Shown here one piece after another: positions 1 through 64,000 of a stretch of 64,000 nt of DNA. The position numbers and the translations under genes are program-made. How positions within the stretch are numbered: the first letter of the stretch is position 1; the number at the start of each line of letters is the position of its first letter. Under the pieces are notes generated by a model that saw nothing but the letters and a program-made list of their open reading frames with translations, did not search any database and was not told the DNA's origin. Source of the DNA: Desulfobacterales bacterium (GTDB lineage Bacteria; Desulfobacterota; Desulfobacteria; Desulfobacterales; Desulfosarcinaceae); NCBI GenBank assembly GCA_016218685.1, contig JACRDD010000028.1:1-64000 (forward strand). Reading direction: 5' to 3'.

Positions 1-113
1 CGGATCAGCTAAAGTCTTTGGTGCTAGGCCAATTGAGGAAATTGCAAAAGCTTTCCTCAATCGTGCAATCCTTTTTCCGCCATCCCGATTGTGTTTATAC
101 TTTACTTTAGTGT

Positions 114-1073
114 CTATAGATTTATGCACTCCTTAGTAATTGGCGATTCAAAATAAAAGTCGAGGATCGTTCCGAGTTCTATCGTCTGCGGTGTAAAGAC
201 GCCATATAGCGGCGACACGATTACATCCTCAAAAATGGTACTCTGTTTTACAATCCCATAAGGGAAGTTCCCTGTAGGGCTCTTGGTATAAACAAGATCT
301 CCAAAATGAACGCGATTATAGTTTGAGGTATTGTTTGCGGAAAATGACCTTCCGAGATGTTCAATTTGATTTATCAAGCTCTTATGTACCGAAACCGAAA
401 AGACCTTCTCATCTCCACTGCTCAATTCGCCGTGCTCACTTAAACAATCCGAGAGGCGGACTTTAGCCCAACCGTTTTTCTCAATTGCCTTTTTTGATTG
501 GAACAATTGTTGTCTATAAGCAGCAAAGAGATTTTCCTTCGCCGCAATCAGCCGCTCGGTCTTTTTGATGGCAGTATCCCAAGTGGAAAGCAGGTCGGCA
601 ATGGCGGTTTGTTCGGGAAGCGGCGGAAGTAAAATAGGTAATTTTTTTAAGGTTTCCTTATTCAATTTGTAGCGGCCTGCACCCTGGCGGCTTAAAAAGG
701 ACTTTACATTCCTGTGTTTGAAGAAATGATAAAACCATTGAATGGTGCAACTATCAGTTGCTTCGATGATATGTGCATGATTATTAACATTGAATTTTCC
801 GCCAACAAGCAATGTTTGCTCTTTGTCTTTAAATTTTAAAAAGTGATCGCCATCCTCTCCGATTAAGGCAAAGTTTCCATCGGCAAGGTATTCATTAATA
901 TATCCTAATATGCCGGTAGGCCCGTAGTAAGGGAAAACACCTTTCATTTTTGCTCGTTCTTCAACTGATATTGGCTTTCGCAGATCGTTTCTAATTTTGC
1001 ATGCTTGCCCAACCGATTTCAATTTCCAGCCATCTGGAACTTTTACCTTTTGCTTCAAAAGATGATCATTCAT
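114..1073 (-). CDS. hsdS: Type I restriction specificity subunit HsdS, C-terminally truncated
   Basis: HsdS gives a type I restriction-modification complex its DNA target through two target recognition domains (TRDs) joined by conserved helices that contact HsdM. Residues about 10-148 form the first TRD. The conserved hinge LPPLPEQTAIADLL starts at residue 149 and runs into a helix to about 193. A second TRD begins near 205 and includes GDLVYTKSPTGNFPYG. The frame stops at residue 319 inside that TRD, so the second conserved helix usual in 380-450-residue HsdS proteins is absent. The 113 bases left to the window edge give no continuation that I recognise in any frame. The ATG lies inside the 3' end of the upstream rhuM fragment (8-bp overlap), so it is the last visible gene of the leftward operon. 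The family is clear. Whether it is functional or frameshifted is open. Confidence 0.8.
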   Translation of the reverse strand: MNDHLLKQKVKVPDGWKLKSVGQACKIRNDLRKPISVEERAKMKGVFPYYGPTGILGYINEYLADGNFALIGEDGDHFLKFKDKEQTLLVGGKFNVNNHAHIIEATDSCTIQWFYHFFKHRNVKSFLSRQGAGRYKLNKETLKKLPILLPPLPEQTAIADLLSTWDTAIKKTERLIAAKENLFAAYRQQLFQSKKAIEKNGWAKVRLSDCLSEHGELSSGDEKVFSVSVHKSLINQIEHLGRSFSANNTSNYNRVHFGDLVYTKSPTGNFPYGIVKQSTIFEDVIVSPLYGVFTPQTIELGTILDFYFESPITKECINL

Positions 1074-1389
1074 ACATTGCCTTCTGAATCACTTCTTCCG
1101 AAATGATCATGCCCAGGTTGTAAAAATCTAGGTTGCGACGAACCTCCCGGCCGCCCTCTTTTTGAACCGTCAAATATTTTTTGACAGTTGCCTCCGGCCT
1201 TAGCTCCCTCTCTTCAAATATGTTTTGAACATGGTGGCTTATGTTCTGTTTGGAGGTTTGATAGCGTTCGGCCATCATCTGCTGGGTGAGCCAAACCGTT
1301 TCGTCTTCCAGGCGGACATCGAGTTTCACCTGGCCGTCCTCGGTCTGGTAAACAATCAATTCTCCTCTTGCCGGAAAGTCGGCTTTCAT
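1066..1389 (-). pseudogene. RhuM-family protein, N-terminal fragment (107 aa)
   Basis: RhuM-like proteins are about 330 residues long, of uncertain function, and are often carried inside type I restriction operons. This fragment keeps the typical opening: a GELIVYQTEDG start, the DETVWLTQQMMAERY helix-turn-helix-like segment, and the ATVKKYLTVQKEGGREVRRNLDFYNLGMI (split here as ATVKKYLTVQ and NLDFYNLGMI) region at about residues 65-92. It then runs into an unrelated ten-residue tail and stops where hsdS begins. About two thirds of the usual protein is missing, which suggests a deletion that fused its front to the hsdS start. Its ATG overlaps the dinD stop by 4 bp, so it is still coupled within the operon. 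The fragment could be expressed, but activity is doubtful. Confidence 0.7.
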
Positions 1390-2255
1390 TTGGAGGTACC
1401 CTTTTTCAGCTTTTTGGGTAATTCAGTTCCTTTGATCATGCGCTTTTCATCGGACTTCACCCGGCGTTGCAGTTTTTGCAAATCCTCTTCCGGTGGTAGA
1501 TCTTCGGGTTTAATGCCTCGATCAACCAGCATATTGCGGACGCTGAGATTATTTTGCACATGTTCGCCAGTTATGGAGGGCTCGCCCATGAGATCATTCT
1601 GGTTTACATTGAAATTGGTGATCTCAGTGGCCAGGTTCTTGGCGGCAATTGTTACAGTGGGGAGAAAATCGGCCAGCGGCCTTTTCTCTGGCACCCCCAG
1701 CCTATTTTTCATGGCATGAGTGGTGTTACCACCGAAAAGGGCGGCATCCCCCTTGGATCGGATGCGACCGAAACCTTGATCATCGACGCCGCGCTCGTAG
1801 ATATTCCTCGAAAGCTCGGTTTCCGATTCTTTGAGCTTTTGACGGGCTTGAAACCGCTCTTGTAAGTGGATGCGCTCCTCAACGATCTCTTGCTTGCGAG
1901 TTTGAATGGCAAAATAGCTTTGGGCAAAGGCAATCTGGTCTTTGCGAGAATCGCCATTCTGGGCAATGAGGTAGCAGGCATACCGCGTCAGCATGATATC
2001 ATCTATAGGGCGCTCGGCACCGGAACCGATTTGGACCATTTTGCTGACGTCAGCAAAATGGTTGTCCACCTCGACACCGGATTTGTCGCAAGCTGTTTTG
2101 GCCTTTTCAATGACTTCCAGGAAATTTCGCCATTGCGAGTACCCTAAAACAGTTTGCAAATCTCTAGCGTACCAGAACTCGACATCGGAGTCAGGCACAG
2201 CTTGAACGATGGCATCGAACTGTTTGTGCAGTTGAATCATGGAATCCTTTTTCAT
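1386..2255 (-). CDS. dinD: DNA damage-inducible protein DinD homologue
   Basis: 289 residues, close to the 274 of E. coli DinD, an SOS-induced protein reported to inhibit RecA filaments. Residues about 20-110 form the BRO-N-like domain, seen as the segments EFWYARDLQTVLGYSQW and DIMLTRYACYLIAQNGD. A helical middle (about 125-175) and the tail segment RGIKPEDLPPEEDLQKL near 245-262 are also DinD-like. It overlaps the hsdM stop and the next start by 4 bp each (ATGA), so it is translated with the restriction operon. DinD genes embedded between hsdM and hsdS are a recurring arrangement, and a role in modulating restriction or recombination at damaged DNA is an inference from that context. No LexA box was recognised at this gene; it would be read from the operon promoter. 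Confidence 0.85.
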   Translation of the reverse strand: MKKDSMIQLHKQFDAIVQAVPDSDVEFWYARDLQTVLGYSQWRNFLEVIEKAKTACDKSGVEVDNHFADVSKMVQIGSGAERPIDDIMLTRYACYLIAQNGDSRKDQIAFAQSYFAIQTRKQEIVEERIHLQERFQARQKLKESETELSRNIYERGVDDQGFGRIRSKGDAALFGGNTTHAMKNRLGVPEKRPLADFLPTVTIAAKNLATEITNFNVNQNDLMGEPSITGEHVQNNLSVRNMLVDRGIKPEDLPPEEDLQKLQRRVKSDEKRMIKGTELPKKLKKGTSK

Positions 2256-3808
2256 CTTTGGATCTCCTTCAGCTTTTCAGCCATCTTGGCCCTGACTTCG
2301 ACCAACTCCTTTTCCAAGGCGTCGATCTCTAGTTGCACGGCGTCGATGTCGATCTCTTCTTCCTCTTCGAAGGTGTCCACATAGCGGGGGATGTTGAGGT
2401 TGAAATCGTTTTCCTTGATTTCTTCGAAGGCGGCCACATGGGCGTATTTGCCCACGTCCTTGCGCTCTTTGACCGTGGCAAGGATTTTTGCAATGTGGTC
2501 ATCGGAGAGCGCGTTATGGTTCTTGCCGGGTAAAAACTCCCGGCTGGCGTCCACGAAGAGTACGTCTTTGCGATTCTGTTTGGCGCCGCCGTTTTCCCGG
2601 CTCCGGTCAAACACCAGGATGGCCACGGGGATGGAGGTGGTGGGAAAAAGGTTGCCCGGCAGGCCCACCACGGCATCGAGCAGGTTCTCTTCGATCATCT
2701 TCTGCCGGATGCGGCCCTCGGCCGCGCCCCGGAACAGTACGCCGTGGGGCACCACCACCGAGACGCGCCCCTCCTTTTCCAGGGCCGCTTCCACCATGTG
2801 GCTGATAAAGGCCCAATCCCCTTTGGACTTGGGCGGCACACCGCGCCAGAAGCGGTTGTAGCGGTCGGCCTGGGCTTCATTGGCCCCCCATTTGTCCAAG
2901 GAAAAGGGCGGATTGGCCACCACGATGTTAAACTTCATGAGCCGGTCGTTTTCCACCAGGGTCGGACTGGTGAGGGTGTTGCACCATTCGATGCGGGCGC
3001 TGTCGGCCTTGTGCAGAAACATGTTCATGCGCGCCAGGGCCCAGGTGCTGCCGTTGACCTCCATGCCGAACAGCGCGTAGTTGCTGTCACCCACTTCCCG
3101 GGCCGCTTCGATGAGCAGGCCGCCCGAGCCGCAGGCCGGATCGCAAATGCGGTTGCCGGATTTGGGGCCGGCCAGCTTGGCCACCAGCGCCGACACCTTA
3201 TGCGGCGTGTAGAATTCGCCGGCCTTTTTGCCGGCATCCGAAGCAAAGCGCTCGATCAGGTATATATAGGTGTTGCCGATGACATCTTCGGAAACCCGGC
3301 TGGGGCTCATGTCGAGCTGGGGCTTGTGAAAATCCTCCAGCATCAGTTTCAGGCGGCGATTGCGGTCCTTGGTTTTGCCGAGGTTGGCCTCGCTGTTAAA
3401 GTCAATGTTGCGGAAGACTCCTTCAAGCTTAACCTTGTTGGCTTCTTCGATGGCATCCAGGGCGATGTTGATCAGCTCGCCGATTTTGGCGGAGTTGCGG
3501 CGCTCATACAGGCTGTAGAAATCGGCCAGGAAGCGGTCTTCGATCTCACCGGTATCGGGATCTTTCAATTCGGCCACGGGCAGCACGAAACGTTCGCGTT
3601 CCAATTTACGGCGGATGCGCACATCGTCATCGCCGTATTGCTGACGGTATTTTTCGTAATGATCTTTCCAGACATCCGAGATGTACTTCAAAAAGAGCAT
3701 CACCAGGATGTAATCCTTGTAGCCGGCCGCATCCATCACGCCGCGGAAAGTATCGCAGACCGCCCAGGCCGCGTTGCTGATGTCTTTCTGGTCGATTTTG
3801 GCGTTCAT
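2252..3808 (-). CDS. hsdM: Type I restriction-modification system methyltransferase subunit HsdM
   Basis: N6-adenine DNA methyltransferase that methylates the host target using S-adenosylmethionine, in complex with HsdS. The 518-residue length is normal. The N-terminal helical bundle spans about residues 8-160, GEFYTPHKVSALVAKL begins near 197, the S-adenosylmethionine motif DPACGSGG lies at 223-230, and the catalytic motif NPPF lies at 299-302. The C-terminal helix rich in Glu and Lys (about 470-518) is typical of the HsdS-contacting end. It starts on an ATG that overlaps the stop of a 57-residue gene by 4 bp and ends overlapping dinD by 4 bp. All motifs are intact, so methylation activity is likely if a working HsdS is present. 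Confidence 0.95.
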   Translation of the reverse strand: MNAKIDQKDISNAAWAVCDTFRGVMDAAGYKDYILVMLFLKYISDVWKDHYEKYRQQYGDDDVRIRRKLERERFVLPVAELKDPDTGEIEDRFLADFYSLYERRNSAKIGELINIALDAIEEANKVKLEGVFRNIDFNSEANLGKTKDRNRRLKLMLEDFHKPQLDMSPSRVSEDVIGNTYIYLIERFASDAGKKAGEFYTPHKVSALVAKLAGPKSGNRICDPACGSGGLLIEAAREVGDSNYALFGMEVNGSTWALARMNMFLHKADSARIEWCNTLTSPTLVENDRLMKFNIVVANPPFSLDKWGANEAQADRYNRFWRGVPPKSKGDWAFISHMVEAALEKEGRVSVVVPHGVLFRGAAEGRIRQKMIEENLLDAVVGLPGNLFPTTSIPVAILVFDRSRENGGAKQNRKDVLFVDASREFLPGKNHNALSDDHIAKILATVKERKDVGKYAHVAAFEEIKENDFNLNIPRYVDTFEEEEEIDIDAVQLEIDALEKELVEVRAKMAEKLKEIQR

Positions 3809-3978
3809 TTCTCTTTCCTGACTCCTTTAAAGGGATTTCCATCGGATTTCTGATCTATAAAACGCCCGGTCTCGGTGTCGCGTTTGACCCATGTTTCCGA
3901 CTTGGGGTTGAACACTTGGGACCGATCCTTGACGGCGCCGATTCGGTGCCCGTCACCCTTTGGTGGATTGATAGCCAT
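3805..3978 (-). CDS. Small conserved protein upstream of hsdM (57 aa)
   Basis: An open frame of 57 residues beginning MAINPPKGDGHRIGAVKDRS and rich in Lys, Arg, Asp and Gly. It is preceded by a strong Shine-Dalgarno AAGGAGG, and its stop overlaps the hsdM ATG by 4 bp (ATGA). The spacing to the upstream half-HsdS stop is only two bases. From memory, short proteins with a very similar sequence sit directly before hsdM in other bacteria, but I cannot verify that here. The body has the repeated feel of a basic nucleic-acid-binding peptide (QVFNPKSETWVKRDTETGRF), with no named domain. Translational coupling suggests it is made in step with HsdM. Confidence 0.75.
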   Translation of the reverse strand: MAINPPKGDGHRIGAVKDRSQVFNPKSETWVKRDTETGRFIDQKSDGNPFKGVRKEK

Positions 3979-3980
3979 AA

Positions 3981-4556
3981 CTATCCTCCTTCAACTGATT
4001 GCAACAGTCTTGTAGAAACGAAATTCTTGCGGCGCTCGGCGATCCTTTTTAAAAGACGTTGTTCTTCTTCAGCCAAAGCGGCTACTTCAAGGATCGCTTG
4101 CTGATGATCAAGCGGCGGCACACTCACCTCGAGTTTTTCCAGAGTCTGCTTGTCGATCATTTTCTGGGCGGTACCTTTGGCCCGGCTTGCCAGGAAAAGC
4201 TGGGCCGAGGGCTGGTTGATATACCAGGCAAGGTAGGCCGGCAGCACGGCCTGCGCATCGACCCTGATCCTGATTAAAGGCGAAGCCACAACAGCGGCTC
4301 CCGGGTTTTCGGTGAGCAGGGCGGCGGTGGTCATTTGGCCGCGGGATCGAAAAACGATGTCGCCGGGTCTGACAAGGTGATGTTTCTGGACATCACCCAT
4401 ATCGATCCGCATCAACTCGGAGCAGTCGACGAGATTGTCCTCGTTCAGATCCTTCATTTGAAGGACCGCCGTGCGCCCCTTGTTCATGAAATCCAATCGA
4501 CTTCTAAAAGAATAACCCATTTGGATGGATGCGATCTGGTTGAGGGCGGTTCTCAT
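3981..4556 (-). CDS. Single-TRD HsdS-like specificity protein (191 aa)
   Basis: A half-size specificity protein: one target recognition domain (about residues 5-145) followed by the conserved VPPLDHQQAI hinge at 146-155 and a basic coiled-coil helix to about 185. Full HsdS proteins carry two such units; half-subunits elsewhere can dimerise to make a complete specificity module. The start is the ATG at 4556, because it has AGGAG six bases upstream, whereas the 32 extra residues in the longer frame are low-quality sequence that would overlap the promoter. It is the first gene of the restriction operon, preceded by a sigma70-type promoter and followed two bases later by the 57-residue gene. It may supply a second TRD to the truncated HsdS at the operon end (inference). 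Confidence 0.75.
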   Translation of the reverse strand: MRTALNQIASIQMGYSFRSRLDFMNKGRTAVLQMKDLNEDNLVDCSELMRIDMGDVQKHHLVRPGDIVFRSRGQMTTAALLTENPGAAVVASPLIRIRVDAQAVLPAYLAWYINQPSAQLFLASRAKGTAQKMIDKQTLEKLEVSVPPLDHQQAILEVAALAEEEQRLLKRIAERRKNFVSTRLLQSVEGG

Positions 4557-4587
4557 TCGACTCCTTGCTATAACAGCGTTGCAGCAA

Positions 4588-4616
4588 TATTTATTCCGAA
4601 CCCGTCTAAATGTCAA
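4588..4616 (-). promoter_or_regulatory. Sigma70-type promoter of the restriction operon
   Basis: On the minus strand TTGACA (4611-4616) is followed after exactly 17 bases by TAAATA (4588-4593). It lies about 32 bases upstream of the half-HsdS ATG at 4556. The -35 is a perfect consensus match; the -10 is moderate. This fits one promoter driving the half-HsdS, small protein, hsdM, dinD, rhuM fragment and hsdS chain. The rest of the gap (4617-4785) is AT-rich and I see no gene in it. Confidence 0.6.
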
Positions 4617-4785
4617 CACCAAAAATATCTGAAACGCCATTTTAGCAAACAATGTGTCTGGGATTTTAATCTTGAAGGCGATAGGGGCGTAAACTGATTA
4701 ATTTTTAGTAAGGAACAAATGGGATAACGGCCCGTGCAGTTGGTAGGCAGATGCGCCGGAAAGCAGCGTTAATTTTCCTGCGCGG

Positions 4786-5328
4786 CTAAACCGTGGCAAT
4801 TGGCTTTGTGTCGGTGCGCGGGACGCCATAGGTCAAGAGCAATTCGAGCAATTCGTAATCTGCCAAAGCGCCTCGACCCGCTTTGGCGAAGCGTCCCTGA
4901 AGGCGATGACACTTTACTCCATCCTCCGTAATGCCCAAGCGCTCGGCCAGCATCTTGCGCGTTAAAGTGGGCTCTGCCGTTAAAAGGGCCAGGATTTTTT
5001 CTTGGGTAGTATTCTGGGTAGTTTCTTGGGCAGCGGGCTCCCCTTCACCCTCCTGTTCTAAAAAGGACGGCCGCTCGAACGAAACGATGAACAGGTTGCC
5101 GACTTCGCGAAAGGCGGCGTCCGGCGCGTGTTTGAGGATCAAGGGCATGCCGCGGCCCCAGGCTTCCGTCATCTGGATGCGGCGAAACAGGTCGGCGATC
5201 AGGGGGTTGCAGCGTTGGGAGACGTTGCCTTGGCGCAGGTCGTCGATGGTCAGGTTGCCGTAGAGGCGGCCGGGGTGGCGGATCTCCACGCGGTTTTTGA
5301 ACGGTGTGTCCCAGGCCGGCTTGGTGCG
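4786..5328 (-). pseudogene. Mosaic pseudogene: deleted AlbA_2 ATPase paralogue joined to a RadC N-terminal piece
   Basis: This frame is a decayed copy of the intact AlbA_2 protein encoded at 5887-7206. It starts at the equivalent of residue 160 (RTKPAWDTP versus RAKLTWDTP), lacks residues 169-281, then follows FKNRVEIRHPGRLYGN through the winged-helix domain to GITEDGVK. There the homology ends and the frame continues as a RadC-type N-terminus (RFAKAG, then ALADYELLELLLTYGVPR), stopping inside the conserved RadC helix-hairpin region. It reads in the same frame as the 27-residue hsdR remnant just upstream, separated by a TAG. Three gene families joined end to end in under 650 bases is best explained by illegitimate recombination. 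An internal ATG at 5289 could still give a 167-residue product, but no function is likely. Confidence 0.7.
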
Positions 5329-5412
5329 CTAGGCAAATTTGTGGACCACATCATATCCGGTCCCGGCAAACCACTGCAGACAGAGCTTTTCGAGCCGCGC
5401 TTCGTTAACCAT
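5329..5412 (-). pseudogene. Remnant of a type I restriction endonuclease HsdR N-terminus (27 aa)
   Basis: A short frame MVNEARLEKLCLQWFAGTGY followed by DVVHKFA and a TAG stop. It resembles the extreme N-terminus of HsdR proteins, which begin with a Glu/Leu-rich helix and a tryptophan-containing W(L/F)..LGY segment. Its ATG overlaps the stop of the upstream winged-helix gene by 8 bp, the usual close spacing of this island. Everything after residue 27 is missing and the frame runs into the AlbA_2-derived pseudogene. The call rests on a very short match, so it is tentative. If right, an hsdR gene once stood here, upstream of the modification genes. Confidence 0.45.
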
Positions 5413-5890
5413 TGCCTTTGTCCTTTACCGCAAGATAGGCCTGCTCCGGATGGTTCGGCTTGGTGGGATATCGATATCTGAGCTTTTTGGCACGCACCAA
5501 GGGCTGAAGATAGCTTTTGCGCAGAAATTCACCGGAACGATTCAGGATCTGTTCAAGCTGCTCTAGTGACAACGGTTGGCGTCGGCACAGATCAAGAATG
5601 ATCTGTTCCATCTCTTTTTTGGGAAGCTTCTTTTTATCCGTTGCCGGTGCGGCGATGGAGGCCATTATATCCAAAGGTCCGGAGCTTGGGGCCAAAGGTC
5701 CGGACCTCTGCTCCAAAGGTCCGGAGTTCTCGCCGAACATGACCTCGATGTCGTCTTTGCGGCCGATCTCCGGCAGGAAATAGATCGTCCCCCGCCCCAC
5801 GCCACTTTGCCCCGCTTCGCGATCCAACTGCCACCCGCCGATGTTGCGCAAAAACAACAAGGGTTCCATCTGATTCCAAGGGTGGTTCAT
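5405..5890 (-). CDS. Winged-helix-type protein with a 7-residue SGPL repeat, coupled to AlbA_2 gene
   Basis: 161 residues, starting at an ATG that overlaps the stop of the AlbA_2 gene by 4 bp and has GGAGG upstream. The front (residues 1-55) looks like the end of a winged-helix unit (GVGRGTIYFLPEIG). The middle carries three in-frame copies of an SGPL-containing heptad, and the rear (about 95-155) reads MEQIILDLCRRQPLSLEQLE then LRKSYLQPLVRAKKLRYRYP, ending near NHPEQAY. That rear segment matches, from memory, the C-terminal domain of AlbA_2/AAA_4 'putative ATP-dependent helicase' proteins. It is therefore probably the detached C-terminal part, or a partner subunit, of such a regulator. Substrate and target are unknown. 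Confidence 0.6.
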   Translation of the reverse strand: MNHPWNQMEPLLFLRNIGGWQLDREAGQSGVGRGTIYFLPEIGRKDDIEVMFGENSGPLEQRSGPLAPSSGPLDIMASIAAPATDKKKLPKKEMEQIILDLCRRQPLSLEQLEQILNRSGEFLRKSYLQPLVRAKKLRYRYPTKPNHPEQAYLAVKDKGNG

Positions 5891-7206
5891 CTCTTCGTTA
5901 CCTCCCAACGGCCCCCTCTATCCGGTCCTTCGCGTCGGATTGTTCCCGCTGATTTGAGTTTTTCCAGATGATATTTAATGCCATCCTGCGTAATGCCCAA
6001 CCGCTGGGCCAACTGTTTGCGTGTTAAAGTGGGCTCTGCAACTAATAGAGCCAGAATTTTTTCCTGGGTAGTTTTCTGGGTAGTCTCCTGGGTAATGGCT
6101 TCCTCTTCCAACCCCTGCTCTGAAAATGAAGGTCGATTGAACGCGGCGATGAACAGGTTGCCGACTTCGCGAAAAACCACGTCGGGCGCGTGTTTCAGGA
6201 TCAGGGGCATGCCGCGGCCCCAGGCTTCCACCATGGAGATGCGGCGGAACAGGTCGGCGATCAGGGGGTTGCGGCGTTGGGAGACGTTGCCTTTGCGCAG
6301 GTCGGCGATGGTCAGGTTGCCGTAGAGTCGGCCGGGGTTGCGGATCTCCACGCGGTCTTTGAACACCGCCACTTGAACGTAGTCCGGGTCATGGTAGTCG
6401 CGGTGGCAGAAGGCGTTGATGACGGCTTCGCGCAGGGCTTCCACGGCGATTTCGGGCACGTCCACGCGGCGCAATCCTTCCAGGCGCATGCCGATGTGGA
6501 TGTTCTTGAGGATATACTTCTGGGCTTCTTCGATCAGTTCGAGGATGTCGCCGTCGAAGTCATGCCGGTCGATGATGGTCGAACTCTCGGTGCTCAGAAA
6601 GACGGCGCAGCGCAGTTGCAGGGGAGTCGTGCCGAAGAAGAGCCGGGCCGGATTGAGCAGCCGGCGCTCCTGGATCAAGGCCAGCTTGGCGAGGGCGTTC
6701 CGGGGCGTGTCCCAGGTCAGCTTGGCGCGCTGGACAAAGCTTTCGATCTTGGAGGCGTCCAGATCGGCCAGGGAGAACTCACCGGGTTGATGGTCCCAGC
6801 GCGATGCTTCTCGCCCTTGGGAGGCGATAAGCTCTTTCAACTGTTTGACGCTCAACTGGCGGTCTTCATCCGCCACCCGCATGTACGCCCGACCATAAGC
6901 GAAATAGGGCGTGTCGTCGCCGTTGAACGCGACTTTGATGCAGCGTTTACCCTGAAGGATGACCTCTGAAATCTTCGGGAAGATTTTGGGTTCGATGTGC
7001 GCCGCAATGGCCTGGGAGAGGTCGCGCAGCGTTTTTTCATTGACGTCGAGCCCGACCACCGCGCCGCTGTTGCTCACGCCGAACCAGAGTGTTCCGGCCT
7101 GGTGCTTGTTCAATATGGCCGCCATCGAAACCAGCCCCTGCTTGGCCTCGGCCAGGCTCTTTTTGAATTCGACGGTTTCGTTCTCCTTGAGCGGCGGCTT
7201 GTCCAT
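5887..7206 (-). CDS. AlbA_2 (schlafen-like) ATP-binding transcriptional regulator
   Basis: 439 residues, intact. The AlbA_2/schlafen-type domain spans about residues 5-130 (ETVEFKKSL; GTLWFGVSNSGAVVGLD). A histidine-kinase-like ATPase domain of the AAA_4/HATPase_c_4 family covers about 245-360 (EALREAVINAFCHRDY at 257-272; RNPGRLYGN at 289-297; AWGRGMPLI at 328-336). The C-terminal winged helix lies at about 380-439 (TRKQLAQRLGITQDGIKYHL). Proteins of this build are often called RecG-like helicases in databases but lack helicase motifs. They are common in defence and mobile islands and probably act as nucleotide-responsive DNA binders. The ATG at 7206 is preferred over the GTG at 7227 because it has AAGGGAAG upstream. 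It is coupled to the following winged-helix gene by ATGA. Confidence 0.8.
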   Translation of the reverse strand: MDKPPLKENETVEFKKSLAEAKQGLVSMAAILNKHQAGTLWFGVSNSGAVVGLDVNEKTLRDLSQAIAAHIEPKIFPKISEVILQGKRCIKVAFNGDDTPYFAYGRAYMRVADEDRQLSVKQLKELIASQGREASRWDHQPGEFSLADLDASKIESFVQRAKLTWDTPRNALAKLALIQERRLLNPARLFFGTTPLQLRCAVFLSTESSTIIDRHDFDGDILELIEEAQKYILKNIHIGMRLEGLRRVDVPEIAVEALREAVINAFCHRDYHDPDYVQVAVFKDRVEIRNPGRLYGNLTIADLRKGNVSQRRNPLIADLFRRISMVEAWGRGMPLILKHAPDVVFREVGNLFIAAFNRPSFSEQGLEEEAITQETTQKTTQEKILALLVAEPTLTRKQLAQRLGITQDGIKYHLEKLKSAGTIRREGPDRGGRWEVTKR

Positions 7207-7255
7207 CTTAGCTTCCCTTAAAAGCACAAGGTTACGGTGAAGCAGTAAACTTCTC

Positions 7256-7423
7256 TTAATGTATCAATCCGAGAATTTTCACCCTAGTTTTTGTCCTAGT
7301 TTCTTGCATGGTTTCTTCTAATATGGTCCGTAATCGCATCGGTTTGTTGTCGGTGAGCCTTTGAAATTCAAGGGTAAATTTGCTGCCGGTTGCCTTCGAT
7401 TCTATCTTGGTGCTAGCTTTCAT
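7256..7423 (-). CDS. Small basic protein of unknown function (55 aa)
   Basis: An ATG at 7421-7423 overlaps the stop of the excisionase-like gene by 4 bp (ATGA) and opens a 55-residue frame beginning MKASTKIESKATGSKFTLEF. It is Lys/Thr/Arg-rich (KPMRLRTILEETMQETRTKT) with no domain I recognise. The tight coupling is the main argument that it is translated. It ends 50 bases before the AlbA_2 start and may be an island-specific accessory peptide. Confidence is limited by length. Confidence 0.4.
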   Translation of the reverse strand: MKASTKIESKATGSKFTLEFQRLTDNKPMRLRTILEETMQETRTKTRVKILGLIH

Positions 7424-7629
7424 GTCCGCGTTACCGGCTTTGCAGGTTTCGCCGCTTGACCCGATTTGATCCAGGCGTCGATCTCTTCGCGGTCGAAGCG
7501 CCACTGGCTGCCGATCTTGCCGCCCGGAATTTTTCCTTGTTGGGCCAAGGTGTAGAGCTTGGTCCGGCCCATCTTGAGATAGGCTGTCAGTTCATCGAGT
7601 GTTAACCACTTGTCGTTGATTGAGGTCAT
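7420..7629 (-). CDS. Excisionase-family helix-turn-helix DNA-binding protein
   Basis: About 69 residues with the MerR/excisionase-type winged helix: WLTLDELTAYLKMGRTKLY, then GKIPGGKIGSQWRFDREEI and DAWIK. This is the standard one-domain HTH_17 architecture used by phage excisionases and by small regulators in restriction or toxin islands. The second ATG (7629) is chosen because GGA lies six bases before it, while it abuts the first ATG at 7635. It heads the leftward island genes and overlaps a 55-residue gene by 4 bp. Two palindromes lie 100-240 bases upstream and are plausible binding sites, but no integrase is in the window. It could equally be an autoregulator. Confidence 0.75.
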   Translation of the reverse strand: MTSINDKWLTLDELTAYLKMGRTKLYTLAQQGKIPGGKIGSQWRFDREEIDAWIKSGQAAKPAKPVTRT

Positions 7630-7724
7630 AGGCATTCCGGCGGCTGAGTTGATATTGATAGGAAATGATAGTGCATGATAGCGGGATGAGCTGAAAAAGC
7701 AATCTTAAATTCGTGAAAACAGAC

Positions 7725-7755
7725 GGCAACCGTCAAATATTGTTTGACGGTTGCC
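7725..7755. repeat. Perfect 13-bp inverted repeat hairpin, also part of a 28-nt direct repeat
   Basis: GGCAACCGTCAAA at 7725-7737 and its exact reverse complement at 7743-7755 enclose the loop TATTG. Bases 7728-7755 match 1165-1192, inside the rhuM fragment, at 26 of 28 positions in the same orientation. It lies upstream of the excisionase-like gene in the 7630-7915 gap, which holds no gene I can support. It could be a protein-binding site, a leftover of rhuM, or a recombination site. Confidence 0.6.
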
Positions 7756-7832
7756 ACCATTGCGTCGCGCAGTAGAACTATACAATGCGCGTTGAAGCGA
7801 CAAGAAATTCTTGTGAGTTCGTTTCAGGATCG

Positions 7833-7868
7833 ACTTCTAATCCCATCGAATTCGAGGGGATTAGAAGT
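7833..7868. repeat. 36-bp near-perfect palindrome
   Basis: ACTTCTAATCCC (7833-7844) and GGGATTAGAAGT (7857-7868) are exact inverted copies, and the central TCGAATTCGA is itself a palindrome, leaving only one mismatched pair in 36 bases. It lies 48 bases downstream of the etfA stop. Neither side has a T-run, so a simple intrinsic terminator is not obvious. It may still end the etf transcript or mark the edge of the restriction island. Confidence 0.55.
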
Positions 7869-7915
7869 AAGGTGCTTAAACCAATTATGGCCGTGGAGAA
7901 GTGTTTTCCGGCGCG

Positions 7916-9547
7916 CTATACCGTATACAGCACCACCAAACACCGAGTCGGCTGCGTCGAAAGGCTCTTGAGCTTGTGGGGCACGTCGGAGTTGAAGTGG
8001 ATCGATTCGCCGGGTTTGAGGGTGTGCTCTTTGGTGTCGAGGGTCAGGCCCAGGTCGCCTTCGAGGACGTAGATGAACTCTTCGCCGTCGTGTTTGTAGG
8101 CCACGGGTTTGTGGTCGCGCTGGGCTTCGATGGTGATCATGAAGGCGCGCAGGTGGCTGTTGGCGGCTTCGGGGGTGAGGGTGACGTAGCTGTAGGCCTG
8201 GGTGCGCTGGTAGTAGGCCTGGGCGCGGCGGTCGCGGATGGCGGCGCGCTCTTCCTTGCGCAGGAAGGTGCCGGGGTCGATCTTCATGGCCTGGGCCATG
8301 CCCAGGATGAAGCTGACCGGCGGGGAGAGTTTGTCCTCTTCCACGTGGGCGATGAACTCGGGGCTCTGGCCGGTGGCCTGGGCCAGCTCTTCCTGGCTCC
8401 AGTTGCGCGCCTCGCGCAGTTGGCGCACGATGGCGCCGAAGCCGGCCTTGGGGCTTTCCGGTTGCGGCTGGTCGGGGGTCAGGGCGCAGGTGGCGTCGGC
8501 CAGGCGGCGCAGGGCGCTCTGCTGGGCGCGCTGGTTGAGGATGGGGAGAAGTATTTTGGCGTCGGCCACGATGCCGATGTCGGCCACCTGGAAGATGGGG
8601 GCCGAGGGGTCGCGGTCGATGGCCACGATGGTTTCGGCTTCCATGACGCCGGCGGTGTACTGCACGGCGCCCGAGGTGCCGGCGGAGACGAGCAGCTTGG
8701 GCCGCACGGTCTTGCCGGTCTGGCCGATGAGGCGCTCTTCTTCCACCCAGTGGTTCATCACCGGCGGCCGGGTGGCGCCCACTTCGCCGCCCAGGGCCCC
8801 GGCCAGTTCGCGCACCAGGCCGAAGCCCTGCATGTCGCCCAGTCCGGCGCCGCCGACGACCACGGTCTCGGCCTCTTCCAGGCGCTTGCCTTCGGCCTCT
8901 TCCAGGCCGCGCTGCACCAGGCTCAGGCCTTCGGGCAGGGCGATGCGGGATAATGCTATGGTTTCGATGCGGCCCATGGCGCTGGGATTGACCGGGATCT
9001 GCACACCGTGGGGCGGCACGGTGACGAAGGCCGTGGGCCAGCCGTCGGCCAGCACGATGTCGGCCAGGATCTGGCCGCCCCAGGCCGGGCAGCGGCCCAC
9101 GAAGCGGCCGTTTTCCATGACCGGCGCCACGCAGTCGGCGATCAGGCCGGCCTGGCAGCGCTGGGCCCCGATGGCGGCGGTCTCGCGGCCGAAGTCGTTG
9201 AGCGGCAGGAAGATCAGCCAGGGCTTGCGTTGCTGGACGAAGTCGGCCAGCACGCGGGCGTAGAGATCGGCCCGGGGCGCGGCCAGCAGGGGATGTGTCA
9301 GGCAGTAAACGGTCTGGGCGCCGATGGCCGCAGCCTGGGCGGCGGCCTCCTGCAAGGCCACGCAGGCGCTGGGATCGTTCCGCGGCGTGGCCGCGGGCGT
9401 GCCGGCCGGCGCGCCGATCAGGATCATGCTCACCGAAGTTTCGGCCTCTTTGGCCAGGGTCAGGGCCTTGACCAGCACCTTTTGACTGGCGCGCCACTGC
9501 TGGGCGGTGCGCAGGTCGCCGAACGTCCAGATCTCTGCTCTGCTCAT
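7916..9547 (-). CDS. etfA: Electron transfer flavoprotein alpha subunit fused to an XRE-cupin regulator
   Basis: 543 residues, against about 320 for a normal EtfA. Residues 1-205 form the N-terminal ETF domain. Residues about 225-345 form the FAD-binding domain, with KLLVSAGTSGAVQYTAG at 284-300 and APIFQVADIGIVADAK at 316-331. From 367 a classical XRE helix-turn-helix follows (GFGAIVRQLREARNWSQEEL and AQATGQSPEFIAHVEEDKLS), and residues about 465-543 form a cupin-2 domain (HDGEEFIYVLEGDLGLTL; SDVPHKLKSLS). EtfA with EtfB carries electrons from acyl-CoA dehydrogenases. The extra half resembles stand-alone XRE-cupin repressors. The ATG overlaps the etfB stop by 4 bp, and the long upstream extension of the frame is antisense-like low-quality sequence and is not used. 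The frame is uninterrupted through the junction, so the fusion looks real. Confidence 0.9.
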   Translation of the reverse strand: MSRAEIWTFGDLRTAQQWRASQKVLVKALTLAKEAETSVSMILIGAPAGTPAATPRNDPSACVALQEAAAQAAAIGAQTVYCLTHPLLAAPRADLYARVLADFVQQRKPWLIFLPLNDFGRETAAIGAQRCQAGLIADCVAPVMENGRFVGRCPAWGGQILADIVLADGWPTAFVTVPPHGVQIPVNPSAMGRIETIALSRIALPEGLSLVQRGLEEAEGKRLEEAETVVVGGAGLGDMQGFGLVRELAGALGGEVGATRPPVMNHWVEEERLIGQTGKTVRPKLLVSAGTSGAVQYTAGVMEAETIVAIDRDPSAPIFQVADIGIVADAKILLPILNQRAQQSALRRLADATCALTPDQPQPESPKAGFGAIVRQLREARNWSQEELAQATGQSPEFIAHVEEDKLSPPVSFILGMAQAMKIDPGTFLRKEERAAIRDRRAQAYYQRTQAYSYVTLTPEAANSHLRAFMITIEAQRDHKPVAYKHDGEEFIYVLEGDLGLTLDTKEHTLKPGESIHFNSDVPHKLKSLSTQPTRCLVVLYTV

Positions 9548-10323
9548 GATCCCATCACCCCTTTGGCGGTCAGAATTTCTACCAGGGCCTCCACCTGCTC
9601 CCTGGGTTCGCCGGTCAGCATGCGGCAGGTGCGTTTGCGCACGATCTTCTGCAGCTTGGCCACCCGGGTGGGCGAGCCGACCAGGCCGGCGCGGTCGTTG
9701 GCGATGCCCAGATCGGCGAGCCGCCAGCTCTGCACATCCAACTGGTCGTGGGCCTGGGCGATGCCGCCCAGGGCAATCGGCCGGGGGGCGTAAAAGCGCG
9801 GATGGATGCTCACCGCCGCCGGAACGTTGACCCGCCACAGCTCCTGCCAGTCGTCCATCAGACGCGTGATCTCCCAGGCATGCTCCCGGGGCTCCATCTG
9901 CTTGACGCCCGAGACGAAGGGGATCGCAAGCAACGTGGCGGTCTGGGGACCCACCTGGCCGGTGTCGCTGTCCGAGGTGCGCGTGCCGAAGAAGACAAAA
10001 TCATAGGGCGAAAGGCGCTGGACGGCTGCGGCCAAAACCCGGGAGGTGACCAGGGTGTCCGAGCCGGCCAGGGCCGCATCGCAGACCAATACGGCGCGGT
10101 CGGCGCCCATGGCCTGGGCCTCGGCCAGGGCCTCGACGCCCACGGGCGGGCCCATGGACAGAACGGTCACCGTGCCGCCCAGCGTCTCTTTGATGCGCAG
10201 GGCCGCTTCCAGGGCCGGGCGGTCGAAGGGGTTCAACTCGCTGTTTTCCGGCGTGCGGCGGCCGACCCCGTCCGGGGCGGTGCGTACGACCGATTTGATG
10301 CACACGATGCTGTGGATGGGCAT
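9544..10323 (-). CDS. etfB: Electron transfer flavoprotein beta subunit
   Basis: 259 residues, the usual size. It pairs with EtfA, binds AMP or a second flavin, and takes electrons from the upstream-encoded dehydrogenase. Recognisable features are the opening IVCIKSVVRT, the NPFDRPALEAALRIKE segment typical of EtfB, a GPP loop and FGTRTSDSDTGQVGPQ. The ATG at 10323 is chosen because AAAGGTAAAGG precedes it; a GTG at 10338 overlapping the dehydrogenase stop is possible. It overlaps etfA by 4 bp. The order dehydrogenase, etfB, etfA in one leftward transcript matches a dedicated acyl-CoA oxidation unit. Confidence 0.93.
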   Translation of the reverse strand: MPIHSIVCIKSVVRTAPDGVGRRTPENSELNPFDRPALEAALRIKETLGGTVTVLSMGPPVGVEALAEAQAMGADRAVLVCDAALAGSDTLVTSRVLAAAVQRLSPYDFVFFGTRTSDSDTGQVGPQTATLLAIPFVSGVKQMEPREHAWEITRLMDDWQELWRVNVPAAVSIHPRFYAPRPIALGGIAQAHDQLDVQSWRLADLGIANDRAGLVGSPTRVAKLQKIVRKRTCRMLTGEPREQVEALVEILTAKGVMGS

Positions 10324-10334
10324 GCCTTTACCTT

Positions 10335-11483
10335 TCACGATCCGGCCAATACTTCCCGGGCGATGACCATGCGGTGCACTTCGGAGGTGCCTTCGTAGAT
10401 GCGCGTCACCCGGGCGTCGCGGTAGTAGCGTTCCACGGCATAGGCCTTGGAGTAGCCGTAACCGCCGTGGATCTGCACGGCCAGATCGGTGACCAGGCAG
10501 GCCGCCTCGGCCGCGAAGAGCTTGGCCTGGGCCGCGGCCTTGCCCACCGGCTCGCCCTGATCCTTGAGCTGGGCTGCGCGGTAGACCAGCAGGCGCGCCG
10601 CGTCCACCTGCGTCGCCATGTCGGCGATCATCATCTGAATGGCCTGGTGCCGGCCGATGGGCACGCCGAACTGCTGGCGCTGGTTGGCGTAGCGCACCCC
10701 TTCTTCCAGGGCCGCCTGGGCGATGCCCAGGGCCTGGGCCGCGATGCCGATGCGGCCGGTGTCCAGGGCCGCCAGGCCGATGGCCAGTCCCTGGCCGGTG
10801 CGGCCCAAAAGATTCTCCCTGGGCAGCAGGCAGTCATACAGGCGGATGGACGAGACCGGGTTGGCGCGCATGCCGCACAGATCCTCCAGGTCGCCCACCA
10901 CAAAGCCCTTGGTGCCGCGTTCGGCCACCACCACGCTGATGCCCTTGCGGCCGGCGGAAGGATCGGTGCGGGCGAAGATCAGGCAGATGTCGGCGATGCC
11001 GCCGTTGGTGACGAAGACCTTGTTGGCGTTGACCCGCCACTTTCCGTCCTCGGGCAGGGCCGTGGCCGTGATGGCGCTGGCGTCCGAGCCCACGTTGGGT
11101 TCGGTGAGGCAGAAGGCGCCGATCTTCTGGCCGGCGGCCAGGCCCGGCACCCAGCGTTGATGCTGCTCGCGGCTGCCGAAGGCCAGAATGGGATAGAGGG
11201 CCACGCTGTTGTGCACGCTCAGGCACAGGCCGATGGAGCCGCTCACCCGGGAGATCTCTTCGATGGTGACGGCGTAGCTGAGGCTGTCCAGGCCGGCGCC
11301 GCCCAGTTCCTGGGGCGCCTGGATGCCGAAGTAGCCCAGGCGGCCCATCTTCTCCATCACTTCCCAGGGAAAGCGGGCCTCCTGGTCGATCTCGGCGGCG
11401 ATGGGGCGCAGCTCCTGTTCGCAAAAGGCGCGCACGGTGCGGCGCAGCACGCGGTGCTTGGCATTCAAAAAGGGTTCGCTCAT
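10335..11483 (-). CDS. Acyl-CoA dehydrogenase
   Basis: 382 residues, the family norm. It is an FAD enzyme that introduces the 2,3 double bond into acyl-CoA and passes electrons to ETF. Visible signatures are FCLTEPNVGSDASAITATA (FAD/substrate loop), YANQRQQFGVPIGRHQAIQ, the C-terminal IHGGYGYSKAYAVERYYRD and TRIYEGTSEVHR, where the Glu of YEGTSE matches the catalytic base of short- and medium-chain enzymes. The start at 11483 has AGGAAAAGG upstream; the 67 preceding residues in the longer frame look non-coding. It leads the operon with etfB and etfA. Substrate chain length cannot be told; short-chain, glutaryl- or benzoyl-pathway acyl-CoAs are all possible. Confidence 0.93.
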   Translation of the reverse strand: MSEPFLNAKHRVLRRTVRAFCEQELRPIAAEIDQEARFPWEVMEKMGRLGYFGIQAPQELGGAGLDSLSYAVTIEEISRVSGSIGLCLSVHNSVALYPILAFGSREQHQRWVPGLAAGQKIGAFCLTEPNVGSDASAITATALPEDGKWRVNANKVFVTNGGIADICLIFARTDPSAGRKGISVVVAERGTKGFVVGDLEDLCGMRANPVSSIRLYDCLLPRENLLGRTGQGLAIGLAALDTGRIGIAAQALGIAQAALEEGVRYANQRQQFGVPIGRHQAIQMMIADMATQVDAARLLVYRAAQLKDQGEPVGKAAAQAKLFAAEAACLVTDLAVQIHGGYGYSKAYAVERYYRDARVTRIYEGTSEVHRMVIAREVLAGS

Positions 11484-11754
11484 GGGGACCTTTTCCTGCG
11501 GACCGCCGTGGGGCGGCGGGTTTTGAATGGCCGGGACATTACCCGTTCCGGCCGCCATTGTAAATACTTGATTGGGGCTCTCTGGAGGCGTCAAATTTCC
11601 AGCGCCAGGCAAGGGTCGAGACCGGTAAATGCCGGTTCCCCGGGCGTTCGCTTGATGGCCGCCCTTGGCTTGCTTTTTGCTCATTCCCCTCCAGTACGGC
11701 CGGAGACCCCCGGCTCCGGCCGATGCGCTCGTTGCCGCGGAAAGATGGAATCAG

Positions 11755-12849
11755 ATGCATCGAAGGGTTTGTCGCGCGTTCGGATTGCTTTTCGTCTGCC
11801 GGTTGCTCGTGGCGGTTTCGGCCGCGGCATCCAATCCAGCCCAAGTGGTTTTCGACACCGACCATCTGGTGACGTTCATTCAGGGCGAGAACCTGGAAGC
11901 GCCGCTGGTGCTGCTCGACGACAGCGTCGGCGAGTTCGATGCCCGGCTCAACCAGGCCAACCGGGAGTATCTCAACGGGAACAAAAGTCTGCTCACCCAG
12001 ATTCAGAGCCGTCTGGCCGCCGAGAGCGTTTCCTTTCGCCTGGCCGGTTCGTCCAAGCGGCTGCTGGTGGTGCCCGAACGGCGCGAGGCGTATGCCGTGC
12101 TCTTCGAGCAGTACTGCCGGCAGGCCGTGGCCCAGGCCCTGGCCGCCACCCAACTGCCCGATCCTTACGTGGCCATCGCCACCCTGCGCGAGCCGCCGCC
12201 GCCCCAGGCGAACGGATCGGGGGGCGTGACCGCCTATGTGGTCCACAACATCGCCGACGAGTACATCGAAGAGTATCTTTTCTTCGACCGGCAGAACGAT
12301 CGGACCAAAATCAAGATCCAACTGAGCAATCGCGTATTCACCGGGCGTATCGGATCGTACACCTCCCGGCTGACCTTCGGCGCGCAGAGCCAAATCGAAT
12401 TCGTTCACGAGTCCTACACCCTGTGGCAGAACAGCGCCAGGAACCCCATCAACGTTCTGGTGGCACCGGTCGAGGAGACGCTGCACATCGCCCTGCGGAC
12501 GGCCACCGAAACCGCCATCCGGCAGGTGCTGCGCCAGGCGCCGCCCGAGACCATCGAGGCGGTGCAGCCAGTGGTGGATGAGTGGATGGCCGTGGAAGAG
12601 GCCATGGTGGGCGGTCTGGTGGCGCGGCTGATGCCCGAGATTTTAGGCCGCTTGCTCAAAGGGCCGCTGCAAAAAGAGATGGCCGCGGCCCTGGCCCAAC
12701 GGGAGGTGCATGCCCAGTACCGCTATCTGGACGAAGGCATCCGGGTGGTGAGCGAACTGGGGGTGCGGCCGGCCATTGAACTCTACACTTCGGAACCGGC
12801 GCGCTTTCAGCGGATGATTCGGCCGGCGGAGATGGCTGCGGCTATGTAG
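11755..12849 (+). CDS. Exported protein of unknown function
   Basis: 364 residues. The first about 25 residues (MHRRVCRAFGLLFVCRLLVA and AVSAAASN) form a signal peptide with a likely cleavage after SAAA, so the product is probably periplasmic. The mature part is a mix of strands and helices: FDTDHLVTFIQGENLEAPLV near the front, a predicted strand-rich middle (FTGRIGSYTSRLTFGAQSQI), and long amphipathic helices at the rear rich in Ala, Glu and Arg. I recognise no domain or catalytic motif. The ATG at 11755 is chosen because it starts the signal peptide and has GGAA upstream. The stop codon lies inside a REP-like inverted repeat. It is divergent from the acyl-CoA dehydrogenase operon and stands alone. 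Confidence 0.7.
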   Translation: MHRRVCRAFGLLFVCRLLVAVSAAASNPAQVVFDTDHLVTFIQGENLEAPLVLLDDSVGEFDARLNQANREYLNGNKSLLTQIQSRLAAESVSFRLAGSSKRLLVVPERREAYAVLFEQYCRQAVAQALAATQLPDPYVAIATLREPPPPQANGSGGVTAYVVHNIADEYIEEYLFFDRQNDRTKIKIQLSNRVFTGRIGSYTSRLTFGAQSQIEFVHESYTLWQNSARNPINVLVAPVEETLHIALRTATETAIRQVLRQAPPETIEAVQPVVDEWMAVEEAMVGGLVARLMPEILGRLLKGPLQKEMAAALAQREVHAQYRYLDEGIRVVSELGVRPAIELYTSEPARFQRMIRPAEMAAAM

Positions 12850-12927
12850 GGGCGACCGGCGGTCGCCCTGTTGCCATGCCATAATAGGGCGGGTTGATCG
12901 TTTAGGGCGACCGCCGGTCGCCCCTAC
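12846..12927. repeat. REP-like element: perfect 24-bp inverted repeat with 34-base spacer
   Basis: Bases 12846-12869 are the exact reverse complement of 12904-12927. Each arm is itself nearly palindromic (GGGCGACC-ggc-GGTCGCCC), so either one large or two small hairpins can form. The left arm contains the stop codon of the upstream gene. This matches the design of bacterial REP/BIME elements and is likely present in further genome copies. Confidence 0.8.
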
Positions 12928-12985
12928 GCGGTATTACGAAAACGCAGTGCTGGTTGGGGCATGTGTTGTAGGGAGAATATATTAA

Positions 12986-13014
12986 GGGACGCCGGCGGGT
13001 GTCTCCGGCGTCCC
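12986..13014 (-). terminator. Hairpin downstream of the CheY-like gene
   Basis: GGGACGCCGG (12986-12995) pairs perfectly with CCGGCGTCCC (13005-13014) around a 9-base loop. On the minus strand it lies 16 bases after the response-regulator stop and is followed by TTAATATATTC, a weak T-rich tail. It is a probable intrinsic terminator. Confidence 0.55.
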
Positions 13015-13029
13015 CTCGATAGCGGAAGG

Positions 13030-13410
13030 TTATTCGACGGGGATGAGTTTCAGGATGGCCTTGGCGCGGTCGAGCAGTTGATCGCCCTTGAACGGTTTGA
13101 CCACATAGTCGCGCACACCCATCTTGACGATCTTCATGACATTCTCCTTGCCCGACTCGGCCGTGAGCATGATGACCGGGATGGCCTTGAGGTCTTTTTC
13201 GGCCTTGAGCTTGGCCAGCATCTCGATGCCGGTCATCACCGGCATGGTGATGTCCAGAATGATCAGGTCGGGTTTCTCCTTGGCGGCGATGGCCAGTCCC
13301 TCCACCCCGTTTTCGCCTTCGAACAGCTCGCAGTTGTAAGGCGCGAACGCCTTTTTTACGATCATCCGGATGGTCTTACTGTCATCCACCGTCAATATCT
13401 TATAGGCCAT
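13030..13410 (-). CDS. Single-domain CheY-like response regulator
   Basis: 126 residues, only a receiver domain. Acidic pocket D9/D10, phosphoacceptor D53 in LIILDITMP, the conserved Thr in VIMLTAES and the Lys in DYVVKPFKG (K105) are all present, so it should be phosphorylated. It has no output domain and must work by protein-protein contact, for example on a flagellar switch or as an intermediate in a phosphorelay. AGGAGG precedes the ATG. No chemotaxis genes are adjacent. The hybrid kinase and Hpt protein 1.4-4 kb to the right are candidate partners (inference). It appears to be a single-gene unit ended by a hairpin. Confidence 0.9.
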   Translation of the reverse strand: MAYKILTVDDSKTIRMIVKKAFAPYNCELFEGENGVEGLAIAAKEKPDLIILDITMPVMTGIEMLAKLKAEKDLKAIPVIMLTAESGKENVMKIVKMGVRDYVVKPFKGDQLLDRAKAILKLIPVE

Positions 13411-13587
13411 TTGGTTCCTCCTAAAAATTCACCATCGCAGTCGTGGTACCATACCCGTCCGGCCGGCCATGGGGGGCTACTCGGCCCCTGGCGCGCGCTC
13501 ATATTGTTTAACGGCAATTTAGAAGATTTCTTTAGGGGTTTTCTGTGTTTTGCGGAAAAATAAGTGAAATGAATGGGATGGGAACAA

Positions 13588-14043
13588 TCAAAACCGCAGG
13601 GCGCGCTGGACCCGCGCCAGGATCTCCTGCTTGGTGTAGAGGCGCCCCTGGCCGATGCCGGGGCATTCCCGGCGCAACGCCTGCCAGCGCTTTTCCGAGC
13701 GCAGGTTGCTGAACCAAAAGGGAAAACTGCTGCACTGCATGGGGCGCACGGGATAGATGGTGCAACCCTGGTCGTAAAAAAGGCAGTTTCCCAGGTCGTC
13801 CTCCCGTATGCTGTGGCTGTCCCGGAACGGGTAAAGATAGGTCTCCACGAAGGGGCCGACCGGCAGGCCCAGGTGCGCGGCCATGGCGGCGATCTCCTCC
13901 GGTCCCACATAGATCGTGCCGGATTCGCCCGTGCAGCATTGGCCACACTGCTGGCATTCGAAACGCAGACCGTGGTCGAAAAAGTAGGCGCGATCGGCAA
14001 ACATGTAAAAACCGTAGCCCTTCGGAGTTCGTTTTACAAGCAT
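13588..14043 (-). CDS. YkgJ-family cysteine-cluster protein
   Basis: 151 residues. It carries the eight-cysteine signature of the YkgJ/UPF0153 family, proposed to bind zinc or an Fe-S cluster: CQQCGQCCTG, then GNCLFYDQGCTIYPVRPMQC with SSFPFWF. Length and cysteine spacing are normal for the family. The biochemical role of YkgJ proteins is not established. The start at 14043 (MLVKRTPKGYGF) has AAGG upstream; the 30 residues before it in the longer frame would overlap the divergent thioredoxin start. It is divergent from that thioredoxin, so the 82-base gap holds both promoters. No terminator is evident. Confidence 0.85.
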   Translation of the reverse strand: MLVKRTPKGYGFYMFADRAYFFDHGLRFECQQCGQCCTGESGTIYVGPEEIAAMAAHLGLPVGPFVETYLYPFRDSHSIREDDLGNCLFYDQGCTIYPVRPMQCSSFPFWFSNLRSEKRWQALRRECPGIGQGRLYTKQEILARVQRALRF

Positions 14044-14125
14044 TATAAATGCCTTATCTTGGTCCGACCGCGCGCGGCGCCTGGGAAAGAATGAATCCCA
14101 TAACGATAAAGATAAAGGTATGCGT

Positions 14126-14695
14126 ATGAACATCCGGACCTGCGTTCATTGTGGCGCAAAAAATCGTATCCCCCCCGATAAAGAAGGAACCGCCAAATGC
14201 GGTCGCTGCCATCAGCCGCTTGCTCCCCAAAGCGAAGCCGAACCGGCTCAGGAGAAGCTGACCCTGCGCTGCGGGCAGTGCCGCGCCAAGAACCGCGTAC
14301 CGGTGGCCAAGCTCGACGAGGGCCCCAAGTGCGGGCGCTGCGGCGCGGCCCTGGAGCACAAGGATCTGCTCGACGGCCGGACCGTGATGGTCACCGATGC
14401 CAACTTCGAAGCCGTTGTGATGCGCTCGCCTTTGCCGGTGCTGCTCTACGCCTGGGCCCCCTGGTGCAGCGTATGCAGCGGAACCGGTCCCATGGTCGAG
14501 CAACTGGCCCAGACGGTCAAAGGCAAGGTCCGGGTGGCCAAGGTCAACATCGACGCCAACCCCAAATTGGCCCAGCAGTACAACATCCTGAGTGTCCCCG
14601 CCTTTTTCGTCTTCGATGGCGGCGAGCTGAAGCTGCACCTGCCGGGGGCCGTGCCGGCGCATGAGTTGATGCTTAAAATGGCGCCGTTTGTCTGA
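14126..14695 (+). CDS. Thioredoxin-like protein with two N-terminal zinc ribbons
   Basis: 189 residues. Thioredoxin 2 (TrxC) has one N-terminal zinc ribbon. This protein has two in tandem: CVHC...CGRC at about residues 6-29 and CGQC...CGRC at about 51-72, each followed by a near-identical AKNR segment, which points to an internal duplication. The thioredoxin fold follows (about 85-189), with an active site WCSVC instead of the usual WCGPC, and the cis-Pro loop SVPAFFVFDGGEL. The Gly-Pro replacement will shift the redox potential, and a reductase, isomerase or chaperone-like role is possible. The second ATG (14126) is chosen for its AAAGG spacing. It stands just upstream of the hybrid kinase with a 71-base gap. 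Confidence 0.85.
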   Translation: MNIRTCVHCGAKNRIPPDKEGTAKCGRCHQPLAPQSEAEPAQEKLTLRCGQCRAKNRVPVAKLDEGPKCGRCGAALEHKDLLDGRTVMVTDANFEAVVMRSPLPVLLYAWAPWCSVCSGTGPMVEQLAQTVKGKVRVAKVNIDANPKLAQQYNILSVPAFFVFDGGELKLHLPGAVPAHELMLKMAPFV

Positions 14696-14766
14696 CCCCC
14701 GTCTAAAGTGCGCCCGGCACAAGACCGATAATAGGTTCGGTGAATCTTGGGCCGGAGTGTTTCCGC

Positions 14767-16836
14767 ATGACTGAAAAAGGTACGATCCTAGAGCTGGTCA
14801 AGCGCGTCAAAGCGCTGGAGACCGAGCAGGAGAAGACGCACAGGGCCCAAGTTGCGCTCAAGGAGAGCGAGGAGCGTTTTCGGCTCATATCCGAAACCAT
14901 CCATTTCGGGGTCTTCGAGATCGACGACACCGGCAGTTGCCTTTACACCAATACCCGCTATCAGGAGATCTTCGGCATCAGCCTGGTGCAGAGCCTGACC
15001 ACGCCCTGGCATGCCTTCGTGGCCGCCGAGGATCGGACCGCCATCGCCGGCCGCTGGCAAGCGGCCGTCAACGAGCTCAAGTCGTTCTCCGAAGATTGCC
15101 GTATCGGCGACAATCCCGCTAAAACCCGCTGGGTGCATGTGCATGCCTCACCGGTCTTTTCGGATGCCGGCGCCCGTTACACCGGCACCGTGGAAGAGAT
15201 CACCGGCCGCAAGCAGAACGAAGATGAACTCAAAAAGGCCAAGGAAGCGGCCGAAATGGGCAGCCGCGCCAAGAGCCAGTTTCTGGCCAACATGAGCCAT
15301 GAAATCCGCACGCCCATGAACGGCATTATCGGCTTTACCGATATGCTGCTGGAAACCGGGCTCGATGAAGTCCAGGCCGATTACACCAACACCATCAAGC
15401 GCAGTGGCGAAGCGTTGCTGCTGCTGATCAACGACATCCTCGACTTTTCCAAGATCGAGGCCGGCGAGATGGAATTCGAGGCCATCGACTTCGATCCCGA
15501 ACTGCTGGTTTACGATGTGTGCGAGCTGGTGCGGCCCAAGATCGGCACCAAACCCATCGAGCTGGTGTGCAACATCGATGACGATGTGCCGCCCCTGGTC
15601 AAGGGCGATCCGTTGCGCTACCGCCAGGTGATCACCAACCTGTTGGGCAACGCGCCCAAGTTCACCGAGCAAGGTGAAATCTGCGTGCACCTTTCGGTGG
15701 AGGCCCAGACCGAGCATGCGCTGCACCTGCATACCACGATCAGCGACACGGGCATCGGCATTCCCCAGGACAAGCTGGGAGCGGTGTTCGAGGCCTTTCA
15801 GCAGGCCGACAACTCGACCTCGCGCAAATACGGCGGCACCGGCCTGGGCCTGTCCATCTGCAAGACCCTGGCGAATATGATGGGCGGCGATACCTGGGCC
15901 GAAAGCGAAGTGGGCAAAGGCAGCGTCTTTCATTTTACGGCCTGCCTGCAAAAGACCGAGGCCCAGTTGCCGGCCCGGGTGGCGCCCGCCTCGCTGGCCG
16001 GCAAGCGCGTGTTGGTGGCCGACGACCATGCCGGCACGCGCCAGATCCTGGAGCGCATGCTCGCGGCGGCCCAGATGCAGGTGGTCAGTCTCGAGGGCGG
16101 GCGCCTGGTGACGCCGACCCTGATCCAGGCCCAGGCCCAGGGCGCACCCATCGATATCTGCCTGATCGATCTGGGCATGCCCGGCATGAATGGCTATCAG
16201 GTGGCCGAAAGCCTGCGGGGCGCCCTGGAACATCCGCCCTACATGATCGCCCTCTCGTCGGCCCTGGAGCGCGACGCCGCCAAGTGCGAGGCCGCCGGCT
16301 TCGACGGTTTCCAGGCCAAGCCGGTGCGTCGGCCCCGCCTGGTGCAGATGATGGGCCGGCTGCTGGGCGAAGGGGCCAAAGCCAAGCAGGACCCGGGCGA
16401 AAACGTCGGCCGCAAGATGCACACCCAGTATACGGTGCGCGAAGCCTTGAAGCATTCGGTGAGTATTTTGCTGGCCGAAGACAATCCGGTCAACCAGAAG
16501 CTGGCAACCCTCATGCTGGGCAAGGCCGGCTACCAGGTTGAAGTGGCCGTCAACGGCCGCGAGGCCGTGGAGAAGTATTCGGCCGCTCCCGAAAAGTACG
16601 ACCTGATCTTCATGGATGTGCAGATGCCGGAGATGGACGGCCAGGAGGCCTCGCGCAAGTTGCGGGAATTGGGGCATACGGATGTGCCCATCGTGGCCAT
16701 GACCGCCAACGCCATGAAAGGCGACCGCGAAATGTGCCTGGCGGCCGGCATGAACGATTACGTGACCAAACCGATCAAACGCGAACAGGTTTTCGAAATG
16801 ATCGCCAAATATGTCTTAAACAGGAGCGCTGCATGA
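14767..16836 (+). CDS. Hybrid sensor histidine kinase, PAS-HisKA-HATPase-REC-REC
   Basis: 689 residues with no membrane segment, so cytoplasmic. A short coiled coil (about 1-33) leads into a PAS domain (about 34-150). HisKA follows with the phosphoacceptor H178 in [12 protein letters not shown], then HATPase (N-box [11 protein letters not shown]-boxes SDTGIGIP and [10 protein letters not shown]). Two receiver domains follow: the first at about 415-535 ([18 protein letters not shown]), the second at about 570-685 ([30 protein letters not shown]). The N-box carries Pro where Ile or Val is usual. The ATG at 14767 is chosen; a GTG nine codons upstream is possible. It overlaps the Hpt gene by 4 bp, which makes a His-Asp-His phosphorelay from kinase to Hpt likely. 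The signal is unknown. Confidence 0.92.
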
Positions 16837-17150
16837 ACATCAAGGAGTTGTCGGAAAACCTCGGGTTGGAAGAAGACGAGTACCGCGAACTGATCGATCT
16901 TTTCATAGCGTCCGGGGGCGGCGACTTTCAAAAGATCGTGGCGGGCATGGCCGCCGGCGACGCCGACCAGGTCATGCGCGCCGCCCATACCATCAAGGGC
17001 GCCGCCGGCAACTTGGGGCTCGTCGATGTGAGCGCCGCGGCCAAGGTCATCGAAGCGCGGGCCATGAACAACCAGTTGGGCGAACTTGGCGCGGCGGTGC
17101 GGGCGTTGGAAGGCCTGATCAAACAGATCGAGGACGAGGCCGGCGCCTGA
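16833..17150 (+). CDS. Histidine phosphotransfer (Hpt) protein
   Basis: 105 residues, a lone Hpt four-helix bundle. The phosphoacceptor is H52 in RAAHTIKGAAGNLGL, a textbook Hpt motif. It starts on ATG overlapping the stop of the hybrid kinase by 4 bp, so it is the coupled downstream relay for that kinase. The final output regulator is not next to it. The single-domain receiver at 13030-13410 is one candidate recipient (inference). Its stop is one base away from the stop of the convergent MASE3 kinase, leaving no room for a dedicated terminator. Confidence 0.92.
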   Translation: MNIKELSENLGLEEDEYRELIDLFIASGGGDFQKIVAGMAAGDADQVMRAAHTIKGAAGNLGLVDVSAAAKVIEARAMNNQLGELGAAVRALEGLIKQIEDEAGA

Positions 17151-17151
17151 T

Positions 17152-19125
17152 TCAGGCCCCATCCCCCTGGGGTGCGGCCGGCAAGAGAATCCGCACCCGA
17201 GTCCCTCGCCCAGGTTTGGAATCGATACCGATCCAGCCCCCATGATTTTTCACAATCCCATGGACCGCGGCCAAACCCAGGCCGCGACCCATGAATTTGT
17301 CGGTGTAAAAAGGCTCGAAGATCCGCGGCAACATCTGCTCATCGATGCCTCGCCCCGTATCTTCAACTTCCAGGCATAGGTAGCGGCCCGGCTCGAGATC
17401 GACGTATTGCTGGGCTTGGGCGGCATCGATGGTTTCCGATTGCAGGCGCAGATCGATGCGGCCGTCGCCCTCGATGGCTTCGGCACTGTTGCGCACAATC
17501 TCTTCGACCACCATTCGCAGTTGAACGGGATCGGCCCATGTTTGGGGCAGTCCCGCAGGCAAGTCGCAGGCGATCAGGACCCGCGGATGGATCTGCGGTT
17601 TCATCTCCGGCATAATCTTATGGAGAAATTGCGTCAGATCGATACGTTCGGAACGATAGCGGCCGCCGCGCGCATAGGCCAGCAAATACTTGATCAAGGC
17701 GGCGATGCGGTCGCAACTGTTCAGGATATCGGCCAGATCGGCATCCGAAACCGGCTTTTTGCGCATGTTCAACTTTAAAACTTCGACGCGGCCGACGATG
17801 CCCATCAACTTATTGTTGATCTCGTGGGCCATGCCGCCGGCCAATCCGGCCACGGTCTCCATTTTTTGGGCTTCCTGCAGCCGGCCTTGCAAACGTTTGA
17901 ATTCGGTCACATCGGTGATGCTGGTTTGAATGATTTTGAGCCGGCCCTCTTCGAAAATCGGGAACGAGTAGACGATCACGTCGGCCTTCGATCCATCCTT
18001 GCGCCGGACGCTGTATTCGGCACCACCGACGGGCTGCCCTTGCAGAAGTTTATCCATCCTTCGGCGGGCGCGTTCCTGGTCGGATATTTCCAGAAGCAGA
18101 TTCAGGCTGAGCCCCTGGCGGACATCTTCCGTGGTAAAGCCGAAAATCCGAAGGCCGGCCGGATTGATATAGGTCACGCGCTGGTCGGGCGTGATTTCGC
18201 AGATGCCGGTGGGCAGCGTGTAGACCAGGTCGCGGTAGCGCTGACCGCTTTGGGCCAGCTCCCTGAAAAGCAAGGCATAGGGCTTTTGCAAGCCGGTTTC
18301 GATGATCGCCTTGTAGATCAGCCAGAAGGCCCCCAGCTTGAAGAGGTGGCCCACCAGGTTGGAGATGCCGTAGACGCTGATATAAAAGGTGAACATTAGC
18401 TCCGACACGATGGTGAGGAGAATCGAAATCGCCAGTTGGCGAAAAACTACCTCGTCGTAGTACTTCCGTTGATGGGACAGGATCACCAGGCCGAAGACCA
18501 GGATGGCGGAAATGATGTATTCGCCGATCTTCTTGAAAGGGGTCAGCCCCACGCCGTCCACATAGCAGGTCGGGAAGATCGGCCATACGAATACGGCGGC
18601 GATCACCAGCATCAAAATCCCCACGTAGACGCAGACGGTGCGGGCCATGGGGAGTTTGACGTTGACAAACAGCGGCGCCGCCGCAAGGCTAATGCCTTGA
18701 ATAAAACGCGCGGCGATCCATAACTGCGTGGCGCTATCGGCACCGAAACGCGTGAAGATCCCCATCCCTTTGTAGCTTAACGTATGCAGCAGATCGACGG
18801 CGCCGATGGTCAGGAAGGCGGCCCCCAGCAAGATGAGGCTGTTGTTGTGCAAGTTGGCCCGCGTATTCCAGGCGAACATGAAAATGGCAAAGGCGACGAT
18901 GACGCTGAATATTTCCACGAGCACGTGGAACAGCAGGAAACTGTAAAGGTTGGCGTAATAAAGGGCCGCCAGACCCAGCGCGGCGACCGCGATGGCCCCG
19001 GCGTTGGGTACCGAAAGACCGATCTGCTTGAAAAAGAATTGGGCCCCCCATCCATTGCGGGCAGGCCGCGGCGTTGAAGCCCCCGACGCAGGGGTTGCGG
19101 CGTCCTTGGTTTCAACAACGCTCAT
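17152..19125 (-). CDS. Membrane sensor histidine kinase with MASE3, PAS and HATPase domains
   Basis: 657 residues. The N-terminal about 45-290 residues hold seven or eight hydrophobic segments with the MASE3 signature (LILLGAAFLTIGAVDLLHTL and SYKGMGIF), an integral-membrane sensor of unknown ligand. A PAS domain follows (about 300-420: LPTGICEITPDQRVTYINPA), then a HisKA-like helix with the phosphoacceptor His in GLAGGMAHEINNKLMG, and a HATPase domain (NSAEAIEGDG; VEDTGRGI; GRGLGLAAVHGIVKNHGG) of the NtrB/ZraS type. The ATG at 19125 is preferred over a TTG three codons upstream. No response regulator is adjacent. It is convergent with the Hpt gene. The kinase core is intact, so it should be active. 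Confidence 0.9.
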   Translation of the reverse strand: MSVVETKDAATPASGASTPRPARNGWGAQFFFKQIGLSVPNAGAIAVAALGLAALYYANLYSFLLFHVLVEIFSVIVAFAIFMFAWNTRANLHNNSLILLGAAFLTIGAVDLLHTLSYKGMGIFTRFGADSATQLWIAARFIQGISLAAAPLFVNVKLPMARTVCVYVGILMLVIAAVFVWPIFPTCYVDGVGLTPFKKIGEYIISAILVFGLVILSHQRKYYDEVVFRQLAISILLTIVSELMFTFYISVYGISNLVGHLFKLGAFWLIYKAIIETGLQKPYALLFRELAQSGQRYRDLVYTLPTGICEITPDQRVTYINPAGLRIFGFTTEDVRQGLSLNLLLEISDQERARRRMDKLLQGQPVGGAEYSVRRKDGSKADVIVYSFPIFEEGRLKIIQTSITDVTEFKRLQGRLQEAQKMETVAGLAGGMAHEINNKLMGIVGRVEVLKLNMRKKPVSDADLADILNSCDRIAALIKYLLAYARGGRYRSERIDLTQFLHKIMPEMKPQIHPRVLIACDLPAGLPQTWADPVQLRMVVEEIVRNSAEAIEGDGRIDLRLQSETIDAAQAQQYVDLEPGRYLCLEVEDTGRGIDEQMLPRIFEPFYTDKFMGRGLGLAAVHGIVKNHGGWIGIDSKPGRGTRVRILLPAAPQGDGA

Positions 19126-19339
19126 GCGGGTCAACCTCTTTCAACTGGAAGGGTTCATTGGGGCAGGCACCGTCAAGGGGCATATGCGGACTTTCCTCAC
19201 CCTATAGCACTCGGGGGCGATGCGTCAAATTGTATCAAGCCGGTACTGATCATCGATAAAAAGGCAATCGCAAACTTCGGCCGGCAATGATAGGCTGAGG
19301 CCGATCACCGCGCAAACCTTGCTTGCAAAGGATTCTGAT

Positions 19340-20191
19340 GTGTCTGCCCTGCTCGATCTTGGCGACTGGATTCGCGCCACCCTGGCGCGTGGCCTGCATC
19401 TGGATGCCGGCCTGCTGGCGTGCCTGGAGAGCACCTTCGGCACGCCGGACCCCCAAGTGCTGCTGGCCGATATGGAGAGTGGCGAGTCGGCTTCGTTTTT
19501 GGAGCTGATTTTCTTTCCGGACCGGGCGACCAAACACGCCTATGAAGTCCGATGGGGGCTGCACGCTTTCTCGGCTGCGTCGGCGCGGGACCTTGCAGAA
19601 CTATTGGTGCGCGATCCTGTGGCGGCCACGCTGCACATGCCCGGCCGCAACGCGCCCTTGCGCCTGATGATGCCGGACTTTGCCCTGCGCGCCTTTGTGC
19701 AACGCTTGAACATCGCCTGGCAACCGCCCCGGATGCTGCTGGAGGCCCTCGATAGGCACCTCGACGACGTCCATCGGCCGCCGGTGCGCGCCATCCTGCG
19801 TCATGCGCGACTGCCTTGGCAGCCCCAGCAGGTCGAGCTGTTGGATCTCTTCTTATTCAAAACCGCGCCCGCGGCCGATGAATTCGAAAGCGACCTGACC
19901 TTCCTGTGCGGCCTGTTGGAAGAGTTCGCGCCGGATCAGGACCCCTTCGACTTTCTGATGTCCAAAAAGCGCTTTTACTTCCAGGCGCTTTGCAAGGCCC
20001 AGGCCTTCGACCGGCGGCTGCGGGCCGGCAACATGGAAATCCTGATGCTCCAGGGCGCCCGGGCGGCCCACGGCGATGTTGCCCAGTGGCGTTCCTGGAT
20101 GGGCCAGGTGGATCGCATCAGCACGGCCCTGTTCGGCGGCACGCGCTATTTTCAAGAACCCCTGGCGGTTGACCTGCTTTTGGATGAATAG
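19340..20191 (+). CDS. Protein of unknown function upstream of lolA
   Basis: 283 residues, mostly helical, with no signal peptide, membrane segment or domain that I recognise. Conserved-looking stretches are ESGESASFLELIFFPDRATK near residue 50-70, MPDFALRAFVQRLN near 120, and MSKKRFYFQALCKAQAFDRR near 220. It starts at a GTG (19340) with AAAGGA upstream; a TTG seven codons earlier is less likely. It lies 110 bases before lolA on the same strand and may share the transcript. A cytoplasmic role is likely from composition, but I will not guess more. Confidence 0.65.
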   Translation: MSALLDLGDWIRATLARGLHLDAGLLACLESTFGTPDPQVLLADMESGESASFLELIFFPDRATKHAYEVRWGLHAFSAASARDLAELLVRDPVAATLHMPGRNAPLRLMMPDFALRAFVQRLNIAWQPPRMLLEALDRHLDDVHRPPVRAILRHARLPWQPQQVELLDLFLFKTAPAADEFESDLTFLCGLLEEFAPDQDPFDFLMSKKRFYFQALCKAQAFDRRLRAGNMEILMLQGARAAHGDVAQWRSWMGQVDRISTALFGGTRYFQEPLAVDLLLDE

Positions 20192-20301
20192 AACCGGCCC
20201 GGCCCCAAATTGTTTTGCAAAGCCTATTTACAAACCCGCGCTACTTCAATAAAAATGAGGGCCTGGAACACAGGTCGGAGGCTTTCAAGGGAGGAATGGA
20301 T

Positions 20302-21009
20302 ATGGGGAGAGCAAGATCCCTGTTGGTAGGGTTGATCGTTGGAGCCTTGTTTTGGGGAGCCGCGTTGTTGGGAGCTGCGTTCTGGGCGACCCCGCTCTAT
20401 TCGCAGACCGCGGCGGCAGGGCCGGTCACGCTGGATCAAATCCTCGACGGCATCGAGCGGCGCTATGACGGCAAAGGCTTCACGGCCTCCTTTTTTCAGG
20501 AGTCGATCCTCAAGGCCATGCAGATCACCGATACCGCCGAAGGCCGCCTGACGGTCAAGCGGCCGGGCAAGATGCGCTGGGAGTACACCATCCCCGAGAT
20601 CCAGAACATCATTACCGACGGCCGCACCATGTGGATCCACCGTCCGGCCGACAACCAGGTGATGGTGGGCAAGGCCCCCGAATACTTCGGCGGCGGCAAG
20701 GGGGCCGGCTTCCTGTCCGACATCCGGCAGGTGCGCAAGAGCTTCACCATCCAGATGCAGGCCGCCGACAACCCGGACTACTACCGCCTGAAATTGACGC
20801 CGGTCAAACCCACGGCCGAACTGGCTGACATCGTGATTTCGGCGGCCAAGGGCACCTTTCAGATCGACCAGGTGGTGACCCATAATTCCTATGGCGACGA
20901 AACGCGCATCGTCTTGAGCAACTACCAGTTCAACCTCGATCCCAGCGATGGGCAGTTTACCTTCTCCATCCCCAAGGGGACGGATGTGGTCAAGATGGAC
21001 CAGTTTTAA
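20302..21009 (+). CDS. lolA: Outer-membrane lipoprotein carrier protein LolA
   Basis: 235 residues including a signal peptide of about 35 (GLIVGALFWGAALLGAAFWA). LolA is the periplasmic chaperone that carries lipoproteins from the LolCDE transporter to the outer membrane. Typical features are the start of the mature domain with LDQILDGIERRYDGKGFTAS and FFQES, the strand KRPGKMRWEYTIPE, TDGRTMWIHRP, and the late strand RIVLSNYQFN leading to FSIPKGTDVV. The ATG at 20302 has GGAGG seven bases upstream; an ATG six bases earlier would sit directly on the Shine-Dalgarno. It is followed 12 bases later by nadA, so the two are probably cotranscribed. No lolB is nearby, as is usual outside gamma- and betaproteobacteria. 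Confidence 0.85.
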   Translation: MGRARSLLVGLIVGALFWGAALLGAAFWATPLYSQTAAAGPVTLDQILDGIERRYDGKGFTASFFQESILKAMQITDTAEGRLTVKRPGKMRWEYTIPEIQNIITDGRTMWIHRPADNQVMVGKAPEYFGGGKGAGFLSDIRQVRKSFTIQMQAADNPDYYRLKLTPVKPTAELADIVISAAKGTFQIDQVVTHNSYGDETRIVLSNYQFNLDPSDGQFTFSIPKGTDVVKMDQF

Positions 21010-21021
21010 CACGGAGCGAGC

Positions 21022-21951
21022 ATGCGCGACGAACCGACCCAACAGATCGGCAAGCAGATCCAGACCATCAAGGCCCTGGCCAAGCAACGCAACGCCATCA
21101 TTCTGGCCCACAACTACCAGCCGCCCGAGATCCAGGATCTGGCCGATCTGTGCGGCGACTCCCTGGAACTGAGCCGCAAGGCGGCCCAGACCGATGCCGA
21201 AGTGATCGTTTTTTGCGGGGTGCACTTCATGGCCGAAACCGCCTCGATCCTCAGCCCGCATAAAAAGGTGCTGCTGCCGCGACTGGATGCCGGCTGCCTG
21301 ATGGCCGACATGATCACCGCCGAGGCGCTCGAGCACAAGATCCAGAGCCTGCCGCCCATGCCGGTGGTCACCTACGTCAACTCCACGGCCGATGTCAAAG
21401 CGCTCTCCACGGTCTGCTGCACCTCGGCCAACGTGGTCCAGGTGGTCAACAGCCTTTCGGCCGACGAAATGCTGCTCACCCCGGATCGCAACCTGGCCAT
21501 GTACGCCGCGTCACGCACCGGCAAGAAGATCCACATCTGGGAAGGCTACTGCCCCACCCATGAATGGCTCACCCCCGCGGATGTGGCCGATGCCCGGGCC
21601 GCCCATCCCGAAGCGGTCTTCGTGGCCCACCCCGAATGCCGCCCGGAGATCCTGCAACTGGCCGATGTCATCGCCAGCACCTCGGGCATGTTGCGCCACG
21701 TGGCCCAGGCCAGGGAGCGGGAGTTCATCATCGGCACGGAGCAGGGGCTGCTCTACCCCTTGCAAAAAGCCAATCCCGACAAGCACTTCTACCCGGCCTC
21801 CAAGAAGATGATCTGTAAGAACATGAAGAAAATCGGGCTGGACGATGTGCACCGCTGCCTTACGAACCTGAGCAACGAAGTCAAGGTGCCCGAGTCGATC
21901 CGCTTGCCGGCCCTCAAGGCCGTGGAGCAGATGATCGCCCTGAAGATATGA
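21022..21951 (+). CDS. nadA: Quinolinate synthase NadA
   Basis: 309 residues, the size of the compact NadA form. It condenses iminoaspartate with dihydroxyacetone phosphate to make quinolinate for NAD synthesis, using a [4Fe-4S] cluster. Visible signatures are AIILAHNYQPPEIQDLADL, DSLELSRKAA, IVFCGVHFMAETASIL, DAGCLMADM (cluster Cys), VTYVNSTADVKALSTVCCTSAN (in two parts), WEGYCPTHEW, HPEC and STSGMLRH, and MKKIGLDDVH near the end. All three expected cluster cysteines can be placed. It lies between lolA (12-base gap) and the phosphatidyltransferase gene (4-bp overlap). nadB and nadC are not in the window. Confidence 0.97.
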   Translation: MRDEPTQQIGKQIQTIKALAKQRNAIILAHNYQPPEIQDLADLCGDSLELSRKAAQTDAEVIVFCGVHFMAETASILSPHKKVLLPRLDAGCLMADMITAEALEHKIQSLPPMPVVTYVNSTADVKALSTVCCTSANVVQVVNSLSADEMLLTPDRNLAMYAASRTGKKIHIWEGYCPTHEWLTPADVADARAAHPEAVFVAHPECRPEILQLADVIASTSGMLRHVAQAREREFIIGTEQGLLYPLQKANPDKHFYPASKKMICKNMKKIGLDDVHRCLTNLSNEVKVPESIRLPALKAVEQMIALKI

Positions 21952-23465
21952 AGCCCGCTGGGGCCGACCCCAAAAAGGATCATGAACCTATGCCCGCTGC
22001 GCCTCAATTATCCGCCCGTCTGGCCGCGCTTCTGGTCTACAGCCGGCCCGTGCTTGTCTTCGGTGGCATGGTGTGCGCCGTGGCCGTCATGTGGCGCTGG
22101 GAGCCGGTCCTTTATACACTCGGTCTATGTCTTTTGTTGGTCTCCATGACCTTCGACCTGGTGGATGGCTGGTTCGCGGCCCGCTTCCGGCCCAATGCGC
22201 CCCTGGCCCACCTGGCCGACCGCCTGATGGACAAGCTGGTCTATTCGATCATTTTTCCCGTGATCGCCGTGGGCACCATGTGGCGCCTGGTGGCTTCGAG
22301 TTCGGACCCGACTCATGCCCAACTGCTGCACGCCATATTCGTACTACTGTTATGTGTCACGGTACTCGTCAGGGATAATTTCGCGGCTTTCATGCGTGGA
22401 TTCGCCGTGCGCCAGGGGGTGGAGCCCGAGTCGGTGGAGTTCAACCGGCTGCGCACCATCGTGGCCGCGCCGGTGAGCGCACTGCTCTACGCCCACGCCT
22501 TTCACGTGCCCGAGAGCCCCTCGTCGTGGATCTATTTCTGGACCACCTGGATGGGCACCCTGCCGCTGCGCTACCTGTTCTTCGTGGAGATCCTTTTTCT
22601 GGTGATCAACTTCGGCTCCATCGCGGCCTACTGCCGCAAATACGGCACGGTCTGCCTGGACGAGTTGTGCTTTGGCGATCAACTGCTGCGGCGCCGGATT
22701 CTGTCGGTGCTGCCCAATGCCCTGACCGTCATGAACGCGGTGATGGGGCTCATCGCCGTTTTTTTCGCCTACCAGGGCCGGCTGCGGGAGTCCTACCTGA
22801 TGGTCATCGGCGCCGCCACTTTCGACAAGCTGGACGGCGCCGTGGCCCGGCGCCTGGGCCTGACCGAACCGCTGCCCAATGCGCCGCCCCAGAGAAAAAT
22901 CAACCTGGGCAACCTCATGGACGACTTTGCCGACGGCCTGAGCTTTTGCATCGTGCCGGGCTGGATCTTCTACATCACCCTGGCGCATCTGACCCCGGCC
23001 GGTTTTGCGGCCGCCCTGCCGGTGGGCTGGATCGCCATCTTCTATTCGGTCATGGGGATCGGCCGGTTGACCTATTTCACCCTGGACAAGAATCCCATTC
23101 CCGGCTTCTTCAAGGGGCTGCCGTCGCCGGCGGCCGCCTTGCTGGTGCTGGCGCCCCTGGTGATCCTGGATCAAGGCGCCGATTACGCGCCGGCCTGGAT
23201 CGCTTTCTGGAGCTGGTTCGCCGTCGGCACCATGCTCCTCGGCGCCGTCACCATGAACATCTATCCGATCCATTTCATCCACATGGGCCGGGCCATGAGC
23301 CGCAACGCCTGGCTGGGCCGGCTGGCGTTCTTCCTGATTGTCGGGGGGCTCTTTACGCCCTTCTTCGGATACATCTGCCTCATCTGCATGGTTCTTTATC
23401 TCTTTTCGCCCCTGATGACCGGCAAGATCCGTCCGGAAGTAGCGGCCCAGGAAAGGCGCATCTAG
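21948..23465 (+). CDS. Tandem CDP-alcohol phosphatidyltransferase, PssA-like second half
   Basis: 505 residues, about twice the usual length. Two CDP-alcohol transferase units are visible. The first (about 20-200) has FDLVDGWFAARF and LADRLMD but lacks the conserved Gly between the two halves of the motif. The second (about 245-500) has a full motif, FDKLDGAVARRL then NLGNLMDDFADGLSF, preceded by LPNALTVMNAVMGL and followed by GFFKGLPSPAAA, both PssA-like. It is an integral membrane protein with roughly 12 hydrophobic segments. The likely reaction of the second unit is CDP-diacylglycerol plus an alcohol such as serine to phospholipid. The start is uncertain: the ATG overlapping the nadA stop by 4 bp, or the ATG at 21990 with AAAAAGGA upstream. 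Confidence 0.85.
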   Translation: MKPAGADPKKDHEPMPAAPQLSARLAALLVYSRPVLVFGGMVCAVAVMWRWEPVLYTLGLCLLLVSMTFDLVDGWFAARFRPNAPLAHLADRLMDKLVYSIIFPVIAVGTMWRLVASSSDPTHAQLLHAIFVLLLCVTVLVRDNFAAFMRGFAVRQGVEPESVEFNRLRTIVAAPVSALLYAHAFHVPESPSSWIYFWTTWMGTLPLRYLFFVEILFLVINFGSIAAYCRKYGTVCLDELCFGDQLLRRRILSVLPNALTVMNAVMGLIAVFFAYQGRLRESYLMVIGAATFDKLDGAVARRLGLTEPLPNAPPQRKINLGNLMDDFADGLSFCIVPGWIFYITLAHLTPAGFAAALPVGWIAIFYSVMGIGRLTYFTLDKNPIPGFFKGLPSPAAALLVLAPLVILDQGADYAPAWIAFWSWFAVGTMLLGAVTMNIYPIHFIHMGRAMSRNAWLGRLAFFLIVGGLFTPFFGYICLICMVLYLFSPLMTGKIRPEVAAQERRI

Positions 23466-23479
23466 CCCGATTTCAATCC

Positions 23480-23509
23480 TTGACAGCGGCGGTTCTTACC
23501 CATTATAGG
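23480..23509 (+). promoter_or_regulatory. Sigma70-type promoter upstream of ychJ
   Basis: TTGACA (23480-23485), 18 bases, then TATAGG (23504-23509); the shift TTATAG gives 17. It lies in the 114-base gap after the phosphatidyltransferase gene and 71 bases before the ychJ ATG. Confidence 0.5.
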
Positions 23510-23579
23510 CGATGGCCGGAAGCGGGCGTCCCACCCAAGATCCCGGACCCGGTACCATATATCGAATAGGAGTGACGCT

Positions 23580-24068
23580 ATGGAATCATGCCCCTGCGGC
23601 AGCGGCCAACCGTATAGTGATTGTTGCCAACCCTTGATTCAGGGCACCCGCCCCGCACTCACGGCCGAGGCCTTGATGCGTTCGCGCTACAGCGCCCATG
23701 TGAAATCCGAGGTGGATTATATCTACGAGACGACCCACATCTCCCAGCGCCGCCAGGTCAACAAGGAGAGCGTCGCCGCCTGGTGCAAGAATGCCGAGTG
23801 GCTGGGGTTCGAGCTGGTGGAGGCCCAGGACGGCGGGCCGGACGACGAGACGGGCACGGTGCAGTTTGTGGCCCGGTACCGGGAAAACGGTAAAGCCGTA
23901 GATCATTGCGAAGTGGCCGAATTCAAGCGCAGCGAGGGCCGCTGGTATTTCCTCGACGGCAAGGCCCCCAAGACCGTGCAGTTTGTGCGCCAGGGACCTA
24001 AGGTCGGCCGCAACGATCCTTGCTCCTGCGGCAGCGGCAAGAAGTATAAGAAGTGCTGCGGGGCTTGA
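23580..24068 (+). CDS. ychJ: YchJ-family protein with two SEC-C zinc motifs
   Basis: 162 residues. SEC-C motifs (zinc-binding, as at the SecA C-terminus) occur at both ends: [13 protein letters not shown] at residues 4-16 and [13 protein letters not shown] near 148-160, enclosing the NTF2-like UPF0225 fold ([20 protein letters not shown]). This matches the YchJ family, of unproven function. AGGAGTG precedes the ATG at 23580. It is preceded by its own promoter and is convergent with the moaD-like gene 30 bases away. Confidence 0.9.
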
Positions 24069-24098
24069 ACGCCCGCTTAACCGCTCCGGCCCCCATTT

Positions 24099-24341
24099 TC
24101 ATCCGCCATGGGCCACGGGAAAGATGCGCAGGGTGGCGCCGTCTTCCACTGGATCGTCGGGCCGGGCCACCCGGCCGGCCATGGCAACGACCACATCCTC
24201 TTCGGCTGCAATCCCCAGGCACGTGGTAAGATCGTTGATGCAGGCTCCCCGGGCGAGTTCCAGGGTCAATCCCTTTTCAGGATCGTATCCGGGAACCCGC
24301 CAGGGCAGGGAACCGTAAAGTTTGATGGTGACGTTGAGCAT
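24099..24341 (-). CDS. MoaD/ThiS-type ubiquitin-like sulfur carrier
   Basis: 80 residues with a beta-grasp fold pattern (LNVTIKLYGSLP; GATLRIFPVAHGG) ending in the double glycine that is activated and thiocarboxylated in MoaD and ThiS. It sits three bases downstream of the aldehyde ferredoxin oxidoreductase gene. MoaD paralogues placed next to AOR-family tungsten enzymes are a known association and may serve in tungstopterin supply for that enzyme (inference). No moaE or thiazole genes are close, which argues against ThiS. Confidence 0.8.
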   Translation of the reverse strand: MLNVTIKLYGSLPWRVPGYDPEKGLTLELARGACINDLTTCLGIAAEEDVVVAMAGRVARPDDPVEDGATLRIFPVAHGG

Positions 24342-24344
24342 GCG

Positions 24345-26063
24345 CTAAAAATTATACAGCTTATCCAGATCCTCGTCGCTGACCGCGAAGACCTTGTTGT
24401 GCGGCGCCAGCGGCTCTTCCATGAAAAAGCGCGGCAGCCGGTCATCCTTGCTGGTGAAACCCGCCTTCTGATTGAATCCCCGTTCGACCTTGAGCACGCG
24501 CATGCCCATGCCGGTGTAGTCGGCGGCGGTAAAGGGCTTGCCAAGCTTGGCGCCGATCATCTTGAACATGGCCTCGTTGGCCGCCGGGGTGGCCATGCCC
24601 ATGCCGGCCAGGATGCACATGCCGGTGCAGTCCATGGCCGCCATGCCGATCTGCACCTTGCGCGAACCGTCCACCTGGCCTTCGGGCGCCAGCGGATCGA
24701 GCTTTTTGCCCAAATAGAGCCCGAGCATATTGCCGGCGGTGTGATCGGCCCCCATGGTGGAGGTGGCGTAGGTGACGCCGTTGCCCTGCATGCCGCGCGG
24801 ATCGTAGGCCGCGATGCTCTGGCCTTTGACCGTGGGCACGCGGTGGTGGTTGAAGTGCTTGCCCACCGCATCCGGGCCGTTGCCGATCAGGCGACCCATT
24901 TCCGTGCCCTGGGCCACCGCTTCGACCATCTCGATGGCGGCCTGGCGGTCGCTGAACGGCTTGTAACCGGCATCCATGGCCACGGCCACGGCCACGCCGG
25001 TGTTGATCGTGTCCAGGCCGATGTCGTCGCACAGGTAATCGAGGCGCGCGATGGTGTCCAGGTCGTCGATGCCCAGCATGCCGCCCATGGACCAGAGGGT
25101 TTCGTATTCCAGCGAAGAGGTGACGTACTTACCCTTTTCATCCACGAAGACATTGGAGCACTGCACGATGCACTGGGCGCAGCCCATGTGCTGGGCCTGG
25201 CCGCCGCGCGCGGTGATGGTCTTGGCCAGGGCCTCGCCATTGATCTTCTCCCAGCCGTCGAAGACCCCCTTGGTGGCGTTGTAGCTGGGGAAGGCGCCCA
25301 GGGCGTTGACGGCGGCCATGGTCGAGGCCGTGCCGTAGCGCGGCAGCACCTTGCTGGTGAACGGATTGTTGCGCAGTTCCTGGGCAAAGACCTTGGCCGA
25401 CTCCTTGAAGGTTTCGGGATCGGCCAACTCGTCGGCGCTCTTGCCCTCGGTGCTCACCACCAGGGCCTTGAGTCCCTTGGCGCCCATCACCGCGCCCAAA
25501 CCGCCACGGCCCGCGGCCCGGCAGGGACGGTCGTCCACATCCGTGGTCTGGATGCTGGCTGAAAGCATTTGCGCCTCGCCGGCCGGGCCGATGCAGGCGA
25601 TGGTATTTTTGGCCCCATGGGTCTCCAGCAGCTTGGCGCTGAGGGCATAAGTGCGCATGCCCTTATACGCGGCGCCGTCCAGCAGGGCGGCCTGGCCCTG
25701 GGCATCCACCGTCAGTACGAAGAGCTTGCCCGCCGGGGCCCGGCCTTCCACCACGATGGCCGTAATGCCCAATTTGCCCAGGCAAGCCGCGATCTTGCCG
25801 CCCGAGTTGCTCTCTTTGATCGTTCCGGTGAGCGGGCTCTTGGCGCCGATGGAGATGCGGCTGGTATTGACCAGGGAGGTGCCGCTGAGCAGGCCAGGCG
25901 CGAAGACCAGTTTGTTTTCGGGGCCCAGGGCGTCACAGCGCGGCGGCACCTCGGCATCGATCAGGACGGCGGTCAGGCCCCGGCCGCCCATCCCGGCATA
26001 GGCGTCGGGAACGTTCTCCTCGCGGATTTTTTGGGCATTCATATCGACTCGGATCAGCTTCAT
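24345..26063 (-). CDS. Aldehyde:ferredoxin oxidoreductase family protein
   Basis: 572 residues, slightly under the typical about 600. AOR enzymes oxidise aldehydes to acids using a tungstobispterin and one [4Fe-4S] cluster, reducing ferredoxin. The N-terminal domain shows GMGGRGLTAVLID and GPENKLVFAPGLLSGT. Pterin-binding segments include RISIGAKSPLTGTIKESNSG and RPCRAAGRGGLGAVMGAKGL. The cluster motif CAQCIVQC provides three ligands; a later Cys in DCTGMCIL can provide the fourth. AAGGAGG precedes the ATG. It is followed by the moaD-like gene. The substrate cannot be told from sequence. It is divergent from the OmpA-like gene. Confidence 0.92.
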   Translation of the reverse strand: MKLIRVDMNAQKIREENVPDAYAGMGGRGLTAVLIDAEVPPRCDALGPENKLVFAPGLLSGTSLVNTSRISIGAKSPLTGTIKESNSGGKIAACLGKLGITAIVVEGRAPAGKLFVLTVDAQGQAALLDGAAYKGMRTYALSAKLLETHGAKNTIACIGPAGEAQMLSASIQTTDVDDRPCRAAGRGGLGAVMGAKGLKALVVSTEGKSADELADPETFKESAKVFAQELRNNPFTSKVLPRYGTASTMAAVNALGAFPSYNATKGVFDGWEKINGEALAKTITARGGQAQHMGCAQCIVQCSNVFVDEKGKYVTSSLEYETLWSMGGMLGIDDLDTIARLDYLCDDIGLDTINTGVAVAVAMDAGYKPFSDRQAAIEMVEAVAQGTEMGRLIGNGPDAVGKHFNHHRVPTVKGQSIAAYDPRGMQGNGVTYATSTMGADHTAGNMLGLYLGKKLDPLAPEGQVDGSRKVQIGMAAMDCTGMCILAGMGMATPAANEAMFKMIGAKLGKPFTAADYTGMGMRVLKVERGFNQKAGFTSKDDRLPRFFMEEPLAPHNKVFAVSDEDLDKLYNF

Positions 26064-26288
26064 TTTACTCCTCCTTGGAAATCAAATCGGTATTTTGTTC
26101 TACGTTGGGTTGCGCACCATAGCATGGATTGAGCATCCGACCAAGAGCCGGAGTGGCGAAGGTTGCCTTGACGCACGCTTGGCCGGATTGACGGCCATCC
26201 GGCGGAATGATACTTAAATGCAGCCAAATAAGGCATGTTTATTACCTTTTTTCTTCTCGCACCCACGAAAGGAACTGGAGGCCGGAAA

Positions 26289-27137
26289 ATGAAGAAATGC
26301 GTCTTGGTGTGGATGTGTGTTGTTTTCGTGATGGTGGGTGCCGGCGCTCTTTGGGCCGGCGATCCCAAGGATATGCCGGGCAGCGGCGATCCACCGCTTT
26401 TCAGCCGTATGCCTGGTTTCCATATCTACAATTTCGTACGGCTCGAATTCGACCGCTATGAATTCGCGGTGGGACAGGACAAGAAGCAAGCCGTGGAGGG
26501 CCGCCACACCTACGTGGACTACTATGCCAACGAAGGCATCCAGGTCCCTAGCGCCCTGCAGATTACCCGCAACTATACCAACGCCATCCAGGCCATCGGC
26601 GGCCAGGCGGTGTACGAATATGAAGACGGCGGCGGGCAGTTCCTGACCCTCAAGGTGGTCAAGGAGGATGTCGAGCTCTGGGCGGCGGTGGAGGCCGGTG
26701 GCAACGGCATGTACAAGATCCATGTCATCGAGAAAGAGTTGATGCGCCAGGATGTGCAGGCCAATGCCGAGAATCTGGCCCGCAGTATCCGCGCCACCGG
26801 CAAGGCCGCCGTGTACGGCATCTACTTCGATACCGGCAAATCCGAAATCAAGCCCGCCTCGGAGCAGGCCATCGGCGAGATCGCCAAGCTGCTCAAGGCC
26901 GATGCCAACCTCAAGCTCTACGTGGTCGGCCACACCGACAACGTGGGCGCCTTCGACTACAATGTCAAACTCTCCCAGGCCCGGGCCGTGTCCGTGGTCG
27001 GCGCCCTGTCCGGCAAACACGGCATTGCCGCAGTGCGTCTGACCCCCTTCGGCGCCGGTCCCACGGCCCCGGTGGCCGCCAATACCAGCGAAGAGGGGCG
27101 CGCCAAGAACCGCCGCGTGGAACTAGTGGCCCAATAA
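26289..27137 (+). CDS. OmpA-family outer-membrane/periplasmic protein
   Basis: 282 residues. A signal peptide (KKCVLVWMCVVFVMVGAGAL) is followed by a 165-residue N-terminal domain of unknown fold and a C-terminal OmpA-like peptidoglycan-binding domain. The latter shows YGIYFDTGKSEIKPASEQAI, VVGHTDNVGAFDYNVKLSQA and the final NRRVELV, including the Asp and Arg residues that bind diaminopimelate. It likely tethers the outer membrane or an envelope complex to peptidoglycan. GGAGG lies eight bases before the chosen ATG; the longer frame starts lack a signal peptide. A possible promoter, TTGACG (26188-26193) with TACTTA after 17 bases, lies upstream. Confidence 0.88.
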   Translation: MKKCVLVWMCVVFVMVGAGALWAGDPKDMPGSGDPPLFSRMPGFHIYNFVRLEFDRYEFAVGQDKKQAVEGRHTYVDYYANEGIQVPSALQITRNYTNAIQAIGGQAVYEYEDGGGQFLTLKVVKEDVELWAAVEAGGNGMYKIHVIEKELMRQDVQANAENLARSIRATGKAAVYGIYFDTGKSEIKPASEQAIGEIAKLLKADANLKLYVVGHTDNVGAFDYNVKLSQARAVSVVGALSGKHGIAAVRLTPFGAGPTAPVAANTSEEGRAKNRRVELVAQ

Positions 27138-27163
27138 CCTCAAGCGCATGGCAGTATTCCGTC

Positions 27164-27189
27164 GAGGCGCCGCGGCATCGCGGCGCCTC
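27164..27189. terminator. Strong hairpin between convergent ompA-like and gltD genes
   Basis: GAGGCGCCGCG (27164-27174) pairs perfectly with CGCGGCGCCTC (27179-27189) around a GCAT tetraloop. It lies between the stops of two convergent genes. No T-run follows on either strand, so it is a terminator-like hairpin rather than a proven intrinsic terminator. Confidence 0.5.
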
Positions 27190-27231
27190 GGTCTCGACAT
27201 CGGGACGTAAAGCGATGGGATTTTTCGCGCT

Positions 27232-28704
27232 TCAACGGATCAGCGGCAGGTCGCAACACCCCTTGGCCGGCAGCAGACTTTCGCCCATCAGGAAGAGATC
27301 CACTTCCCGGGCCGCTTCGCGGCCTTCGGAGATGGCCCAGACGATGAGCGACTGGCCCCGGTGGGCGTCGCCGGCGCAGAAGATGCCGGGGGCGCTGGTC
27401 ATGTAGTGGCTGTCGGTCTGGATGGCGCCCTGGGGCGTCGTGGCCAGGCCCAATTGCTTGGCAATGGTGTTGGTTTCGGGGCCGCTGTAGCCGATGGCGA
27501 TGAGCACCAGTTCGGCCGGCCAGCGCCGTTCGGTGCCGGGCCGTTCCTGGATCTTGGGCGGTCCATTGGGCTGGGGCATCATGTCGATCTCCACCGTGAC
27601 CAGCTCCTTGACTCGGCCGTGGTCGCCGATGAATTTTTTGGTCAAAATACTCCAGTGGCGCTCGCCGCCCTCCTCATGCGAACTGCTGGTGCGCAGCCGC
27701 ATGGGGTAATAGGGCCAGGGCTGGTGCTCGGGCCGGCCGGCCGGCGGCATGGCCACGGCCTCGAAATTGACCACCGATTTGGCCTTCTGGCGCAAACTGG
27801 TGCCGATGCAGTCGCTGCCCGTGTCGCCGCCGCCGATGACGACGACCTGCTTGCCTCGGGCGCTGAGGGGGCCAAGGCCCAGGGCGGCCAGGTCGTCGCC
27901 GGCATTGAGCCGGTTCTGGCGGGTGAGAAAATCCATGGCAAAGTGGATGCCCTTTAACTCGCGGCCCGGCAGGGGCAGGTCCCGGGGCACGGTGGCGCCC
28001 ATGCAGAGCACCACGGCATCGAAGGCTTGAAGCTCGTCCCGGCCGAAGGTCAGGCCCACGTGGACGTTGGTGCGGAACTGAATTCCCTCGGCCTCCATGA
28101 GCTTCAGGCGACGGTCGATGACCTGCTTTTCCATCTTGAAATCGGGAATGCCGTAGCGCAGCAAGCCGCCGATGCGGTCGGCGCGCTCGAAAACCGTCAC
28201 CTGGTGCCCGGCGCGGTTGAGCTGCTGGGCGCAGGCCAGTCCCGAGGGTCCCGAGCCCACCACGGCCACGGTCTTGCCGGTGCGCTGTTTGGGCGGCTGG
28301 GGCTGAATCCAGCCCTGGGCAAAGGCGTGCTCGACGATCTCTTTTTCGATCTGCTCGATGGTCACGGCCGGTTCGTTGATGGCCAGCACGCAGGCCTCTT
28401 CGCAGGGGGCCGGGCAGAGGCGGCCGGTGAACTCGGGAAAGTTGTTGGTGGCGTGCAGGCGCTCGATGGCTTCGCGCCACTTGTCTTTATATACCGCGTC
28501 GTTCCACTCCGGGATCAGGTTGCCCAGGGGACAGCCGGAGATGCAGGTGGGCACGCCGCAGTCCATGCAGCGCGCGGCCTGGGCCTGGAGCGCTTCCCGG
28601 GGAAAGGGCTGGTAGATTTCGCGAAAATCGTCCACGCGCTCCGCCACGGGCCGCCGCTGGGGCAGCTCGCGGGTGTGTTCTTTGAATCCGGTGGGTTTAC
28701 CCAT
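27232..28704 (-). CDS. gltD: Glutamate synthase small subunit (NADPH-type)
   Basis: 490 residues. It passes electrons from NAD(P)H through FAD and Fe-S clusters to the large subunit. The N-terminal ferredoxin-like domain carries CMDCGVPTCISGCPLGNLIP and LCPAPCEEACVL. The FAD-binding Rossmann motif is VVGSGPSGLACAQQL and the NADPH-binding motif is VVIGGGDTGSDCIG. The C-terminal APGIFCAGDAHRGQSLIVWA closes the FAD site. Length and order are normal. It lies downstream of gltB but is separated by 269 bases that hold a large palindromic element, so coupling of the two subunits may be controlled there. Confidence 0.97.
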   Translation of the reverse strand: MGKPTGFKEHTRELPQRRPVAERVDDFREIYQPFPREALQAQAARCMDCGVPTCISGCPLGNLIPEWNDAVYKDKWREAIERLHATNNFPEFTGRLCPAPCEEACVLAINEPAVTIEQIEKEIVEHAFAQGWIQPQPPKQRTGKTVAVVGSGPSGLACAQQLNRAGHQVTVFERADRIGGLLRYGIPDFKMEKQVIDRRLKLMEAEGIQFRTNVHVGLTFGRDELQAFDAVVLCMGATVPRDLPLPGRELKGIHFAMDFLTRQNRLNAGDDLAALGLGPLSARGKQVVVIGGGDTGSDCIGTSLRQKAKSVVNFEAVAMPPAGRPEHQPWPYYPMRLRTSSSHEEGGERHWSILTKKFIGDHGRVKELVTVEIDMMPQPNGPPKIQERPGTERRWPAELVLIAIGYSGPETNTIAKQLGLATTPQGAIQTDSHYMTSAPGIFCAGDAHRGQSLIVWAISEGREAAREVDLFLMGESLLPAKGCCDLPLIR

Positions 28705-28751
28705 GGGTCACCTTCATTTATTTACTAGGTTACTTGAATGGCACGAAGGTA

Positions 28752-28930
28752 GGCCGGCGCGGCAACGGACCTGCGACACGTCAGACGCCGGATTTAGGGA
28801 TGCTTGGCGTGCAGCGGAGGAAAAACGCCCTGGACTGTCTGAGCGCAGCGAGTTTCCAGGGCGTCCGGAGCGCACGCTTAGCATCCCTTGATCCGGCGGC
28901 GTGTGGCGCAGGTCCGTTGCCGCGCCGGCC
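28752..28930. repeat. 179-bp palindromic element between gltB and gltD
   Basis: Bases 28752-28775 and 28907-28930 are perfect 24-bp inverted copies. The inner arms continue with interrupted pairing to 28825-28834 / 28855-28864, leaving a 20-base loop (CTGTCTGAGCGCAGCGAGTT). The element has the size and layout of a non-autonomous palindromic repeat. It sits inside what should be one operon and would form a very stable RNA hairpin. The short frames in it look like chance frames, so I see no gene. Confidence 0.75.
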
Positions 28931-28973
28931 GGCGAAGTATTCATGAGATAATCGATGCCCATTGCCTTTTCCT

Positions 28974-33524
<4,551 letters not shown>

Positions 33525-33566
33525 CTTCGTTCCTTCTGCTGGGTTTTAAAGCCTATCCCGGAAAAC

Positions 33567-33606
33567 GGATCAGGCCCTGGGCGGAAATCCGCCCATGGCC
33601 TGATCC
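33567..33606 (-). terminator. Intrinsic terminator after yebC
   Basis: A stem of ten bases (GGATCAGGCC with GGCCTGATCC), one mismatch, then TGGGCGG with CCGCCCA around an AAAT loop. On the minus strand it lies 38 bases after the yebC stop and is followed by GTTTTCC. It separates the radA-rlmE-yebC transcript from gltB. Confidence 0.6.
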
Positions 33607-33643
33607 AAAAGTTGAGAAGCACTGCTTTTCAGGGCACGCGGGC

Positions 33644-34384
33644 CTATTCCATCTCCAGATCGTCGGGCAGATCGGCATTGGTATAGACCTTTTGCACGTC
33701 GTCCAAATCTTCCAGGGCTTCGATCAAGCGGATCAGGCGTTGGGCCGTTTCGCCCTCCACCGGCGTCATGGTTTGGGGCACCATGGTCACTTCGGGGTCC
33801 ACCAGTGTGATGCCCTTGGCTTCGATGGAGGCTTTGACATCCTCGAAGGTGTCCGGATCGGTGATGATTTCGAAGCTGTCGCCGTCGTCGCGCACATCTT
33901 CGGCGCCCGCTTCCAGGGCCACCTCCATGAGCGTGTCTTCGGCCACGGCGCCCTTTTCCACCACCATGTACCCCTTCTTCTTGAACATCCAGGCCACGCA
34001 GCCGCTTTCACCCATGTTGCCGCCGTGTTTGGCCAGGGCGTGGCGGATCTCGGACACGGCGCGATTCTTGTTGTCGGCCAAAGAATCGATGAGCACCGCC
34101 ACACCGCCCGGGCCATAGCCTTCGTAGGTGGACTCTTCGTAGTGCACCCCTTCCAACTCGCCGGTGCCTTTTTTAATGGCCCGTTCGATGTTGTCCTTGG
34201 GCATGTTTTCGGCCTTGGCCTCCATGACCGCGGCCCGCAGGCGGGGGTTGGAGTTGAGATCGCCGCTGCCGGTGCGCGCCGCCACGGTGATCTCTTTGAT
34301 CAGTTTCGTAAAGATCTTGCCGCGGCGGGCATCGGCCGCGCCTTTTTTGTGTTTGATGTTGGCCCATTTGCTGTGCCCTGACAT
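33644..34384 (-). CDS. yebC: YebC/PmpR-family protein (TACO1 family)
   Basis: 246 residues, full length. The opening [21 protein letters not shown] is a hallmark of the family (shortened here: [13 protein letters not shown]). Other markers are [40 protein letters not shown] and [17 protein letters not shown]. YebC proteins were described as transcriptional regulators; more recent work on the family ties them to translation, helping ribosomes through difficult stretches. AGGAGG precedes the ATG. It follows rlmE by nine bases, consistent with a shared leftward transcript of radA, rlmE and yebC, and is closed by a terminator hairpin. Confidence 0.97.
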
Positions 34385-34393
34385 AGGATCCTC

Positions 34394-34999
34394 CTAATGT
34401 TTGCCCAGACCGATGATAAAAATCTCCCGGCTGGCTTTACGACTGCTTTGGGGTTTGAATATGTCCATGCGGTCGAACCGCGTTTTCACCTGATCGCAAA
34501 AGGTTTTGAAATCTTCGCCCTGAAATATCTTGCACACAAAATGACCGCCGGGAAGCAGCAGCGCATCGGCCACGGCCAGGGCGGCCTGGCACAATTGGAA
34601 CGAGCGGGCTGCATCGCCGCCTTTGTCGCCGGTGGTGGCCGGTGCCATATCGCTGAGCACCACCTGAAAACCGGCGCCCAGAATGGCGTCGGACGATGGG
34701 CACAGTTCATAAATATCGCCCGCCACGGTGCGCACATTGGCCGGCATGGGTTCGGTCACCGGCGTGAGGTCCACCCCCACCAGGGTTCCGGACGGGCCGG
34801 TCTGCTGGGCCGCGAAAAGCAGCCACGACCCCGGCGCGCATCCCAGATCCAGGACCCGGTCACCGCGGGCGATGATGCGATGCTTCTTCTGGATTTCGGC
34901 CAGCTTGAAAACCGATCGGGCCGGATAGTGCTCCTTTTGGGCCTGGCGCGTGTAGTGGTCCTGCCACTGATTTGATTTAGCGCCTTTTTTTCGATTCAT
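34394..34999 (-). CDS. rlmE: 23S rRNA 2'-O-methyltransferase RlmE (FtsJ/RrmJ)
   Basis: 201 residues, normal for RlmE, which methylates U2552 of 23S rRNA in the large subunit. The S-adenosylmethionine site is VLDLGCAPGSWLLFA. The catalytic Lys-Asp-Lys-Glu set can be placed: Lys in ARSVFKL, Asp in VVLSDMAP, Lys in GGHFVCKIFQGED and Glu in SRKASREIFIIG. It lies between radA (27-base gap) and yebC (9-base gap). The Shine-Dalgarno is weak. Function is confident. Confidence 0.95.
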   Translation of the reverse strand: MNRKKGAKSNQWQDHYTRQAQKEHYPARSVFKLAEIQKKHRIIARGDRVLDLGCAPGSWLLFAAQQTGPSGTLVGVDLTPVTEPMPANVRTVAGDIYELCPSSDAILGAGFQVVLSDMAPATTGDKGGDAARSFQLCQAALAVADALLLPGGHFVCKIFQGEDFKTFCDQVKTRFDRMDIFKPQSSRKASREIFIIGLGKH

Positions 35000-35026
35000 A
35001 ATATTGCTGCTGTGTTAAGTCAAATT

Positions 35027-36400
35027 TTAAAATAATTCCGCCAGCGCCTCTTCCACAGTACCGACGCCGATCAGCGTGATCTCGGGCGGGGCTTCCATGC
35101 GCTTGAGGCTGCCCTTGGGTGCAACGCAGCGTTGAAAGCCCATCTTGCGGGCTTCGGTCAGGCGAGCTTCGATGTTGCCGATGGCCCGCACTTCGCCGGC
35201 CAGACCGACTTCGCCCAGCACCAGCGTGTCGCCGGCCACGGGCTTGTCCAGAAAGCTGGACGCGATGGCGGCCAGCACCGCCAGATCCACCGACGGCTCG
35301 TCGATCTTGACGCCGCCGGCCACGTTGATGAAGATGTCGTGGCCGATGAGGTGCAGGCCCAGCTTCTTTTCCATTACCGCTACAAGTAGCGCCACGCGTT
35401 GGGGGTCGAGACCCAGTACCGTGCGGCGCGCGGTGCCCAGGTTCGAGCTGCTGGCCAGGGCCTGGAGCTCTACCAGGATCGGCCGCGTGCCCTCCATGGT
35501 GGCCGTGACCACCGATCCGGAGGCGTTGTCGGGCCGCTCGGAGAGAAACACCGCCGAGGGATTGGGCACCTGGGCCAGGCCGCCGGACTGCATCTCGAAC
35601 ACGCCGATCTCGTTGGTCGAACCGAAGCGGTTTTTCACGGCCCGCAGGATGCGGAAGACGTGGTTGCGGTCGCCTTCGAAATAGAGCACCGTGTCCACCA
35701 TGTGTTCGAGCAGCTTGGGACCGGCGATGGCGCCGTCCTTGGTCACATGGCCCACGAGCAAGGTGGGGATGCCCGACTTCTTGGCGTTGAGCATCAACCG
35801 CATGGCTGAATCGCGCACCTGGCTGACGCTGCCCGGCGCCGAGGTCAGATCGCTGCTGTACATGGTCTGGATGGAGTCGATCACCAGCACGTCGGGGCGG
35901 TGCTCTTCCACCATTGCCAGAATGGCGTCCAGGTCGATCTCCGATACCACCAGCAATTTGGGCGCGCCGGCTGCCAGGCGCCGGCTGCGCAGACGCAATT
36001 GCTGCACTGACTCTTCGCCCGATACGTAGAGCACCGTATGGCCCTTGGCCGCCATGCCGTGCATGGCCTGGAGCATCAGGGTCGATTTGCCGATGCCCGG
36101 TTCGCCGCCGATGAGCACCAGCGATCCGCCCACCAGGCCGCCGCCCAGCACGCGGTCCAGCTCGTCAATATGGGTGGAGATGCGCGCCTGATCTTCCAGT
36201 TCCACCGCGTCGATGGGTACCGGCTTGGGTTTGAGGGTTTCGATGATGCCCCGCAGGGGGCCGCTTTTCTCCGCCGCGGCCAGGGTCTCCTCGGCAAAAC
36301 CGTCCCACTGGCCGCACTCCGGGCATTTGCCCAGCCACTTGGGGGATTGATAGCCGCACGCCTGGCAACTGAACAAGGTTTTGGTGCTGCGTTTGGCCAT
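35027..36400 (-). CDS. radA: DNA repair protein RadA
   Basis: 457 residues. RadA is a hexameric RecA-like helicase that drives branch migration in recombination. The N-terminal C4 zinc finger is CQACGYQSPKWLGKCPECG. The Walker A motif is GGEPGIGKSTL, the RadA-specific KNRFG motif lies in AVKNRFGSTNE, and the C-terminal Lon-protease-like domain shows IFINVAGGVKIDEPSVDLAV and DTLVLGEVGLAGEVRAIG. The ATG at 36400 is preceded by AAAGGGG; the 24 extra upstream residues in the longer frame are not needed. It leads the radA-rlmE-yebC unit and is divergent from the transglycosylase gene. Confidence 0.97.
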   Translation of the reverse strand: MAKRSTKTLFSCQACGYQSPKWLGKCPECGQWDGFAEETLAAAEKSGPLRGIIETLKPKPVPIDAVELEDQARISTHIDELDRVLGGGLVGGSLVLIGGEPGIGKSTLMLQAMHGMAAKGHTVLYVSGEESVQQLRLRSRRLAAGAPKLLVVSEIDLDAILAMVEEHRPDVLVIDSIQTMYSSDLTSAPGSVSQVRDSAMRLMLNAKKSGIPTLLVGHVTKDGAIAGPKLLEHMVDTVLYFEGDRNHVFRILRAVKNRFGSTNEIGVFEMQSGGLAQVPNPSAVFLSERPDNASGSVVTATMEGTRPILVELQALASSSNLGTARRTVLGLDPQRVALLVAVMEKKLGLHLIGHDIFINVAGGVKIDEPSVDLAVLAAIASSFLDKPVAGDTLVLGEVGLAGEVRAIGNIEARLTEARKMGFQRCVAPKGSLKRMEAPPEITLIGVGTVEEALAELF

Positions 36401-36496
36401 GGATTCCCCTTTGCGGTGAGCGCTGTGCCCTGAAATATATTGGAAGTACTGACCGTGGACGGCGGGACCCACGCGACGGCATTACCAATTGACACT

Positions 36497-36522
36497 GCGC
36501 ACCATACCATGTCATGGTGCGC
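36497..36522. promoter_or_regulatory. Hairpin/dyad between radA and the transglycosylase gene
   Basis: GCGCACCAT (36497-36505) and ATGGTGCGC (36514-36522) form a perfect 9-bp dyad around ACCATGTC. It lies in the divergent intergenic region, next to a TTGACA (36489-36494) that lacks a convincing -10. It could be an operator for either gene. Confidence 0.35.
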
Positions 36523-36592
36523 CTATCAAGCTGGCCCTATGGACCTATGTAATAATAACAATGCCTTCACGGATATGGATAGAGATCGCGAC

Positions 36593-37483
36593 ATGAAGAA
36601 ATCATGCAATTCCATGGGAAGATATGGAATCTGGAGCGTGGTAGTATTGTGGTTGGCGCTTTTTTGCGCCGCGGTGCCGGGCGAAAAAGCGCCCCCCGAG
36701 CTTTTCGAAACCCTGCAAAAGCGCCTGGTCGCCGATGGCTTCGATGCCCAACGTATCCAGCAGATCTACCAACATGAAGAAGTATTTTTCGAAGTCCGGG
36801 GCGTAACAGCCTATTTTCAGCATAACGAAGCCACCCTGGACTATGACAAGCTGACCAACGCCAGCTACATCCGGGATGCCCAGGCCTACATGCAGACCCA
36901 TGCCGATGCCCTGAAGCGGGCCGAGGAGAAATTCGGCGTCGATCCGCGGGTTATCACCGCCATCATCCTGGTGGAGACCAAGTTCGGCAAGTACCTGGGC
37001 AAGCGCTCGATCCTCAATACGCTCTCCACCATGGCGGCCCTCACCGAGGCCCGGCCCAGGGAGTATCTGTGGGAACAACTGCCCACCGAGCGCCGCTTCA
37101 CGCGCATCGAATACGACCGCAAAGCCGATGCCAAAGCCGATTGGGCTTACAAGGAGCTCAAGGCCTTTCTCACCTATACTAGCCTGCACGGCATCGATCC
37201 CCCCTCGGTGGTGGGTTCCTATGCCGGCGCCCTGGGCATCGCCCAATTCATGCCCAGCAACATCCTGGCCTACGGGCAGGACGGCAACGGCGACGGCCGC
37301 ATCAACCTCTTCGAGGACGCCGACGCCATTTTCAGCATCGCCGGTTACCTGAAGAATTACGGCTGGAAGCCGGGCATCACCCGGGAAGAGGCGGGCAAGG
37401 TGGTATTTCACTACAACCACAGCAAGTACTATGTGAATGCCGTGCTGAAAATCGTCGACCTGCTGCCGGAAATTGCCCCATGA
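36593..37483 (+). CDS. Lytic murein transglycosylase, MltB-like
   Basis: 296 residues with an N-terminal hydrophobic signal (YGIWSVVVLWLALFCAAVPG) and no lipobox, so a soluble or anchored periplasmic enzyme. It cleaves the glycan backbone of peptidoglycan to anhydro-muropeptides. The fold matches the MltB/slt2 family: the catalytic Glu is in IILVETKFGKYLG, followed by TLSTMAAL and later GSYAGALGIAQFMPSN and DIFS-like spacing in FEDADAIFSIAGYLKNYGW. The ATG at 36593 is chosen because it opens a KKS signal; an in-frame ATG lies six codons upstream. It overlaps the next small gene by 4 bp. Confidence 0.88.
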   Translation: MKKSCNSMGRYGIWSVVVLWLALFCAAVPGEKAPPELFETLQKRLVADGFDAQRIQQIYQHEEVFFEVRGVTAYFQHNEATLDYDKLTNASYIRDAQAYMQTHADALKRAEEKFGVDPRVITAIILVETKFGKYLGKRSILNTLSTMAALTEARPREYLWEQLPTERRFTRIEYDRKADAKADWAYKELKAFLTYTSLHGIDPPSVVGSYAGALGIAQFMPSNILAYGQDGNGDGRINLFEDADAIFSIAGYLKNYGWKPGITREEAGKVVFHYNHSKYYVNAVLKIVDLLPEIAP

Positions 37484-37683
37484 GCGCGGCCGAATGGATC
37501 ATACTCACCGGCATCACCTTTTTTCTGCTGACCTGCTGGGCCATTTTCGATATCGCCCGCAAGGACTTCGGTGGGATCGAGAAGAAAGCGGCTTGGGCTT
37601 TCGTGACGATGATCCCATTTTTGGGCCCCATCATCTATTTTGCCTTCGGATTCCGCAAGGGCGGCAAGAAGGCCGGCACCTGA
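37480..37683 (+). CDS. Small membrane protein with PLDc_N-type domain (67 aa)
   Basis: Two hydrophobic helices (WIILTGITFFLLTCWAIFDI at about 6-25 and AFVTMIPFLGPIIYFAFGF at about 40-58) separated by a charged loop and ending in a Lys/Gly tail. The pattern with IFDI and the LGPIIYF(A/L)FG segment is that of the phospholipase D N-terminal or antisigma-type PLDc_N domain. Such short proteins have no assigned role. The ATG overlaps the transglycosylase stop by 4 bp, so the two are translated together. Confidence 0.75.
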   Translation: MSAAEWIILTGITFFLLTCWAIFDIARKDFGGIEKKAAWAFVTMIPFLGPIIYFAFGFRKGGKKAGT

Positions 37684-37703
37684 TCCGTACCGGGCAAATG
37701 GTG

Positions 37704-37730
37704 TTGACAAACCGACACCTTTTTTATATT
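37704..37730 (+). promoter_or_regulatory. Promoter of tRNA-Glu
   Basis: TTGACA (37704-37709) followed by TATATT (37725-37730; 15-base spacing, short) or the overlapping ATATTC at 16. It ends 21 bases before the mature tRNA 5' end, the expected distance for a tRNA promoter. Confidence 0.55.
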
Positions 37731-37751
37731 CCAGCGCCTACCAATTGATGT

Positions 37752-37826
37752 GGTCCCATCGTCTAACGGTTAGGACACTGGCCTCTCACGCCAGTAACAG
37801 GGGTTCGAATCCCCTTGGGATCACCA
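37752..37826 (+). tRNA. tRNA-Glu (anticodon CTC)
   Basis: A 75-base cloverleaf. The acceptor stem GGTCCCA pairs with TGGGATC with one G-T pair, the anticodon stem CTGGC/GCCAG encloses CTCTCAC-type loop bases with the anticodon CTC, and the T arm GGGGTTCGAATCCCC is perfect. The CCA end is encoded (37824-37826). CTC reads GAG glutamate codons. It is followed at once by an intrinsic terminator. No integrase or att duplicate is seen next to it. Confidence 0.95.
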
Positions 37827-37837
37827 GAAAAAAATAA

Positions 37838-37866
37838 GGAGCGGGATAAAGTCCCACTCCTTTTTT
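37838..37866 (+). terminator. Intrinsic terminator of tRNA-Glu
   Basis: GGAGCGGGA and TCCCACTCC form a nine-base stem with one mismatch around TAAAG, followed by TTTTTT (37861-37866). The spacing to the tRNA 3' end is 11 bases. Downstream, to 38010, I see no gene. Confidence 0.85.
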
Positions 37867-38010
37867 GATTTTGACCCCGCTCATATTTGCGTAAATAGCA
37901 TAAATCCCTGCCTGCGGAGTTGTCTAATGGGCACCCACTATCTGCGAGTCCGTCAATATTTTGGGCTGTGCGGATGGGGGATTAAATTGAAGGGGAAGTC
38001 GCTTCTGGTA

Positions 38011-39399
38011 TTAAAACCGGAAGCTCAGGCGGAAAGAGACGTCTTCCAAAAGACGCTCCGATTCTTCTTGGGCCTCATCGTCTTCAAGGGCGGTCCGGTA
38101 GGCATGGGTGCCGGTGAGCGAGAAGTTGAGCGCATCCGAGAGGCGGTAGTGCAATCCCAAGGAAAAGTCCAGGGTGTTCCAGTCCGGTGAGACGGCCAGG
38201 GGACGGGTGAAAATGTCGTCCCGGTTCTGAGCGCTGGCTCCCATGAAAACTGCGATGCGGGAGGCCGGCAACGCCATCCAGGTCTCCAGGCCCAAGGTCT
38301 GGCTATCTTCCTCCAGCCCAACCCTTGGGTTGGCGGCGGATATCTGGGTCACCGAGGGAATCAGGCGAAAACCCTCCCAGGGCAAAGGCGCAAATACAGT
38401 GGCCAACCGGAATCCGCTGACCCCCTCGTCCAGATAGTAAGGCATCGGTTGCAGCGGCAGGGAGGTGCCGACACCCGATTCCTGAATGGATTCGGCCAGG
38501 GCCTGGGAATAAAAACCGGTCAGGCGGAATTCGGGCCAGTCGTTGAATTTCAAGCCGCTTTCTAAATAGTTGATGCTCTTGGTCTCGCCGGGGAAGAGCG
38601 AACCCAAAGCCAGTTCCGTGAAAGTATCGTCAAATGCCGGCTCGGGTTCCATCGTATCGTATCCGATTTGCAGCCCCTTGACCCGCTTGGTGAGCATCCA
38701 GCGCGATTTCCAGTAGCCGTCGTCCAACCGCGAAATCGTCACCCCTTCCGAGCGCGCGGCATGCAGGAAATAGCCGCCGGACAGGTAGATGCCCACATGG
38801 TTGACGTGTTTGCGCCTGGGACCAAAGAAGAGCAGGTCTCCGGTTTCGATTTGATCGCCACTGACATTTTCCATTTTGTCGAGGCGGCTCTGTTCGAAGG
38901 AGCTGCGCGGCAGATCGATATCGAACACATCGGCATAAACCTTTTGCACTAGCCCAGAACAATCGATCCCATTCTGGCCGGTGCCGCCCATGCGATAGCG
39001 CAATCCAAAGTACTGTTTGATTTCGCTCTCCAGGCGTTCGGGCAGGGCGTCGGAGACCTGGCTGGTGATATTTTCCGCCTTGGCTTTGGTGGTTTTGCTG
39101 ACCAAGGGTTTGGTGGGGCATGCTTTTTGGGAACGGGCGCTCTTTTTCGTTTTGGAAGCACTGGCCCGTTTGGATTTCGAAGGAGCTTTGGCCGTCTTGG
39201 AGGAGCTTACCTGGTTAGGGGCGGCAACCGGTTGGGGGGTGTCGCTCGTTGCCGCCGCCGTGGTGGCGACCATTTGAAATACAAACAGGAGTCCCAGGAC
39301 TAAGGCCGTAATTCCGCGGGCAAAACGCGTGGATCGTTTTGTGGCTTTGGTTTCAGGGGATGGCTGGCAATTGGCGGTGCGCAAGTTCCGTATCGTCAA
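38011..39399 (-). CDS. NlpC/P60 peptidase with a barrel-like C-terminal domain
   Basis: 462 residues. A hydrophobic signal or anchor (about 29-48) is followed by a Lys/Ser/Ala-rich linker (about 65-110). The NlpC/P60 cysteine peptidase domain spans about 120-245, with catalytic C147 in GIDCSGLVQKVY, H201 in HVNHVGIYL and a third polar residue H213. The last about 210 residues look like beta strands alternating polar and hydrophobic residues (VSFRLSFRF at the end, closing on Phe), as in outer-membrane barrels. NlpC/P60 enzymes cut peptidoglycan stem peptides. The fused strand-rich tail is unusual. The start codon is a TTG with AAGGA very close; no early ATG exists. It stands alone on the minus strand. 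Confidence 0.8.
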   Translation of the reverse strand: MTIRNLRTANCQPSPETKATKRSTRFARGITALVLGLLFVFQMVATTAAATSDTPQPVAAPNQVSSSKTAKAPSKSKRASASKTKKSARSQKACPTKPLVSKTTKAKAENITSQVSDALPERLESEIKQYFGLRYRMGGTGQNGIDCSGLVQKVYADVFDIDLPRSSFEQSRLDKMENVSGDQIETGDLLFFGPRRKHVNHVGIYLSGGYFLHAARSEGVTISRLDDGYWKSRWMLTKRVKGLQIGYDTMEPEPAFDDTFTELALGSLFPGETKSINYLESGLKFNDWPEFRLTGFYSQALAESIQESGVGTSLPLQPMPYYLDEGVSGFRLATVFAPLPWEGFRLIPSVTQISAANPRVGLEEDSQTLGLETWMALPASRIAVFMGASAQNRDDIFTRPLAVSPDWNTLDFSLGLHYRLSDALNFSLTGTHAYRTALEDDEAQEESERLLEDVSFRLSFRF

Positions 39400-39580
39400 T
39401 CCTTAGGGGTTAAAAATCCAGCGGATGCGTTTGCCTCCAAAACAATGCTCTGAATTAAAGGGTTTTTCCGCGCGATGAGCGATGAATTTGCCTGCATATG
39501 GCCACGGGGGCCGGCTCATCCGCCCAGCTTTGTTAATGTCTGTCCTTAGACTTTTTGCAATGCGGGTGTCAAGGCTTTTT

Positions 39581-39624
39581 ATGGTTCCGCGCGGTTTTGG
39601 GGGGCCTGAACCGCGCGGAACCAT
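39581..39624. repeat. Perfect 16-bp inverted repeat downstream of potD
   Basis: ATGGTTCCGCGCGGTT (39581-39596) and AACCGCGCGGAACCAT (39609-39624) enclose a 12-base loop. It lies 72 bases after the potD stop. Neither orientation has a T-run after it, so it may be a REP-like unit or a processing site as well as a terminator. The rest of the 39400-39695 gap holds no gene that I can support. Confidence 0.6.
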
Positions 39625-39695
39625 TGCGGACGATCCTTTACGGACAATATCCCTTGCAAATCGTTGTGGTTATGGAACAGCGGGCTATCGTGCCT

Positions 39696-40730
39696 TCAGC
39701 GGCCGGTCTTGAGCGTGGTCCAGCACTTTTCGTAAATGCGTTCGGTCTCCCGGCCCAGATCGACCTCGAATTCGCCCCGGGCCAGGGTGGCTTCGTCGGG
39801 GTAGACGATGGCATTGGCCCGCACCTCGGCCGGCAATAGCTCCATGGCCTTGAGGTTGGGCGACGAGTAACCCATCTCCTCGCTGATGGCTGCGGCCATT
39901 TTGGGCTGCAGCAGAAAGTCGATGAAGGCATGGGCCTCGGCCAGGTTCTTGGCGCCCTTGGGGATGCACAGGCTGTCGAGCCACAGACCGAAGCCTTCGG
40001 GCGGGTAGATGTAGCGGATCTTGGGGTTCTCGCCGCTGGCGATGTAGGCTTCGCCGTTCCAGAGTATGGCTGCCGAGACCTCATTGTTGATCAGGGCCTG
40101 CTTGGGCGAATCGGAGTCGAAAACTCGCACGTTGGCCATCAGGGGCCGGAGCAGCTCGCAGGCTTTCTGGATCTGGGCCGGATCGGTTTCGTTCCAGGAG
40201 CGGCCCAGGCGTTTGAGCCCCAGTCCGATCACCGAGCGCATGTCGTTAGGGAGCAGCAACTTGCCCTTGACCTCCGGCTTCCAAAGATCGGCCAGCGAGG
40301 TCACGCCCGCGGCCACCGGATCGGCGCTGTTGACGGCCATGGCCGTGGAGCCCCACATGTAGGGCACGCTGTAGGTGTTGCCCGGGTCGAAGGCCTGATT
40401 CATCAGCTTGGGCGAGAGGTTGCCCAGGCGGGTGAGCTGCTTTTTGTCCAGGGGCAGCAGCAAGCCCTCCTTGCCCATGCGCGATACGAAGTCGGTGGAG
40501 GGCACGATGAGATCGTAGCCCTGGCCGGTCATCTTGACCTTGGCGTACATGGCCTCGTTGCTGTCGTAGGTGGAGAGCGTCACCTTGATGCCGGTTTTGG
40601 CCGTGAATTGCGCGATCACCGCTTCGGGAATGTACTCCGACCAGCAGTAGACATACAGGTTCTTTTTGGCGGCCCAGGCGTTGCCGGCCACAAGCAGAAG
40701 CAAAAGCAGGGAGAAGAGAATTTTTTTCAT
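39696..40730 (-). CDS. potD: Spermidine/putrescine ABC transporter substrate-binding protein
   Basis: 344 residues with a signal peptide (ILFSLLLLLLVAGNAWA). It captures polyamines in the periplasm and delivers them to PotBC. Typical features are the mature start NLYVYCWSEYIPEAVIAQF, TLSTYDSNEAMYAKVK, YDLIVPSTDFV, YSVPYMWGSTAMA, and IYPPEGFGLWLDSLCIPKGA. Acidic and aromatic residues that hold polyamine in PotD/PotF families are present in these segments. AGGAGCG precedes the ATG, which overlaps the potC stop by 4 bp. It is last in potABCD order. Preference for spermidine or putrescine cannot be told. Confidence 0.93.
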   Translation of the reverse strand: MKKILFSLLLLLLVAGNAWAAKKNLYVYCWSEYIPEAVIAQFTAKTGIKVTLSTYDSNEAMYAKVKMTGQGYDLIVPSTDFVSRMGKEGLLLPLDKKQLTRLGNLSPKLMNQAFDPGNTYSVPYMWGSTAMAVNSADPVAAGVTSLADLWKPEVKGKLLLPNDMRSVIGLGLKRLGRSWNETDPAQIQKACELLRPLMANVRVFDSDSPKQALINNEVSAAILWNGEAYIASGENPKIRYIYPPEGFGLWLDSLCIPKGAKNLAEAHAFIDFLLQPKMAAAISEEMGYSSPNLKAMELLPAEVRANAIVYPDEATLARGEFEVDLGRETERIYEKCWTTLKTGR

Positions 40731-41494
40731 TTGCGCTCCTTGAGCAGCCCTTGCGTCGTCACGACGGCAACGGCGGTTATGAGGATCATCGCGGCGCACA
40801 GCGCGTTGATCTCGGGTTTGAGCCCCAGGCGCACCATGGAGTAAATGCGCAGGGGCAGGACTTCGAAGGTCGGACCGGTGGTAAAAAAAGCGATGATCAC
40901 ATCGTCCAGGGAGAGCGTGAAGCTCATGAACCAGCCGGCCAGCACGGCAGGCATGGTCATGGGCAGCACGATGTGGCGCCACACCTCGTATTCGCCGGCC
41001 CCCAGGTCCCGGGCGGCTTCGACCACGTGGGGGTCGAAGCCCTGCAATCGGCCGTGGACGGTGATGGCCACGAACGGCACACATAGGGTCACGTGGGCCA
41101 TGAGCAGGGTCCAGAAGCCCAGGGGCAGGCTCAGGGTCATGAAGAGTACCAGCAGCGAGATGCCGATGACGATGTCCGGCGACATCATCATCACGAAGAG
41201 CACGGCGTGGATCACCTTGCGGCCCACGAAGCGCCAGCGGTGGATGGCCAGGGCCGTCACCGTGCCGATGAAGCAGGCCACCGTGGCCGATACGGCCGCA
41301 ATGGCCAGCGAATGCAGGGCCGCCTGGATCAGGCTGGCGTCGTGGATCAGCGTGTCGTACCAGTGCAGGGTGAAGCCCTTCCATTGCATGGAAAAGCGCG
41401 AGGCGTTGAACGAGTAGACCACCATCACCACCAGCGGCAGGTAGAGAAAGAGATAGACCAGGGTGGCGTAGGCGATTTTAAGCGACCGGCTCAT
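40727..41494 (-). CDS. potC: Spermidine/putrescine ABC transporter permease PotC
   Basis: 255 residues with six membrane helices. The permease EAA loop is visible as VEAARDLGAGEYEVWRHIVL and P(M)TMPAVLAGW. It forms the channel with PotB. The start is the ATG at 41494, overlapping the potB stop by 4 bp, with AGGGAG upstream; an in-frame GTG two codons earlier is possible. Order and overlaps place it in the potABCD operon. Confidence 0.93.
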   Translation of the reverse strand: MSRSLKIAYATLVYLFLYLPLVVMVVYSFNASRFSMQWKGFTLHWYDTLIHDASLIQAALHSLAIAAVSATVACFIGTVTALAIHRWRFVGRKVIHAVLFVMMMSPDIVIGISLLVLFMTLSLPLGFWTLLMAHVTLCVPFVAITVHGRLQGFDPHVVEAARDLGAGEYEVWRHIVLPMTMPAVLAGWFMSFTLSLDDVIIAFFTTGPTFEVLPLRIYSMVRLGLKPEINALCAAMILITAVAVVTTQGLLKERK

Positions 41495-42345
41495 GTCCAC
41501 TCCCTGCGCGACAATCGGGTGTTGCTCTTCCAGTAGAGCAGCAGCATGAAGCCCATCACCACGGTCATGGCCACACTGGCGGCCGACCCGAAGGGCCAGT
41601 CGCGGCTGGTGAGAAACTGGTCGCGGATGAAGTTACCCAGGAGCATGCCCTTGGCTCCGCCCAAAACATCCGTCACGTAGAACATGCCCAAGGCCGGTAG
41701 AAACACCAGCATGCAGCCCGAAACGATGCCCGGCATGGTCAGGGGCACGATGATGCGCACGAAGGTCTTGACCGGCGTGGCGCCCAAGTCCCGGGCTGCC
41801 TCCACGAAACGCTGGTCCAGCCGCTCCAGGGCCGCGTAGAGCGGCAGCACCATGAATGGCAACAGAGCGTAAATCAGGCCGACCAGCACCGCACCGTCCG
41901 AATACATCATGGGCAGCGGCGCCTGGATCAGGCCCGCGGCCAGCAGCAGGCGGTTGGCGATGCCGTTGGCGTTGAGGATGGCGATCATGGCGTAGGTGCG
42001 CACCAGGGAGTTGGTCCAGAAGGGGATCACCACCAGCAACAACAGCCAGTTGCGCCAGGGCGGCCGGGTGCGGGCCAGGATGGCGGCGAAGGGATAGCCG
42101 CACACCAGGCAGATGATGGTTACTCCCCCTGCCAGCCACAGGGAGGAGAGCAGAATCCGGCCGTAGGCCGGTTCCAGCAGCCGCAGGTAGTTGTGCAGGG
42201 ACAAGCCGGGTTCCACGAAGGCCGCACCCCGGCTGTGGCCGAAGCTGGCCAGCAGTACCAGCAGGTTGGGGCCAAAGGCGAAGAGCACCATCCAGGCCAG
42301 GATGGCCGTGACCACCACGCGGCGGAAAAAGCGGCTATCCTTCAT
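41491..42345 (-). CDS. potB: Spermidine/putrescine ABC transporter permease PotB
   Basis: 284 residues, six membrane helices. The EAA motif that contacts the ATPase reads FVEAARDLGATPVKTFVRII then VPLTMPGIVSG. NSLVRTYAMIAILNANGIAN and GLIYALLPFMVLPLYAALE are typical PotB segments. The ATG at 42345 overlaps the potA reading frame by 11 bp; the longer upstream frame is antisense to potA in register and is not used. It is followed by potC. Confidence 0.93.
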   Translation of the reverse strand: MKDSRFFRRVVVTAILAWMVLFAFGPNLLVLLASFGHSRGAAFVEPGLSLHNYLRLLEPAYGRILLSSLWLAGGVTIICLVCGYPFAAILARTRPPWRNWLLLLVVIPFWTNSLVRTYAMIAILNANGIANRLLLAAGLIQAPLPMMYSDGAVLVGLIYALLPFMVLPLYAALERLDQRFVEAARDLGATPVKTFVRIIVPLTMPGIVSGCMLVFLPALGMFYVTDVLGGAKGMLLGNFIRDQFLTSRDWPFGSAASVAMTVVMGFMLLLYWKSNTRLSRREWT

Positions 42346-43462
42346 GGGGCAAAAGCACCTCCCAGCCCTCGATCCAACTGACCGCCACCCGGTCCCCGGG
42401 ACGGAAGTAGACCGTGGCGTCCTCGGCATTGAAAAACTCGGTGGCCATGATCGGCCGGCCGTTGTCCAACAGCACGGCCACGTCGTAAGTCGCTCCTTTA
42501 TATATGGTCTCCTGGACCGTGCCCAGGAAATAGCCGCCGTCGGCAAAGCTGTTTTTCAGGGCCGGATTGTCGGCCAGATCCTTGAGGGTCTCCACACGCA
42601 GATCTTCGGGCCGCAGCAGGACATGCACCCGATCACTCGGGGCAAAGGTGCGGTTGGATTTGACGCGCACATTCAAATGGTCGATGCGCAGCACGACACG
42701 CTCACCCTCGACCCGGTCCACCAGACCGTCCAAAAGGTTGATTTCGCCAACGAAACGCGCCACGTAAAGATTGCGCGGCTGCTCATAGACCTCGTTGGGC
42801 GGGCCGGCCTGTTCGATGCGGCCGGCATTGAGCACCACCACCCGGTCGGACATGGAAAAGGCCTCCTCCTGGTCATGGGTCACCAGGATGAAGGTGATGC
42901 CCAGGCGACGCTGCAAGTGCTTGAGATCCAATTGCATCTGCTTGCGCAGGCGGTAGTCCAGGGCCGAAAGGGGTTCATCCAGCAGCAGCACCAGGGGCCG
43001 GTTGACGATGGCCCGGGCCACGGCCACGCGCTGCTGCTGGCCGCCCGACAGTTGATGGGGCCGTCGGGCCTCGAAGCCGGTCAACTGTACCAGGCTGAGC
43101 GCGTCGCCCACCCGGCGCTGGATCTCTTCCGGCGCCTGGCCGCGCATGCGCAAGCCGAAAGCCACATTGTCGAAAACCGTCATGTGGGGAAAGAGGGCAT
43201 AGCTCTGGAAGACGGTATTGACCTCGCGTTTTTCCGGGGGCAGGCCGGCCACGTCGCGGCCGTTGAGCTGGATGCGGCCTGAACTGACCGGCTCGAAGCC
43301 GGCGACCAGACGGAGCAACGTGGTCTTGCCGCAGCCCGAGGGGCCTAAGATGGTCACAAACTCGCCGTTGAAAATATCCAGGTCGACATCCACCAGGGCG
43401 ACCTGGTCGCCATAGCGCTTGCACACCTGTTGTAGGCGCACCAGGGGCGCGGAACCATTCAT
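42335..43462 (-). CDS. potA: Spermidine/putrescine ABC transporter ATP-binding protein
   Basis: 375 residues. It hydrolyses ATP to drive the PotBC channel. Walker A is LGPSGCGKTTLLRL, the Q-loop is VFQSYALFPHMTV, the ABC signature is LSGGQQQRVAVARA, Walker B is LVLLLDEPLSALD, and the H-loop is LVTHDQEEA. The C-terminal TOBE domain follows from about residue 290 (VLLRPEDLRVE; GTVQETIYKGATYDVAV). The ATG at 43462 has AAGGA, although the spacing of about 12 is long. It heads the leftward potABCD operon and is divergent from the lipoprotein gene. No regulator site was recognised in the 247-base gap. Confidence 0.95.
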   Translation of the reverse strand: MNGSAPLVRLQQVCKRYGDQVALVDVDLDIFNGEFVTILGPSGCGKTTLLRLVAGFEPVSSGRIQLNGRDVAGLPPEKREVNTVFQSYALFPHMTVFDNVAFGLRMRGQAPEEIQRRVGDALSLVQLTGFEARRPHQLSGGQQQRVAVARAIVNRPLVLLLDEPLSALDYRLRKQMQLDLKHLQRRLGITFILVTHDQEEAFSMSDRVVVLNAGRIEQAGPPNEVYEQPRNLYVARFVGEINLLDGLVDRVEGERVVLRIDHLNVRVKSNRTFAPSDRVHVLLRPEDLRVETLKDLADNPALKNSFADGGYFLGTVQETIYKGATYDVAVLLDNGRPIMATEFFNAEDATVYFRPGDRVAVSWIEGWEVLLPHEG

Positions 43463-43709
43463 AGGGCGCGATATCCTTCGGGCTAATATTTGTCGAGCCA
43501 ACCGCGGCCACACAAGGGGCCGCAGCCTGGACCAGCCAGCCTTTATGGGGCAATTACTGGCAAGTCAAGGGGATTCTCAAGGGCGCCGCTTTCATGGGTT
43601 GCAAGATAAAGGGGCTTGCGTTAAGCTTGGCGCCTGTTTCCCGGGCAGCTCGCAGGGCCCTGTTACGGACCGCTGCTCGGCCTCGGAAAAATTGACTGAA
43701 GGAAGAGGT

Positions 43710-44495
43710 ATGGTTTTGATGGATTTCGCAAAAAGAAGATGGATGGTCCCCGCGGTGGGCAGGTCGCTGATCGCCTGCGCTCTTTTGGGTCTGCTGCTGC
43801 TCGGTGGCTGCGTGGCCACCGGTCCGCAAGCACCGGCCCAGAATCGGGACCGGGACTATATCATGGCGGAAAACAGTCAGATGAAAAAGCGTCTTTCCCT
43901 GGTGGAACGGGAAAACGATGTGCTCAATCAAGAAAATTTGCAGTACAAAAAGCAATTGCAACAGACGACCGCCACCAATGAAAAGCTGAGCACCGACCTG
44001 GCCAGTCTGAACGAAAAGTACGGCATGGATATGGCTCAGAACGAGGAGCAGATCACCAACCTGACCGACAAATACAACCGGCTGGAAGCCGAAAGCACCC
44101 GCAAATACACCGAACTGACGGCGCGCTACAACTCCCTGGAGCTTAAACGCAACCAGGAGGTCAAGGATCTCAACCATCAGATCGTCACGCAAAAGAATGC
44201 CTTCAGTCAGGAACGGGACCTGCTCAAACAGGAGAGCGCCAAACGGGAGTTCGATCTGAGCGAGGAGATTGCGAGCCTCAAAAAGAGCATCAAGGACCAG
44301 GAGACGCAGATCGCCGCACTGAAAAACACCAACGGCGAAATGACCCAAAAGATCGACGACCTTTCCGCCCGATTGGAGGCTTCCCAATCGGCCAAACAGC
44401 AGATCGAAAGCGAACTGGCCGAGCTCAAGGCGGCCAATGCCGATCTGCGGCAGAAGCTGGAAAGGCTTTCCAGCGCCGTCGTCAACAAGAACTAA
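43710..44495 (+). CDS. Coiled-coil lipoprotein of unknown function
   Basis: 261 residues. A signal peptide with lipobox (LIACALLGLLLLGGC) predicts a lipid-anchored product. From about residue 50 to the end the sequence is an almost unbroken heptad coiled coil (MKKRLSLVERENDVLNQENL; KKSIKDQETQIAALKNTNGE; LAELKAANADLRQKLERL), with no catalytic domain. Such proteins span part of the periplasm or scaffold envelope complexes. AGGAAGAGGT lies before the ATG at 43710; a second in-frame ATG lies three codons on. It is followed 94 bases later on the same strand by a barrel-like protein, and the pair may work together (inference). Confidence 0.8.
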   Translation: MVLMDFAKRRWMVPAVGRSLIACALLGLLLLGGCVATGPQAPAQNRDRDYIMAENSQMKKRLSLVERENDVLNQENLQYKKQLQQTTATNEKLSTDLASLNEKYGMDMAQNEEQITNLTDKYNRLEAESTRKYTELTARYNSLELKRNQEVKDLNHQIVTQKNAFSQERDLLKQESAKREFDLSEEIASLKKSIKDQETQIAALKNTNGEMTQKIDDLSARLEASQSAKQQIESELAELKAANADLRQKLERLSSAVVNKN

Positions 44496-44589
44496 AAGAT
44501 AGGCAACCTTATCTTGCCCCAGGCATCGATCTTATCGACGATGCCCGGCCGGCTTGTTTCAACCCCCAGTCTTCGGCAGCGGTAGACAA

Positions 44590-46749
44590 ATGGAGATGCG
44601 CGTGAATGGAATTGTTTCCAAAATGGCCCGAGTCGTTCTTCAAACCTTGTCGATTTGCATTCTTGTGGCGCTCGCATTCAATGCGGCCCATGCCCAGATG
44701 GGGGTCAAACTGCTTCTCACCTCCAATATCCAAGGCAAGTCGTTTGTAAACATAGAAAACCAGGAGCTGGTCGACCCTCTGCTGGTACTGGCCCAGAATA
44801 TCCAGGCGGAGCAGAGGGCTGGAACGGATCTTTACCTGGACATGGGCAATGCGTTCTATCCGGGGCTGCTTTCCAAATACAGCTCGGGTGCCATCATGAT
44901 GGATTTTTTCGATGCCATGGGCTGCGGCGCCACCCTGGTCTCCTCCAAAGACATGCATATCGGGCTGGACAACTTGAATTTTCTACAAGCCCGAAGCAAT
45001 GTGCGCTTGCTCTCCGCCAATATCGCGCGTCCGGAAGGACCGGCTTTTAAACCTTATTATGTGGCCGAGGTGCGCGGGACCCGCATCGCCTTTGTAGGGC
45101 TTTCGTCCAAAACGCTGGGTTTCGATATCGCCGAAAAAAATCTTTACAACACCACGATCCAGGATGAACAGGCCGCCCTCGAACCGGTTATCAAGGAGAT
45201 CGAAGCCAGCGGCGTGCGTCACATCGTCTTGCTTTCGGGCCTGACCCTCGGCGACACCCTGAAGATGATGGAAGTATATCCCGGGATCGACCTGGCCCTG
45301 TGCGGCGGCGACTATACCGGCGCCTTATATGCGGGCAAGGCCTCCCGCGTGGATCTGGTGGACGGCCGGTCCATCGCGATGCTGGACGATCGCTACGATT
45401 ACTACACCGTGGATCTGCTGCTGGACGATAAAGTGCTTTTTCAGGCCATGCATCCGCGCAAGGCGCTGCCGTTGCCCACCACCACGGGCGCCTATCAGGA
45501 GTGGCGCCAGCGCCTGACGTTGTGGAAACAAAAGTACCTGGCCGAACAGAACCAAACTTTGGCCCAGATCGACGAAACGGCCTGCGTGTTGGATGACGTG
45601 CGCCTGACGCAGCTTTTAAGGGACCGTTTCAACAGCGAGCTGGCTGTGGTGGACAAAAACACCATCAACGCCTGCCCGATCACGGGTGACGTGCGCAAAT
45701 CCGATTTTCTGCGCGTGGTCAACCTGGATTACAACATCTTCACTTTCGCCCTGCGGGGCGAGCAGTTGAAAAGGCTCCACGAGGCCAACACCGAGCTGGT
45801 GGTCACGGGGTTTACCCATGGCAAAACGGTCGGCGTGCAAGGCTACCCCCTGGAGCCGTTGCGCAAATACCGGGTGGCGGCCACCCAGTCGGCCTTCGAG
45901 AAGATCCAGCGCCTGTTGGGCGCGGAGCTCAAATACAGCAACAGTTGGTCGACGGTGACCGATCTGCTCGTCTCGGACCTTGAAAACGAACGGGTGGTAT
46001 TGCGCACCGATTACACCTATCTGGAGAGACGCTTCCGGACCCTGGTCGATGTGTATTTAGCCAACTTCGTTACCTCGGTGGATGTCAAACGCGACCCCAC
46101 CATCGAAACGCCGGTGGCGCAGCCCACGCGCAGCTACGATAAATGGGGCATCGAAGATCGCATCGACCTGAGCTTCTATAACGAAAAACATCGTCTGGTC
46201 TTGACGCCCTATATCTTCTATGTGAGCCAGGACGACGATTATCTCCAGAATTTGCTGCGCGGCACCATTCTGTACGATTACAATCTGGACGAGTATTGGC
46301 GGCCCTATAACAAGTTCCAGGCCGATACCGTCGTGCGCTCCGTAGACGGGTTGCGCCCCGTGCTCATTCGCGAAACGGCCGGCATTTCATATTATAGAAG
46401 TGTTTTCCAGGGCAAATTGGGTCTTGGTTTCGATAAGGAGGTCCACGATCCGGCCGAAGACGCCGATTACGGCGTGGAGTTCATCGTCGGCATCAAATAT
46501 CCGTTCCTGAAGTATTTCCTTTACGAATTGAACTTCGATAATTTCGCCATGCTCGAAAATGACGATGGCGGTCGCTGGGGCCTGCGCAGCGAAACCGACA
46601 CCGCTGTCTCGGCCAAGGTCAATGAATATTTGAGCGTTTCCCTGAGGTATAAATACTTCTATCTCTTCGATGACGATATCGACGAGGAGTATAGAAGCTC
46701 GCAGTTCATCACTACCTTGAACGTAATGACCCAGTGGAAATTCTGGTAG
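44590..46749 (+). CDS. Degenerate 5'-nucleotidase-like protein with barrel-like C-terminal domain
   Basis: 719 residues with a signal peptide (LSICILVALAFNAAHAQ). The first about 250 mature residues follow the calcineurin-like fold of UshA-type 5'-nucleotidases, but the metal sites are altered: TSNIQGK replaces the usual (N/D)D.HG, and SSKDMHIGLDNLNF stands where GNHEFD is expected. A 5'-nucleotidase C-terminal domain follows (about 320-450: NACPITGDVRKSDFLRVV; FALRGEQLKRLHEAN). The last about 210 residues are strand-rich with alternating pattern and end in MTQWKFW, as in outer-membrane barrels. Enzyme activity is doubtful. The start (44590, 44596 or a GTG at 44602) is uncertain. It follows the coiled-coil lipoprotein gene and is convergent with fabH. 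Confidence 0.75.
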   Translation: MEMRVNGIVSKMARVVLQTLSICILVALAFNAAHAQMGVKLLLTSNIQGKSFVNIENQELVDPLLVLAQNIQAEQRAGTDLYLDMGNAFYPGLLSKYSSGAIMMDFFDAMGCGATLVSSKDMHIGLDNLNFLQARSNVRLLSANIARPEGPAFKPYYVAEVRGTRIAFVGLSSKTLGFDIAEKNLYNTTIQDEQAALEPVIKEIEASGVRHIVLLSGLTLGDTLKMMEVYPGIDLALCGGDYTGALYAGKASRVDLVDGRSIAMLDDRYDYYTVDLLLDDKVLFQAMHPRKALPLPTTTGAYQEWRQRLTLWKQKYLAEQNQTLAQIDETACVLDDVRLTQLLRDRFNSELAVVDKNTINACPITGDVRKSDFLRVVNLDYNIFTFALRGEQLKRLHEANTELVVTGFTHGKTVGVQGYPLEPLRKYRVAATQSAFEKIQRLLGAELKYSNSWSTVTDLLVSDLENERVVLRTDYTYLERRFRTLVDVYLANFVTSVDVKRDPTIETPVAQPTRSYDKWGIEDRIDLSFYNEKHRLVLTPYIFYVSQDDDYLQNLLRGTILYDYNLDEYWRPYNKFQADTVVRSVDGLRPVLIRETAGISYYRSVFQGKLGLGFDKEVHDPAEDADYGVEFIVGIKYPFLKYFLYELNFDNFAMLENDDGGRWGLRSETDTAVSAKVNEYLSVSLRYKYFYLFDDDIDEEYRSSQFITTLNVMTQWKFW

Positions 46750-46791
46750 CCGCTTTATGGAATGAAGATTTCCGAAGCTAGGTTGAACAAC

Positions 46792-47781
46792 CTACCAGCG
46801 GATCATGGCGCCGCCCCAGGTCAGGCCGCCGCCGAACACCGGCATGCTGATCAACTGCCCGTCGCGTACGCTGCCGTCACGCACCGCCTCGTCCAGGGCG
46901 ATGGCGCAGGAGGCTGCCGAGATGTTGCCGTACTTGTGCAAGGTGAGGTAAAACTTTTCCATGGGAATGTTCATGGTCTGGGAGATGTTCTGAAACATGC
47001 GGATGTTGGCCTGGTGGGGGATGAACCAGTCGACCTGCTCCACCGCAATCCGGTTGTGTTCGGCCGCCTCTTTGATGCTTTCCATGAAATAGCGCACGGC
47101 CACACGGAAAATCATGTTGCCTTCGATCATGCGCAGGTGATGCAAGCCTTTTTCCACGCTCTCGTGATTGATGGGCGTGGATCGGGAACCGCCGCCGGGC
47201 AGCAGCAGGTTCTGGCCATTGGTGCCATCGCTGTGGATATGGGTGGACAGAAGCTCCGGGCCGCTTTCCCCGAGGCTCAGGACGGCAGCGCCGGCGCCAT
47301 CCCCCCACAGGACGCAGGTGCCGCGGTCGTTCCAATCCACGACGCGCGTCATCACCTCTCCGCCTACGACCAAAACCTTTCTAAAGGTTCGGTTTTTCAG
47401 AAATTGCTCCGCGATGTTCATGGCGAAAACGAACCCCGAGCAGGCGGCCGTGACGTCGAAGCTGACCGCCTGGGGCGCGTTGAGTTTGGCTTGAAGCCAA
47501 TTGGCGCCGGCCGGGCAACTGGTGTCGGGCGTGATGGTGGCCAGGATGATCAAGTCGATCTGGCTGGCGGGGATGCCGGCCATGTCCAAGGCCTTTTGCG
47601 CGGCGATGCAGGCCATGTCCGATGTGGTCACCTCGGGTTCGGCCACGCGCCGCTGGCGCACACCGGTGCGTTTGGCGATCCATTCGTCCGAGGTGTCCAA
47701 ACCTTGTTGAACAAGGTCATCGTTGGTGACGATATGGGGGGGGACATAGGAACCGGTTCCTAAAATTCTTATTGTTTCCAT
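46792..47781 (-). CDS. fabH: 3-oxoacyl-ACP synthase III FabH
   Basis: 329 residues. It starts fatty acid synthesis by condensing acetyl-CoA with malonyl-ACP. The catalytic triad is intact: C114 in TAACSGF, H256 in IPHQANIRM and N286 in KYGNISAAS. GTNGQNLLLPGGGSR and the closing FGGGLTWGGAMIRW are typical. The ATG at 47781 fits the family N-terminus (IRILGTGSYVPPHIVTNDDL); the 18 further upstream residues look non-coding. No other fab gene is adjacent. It may be a housekeeping FabH or a paralogue for another acyl starter. The upstream gap carries two dyad sites. Confidence 0.94.
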   Translation of the reverse strand: METIRILGTGSYVPPHIVTNDDLVQQGLDTSDEWIAKRTGVRQRRVAEPEVTTSDMACIAAQKALDMAGIPASQIDLIILATITPDTSCPAGANWLQAKLNAPQAVSFDVTAACSGFVFAMNIAEQFLKNRTFRKVLVVGGEVMTRVVDWNDRGTCVLWGDGAGAAVLSLGESGPELLSTHIHSDGTNGQNLLLPGGGSRSTPINHESVEKGLHHLRMIEGNMIFRVAVRYFMESIKEAAEHNRIAVEQVDWFIPHQANIRMFQNISQTMNIPMEKFYLTLHKYGNISAASCAIALDEAVRDGSVRDGQLISMPVFGGGLTWGGAMIRW

Positions 47782-47856
47782 TGAGACTTTTTCACCACTT
47801 CCAAGCCTTTTAGCTATAGAATTTGGATCGATCATTTTCGATGAAAACGATCAATT

Positions 47857-47881
47857 ATTTACAACCGAATATTTTGTAAAT
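47857..47881. promoter_or_regulatory. Operator-like dyad upstream of fabH
   Basis: ATTTACAA (47857-47864) and TTGTAAAT (47874-47881) are exact inverted copies nine bases apart, 76 bases upstream of the fabH ATG. A second, imperfect dyad (GATCATTTTC / GAAAACGATC) lies just downstream toward the gene at about 47829-47851. They overlap AT-rich sequence suited to a promoter. A fatty-acid regulator is a plausible ligand, but this is inference. Confidence 0.4.
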
Positions 47882-48018
47882 CTGATTTCGAAGCCAGGCG
47901 GGTCCGGCATTTTCGAGGTTTCGGTCGAGGTACTTTTAAAATAGTTTTAAAAATACTGCAAGAGCCTAGGAAAGCGTTGCAACCATGATCCCAAAGAAAG
48001 CGTTGACATGGAAAGCGG

Positions 48019-49965
48019 TCAGTCGGCGGCCACGGCTTTGTTGCGGCCGTTGTTCTTGGCCTGCTGCAGGGCGCGGTCGGCCGCATGCAGCAACCGGTGG
48101 GGGGCCTCATCTTGTTTGGGAATCCAGCCGGCGACCCCGATACTCACGCTGATGCCGATGCGTTTGCCCGCGTTGATGAAATTGAGGCTTTCCACGGCCG
48201 ATCGCGCGCGGTCGGCCACGATCATGGCATTTTCCTGGATGGTGGCCGGCAAAATGAAAGCGAACTCTTCGCCACCATAGCGCGCGATGAAGTCGCCGGT
48301 GCGGCCCAGTTGCTGCCCAAGGGTTTTGGCTACCAGGCGCAAGCATTCATCCCCGATCAAGTGGCCGTGAACTTCATTGATTTGCTTGAAATGATCGATA
48401 TCGGCGATGGCCACGCTTACCGGTTGTTGGGTGCGCGCGGCGCGCCGGATTTCACCGCTTAGGATCTGATCGAAATAGCGCCGGTTGTGAACCCGGGTCA
48501 GCGGGTCGGTGTAGCTCAGTTTGGAGAGCTCCTTGTTGGCCAGTTCGAGGTTTTTCATGGCCCGCTCCAGTTCATTGGTGCGGTCCAATACCCGGACGTC
48601 GAGTTCCTCGTTCGCCCGGCGTTGAATTTCCAGAATCTGCTCTTGGATCATGAGTTTTTCTTCATGCGTCTGGCTGATCTTCCGGCTCAGATCCAGGGCT
48701 ACCCGCTGGGCCTCTTCGCGCTCCCTGCGCTCGCGGTTGATACGGTCGGCCAACGACAATGAAAGTAATACAAACTGCAACACAAACCCCACCATCTGCC
48801 CGTACTCGGTCAAGGGCCCTCGTGGAACAATTCCGGACAAGCCGAGCATCAGGACAATGGTGCCCACGTCGAGGAAAGAGTAGGCGATGGTGTAGTGCTT
48901 GGCTTGGACGTTGCCTTTGATCCACAGGTAGATGCCGGTCAGCATCGCCGCCACTGGACTGAGCATGGCGGCCAATTGCGAGGTGTAATCGAGCAGGGGG
49001 TTGTCGCCCCAGGCGCACGAAAGCGTAACGATCAGCCAGTAGACCAGAATGACGTTGTTGAGCTTGAGCAGCCAGCCGCCATAGCGTTTGAGAGACAAGA
49101 ACTCGCGCGTGAAAATAGTCGCGGCCAGGAAGCTGAGGGAGGCGAACAGGACATAGCCCATGTACCTGAGCCACGGGGAGTCGTCCCACAAGTATCGACC
49201 GCCGATGCCGGTGCCGGCCAGCTCATAGAAGAGGATGGCCACGGCGTACATCACATAGAACAGGTAGTTGCGGTCTTTGGTGATGATGTATAAGGCCAGG
49301 TTGTAGAGCACCATGATGAGCAAGATGCCGAAGAAAAGTCCCAGCAACAGAATACGCTGCTGGTCCTCGAGCCAAAAGGTGCGGTTGCGCCAGACGTCGA
49401 GGGTCAGGAACAGGGCCATACGGCATTCCACCCGGATGTAGACCGTGGCGCGTTCGTTAAAAAGCAGAGAGAGTGGGAATAGAAAATGGTGGTGCAGAAC
49501 GGCGCGTTGGTCCATGGGGGCGCGAATGCCCGCTGACATTTCGGACGACCAGCGTTGGGTGGTGTGGTTGAATTGGAAGACTTGCACGAGCTCTAAAAGG
49601 GGCCAGCCAACTTCCAGCAACCACAAGTGATCTGTCAGGGAGAGGTTGGCGATATCGAAACGCACCCAGATGGGCGGATGCAAGGTGCCGAAGTTGAAAC
49701 TATCCCCGCTCAGGGGCTGCCACTGGTTTTTACGTTCGGGGGCCGAGGCCTCCAGATGGGTCAGGGGTTGATCTTCCACCAGATAGGACAGATGGTTGTT
49801 GATCACCAGGTGTTCTGTGCCAGAATCCAGCAAAAAGGTGGCGCCCCAAGCCGCGCCATGGAGGGCGAAGAGAAAAAGGGGCAGGCTGACCAGTGCCGCT
49901 CTCAGCCAAAATCGGATGCATGCCGCAAGCCGCAAAACCCACAACCTTTCACGCGGATTCCCCAA
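48019..49965 (-). CDS. Membrane diguanylate cyclase, 7TMR-DISM with GGDEF
   Basis: 648 residues. A signal/anchor (about 20-42) leads to a periplasmic 7TMR-DISM extracellular domain (about 45-195), then seven membrane helices (about 205-400: LLLGLFFGILLIMVLYNLAL; FLAATIFTREFLSLKRYG), a coiled coil (about 410-475), and a GGDEF domain (about 480-645) with the active site RYGGEEF, SYTDPLTRVHNRRYFD and IADIDHFKQINEVHGHLIGD. It should make cyclic di-GMP in response to an extracellular ligand, possibly a carbohydrate. The start is uncertain: TTG at 49965 or a TTG ten codons later with AAAGG. A good promoter lies at 50058-50086. It is divergent from the giant kinase gene. Confidence 0.88.
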   Translation of the reverse strand: MGNPRERLWVLRLAACIRFWLRAALVSLPLFLFALHGAAWGATFLLDSGTEHLVINNHLSYLVEDQPLTHLEASAPERKNQWQPLSGDSFNFGTLHPPIWVRFDIANLSLTDHLWLLEVGWPLLELVQVFQFNHTTQRWSSEMSAGIRAPMDQRAVLHHHFLFPLSLLFNERATVYIRVECRMALFLTLDVWRNRTFWLEDQQRILLLGLFFGILLIMVLYNLALYIITKDRNYLFYVMYAVAILFYELAGTGIGGRYLWDDSPWLRYMGYVLFASLSFLAATIFTREFLSLKRYGGWLLKLNNVILVYWLIVTLSCAWGDNPLLDYTSQLAAMLSPVAAMLTGIYLWIKGNVQAKHYTIAYSFLDVGTIVLMLGLSGIVPRGPLTEYGQMVGFVLQFVLLSLSLADRINRERREREEAQRVALDLSRKISQTHEEKLMIQEQILEIQRRANEELDVRVLDRTNELERAMKNLELANKELSKLSYTDPLTRVHNRRYFDQILSGEIRRAARTQQPVSVAIADIDHFKQINEVHGHLIGDECLRLVAKTLGQQLGRTGDFIARYGGEEFAFILPATIQENAMIVADRARSAVESLNFINAGKRIGISVSIGVAGWIPKQDEAPHRLLHAADRALQQAKNNGRNKAVAAD

Positions 49966-50312
49966 CCGCGGGAGCGCGTTCAGATCAGGCTTTCATTTAA
50001 GATTCCATGCTGACTGATGATGCCCAAGGATCTACGTGTTGATTTGGCGCTGTTTTTTGAATAGCCCAATGCCAGACGGCTGTCAAATAGCATTTCTTGT
50101 GTTGCTATTAGGTAAATTACCATTTATAGAGACGATTTATCCTACCTTTGATGGTACTTTTGGCGATATTGGCTGCCTTATGCCATCGTAATTAGGTAGG
50201 AGCAGCTCGCCGATCCGGATAGATGCTCCATCCTTGATCAAACTTCCGGTTTTGATTAAATACAAATAGACGCAGACAAAGCGCGGATAATCATTCTCGT
50301 TTAGGCTTCGCC
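49966..50312. promoter_or_regulatory. Divergent promoter region between the GGDEF and giant kinase genes
   Basis: A 347-base AT-rich gap without a gene. On the minus strand TTGACA (50081-50086) and TATTCA (50058-50063) are 17 bases apart and would drive the GGDEF gene. On the plus strand TTGATC (50234-50239) and TAAATA (50257-50262) are 17 bases apart and would drive the kinase gene. The plus-strand pair lies on an imperfect inverted repeat. Nothing else is recognisable, and no riboswitch could be assigned. Confidence 0.5.
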
Positions 50313-53300
50313 ATGATTACCGTCGATGGTTACAAGATCGTCCAACGACTGAAGCAGGACCGGCTGGTCGCCCTTTACGAGGCGAGCGATCTTGAACAGC
50401 ACCGGCCGGTTCTGCTTGTCCATCGGTCGTGCGACGGTCTTGCCGAAGAGAGCATCGCCGAAATCGTCTACAATTACGAGCGTCTGAAGTCGGTCAAATC
50501 GGAAAACCTGGTCTTCATCCACGATTTCATCCGCATCCCGGCCCTCAATCGCGAAGATCTGGTCTTTGTCTGCGAATACAATGGCGCCAAATCTCTCCAG
50601 GAGTCCCAAGGCCACGATCGGCAGAATCTGGCGCGCTTCTTCGAGATCGCCATCGGGTTGCTGGAAGCCGCCAACCTGTTGCACCAGAACGGCGTCAGCT
50701 TAAAAGAGATCAACCCCACCACCTTGCTGATCCGCGAGGGGAGCAAAGCCCTTGCGGTCAACACGCCGCTGGTGCTGCTGGCCGCCACCCATCCCATTTC
50801 GCGGCGCGCGGCCAAAGAGCTGTATGACCCCGATTTTGTCACCCGCGTGCTGCCCTATATCTCTCCCGAGCAAACCGGTCGCATGAACCAGCAGGTCGAT
50901 TACCGCTCGGATTTCTACTCGTTCGGCGTCGTGTTCTACGAACTGCTCACCGGCCGGACCCCTTTTGCTTCCAATGACCCGCTGGAGTTGATCCATGCCC
51001 ATATCGCCCGGCAGCCGGTGCCGTTGACCAAGATCAGCATGGATATCCCGGAGATGCTCTCCAGGATCACGCTCAAGCTCCTGGCCAAAATGCCCGAGGA
51101 CCGGTACCAAAGCACCTTCGGCCTGCTGACCGATCTGCGGCGCTGCCAAAGGGAGTACGCGGCCAACGGCTTCATTTCCCTCTTTGCCCTGGGCAACCGG
51201 GACGCTCCCGAAAAACTGCGGCTCTCCAAAAAACTCTTCGGCCGTGAAGAGCCGTTGGAGCGGTTGCTGTCCATCTTCGAAAAAGTCAAAGCAGGCTCCG
51301 GTGAAATCTTCACCGTCACCGGCCCGCCGGGTATCGGCAAAACACGCCTGGTCGAAGAGCTGCAGGTGGCGGTCGGTGAAGCCGGCGGCTACTATGGCAT
51401 GGGCAAGTACGATCCATTTCATCGCAACACGCCCTATGCCGGCTTGATCGAAGCCTTTCGCGGCGTGATCAAGAAAATTTTGGGCGAGAGCCCCGAGGGC
51501 TTGGGGTACTGGAAAGATTGCTTCCTGAGCGGGGTCGGGCGCCATATCCAGATGATCATCGACTTTTTGCCGGAGCTGGAGTGCATCGTCGGGGTTCAGC
51601 CGTCGCTGCCGGAAACGCTGCCGGACAAAACCGAAAAGCGCTTCTTGAACACCTGCGTTGAATTTCTAAGGGTCTTTGCCCGCAAGGAACATCCCCTGGT
51701 GTTGTTTCTCGATGACTTGCAATGGGCCGATTCGGCCAGTTTGACGCTTATCGAATATGTTCTCGGCGGCGATCCCTTGCAGTATGTTCTTTTGATCGGG
51801 GCTTTCCGCGACAACGAAATGAGTGCTTCGCATCCCCTGGCCCAGGTGCTGGAGCGCTTGCGATCCAAGGCCGTGCCCGCGGGGGTGATGACGCTCGGAC
51901 CCTTGGGCGTGGAGCATATCCGGCAAGCCATTGTCGCCTCCTTGTCCAAAAACGTCATGGAAGTACAGCGCCTGGCCGAATTGGTGGTGCTTAAAACCCA
52001 TGGCAATCCCTTCTTCGTCGGTCAGTTCCTCCAGTCGCTCTATTTGCGGAAATTGCTTTTTTTCGATTTCGAAACCGGGGTGTGGCGCTGGAACGAACAG
52101 GGCATCAAAGCCCAATCCTTGACGGACAATGTGATCGAGCTGATGAGCGGCGAGCTGCAAAAGCTGCCGCCCAACACCCAGGCCGTTTTGAAAACCGCAG
52201 CCTGTATCGGCAGCCGGTTCGATTTTAAAATTTTATCCGAAGCCAACGGCGCGCCGGTAAGCGAGACGGCCGAAGGATTGCTGGGTGCCATCGACCGGGG
52301 CTATGTGATCGCCCAGGGGGAGGGCTATCGCCGGCTGCATCCATACTTGCTCCCGGCCCATGCTTCCAAAGAGGATGGGATGCTCTTCAGTCAACCGATC
52401 GCGGAGGCCGACGGCAGCTTCGAATTTTTGCACGATCGGGTGCATCAGGCGGTTTACGATCTGCTGCCGATTCAATCGCGCAAGCCGCTGCACCTGAAAA
52501 TCGGGCAATTGTTGTTGCACCGGATGGACGCCAAGGGGATCTACGAAAACATCTTTCACATGGTCAACCATCTGAGCCAGGGGGTGGACCTGGTCAGCGA
52601 TAAAGTCGAGAAAAAAAAGTTCGCCGGCCTCTTTCTCATGGCCGGCAAGAGAGCCAAGGAAGGGGCCGCCTATATGGTGGCCACCAATTACTTCAATTCC
52701 GGTATCGCGCTGCTCTCGGAGTCTTGCTGGCAGGAAGATTATGACCTGGCCTTCGGTCTGCATAAAGAAAAAATGGAATGCGCTTTTTTGGGGCGTCAGA
52801 TCGAAACGGCCGAGCACCTGTTCGATTTCGTGGTCGCGCGCACGAAAAAGGATATCGATAAAGCCACTTTGCTGAACTTCAGAATGATCATGTACGCCGG
52901 CTCGGGCAAACATCAGGAGACCGTGACCACCGGGTTCGAGGCCCTGAAACTGCTCGGAGAGCACATCTCGCTTGATGCGAGCAAGTATGAACTGATCGCA
53001 AAGTTCGTCCTGTTGCGCCTGCGGCTCTCCCGCCGCCGGATCTCTTCCCTGGCCGAGGTGGAGCGGATCGTCGATCCCAAGCAAAATTTGATCATGAAGA
53101 TTCTGCTCGACATTTCCTTCTCGATTTTTCTGATCGATCCCAAGCACTATCTCCTGCTGGTGATCCGGATCTTCGATCTGACCCTCAAATACGGCAACTC
53201 CCCCACGGCCAGCCTGGGCTACGCCATCTACGGCGGTTATATCTGCGCCCGTTTTCAGGATTATGTATTGGGTGACCATTTGGGGCGGCTGGCCATCGAC

Positions 53301-55520
53301 TTGAACGAGAAGCTGGGCCGCTTGCAGTCCCATTCCAAAATCCTGCTTTACTACGCCGCGGGCATCTGCTTCTGGCGTCATCCGATCCGCGAGGCTTTGA
53401 AGTATAACCGGCTCGGTTTGGCGCGCGCCCTGGAGAGCGGCGATTTGAACTTCGCCGTCTATCATGTCCAATCCATTCTGATCTTTCAGTTGCACAGCGG
53501 CCTTGCCTTGGAAGAGGTTGAAAACGAGTGCGACCGCCATTTCGACTTCATCAAGGAGTCCAAGGACCAGGGCGCGATCAACTATGTGACCTCCTTGAGA
53601 CAAAGCATCAGGTGTTTGCGCGGAGAAACTAAAAATAATTCGAGCCTGGACGACGGCGAGTTCGTGGAGACCGATCATCTGCAGCAACTGCTCCGCGACG
53701 ATGTCAAGATCGTGCTGCTCAGGCACTATCTGCTGAAATTGCAGTTGCTCTATATGATGGAAGATATGGAGGGCGCCTGGGAAATGGCCCAGCGCGCCCT
53801 GCGGATCATCGCCCATCACGCCGGCACCATCATCTACGTGGAATTCCTTTTTTACCGCGCCCTGACCATGTTGGCCCTCTGGCCGCAGACCACCCCATCC
53901 AAGCAACGCGAACACCGCCGCTCCATCCGCCGTCAGATCAAGCGTTTTTCAAGAATGGCCAAACACTGCGCCCCCAACTTTCGCCATAAGCTGCTCATCC
54001 TTCTGGGGGAGAAAGCCCGCGTGGAAGGCAAAACCGAAAAAGCCTTCAACTATTTCAAGGATGCCGTCCGTTCGGCCCAGGAGAGCGGCTTTCTTCAGAT
54101 GGTGGCCCTGGCCAACGAGCTGTCGGCCAAGCTGGCCATCAAACAGGGGCATCCATCCCTGGCCAAGATCTTCACCCAGGAGGCCAACGCCTCTTATTTG
54201 AAATGGGGTGCCCTGGCCAAGAGCCGGCTGATGGCGCGCAACGCGTCCCAATATCTGTCCGATCTGCTGCCGGTATCTTCGCTGACGGCATCGCGCCAAA
54301 TCGATTATGCCACGGTGGTCAGCGCCTTGCAGGCGATCTCCACCGAAATCGTGCTGGACCAGTTGCTCGTCCGGCTGATGAAAATCGTGGTGGAAAACGC
54401 CGGCGCCCAGAAGGTTTTGTTCATCCTGCGACAGGGCGAGAGCCTGGAGATCAAGGCCAGCGGCGGCGTGGGCGGCCCCACGCGCATCACCAACCAGACC
54501 GTGCCGATCGAGAACCGCGATGACTTGTTGCTGTCGGCCGTCCATTATGTGCAACACACGCTGCAATCGGTGGTTATCGACGATGCCCAGGCCAGCGCCG
54601 AGTATCGTAGCGACCCCTATGTCACCCGCCAAAAACCCAAGGCGATTTTTTGCCTGCCCATCGTACGGCAGGGCAATTTGGTGGCGATCCTCTATCTCGA
54701 AAACAACATCGTGGCCGGCGTCTTTACTCCGGACCGCATCGAGATTTTGCAATTGATCGCCTCCCAGGCGGCCATCTCCATCGAAAATGCCAGGCTCTAC
54801 GAAAACGTGCGCCAAAAGGAGCGCGACCTGATCGAGCTTTCCGAAAAGCTGCGCACGCTCTCCTCCGAGCTGGTCCTGACCGAAGAGCGCCAGCGCCGGC
54901 GCATCGCCGTCGATCTGCACGACCGCATCGGGCACGCCCTGGCCAATGTGCGCATGCAATTGGGCGCCTTAAAGCAAAACGTGACCGGCGATGAGAGCCA
55001 GAAGGCCCTGTCGCGGATCTCGGGCCTGGTCGATCAATCCATTCAGGATACGCAATCGCTGACCTTTGATCTGAGCCCTCCGGTGCTCTATGACCTGGGC
55101 CTGGGGGCGGCCCTGGAGTGGCTTGTGGACCAGATGCGCGAGCAGTACCGCATCGCCATGGTGTTCAAGGAGGACCCGGCTCCCAAGCCCGTGGACGAAA
55201 GTGTACGAGTACTTGCTTTTCAGGCAGCCCGCGAGTTATTATTCAACATCGTCAAACACGCTTACGCTCATCATGCGTGGGTGACCCTCAATCGCCAGGA
55301 TGAACAGATTCACATCGAAATCGAAGACGATGGCATCGGTTTGCACGCATCCATGCAAAACCGATCCAAGACGCGAAAAGGAGGCGGATTTGGACTGTTT
55401 TCCATCCAGGAGCGGCTGAAACATTTTGGCGGCCATCTTGAGATCTCTTCCGAGCCGGGCAAAGGAACGCGAATGACCCTGATCGCACCCATGAAACTCA
55501 CAAGAGAGGATCGACCATGA
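50313..55520 (+). CDS. Giant signalling protein: pseudokinase, AAA ATPase, helical repeats, GAF, histidine kinase
   Basis: 1735 residues. Residues about 5-285 have the Ser/Thr kinase fold, but the catalytic loop reads SLKEINPTTLL in place of HRD..P.N, and the DFG region has become AVNTPLVLLAA, so kinase activity is unlikely. An ATPase of the AAA_16/STAND kind follows: Walker A GPPGIGKT at 337-344 and Walker B LVLFLDDLQWAD at 462-473. Residues about 650-1290 are a helical, TPR-like region. A GAF domain lies at about 1310-1470. The end is a NarX-type kinase with H1536 in DLHDRIGHALA and a HATPase domain (about 1620-1735). It overlaps its response regulator by 4 bp. The build matches large multifunctional sensors known from other bacteria; the signal is unknown. 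Confidence 0.9.
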   Translation: MITVDGYKIVQRLKQDRLVALYEASDLEQHRPVLLVHRSCDGLAEESIAEIVYNYERLKSVKSENLVFIHDFIRIPALNREDLVFVCEYNGAKSLQESQGHDRQNLARFFEIAIGLLEAANLLHQNGVSLKEINPTTLLIREGSKALAVNTPLVLLAATHPISRRAAKELYDPDFVTRVLPYISPEQTGRMNQQVDYRSDFYSFGVVFYELLTGRTPFASNDPLELIHAHIARQPVPLTKISMDIPEMLSRITLKLLAKMPEDRYQSTFGLLTDLRRCQREYAANGFISLFALGNRDAPEKLRLSKKLFGREEPLERLLSIFEKVKAGSGEIFTVTGPPGIGKTRLVEELQVAVGEAGGYYGMGKYDPFHRNTPYAGLIEAFRGVIKKILGESPEGLGYWKDCFLSGVGRHIQMIIDFLPELECIVGVQPSLPETLPDKTEKRFLNTCVEFLRVFARKEHPLVLFLDDLQWADSASLTLIEYVLGGDPLQYVLLIGAFRDNEMSASHPLAQVLERLRSKAVPAGVMTLGPLGVEHIRQAIVASLSKNVMEVQRLAELVVLKTHGNPFFVGQFLQSLYLRKLLFFDFETGVWRWNEQGIKAQSLTDNVIELMSGELQKLPPNTQAVLKTAACIGSRFDFKILSEANGAPVSETAEGLLGAIDRGYVIAQGEGYRRLHPYLLPAHASKEDGMLFSQPIAEADGSFEFLHDRVHQAVYDLLPIQSRKPLHLKIGQLLLHRMDAKGIYENIFHMVNHLSQGVDLVSDKVEKKKFAGLFLMAGKRAKEGAAYMVATNYFNSGIALLSESCWQEDYDLAFGLHKEKMECAFLGRQIETAEHLFDFVVARTKKDIDKATLLNFRMIMYAGSGKHQETVTTGFEALKLLGEHISLDASKYELIAKFVLLRLRLSRRRISSLAEVERIVDPKQNLIMKILLDISFSIFLIDPKHYLLLVIRIFDLTLKYGNSPTASLGYAIYGGYICARFQDYVLGDHLGRLAIDLNEKLGRLQSHSKILLYYAAGICFWRHPIREALKYNRLGLARALESGDLNFAVYHVQSILIFQLHSGLALEEVENECDRHFDFIKESKDQGAINYVTSLRQSIRCLRGETKNNSSLDDGEFVETDHLQQLLRDDVKIVLLRHYLLKLQLLYMMEDMEGAWEMAQRALRIIAHHAGTIIYVEFLFYRALTMLALWPQTTPSKQREHRRSIRRQIKRFSRMAKHCAPNFRHKLLILLGEKARVEGKTEKAFNYFKDAVRSAQESGFLQMVALANELSAKLAIKQGHPSLAKIFTQEANASYLKWGALAKSRLMARNASQYLSDLLPVSSLTASRQIDYATVVSALQAISTEIVLDQLLVRLMKIVVENAGAQKVLFILRQGESLEIKASGGVGGPTRITNQTVPIENRDDLLLSAVHYVQHTLQSVVIDDAQASAEYRSDPYVTRQKPKAIFCLPIVRQGNLVAILYLENNIVAGVFTPDRIEILQLIASQAAISIENARLYENVRQKERDLIELSEKLRTLSSELVLTEERQRRRIAVDLHDRIGHALANVRMQLGALKQNVTGDESQKALSRISGLVDQSIQDTQSLTFDLSPPVLYDLGLGAALEWLVDQMREQYRIAMVFKEDPAPKPVDESVRVLAFQAARELLFNIVKHAYAHHAWVTLNRQDEQIHIEIEDDGIGLHASMQNRSKTRKGGGFGLFSIQERLKHFGGHLEISSEPGKGTRMTLIAPMKLTREDRP

Positions 55521-56167
55521 GTATCCGAATCCTGATTGCCGACGACCACAGCATCACCCGGGAAGGCCTGAAGGTGATGCTCAATAAAATGGAGAATTTC
55601 GAAGTGGTGGCCGAGGCCGAAAACGGCCGCATCGCCATCTCCCTGGCCCGTAAGCTTCAGCCGGACGTGGTGGTCATGGATATCAACATGCCGGATTTGA
55701 ACGGCGTGGATGCCACGCGCCAGATCGTGGCCGAACTGCCCCAGACCCGCATCATCGCCCTTTCCATGTACTCCGACCGCAGCTATGTCAAAGGGATGCT
55801 CAAGGCCGGCGTTTCCGGTTATCTATTGAAGAATTGCGCTTTCGAAGAGCTGGCCGAAGCCATCCAGACCGTGATGCGCTACCAGACCTACCTGAGCCCC
55901 AAGATTTCCGAAATCGTGCGGGACGAGTTCGTGAAAATGATGGGTTCCAATGAACCCAACACCGTCGAGCTGCTCACCGACAAGGAGCGCGAGGTGTTGC
56001 AGCTCATCGCCGAGGGCAAAAAAACCAAGGATATTGCCGAATTGCTGCATATCAGCGTCAAGACCGTGGAGGCCCGCCGCAGCAAAATCATGGAGAAGTT
56101 GAACATCAACAACGTGGCCGGACTGACCAAATACGCCATCCGGGAAGGGCTGACCTCCATCGAGTAG
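55517..56167 (+). CDS. NarL/LuxR-family response regulator
   Basis: 216 residues. The receiver domain (1-120) has D9/D10, phosphoacceptor D55 in VVVMDINMP and the Lys of GYLLKN. The C-terminal LuxR helix-turn-helix (about 150-215) reads LTDKEREVLQLIAEGKKTKD then SVKTVEARRSKIMEKL. It binds DNA when phosphorylated. The ATG overlaps the giant kinase stop by 4 bp and GAGAGG precedes it. It is almost surely the cognate regulator of the HisKA_3 domain of that kinase. The targets are unknown; the divergent GGDEF gene is one candidate (inference). Confidence 0.95.
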   Translation: MSIRILIADDHSITREGLKVMLNKMENFEVVAEAENGRIAISLARKLQPDVVVMDINMPDLNGVDATRQIVAELPQTRIIALSMYSDRSYVKGMLKAGVSGYLLKNCAFEELAEAIQTVMRYQTYLSPKISEIVRDEFVKMMGSNEPNTVELLTDKEREVLQLIAEGKKTKDIAELLHISVKTVEARRSKIMEKLNINNVAGLTKYAIREGLTSIE

Positions 56168-56182
56168 CCTGAATCGCACTAA

Positions 56183-56334
56183 CTAGTGTCCATCCAGGGA
56201 TGAGATCTTTTCGTCGAGTTCAAGGCGGACGAAAATTTTAACCGCAGGAATATATGGACATATTTCGAGGATTAAAATTTTCGCCCAACGCCGAAATCGG
56301 CGAAAATAGCCATTCCTGGATGGACACTTACTAG
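56183..56334. repeat. About 150-bp imperfect palindromic element
   Basis: The two ends (from 56184, TAGTGTCCATCCAGG, and to 56332, CCTGGATGGACACTTA) are inverted copies, and the pairing continues inwards with mismatches to GACGAAAATTTTAA / TTAAAATTTTCGCC, enclosing about 30 bases in the middle. It fills most of the gap 56168-56469 after the LuxR gene. The size and inverted ends suggest a non-autonomous palindromic repeat. I see no gene in the gap. Confidence 0.65.
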
Positions 56335-56469
56335 ACGTGGCGCTATTTGTCACACCACGTCCGGCCTGAACGCCGCCTTTGGGATTGTCCACCACGATTC
56401 CGATACCGAACCAGGTCGGCGAGCATCCTGCTCCCAGATCGGTGCTGGTGGCCGGCTACTTGACGGCAC

Positions 56470-57162
56470 TCAGCCGCAAAGGGCGGATTGCGCCGTCGGT
56501 AGAGGTGATGCGGCCGCATCCGCCAGCAAACACATCAATTGCGCTTCGTCGTCCGCGTCTGCGCCGATTTCCATGGTGACCGTGATGAATTCCGGTGACA
56601 AGGATCGGTGCAGCGGCCGGCCGCAGGTATCCAGCAGGTGGAGCATCTTTTTGTTTTGGGGCAGGACATTGGCTTCCATCAGATGAACCCCATTGAAGCG
56701 AGCGTGTTCGACCATATGATCGAGCATGGCTCTTCCCATGCCCCCGCCCTGAAACCCATCCTCGACGGTCACGCCGAATTCGGCCTGATGATCCCGCGGG
56801 TAACTGTCCCGGATGTAGTAGATCAGGCCGACGATGTGCTTTTCGGGGTCGTCGGATTCGGCCACAAAGGCTTCTCCGATCCCGCGCGCCAGCCGGCAGA
56901 GCTCTTCCATTTCAGCCAAACCGGGGCTGTGAGGCCGCAAATACCTATGGTAGCGCGACAAGGGCGAAAGGCGCAGGTGCATCTGAACCAGTTCGGCCGC
57001 ATCGGCCGCAACGGCATGGCGCAAGGTGATCCACGCGCCCGATTTCAAAACAACCTGTCGGTCGATTGGGCGCGTCTTTGGCGTCGCGACGGGATATAGA
57101 ACGCGTGGTTCCCTGATGGCGCGGGCACCGCTTTGGGGATTTGCTTTCATAATCGGTTTCAT
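56470..57162 (-). CDS. GNAT-family acetyltransferase
   Basis: 230 residues. The GNAT fold spans about 40-205, with ITLRHAVAADAAELVQMHLR as its first strand and helix, EFGVTVEDGFQGGGMGRAML as the acetyl-CoA loop (Q..G.G), and EANVLPQNKKMLHLLDTCG as the closing element. This type resembles the GNAT units attached to acyl-CoA synthetase-like protein acetyltransferases, but no such partner domain is here. AAGGAGG precedes the ATG. It has a good promoter with repeat-rich sequence upstream. The substrate is unknown. Confidence 0.88.
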   Translation of the reverse strand: MKPIMKANPQSGARAIREPRVLYPVATPKTRPIDRQVVLKSGAWITLRHAVAADAAELVQMHLRLSPLSRYHRYLRPHSPGLAEMEELCRLARGIGEAFVAESDDPEKHIVGLIYYIRDSYPRDHQAEFGVTVEDGFQGGGMGRAMLDHMVEHARFNGVHLMEANVLPQNKKMLHLLDTCGRPLHRSLSPEFITVTMEIGADADDEAQLMCLLADAAASPLPTAQSALCG

Positions 57163-57243
57163 TTTGGGTCCTCCTTGGCGGCACAGATGTGTCCGTTTTA
57201 AAGGCGGCTGCGATCGGTCGCCGTGAATTAAATGATGATTGTA

Positions 57244-57271
57244 ATATTATGACCATCATGTTATATGTCAA
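57244..57271 (-). promoter_or_regulatory. Promoter with ATGATGGT repeats upstream of the GNAT gene
   Basis: On the minus strand a perfect TTGACA (57266-57271) is followed after 16 bases by TAATAT (57244-57249). ATGATGGT occurs twice around the -35, and a further ATGATG in inverted form lies downstream. The gap 57163-57425 lies between this gene and a divergent TetR gene, so the repeats may be its operator. No gene is seen in the gap. Confidence 0.5.
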
Positions 57272-57425
57272 CCATCATATTTAACCAGGGAGGATGTCCC
57301 GGGCGGCAACGGATAGGCAGAGGCTATCGGCGGGCCCGGCATGCAAGCCGTGCATCCATGCTTATATTTTAAACGATTTGAAGCGGGTTCGCGGCAGATT
57401 GTGAATTCCGGAAAGGTCGTGCGGC

Positions 57426-58049
57426 ATGCGCTATGAAAAAGGTCACAAAGAGCTCACGCGTAAAAAAATTCTCGAAATCGCTTCCAGGCGTTTCCGCAAG
57501 GAGGGCATAAACGCGGTCGGACTGGCCAGCCTGATGTCCGATGCCGGGCTCACCCATGGCGGCTTTTACAATCATTTTAAATCCAAGGAAGAGCTGGTGG
57601 CGGCAGCGCTTGCCGATTCGTTTCAGGAACCTGCCGGAAAGCCAAGTGAACGCGCCTCGACGGAGAAAAACGGCACGTTGGAAAGGTTCGTGCGGACCTA
57701 TCTTCATCCCAAACACCGGGATAATCCGGACAAAGGCTGCGCGATTGCCGCCGCGTCCACCGAAATCGCCCGCCATTCGGAAAGCACCCGAAAAGTCATC
57801 GATGAAAAGATCGAAAAGCTCTTGACCTATATCGGGGAGAATTTGCCCACGGACTTCACTACCGAAGAAAAACGACAAACCGCCATGAACATATTTTCCG
57901 TGATGGTCGGCGCCCTGCAGCTTTCACGAATCACCCTCGACCGGGAAAAATCCGACCAGATCCTTCAAGGCGGCATTGCGGCCGCATTGGCTTTGGCAAC
58001 CAAAGCAGATGTGAAGCACATTGGGCGGAAGATCCCGGCGCCTGCCTGA
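57426..58049 (+). CDS. TetR/AcrR-family transcriptional regulator
   Basis: 207 residues. The N-terminal helix-turn-helix (about 10-58) reads TRKKILEIASRRFRKEGINA and SLMSDAGLTHGGFYNHFKSK, a classic TetR motif. The ligand-binding part (about 80-200) is of the TetR_C_13-like kind (GCAIAAASTEIARHSESTRK). It would act as a ligand-released repressor. It is divergent from the GNAT gene, which carries repeats in its promoter. The secreted-protein gene 177 bases downstream on the same strand is another possible target. The ligand is unknown. Confidence 0.92.
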   Translation: MRYEKGHKELTRKKILEIASRRFRKEGINAVGLASLMSDAGLTHGGFYNHFKSKEELVAAALADSFQEPAGKPSERASTEKNGTLERFVRTYLHPKHRDNPDKGCAIAAASTEIARHSESTRKVIDEKIEKLLTYIGENLPTDFTTEEKRQTAMNIFSVMVGALQLSRITLDREKSDQILQGGIAAALALATKADVKHIGRKIPAPA

Positions 58050-58226
58050 CCGATCCTCGCAATCAGGCCTGCCGAAGGCAAGCGTCCCCGGGGAGATGCC
58101 AGGGCCGCGGCGTCCTTTTTGGTTCGCCCGCGAAATCCTGTTGCCACCGACCCCCTTGAAATATATAAACTTCACATCTTGGGCACAAAACATTCTGCAT
58201 TGATTCTATCAAGGGGGTAACGATTC

Positions 58227-59042
58227 ATGAAAGTGCGCCTGAAGTCCGTTTTGATCGCCTGCGTGATCCTGCTTGGCGCCTGGGTAGCCGTCGCGCTGGC
58301 TCAGGGTTCCATGGCCGAGTTTGGTTTGAAAGCCAATGAACTGGAAGAGCGCATCGTCGAATCGCTGGCCAATGGGTATCTTCCCGCCTATCCCGACAAG
58401 AAGGTGTATAAAGCGGCGTCGCCCGCAGTTCAGGCCGCCTTCGTCCAGAATACCCTGAGCTGGTTCAAAAGCTACACGGAGAGCGATGCCTTTAAGGCCG
58501 ACTATGCCAAGCAGCGCGAGGCCGCCAAGCCTTCTGCTCCCGAAGCGAAAGGGACAGCCGATGCGCAGTATGCGGCTTTTCTGGAAAAGCAGCGCCAGGA
58601 TATCGAAAAGACCAAGCAGGACATCGCCAAGATGCCGCCGGATATGCAGAAGCAAATGCAAGGCGTCGTAAAACAAATGGAAGATAATGTCGCCAAATCC
58701 GCCAAAGATCCGCAGATGGCGGAGATCATGAAACAGAGCTATGAACAAGAAGGCATTTCCGCCCAAAAGGACTACCAGGAGCGCCTGGCCACCTGGGAGA
58801 AAAAATATCCCGAGGACCCCAAGGCGCTGGTCGCCGCCCGGCTCCGTCAATTCCTCGAAGTGAGCCAGGACATTCCTTTTGACGCCCAATTGGTCCCAAA
58901 AGGCAAGCTCCTGAAGTTCGCCGATCCCCAATACGAAGCCCAAACCGCCGAATGGAAACTGTGCTACCGCGCGGGCCGGGAACCGGTGCAGGCGGCCCGT
59001 GCCTTTGTCGGCGAATGGCTGGGTCAGATCGAAAAGAAGTAG
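58227..59042 (+). CDS. Exported protein of unknown function
   Basis: 271 residues with a clear signal peptide (VLIACVILLGAWVAVALAQ). The mature part is charged and largely helical (QRQDIEKTKQDIAKMPPDMQ; MKQSYEQEGISAQKDYQERL), with one late Cys and no domain that I recognise. A periplasmic location is likely. AAGGGGG precedes the ATG. It stands between the TetR gene and the convergent groEL. It could be a periplasmic chaperone-like helper, but this is not supported beyond composition. Confidence 0.7.
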   Translation: MKVRLKSVLIACVILLGAWVAVALAQGSMAEFGLKANELEERIVESLANGYLPAYPDKKVYKAASPAVQAAFVQNTLSWFKSYTESDAFKADYAKQREAAKPSAPEAKGTADAQYAAFLEKQRQDIEKTKQDIAKMPPDMQKQMQGVVKQMEDNVAKSAKDPQMAEIMKQSYEQEGISAQKDYQERLATWEKKYPEDPKALVAARLRQFLEVSQDIPFDAQLVPKGKLLKFADPQYEAQTAEWKLCYRAGREPVQAARAFVGEWLGQIEKK

Positions 59043-59080
59043 CAGCTTGCATTCAAGCAAGGCCGCTTCGCGATCGTTTT

Positions 59081-60685
<1,605 letters not shown>

Positions 60686-60854
60686 TTAAGTCCTCCTTCA
60701 ATCGCTGTGATCGAATATTAACCCTGCTGTTCCAGGGCTTCGCATGCATTGGTGGCGAGGGATTTCATTGAGAATGGTTTCTGGATAAATGGGCGATCGC
60801 GTCGGATGTGTAGCCGGACATGAATCAGTGTTCTTATATGGCATCGTTCTCGCC

Positions 60855-62291
60855 TTACCTCTCCGGATGCGCTACGGAACCCGAATAGAAGACCGTGCAT
60901 TCTTGACCCTGGATGAATTGCCACACATCCTGCATCGGGTTCAAAACAGGTCCGGCCATGGACTTGATGATGTTTTCCCTTTCGATGCGCGGCGTAGCGA
61001 AGGGCCCATGGACGTTCTCGCTGTAAACGGCGCAGCCCCGTTTATCGAGGGCCGCTACCACGACATCGACAAATTGCTCGTCGATCAAGTCCAGATCTCC
61101 TTGCATGGCAATCCGCTGCGATTCCGAGGCGAGGGCCACATCGAGCGCTTCGGCAATGCCCTTTTCAACCTTCCAGACCGAGACCAGCTTGCGGACGACC
61201 CCTTTTCCACCTTGCGCCGCGTCATAGACGCCGGCAAAATCGTAGCTCTTGGTGAGCAGCGGCCCGAAGGGACCCGCAAGGAAAAACGCCCCCAAATCCA
61301 TCAGGTTGAAGTTTTGGCTGCGTTCGTATTGCACGATAAAGGCATCGATATCGATGTCGTTGAGCACCAAATGCTCCCCGTTCAAAGCAAGCTTGCCGGC
61401 CAGCGAGCGCTTCATCTCATTTGCGCTTTTGCCCATTGCCGTAAGGTCGGCGGACATGTCGATCACCCCTTCAATGCTTTTCCGGGGGGCCTTCCCGGGC
61501 GAGAAGAGATCGAGCAGGTTTTCGATCCTGATCTGATTCAGGGCATATAGTAACCTGAAATGGGGGTGTGACCCCGTCGCATCCATTTGAATGCTCCCGC
61601 TCCCGGTGCCACCGAAGATATCCAGGCGAAGCGGGTCGATATCGAGTTTTCCCTTCTCAGCCGCGGCTTTCATCACGAGGTTCTTCAGGGCCAGGTCATC
61701 GATCTTAAGCATCTTGCACCCGGCAGTCGCGGTAAACGAGATCTCCTTGAGTGGTGCGACGCTGCGCGTTCCCCTGGAAATAAGATTACTCAGGGTCAAA
61801 TCGAAATCATCGACTTCGATTTTCCTTTTGGAGCGTTCATCCACATAGACAACCTTGCCCCGAGCAATGGAGAACTTTTCGACCGCAAATAGTTTTGCCC
61901 ATGACGAACGTTCCGGCGTTTCAAAATTGAACCGCCCGCTATTGGCGCGAACGATGGAGAAGACCGGTTTGATCAGCCCGATCCTGAATACCTGGACGTC
62001 GAAGCGTGCCAGGGGGGTGAGCTTCAGCCCGACCCTGATCTTCTCTATCCTGGCGATAGCCGCGCCCTTGTTGCGCACGTTGACGTCGTTCAGCGACAGA
62101 CCCAAACCAGGCAAAGGAGCGATAGCCACCTTGCCTTCGATCCGGACATCCATTCCCAGAGCCGTTGACACGGCCGTCTCGATTCGCGGTGTAAGGGATT
62201 GGATGTTGAGCCAGAGCGCAAGCATACCCGTAAAGATCACCAGGACGATGACCCCCGCCATGAACAGGATCTTTTTTTTACGGTTAGCCAC
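60855..62291 (-). CDS. AsmA-family envelope protein
   Basis: 478 residues. One membrane helix near the N-terminus (about 9-30: FMAGVIVLVIFTGMLALWL) anchors a large periplasmic domain. The family opening TALGMDVRIEGKVAIAPLPG, the strand repeats (LLYALNQIRIENLLDLFSPG), and a late AsmA-type domain (LAGKLALNGEHLVLNDIDID; GVVRKLVSVWKVEKGIAEAL; DLIDEQFVDVVVAALDKRG) are visible. AsmA proteins are linked to phospholipid or lipid transport to the outer membrane. The start is a GTG at 62291 with AGGAG eight bases upstream. It lies 42 bases after lapA in the same direction. Confidence 0.88.
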   Translation of the reverse strand: MANRKKKILFMAGVIVLVIFTGMLALWLNIQSLTPRIETAVSTALGMDVRIEGKVAIAPLPGLGLSLNDVNVRNKGAAIARIEKIRVGLKLTPLARFDVQVFRIGLIKPVFSIVRANSGRFNFETPERSSWAKLFAVEKFSIARGKVVYVDERSKRKIEVDDFDLTLSNLISRGTRSVAPLKEISFTATAGCKMLKIDDLALKNLVMKAAAEKGKLDIDPLRLDIFGGTGSGSIQMDATGSHPHFRLLYALNQIRIENLLDLFSPGKAPRKSIEGVIDMSADLTAMGKSANEMKRSLAGKLALNGEHLVLNDIDIDAFIVQYERSQNFNLMDLGAFFLAGPFGPLLTKSYDFAGVYDAAQGGKGVVRKLVSVWKVEKGIAEALDVALASESQRIAMQGDLDLIDEQFVDVVVAALDKRGCAVYSENVHGPFATPRIERENIIKSMAGPVLNPMQDVWQFIQGQECTVFYSGSVAHPER

Positions 62292-62333
62292 GCCGCCGCT
62301 CCTCTGAACCAACCCGCCAACACCGCGGCGGCG

Positions 62334-62585
62334 TCATTCCGCGATATTGTGAGTCACCTGCACAGGCTCTGGTGGGTCGAGGGTGCGGCTTTTCCTTCGG
62401 CTGTAGCTGCCATGCAGCAGCCAGCCCAGGAAAATTCCTGCCGACCCGATCAGGAACATCAACAACGCCCCGGATATCGACAGCCTCCAGAATAGGAATT
62501 TGAGCTCGATCACTGTGATATTCTGGACGATGAAGACGAGCGCCAGCCCGGCCAGTATCAGGCCGATGATGTGTTTCGCATTCAT
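62334..62585 (-). CDS. LapA-domain (DUF1049) inner-membrane protein
   Basis: 83 residues with two membrane helices (IIGLILAGLALVFIVQN at about 6-22 and GALLMFLIGSAGIFLGWLLH at about 39-58) linked by the LKFLFWRLSISG segment that is diagnostic for the LapA/YciS family. LapA works with LapB in control of lipopolysaccharide synthesis in E. coli; here no lapB is adjacent. GAAAGGAG precedes the ATG. It is followed by the asmA-like gene, so both probably serve the envelope as one unit. Confidence 0.85.
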   Translation of the reverse strand: MNAKHIIGLILAGLALVFIVQNITVIELKFLFWRLSISGALLMFLIGSAGIFLGWLLHGSYSRRKSRTLDPPEPVQVTHNIAE

Positions 62586-62923
62586 GTAAACTCTCCTTTC
62601 ATGATTACGGTCTCGCTTTCAGCGATTTTCCACGCGTCGAGAACGCAAAGCAGACTTTTGGTGCGCTTGCGTGTGGCCCTTGCTTGCCATCGCGCGTGCC
62701 CATCTCTTCCTTTAGGGTCACTCAAGAGTCGTGCCGGAATGCGTGTGTCCCGCTCCCTAACCGTATTAACTGATTTAATGGGGATATCTAATGGTACAGA
62801 TGCGGACCGGGGGACGGGAAGCGTGAAGGTAGCCGGTCATATATGACCAGTGATCATATGTGACCATTCATTAGGCGTTAATGATGTCGGGATACGGATG
62901 GGCCGGCTGGAAGATGTTTCTTG
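62586..62923. promoter_or_regulatory. Gap upstream of lapA with tandem palindromes
   Basis: A 338-base gap. GGTCATATATGACC at 62835-62848 is a perfect 14-bp palindrome; GATCATATGTGACC at 62852-62865 is a near copy, centred 17 bases away. They look like a pair of operator sites. They lie about 250-280 bases from the lapA start and just past the stop of the SWIM gene. No gene is supported elsewhere in the gap. Confidence 0.5.
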
Positions 62924-64000
62924 TCATAACCCGTCCAGCTTCTGCCGGGCCTTGCGTTTCGTCAGTCGCTTGGCTGCGTTCCAGGCTTCGAGCGAGCGCA
63001 ATTGCAGGTCGAGCGGTCCGGATTTCTTCTCCCAATTTCCAATCGTAGGCACGCTTACGCCCAGAAGCTTTGCGAACTCGCTTTGCGACAGGCCGAATTT
63101 GGCGCGCAATTCGTAAACGGCCTTGCCGGTAAAAGGCATGGCGTCGCGCGCGGATTTCGATGATACTGGCGCTTCTGCCGCGCGCGAACCAGGCGACTTA
63201 TGACGTTTCGTTTTACGGATAGCGGTTTCCGCCGGCCTCTGCGTCGTCTCCTTGGGCCTGCTCTTTGAACTCTTTTTCGGTTTTGGTGCGGACTTCCCTC
63301 GGCCCGCCGGGGGGTTCTTGGCGGCGGGCGGCGCATCATCCGACATTTCGATGCCGAACACATCCGCCAGGGCATTCTCTTCGATGCGTCGGCGCCCGCT
63401 CGGGGGCTCGGCCACGGCGGCCACGCCGATTTCGGCGCCGATGAGTTCTTCGTGGTCCACGCCCCGCAGCAGAAAGAGCAACTCCGGCGCCTGGTCCAGC
63501 CGTGCGCCCACACCGTACAGCACGGCGGCGACATGCTTGCACATCACGGCCCAGTCGGGGCAGCTACACTTGAGACCGATCTCTCCGGGCAAGGGAAATA
63601 AGCCCTTCTCGCGGTCGGTGACGATGGACATCACGTTTTCGGAAAAGCGGCCCTGGAGCAGTTCCAGCAGCGAACCGATTTGTCCGGCGCAACGCGCCTT
63701 TACTGCTTTCCATTTTTGGGCGGGCAGCGTCTTGATGGCGATCTCCACGGTGTAGATCTCGGAGCCGCTGACCATGGCCCGGATCGCGCCTTTTTCGATG
63801 TCGAGATGGCACACCGAGCCGTTGCGGACGTAGGTGCGGCCGCGCGGCAAGCGGTTTTCGTAATCGCTGAACGATTCGAGGTGCTCGCACCAGGCCTGGC
63901 CCCAGAAGGTGTGGGCGATCTTGCGCCCTTCGATCCGTACCGGCTTGATCTGCTGCCCCTTCTTGCGCAGCTTCTCCATCTTTTTAAGGGCCTTGGCCCG
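62924..64000 (-). CDS. SWIM zinc-finger protein with C-terminal XRE-type helix-turn-helix (5' end beyond window)
   Basis: At least 358 residues; the frame is still open at the window edge (RAKALKKMEKL before the first internal Met at 63979), so the true start lies outside. The N-terminal part (FWGQAWCEHLESFSDYENRL; GRTYVRNGSVCHLDI) is typical of SWIM proteins. The SWIM finger itself is CSCPDWAVMCKHVAAVLY, a zinc site used for DNA or protein contact. A Lys/Pro/Ser-rich linker (about 225-285) leads into a helix-turn-helix (LRAKFGLSQSEFAKLLGVSV and PTIGNWEKKSG) at the C-terminus. SWIM proteins often accompany SNF2-type helicases; none is visible here. The function is uncertain, probably nucleic-acid binding. 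Confidence 0.85.
   Translation of the reverse strand, partial: RAKALKKMEKLRKKGQQIKPVRIEGRKIAHTFWGQAWCEHLESFSDYENRLPRGRTYVRNGSVCHLDIEKGAIRAMVSGSEIYTVEIAIKTLPAQKWKAVKARCAGQIGSLLELLQGRFSENVMSIVTDREKGLFPLPGEIGLKCSCPDWAVMCKHVAAVLYGVGARLDQAPELLFLLRGVDHEELIGAEIGVAAVAEPPSGRRRIEENALADVFGIEMSDDAPPAAKNPPAGRGKSAPKPKKSSKSRPKETTQRPAETAIRKTKRHKSPGSRAAEAPVSSKSARDAMPFTGKAVYELRAKFGLSQSEFAKLLGVSVPTIGNWEKKSGPLDLQLRSLEAWNAAKRLTKRKARQKLDGL

Follow-up and report, generated by a model that had tools for sequence, protein, structure and literature searches.

An electron transfer flavoprotein alpha subunit joined to an XRE-cupin module is conserved in many sulfate-reducing and related bacteria

The window analysed here, i.e., the whole 64,000-nucleotide stretch of DNA from a member of the Desulfobacterales, raises the question of why the alpha subunit of an electron transfer flavoprotein (ETF), a kind of protein usually treated as a passive carrier, should share a gene with a helix-turn-helix (HTH) and a cupin, the parts of an XRE-cupin regulator. 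The original prediction of a single open frame of 543 residues comprising EtfA, an XRE HTH and a cupin-2 domain proved correct, and the domain limits it gave agree with Pfam to within a few residues. The frame can be translated on the minus strand from an ATG at 9547 to a stop codon ending at 7916, with zero internal stop codons. Per Pfam, the first part of the product is an EtfA with both domains above their curated cut-offs (ETF, residues 20-199, 65.5 bits versus 26.7; ETF_alpha, residues 223-301, 95 bits versus 27), and the remainder carries an HTH and a cupin in the order expected of XRE-cupin proteins, again above the cut-offs (HTH_31, residues 370-424, 39.4 bits versus 27; HTH_3, residues 374-426, 36.9 bits versus 23; Cupin_2, residues 472-539, 59.6 bits versus 27.2). 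In the AlphaFold model of the whole protein (mean pLDDT 88.0, pTM 0.57), the individual predicted domains are sound and their mutual placement is not; the HTH-cupin module folded alone yielded a weaker model (75.2). A plain regulator beside an ordinary ETF was ruled out, as one frame encodes one protein. The features of the locus and its relatives are collected in Table 1.

Table 1. Features of the fusion locus in the window and of stand-alone XRE-cupin genes near three related cassettes (the latter in the coordinates of their own loci).
Feature	Position	Strand	Basis or remark
etfA-XRE-cupin fusion gene, 543 aa	7916..9547	-	ORF and Pfam; same architecture in relatives
EtfA part, residues 1-345, ETF and FAD domains	8513..9547	-	Tyr297 where compared EtfA have His
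XRE helix-turn-helix, residues 370-432, acidic	8252..8440	-	Pfam, charge, model
Cupin_2 region, residues 465-543	7919..8155	-	Pfam; invariant His486, Glu490, His524, Tyr484
etfB, 264 aa as listed, GTG start	9544..10338	-	ORF list and Pfam
Short-chain-type acyl-CoA dehydrogenase, 382 aa, first gene of the cassette	10335..11483	-	Pfam, nearest matches
Candidate promoter, TTTACA-17-TAATGT then CC	11534..11564	-	Alignment of same-genus upstream regions
Terminator-like hairpin, 16 pairs, after the fusion gene	7722..7758	-	Hairpin scan
Stand-alone XRE-cupin, locus L107	7365-7961	-	80 bases upstream of the dehydrogenase gene, divergent
Stand-alone XRE-cupin, locus L073	5352-5897	-	Beside another dehydrogenase gene
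Stand-alone XRE-cupin, locus L106	646-1524	-	Further from the cassette

The same EtfA-HTH-cupin architecture was found elsewhere, in genomes and genera of the class and in cultured species. Full-length, stop-free copies are present in 20 of the 60 genomes searched, its own genome included. At 1e-62 or better, 57 genomes out of 389 in the class gave matches, a few of them contig-cut or split, which cover 23 of its 148 genera; at the level of the phylum a profile matched 23 of 395 genomes at 1e-100, one of these matches (G690) being a 353-residue form that lacks the module. Among the loci from named genomes (the best 80 of 168 confirmed stretches), 75 hold an ORF of the fused cluster of at least 500 aa. 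Hosts include the cultured species Desulfatitalea alkaliphila and Desulfosarcina widdelii, as well as Desulfosarcina alkanivorans and Desulfosarcina cetonica, Desulfatibacillum alkenivorans, strain NaphS2 and Desulfamplus, and because cultured hosts exist, the role of the fusion is testable; the nearest record among the matches listed, from an uncultured Desulfatitalea, is 93% identical. The fusion is real, old and conserved in many sulfate-reducing and related bacteria. A sequencing error or chance frame was ruled out, as the fusion recurs across the class and in cultured species. Some copies are imperfect: that of one same-genus genome (G002) is split by a frame change and a TGA (contig C6, 675195-676818), which is either a genuine break or an assembly error, that of G021 has one internal TAA, and those of G004 and G010 are cut by contig ends. 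Some record titles carry the labels of other phyla (Nitrospirota, Myxococcota and Fibrobacterota metagenome bins), which are given here as in the titles only. The titles, abstract openings and passages returned by our literature search contain no description of this fusion, and none is described in the passages on sulfate reducers (PMC5109826, PMC2702500) and Syntrophomonas (PMC4324140).

We next consider whether the added module is maintained. Across the fused set (82 rows, 80 distinct), the commonest residue of a position has a mean share of 0.51 in the N-terminal part of EtfA and 0.71 in the FAD domain. The linker is lowest at 0.34, whilst the HTH reaches 0.64, residues 433-464 reach 0.68 and the cupin, the most conserved part of the set, reaches 0.76. 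For five same-genus copies plus one from another family (L050), pN/pS was 0.48, 0.33 and 0.80 for the N-terminal part, FAD domain and linker, and 0.27, 0.21 and 0.15 for the HTH, residues 433-464 and the cupin; against the single closest relative, dN/dS was 0.13, 0.17 and 0.39, and 0.11, 0.21 and 0.07, respectively. The HTH and the cupin are therefore under purifying selection at least as strong as that on the EtfA part, and the module is kept by selection.

The EtfA part has the ETF and FAD domains of its nearest solved chains (7koe_B, 7qh2_A, 5ol2_A and 4kpu_A) and, like ordinary EtfA, shares its operon with etfB and an acyl-CoA dehydrogenase partner. The EtfA FAD-pocket motif consists of Arg260, Gly-Gln-Thr-Gly-Lys and Ser-Gly-Ala-x-Gln, and the fused rows retain it: R260 and T277 are present in 82 of 82, Q276 in 81 and K279 in 74, while S292, G293, A294 and Q296 are each present in all 82. 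Where the fusion departs from ordinary EtfA, apart from the C-terminal XRE-cupin module itself, is position 297 (codon 8657-8659), which holds Tyr in 75 of the 82 fused rows and Phe in the other 7 (Tyr 75 and Phe 5 of the 80 distinct sequences) and never His, in contrast to His in six of six other EtfA compared. The EtfA of 14 unfused cassettes have His in 10 cases and Tyr in 4. The equivalent His presumably contacts the flavin in human ETF, and an altered flavin potential in the fused EtfA would be a reasonable inference from the substitution. The best matches of EtfA and EtfB include bifurcating complexes, with NCBIfam equivalog cut-offs not reached. A different extension is seen in 6fah and 7qh2, which we take to be EtfA with an added iron-sulfur domain; there the extra domain carries electrons, whereas here a regulator-type module sits at the C-terminal end.

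The start of the fusion gene overlaps the etfB stop codon by 4 bases, and etfB, from its listed GTG start, in turn shares 4 bases with the dehydrogenase gene; because of these overlaps, we read the dehydrogenase gene, etfB and the fusion gene (hereafter, the cassette) as one operon. The three genes follow one another on a single strand in 58 of the same best 80 of 168 stretches, and etfB and the fusion gene in 65; some of the remaining loci are cut by contig ends or had a gene missed in ORF picking. Both the overlaps and the retained order bear out the initial placement of the fusion within an acyl-CoA dehydrogenase-etfB-etfA operon. The cassette is compact and its flanks are variable, with the next commonest neighbour cluster found in only 10 of the 80 loci. 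One representative was scanned from each of the 15 neighbour clusters present in at least 5 of the 80 loci: PHP, glutamate dehydrogenase, thiolase, Nudix, peptidase M15, ABC transporter, Dus, 3-hydroxyacyl-CoA dehydrogenase, enoyl-CoA hydratase, FdhD, cold-shock protein, PPDK_N, a receiver-only response regulator, a CxxCxxCC protein and one without a match. No separate HTH regulator was found among these 15 clusters. The cassette dehydrogenase is nearest to 5ol2_C, has short-chain and butyryl-type enzymes among its best matches, and reaches no NCBIfam equivalog cut-off. Terminator-like sites number 4 in the window versus 3.2 in shuffles, and the hairpin that follows the fusion gene has by far the longest stem.

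A module related to the fusion's C-terminal part also exists as a separate protein of about 183 residues, 37-41% identical to it (19 loci). Among the matches listed, at least 46 genomes of the 60 searched have a protein of this stand-alone type, and a stand-alone query at 1e-30 matched 51 of 198 phylum genomes, fused copies counted. An acyl-CoA dehydrogenase gene adjoins the stand-alone gene in 19 of the 19 fetched loci that held it, and since the stand-alone gene abuts dehydrogenase genes, the module is linked to acyl-CoA dehydrogenation in two ways, in fused and in unfused form; the stand-alone protein offers a second handle on the same question. Clusters in these beta-oxidation gene rows include 3-hydroxyacyl-CoA dehydrogenase (17 members), thiolase (16 members) and, with 10 members, a mutase of about 1095 residues that combines B12-binding, MeaB and mutase domains. 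In two loci (L152:612-6606 and L150:2416-6743), the stand-alone gene belongs to a row that also has thiolase, 3-hydroxyacyl-CoA dehydrogenase and acyl-CoA dehydrogenase genes, to which L152 adds a mutase with B12-binding and MeaB domains. Three of the best 80 fused loci hold a stand-alone relative near the cassette as well (Table 1), and judging by its position the one in L107 looks to be placed as a regulator usually is.

The same gene order with a module-free EtfA of about 333 residues exists in other genomes. In one set of these, the dehydrogenase is 57-61% identical to that of the window and EtfA only 32-35%; in a second, the values are 52-62% and 35-40%, with one contig (L193) ending before the dehydrogenase gene. 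No XRE-cupin module was found in the examined stretch of 14 unfused EtfA of this cassette type. In the EtfA tree, the fused sequences do not form one clade, as the 14 unfused ones join a deep fused group with a support of 0.78; this group comprises five rows, three of them distinct, since two pairs come from the same contigs. The split may reflect two fusions or old losses. At L126:7047-8105 (the same contig as L192), an unfused EtfA of 352 residues nests among fused ones, which is likely a loss of the module with the cassette kept, judging by the tree. A second etfBA pair lies beside this unfused EtfA. The fused HTH-cupins form one clade against 19 stand-alone ones, with a support of 0.95.

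Whether the module could act on DNA depends on its HTH, of which the original prediction had said that the DNA-binding helix looks intact. This stands for the fold and fails for the charged surface. The fold and core are kept (block-mean pLDDT 81-95 over residues 371-430 of the AlphaFold model), and the fused form scores 41.2 bits against HTH_3 versus 24.9 for this genome's stand-alone protein. Arg378 and Glu403, presumably a structural pair by analogy with the 434 repressor, are retained in all unmasked sequences, fused and stand-alone, and a conserved Ser/Thr-Pro-Glu at 395-397 would fit a helix cap. The mean net charge of residues 370-432, in contrast, is -1.9 in fused sequences (n=79; also -1.9 for the 77 distinct) versus +1.9 in stand-alone ones (n=19), a difference also seen in the helix 1-2 region (+1.2 versus +4.9) and in the stretch preceding the HTH (-0.9 versus +2.7). 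Recognition-helix position 401 is variable, and position 397 has an acidic residue (Glu or Asp) in 74 of 79 fused sequences. Among the 15 HTH_3 matches in its genome, the HTH segment of the window ranks as the most acidic; two other XRE-type segments there are slightly negative too. Selection speaks for specific DNA binding, whereas the charge and the missing operator described below speak against it, and on this footing DNA binding by the fused HTH is possible.

As for a site at which the protein could bind, the TTTACA-17-TAATGT element or a close form of it (10 to 12 of 12) precedes the dehydrogenase gene in seven of seven same-genus loci and is lacking in L050, from another family. Allowing one mismatch, the full element occurs once in the genome, at 11564-11534; a consensus promoter scan reported no promoter, this candidate included. 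Forms scoring at least 10 of 12 were found in 10 of 59 loci, i.e., the seven same-genus loci and three others whose matches look like chance, and Desulfosarcina loci share a different conserved upstream block. A comparison of the upstream regions of the 59 loci with 20 shuffled sets, run with no positive control, detected no family-wide inverted repeat above shuffles. Half-sites of 4 and 5 bases were no more widely shared than in shuffles, those of 6 bases were common to at most two loci (one or two in shuffles), and those of 7 bases were common to two loci (one in shuffles), these being the near-identical pairs L060/L071 and L077/L096. A GG-N6-CC pattern around the -10 box of some loci was read by eye and is a lead only.

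In the cupin, an alignment of 34 fused and stand-alone sequences shows no variation at His486, Glu490, His524 or Tyr484. A fold search with the module ranked first 1y9q, titled a transcriptional regulator, and next the iron enzymes HppE, HEPD and MPnS; the whole-protein model gave the same order below the ETF matches, and a profile search matched HppE at 2.2e-07 over positions 3-169. The module therefore has the HTH-cupin fold of the HppE/MpnS group. Since HppE-like iron enzymes have this fold, it can exist without being a repressor; HppE is named an epoxidase in PDB titles and, to our knowledge, does not act by binding DNA. Going by alignment end points and not residue by residue, His486, Glu490 and His524 likely correspond to the HppE metal ligands, which we take to be His138, Glu142 and His180. 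If these residues held iron or manganese, the module could be a metal enzyme or redox site of the HppE/MpnS kind, a third, metal-based ETF site in which the HTH would be structural. The fold matches and the invariant residues fit such a site, but we think it improbable: identity is very low (16-20% to HppE chains, 14-20% to the HppE/MpnS/HEPD set), many non-catalytic cupins keep such residues, and no phosphonate gene was found among the annotated neighbours. Still harder to credit is a neutral tail, i.e., a regulator module with no remaining function; one lineage did lose the module and keep the cassette, and two copies are disrupted (G002 and G021), but the strong purifying selection on the HTH and cupin and the top rank of the cupin in conservation make this very improbable.

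The reading we favour, tentatively and at a probability of roughly 0.4, is a PutA-like autoregulatory electron carrier acting through DNA, within a three-gene cassette for acyl-CoA oxidation. The cupin would sense either a low-molecular-weight ligand from acyl-CoA metabolism or a signal that depends on a metal, and the XRE-cupin module would dimerise; while the carrier is idle, the HTH would repress the cassette's own promoter, and the ligand, or EtfAB engaging the dehydrogenase, would release repression. The electron carrier would thereby control how much of itself is made, in principle like PutA. The initial interpretation was borne out in part, namely for a genuine conserved fusion in this operon, the kinship of its module with an XRE-cupin protein encoded beside acyl-CoA dehydrogenase genes, and the selection on the module; DNA binding and redox control are putative. 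We counted in favour of autoregulation the domains above cut-off, the recurrence of the fusion across the class and phylum, the HTH_3 score, the 1y9q structure, purifying selection, the conserved cassette with variable flanks and no separate HTH regulator cluster, the genus promoter-like element, the stand-alone gene beside acyl-CoA dehydrogenase genes and its divergent placement in L107. Counted against it were the acidic HTH with its variable position 401 and acidic position 397, the lack of a family-wide operator, the loss of the module in the L126/L192 lineage and the 14 unfused EtfA without it. ETF-type carriers are also normally abundant, unlike a typical repressor. The DNA-binding step is the weakest link of this mechanism, and it is unlikely, in our estimate, that the ETF would itself be a transcription factor gated by the EtfA flavin together with the cupin metal or ligand, through which one branch of anaerobic fatty-acid oxidation would sense its electron flow at its own promoter. 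Nearly as likely as autoregulation is a sensor module whose HTH has ceased to bind DNA; the module would dimerise or dock EtfAB on the dehydrogenase, the cupin ligand or metal tuning electron transfer post-translationally and the HTH serving as a structural or protein-contact element. The lost basic surface and acidic recognition helix of the fused form, its rank as the most acidic HTH_3 match of the genome, the primacy of the cupin in conservation, the missing family-wide operator, and the occurrence of fused and stand-alone genes in dehydrogenase gene rows, as for an enzyme partner, all point this way. Against it, the HTH fold, core and spacing are kept with scores above the HTH cut-offs, its pN/pS is no higher than that of the FAD domain, two other XRE-type segments of the genome are slightly negative too, and at one locus (L107) the stand-alone relative is placed divergently beside the cassette, as a regulator would be. 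Either way, a conserved ETF with a sensor or regulator module would tie the electron flow of anaerobic beta-oxidation directly to control in sulfate reducers important for sediment carbon turnover, be it control of transcription or control of the electron-transfer complex.

With the XRE-cupin regulator 1y9q the fusion shares the HTH-then-cupin order and a sequence and fold match over the full module; it differs from XRE-cupin regulators in being joined to EtfA and in its acidic HTH. The PuuR equivalog cut-off was not reached (NF007408, 42.3 versus 211 bits). HppE, MpnS and HEPD share the HTH-like and cupin fold and a likely His/Glu/His site, whereas no phosphonate gene was seen among the annotated neighbours of the fusion. 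The likeness to PutA proposed at the outset holds in principle, as passages of one paper (PMC5293562) describe trifunctional PutA as a catabolic flavoprotein that also has a DNA-binding domain, and does not extend to the domains, which are unrelated: PutA has ribbon-helix-helix, PRODH and P5CDH domains, and the Pfam scan of the fusion detected none of them. Membership of the PutA family itself was ruled out on the same Pfam result.

A plasmid search gave no match at 1e-40. After the cassette, a minus-strand row at 114-7227 holds Type I restriction-modification-like genes, i.e., HsdM and two proteins with HsdS specificity domains, together with a BRO-N protein and AlbA/RecG-like proteins. Upstream of the cassette, at 14740-19134, lie genes for two PAS-histidine kinases, one of which has a MASE3 membrane sensor.
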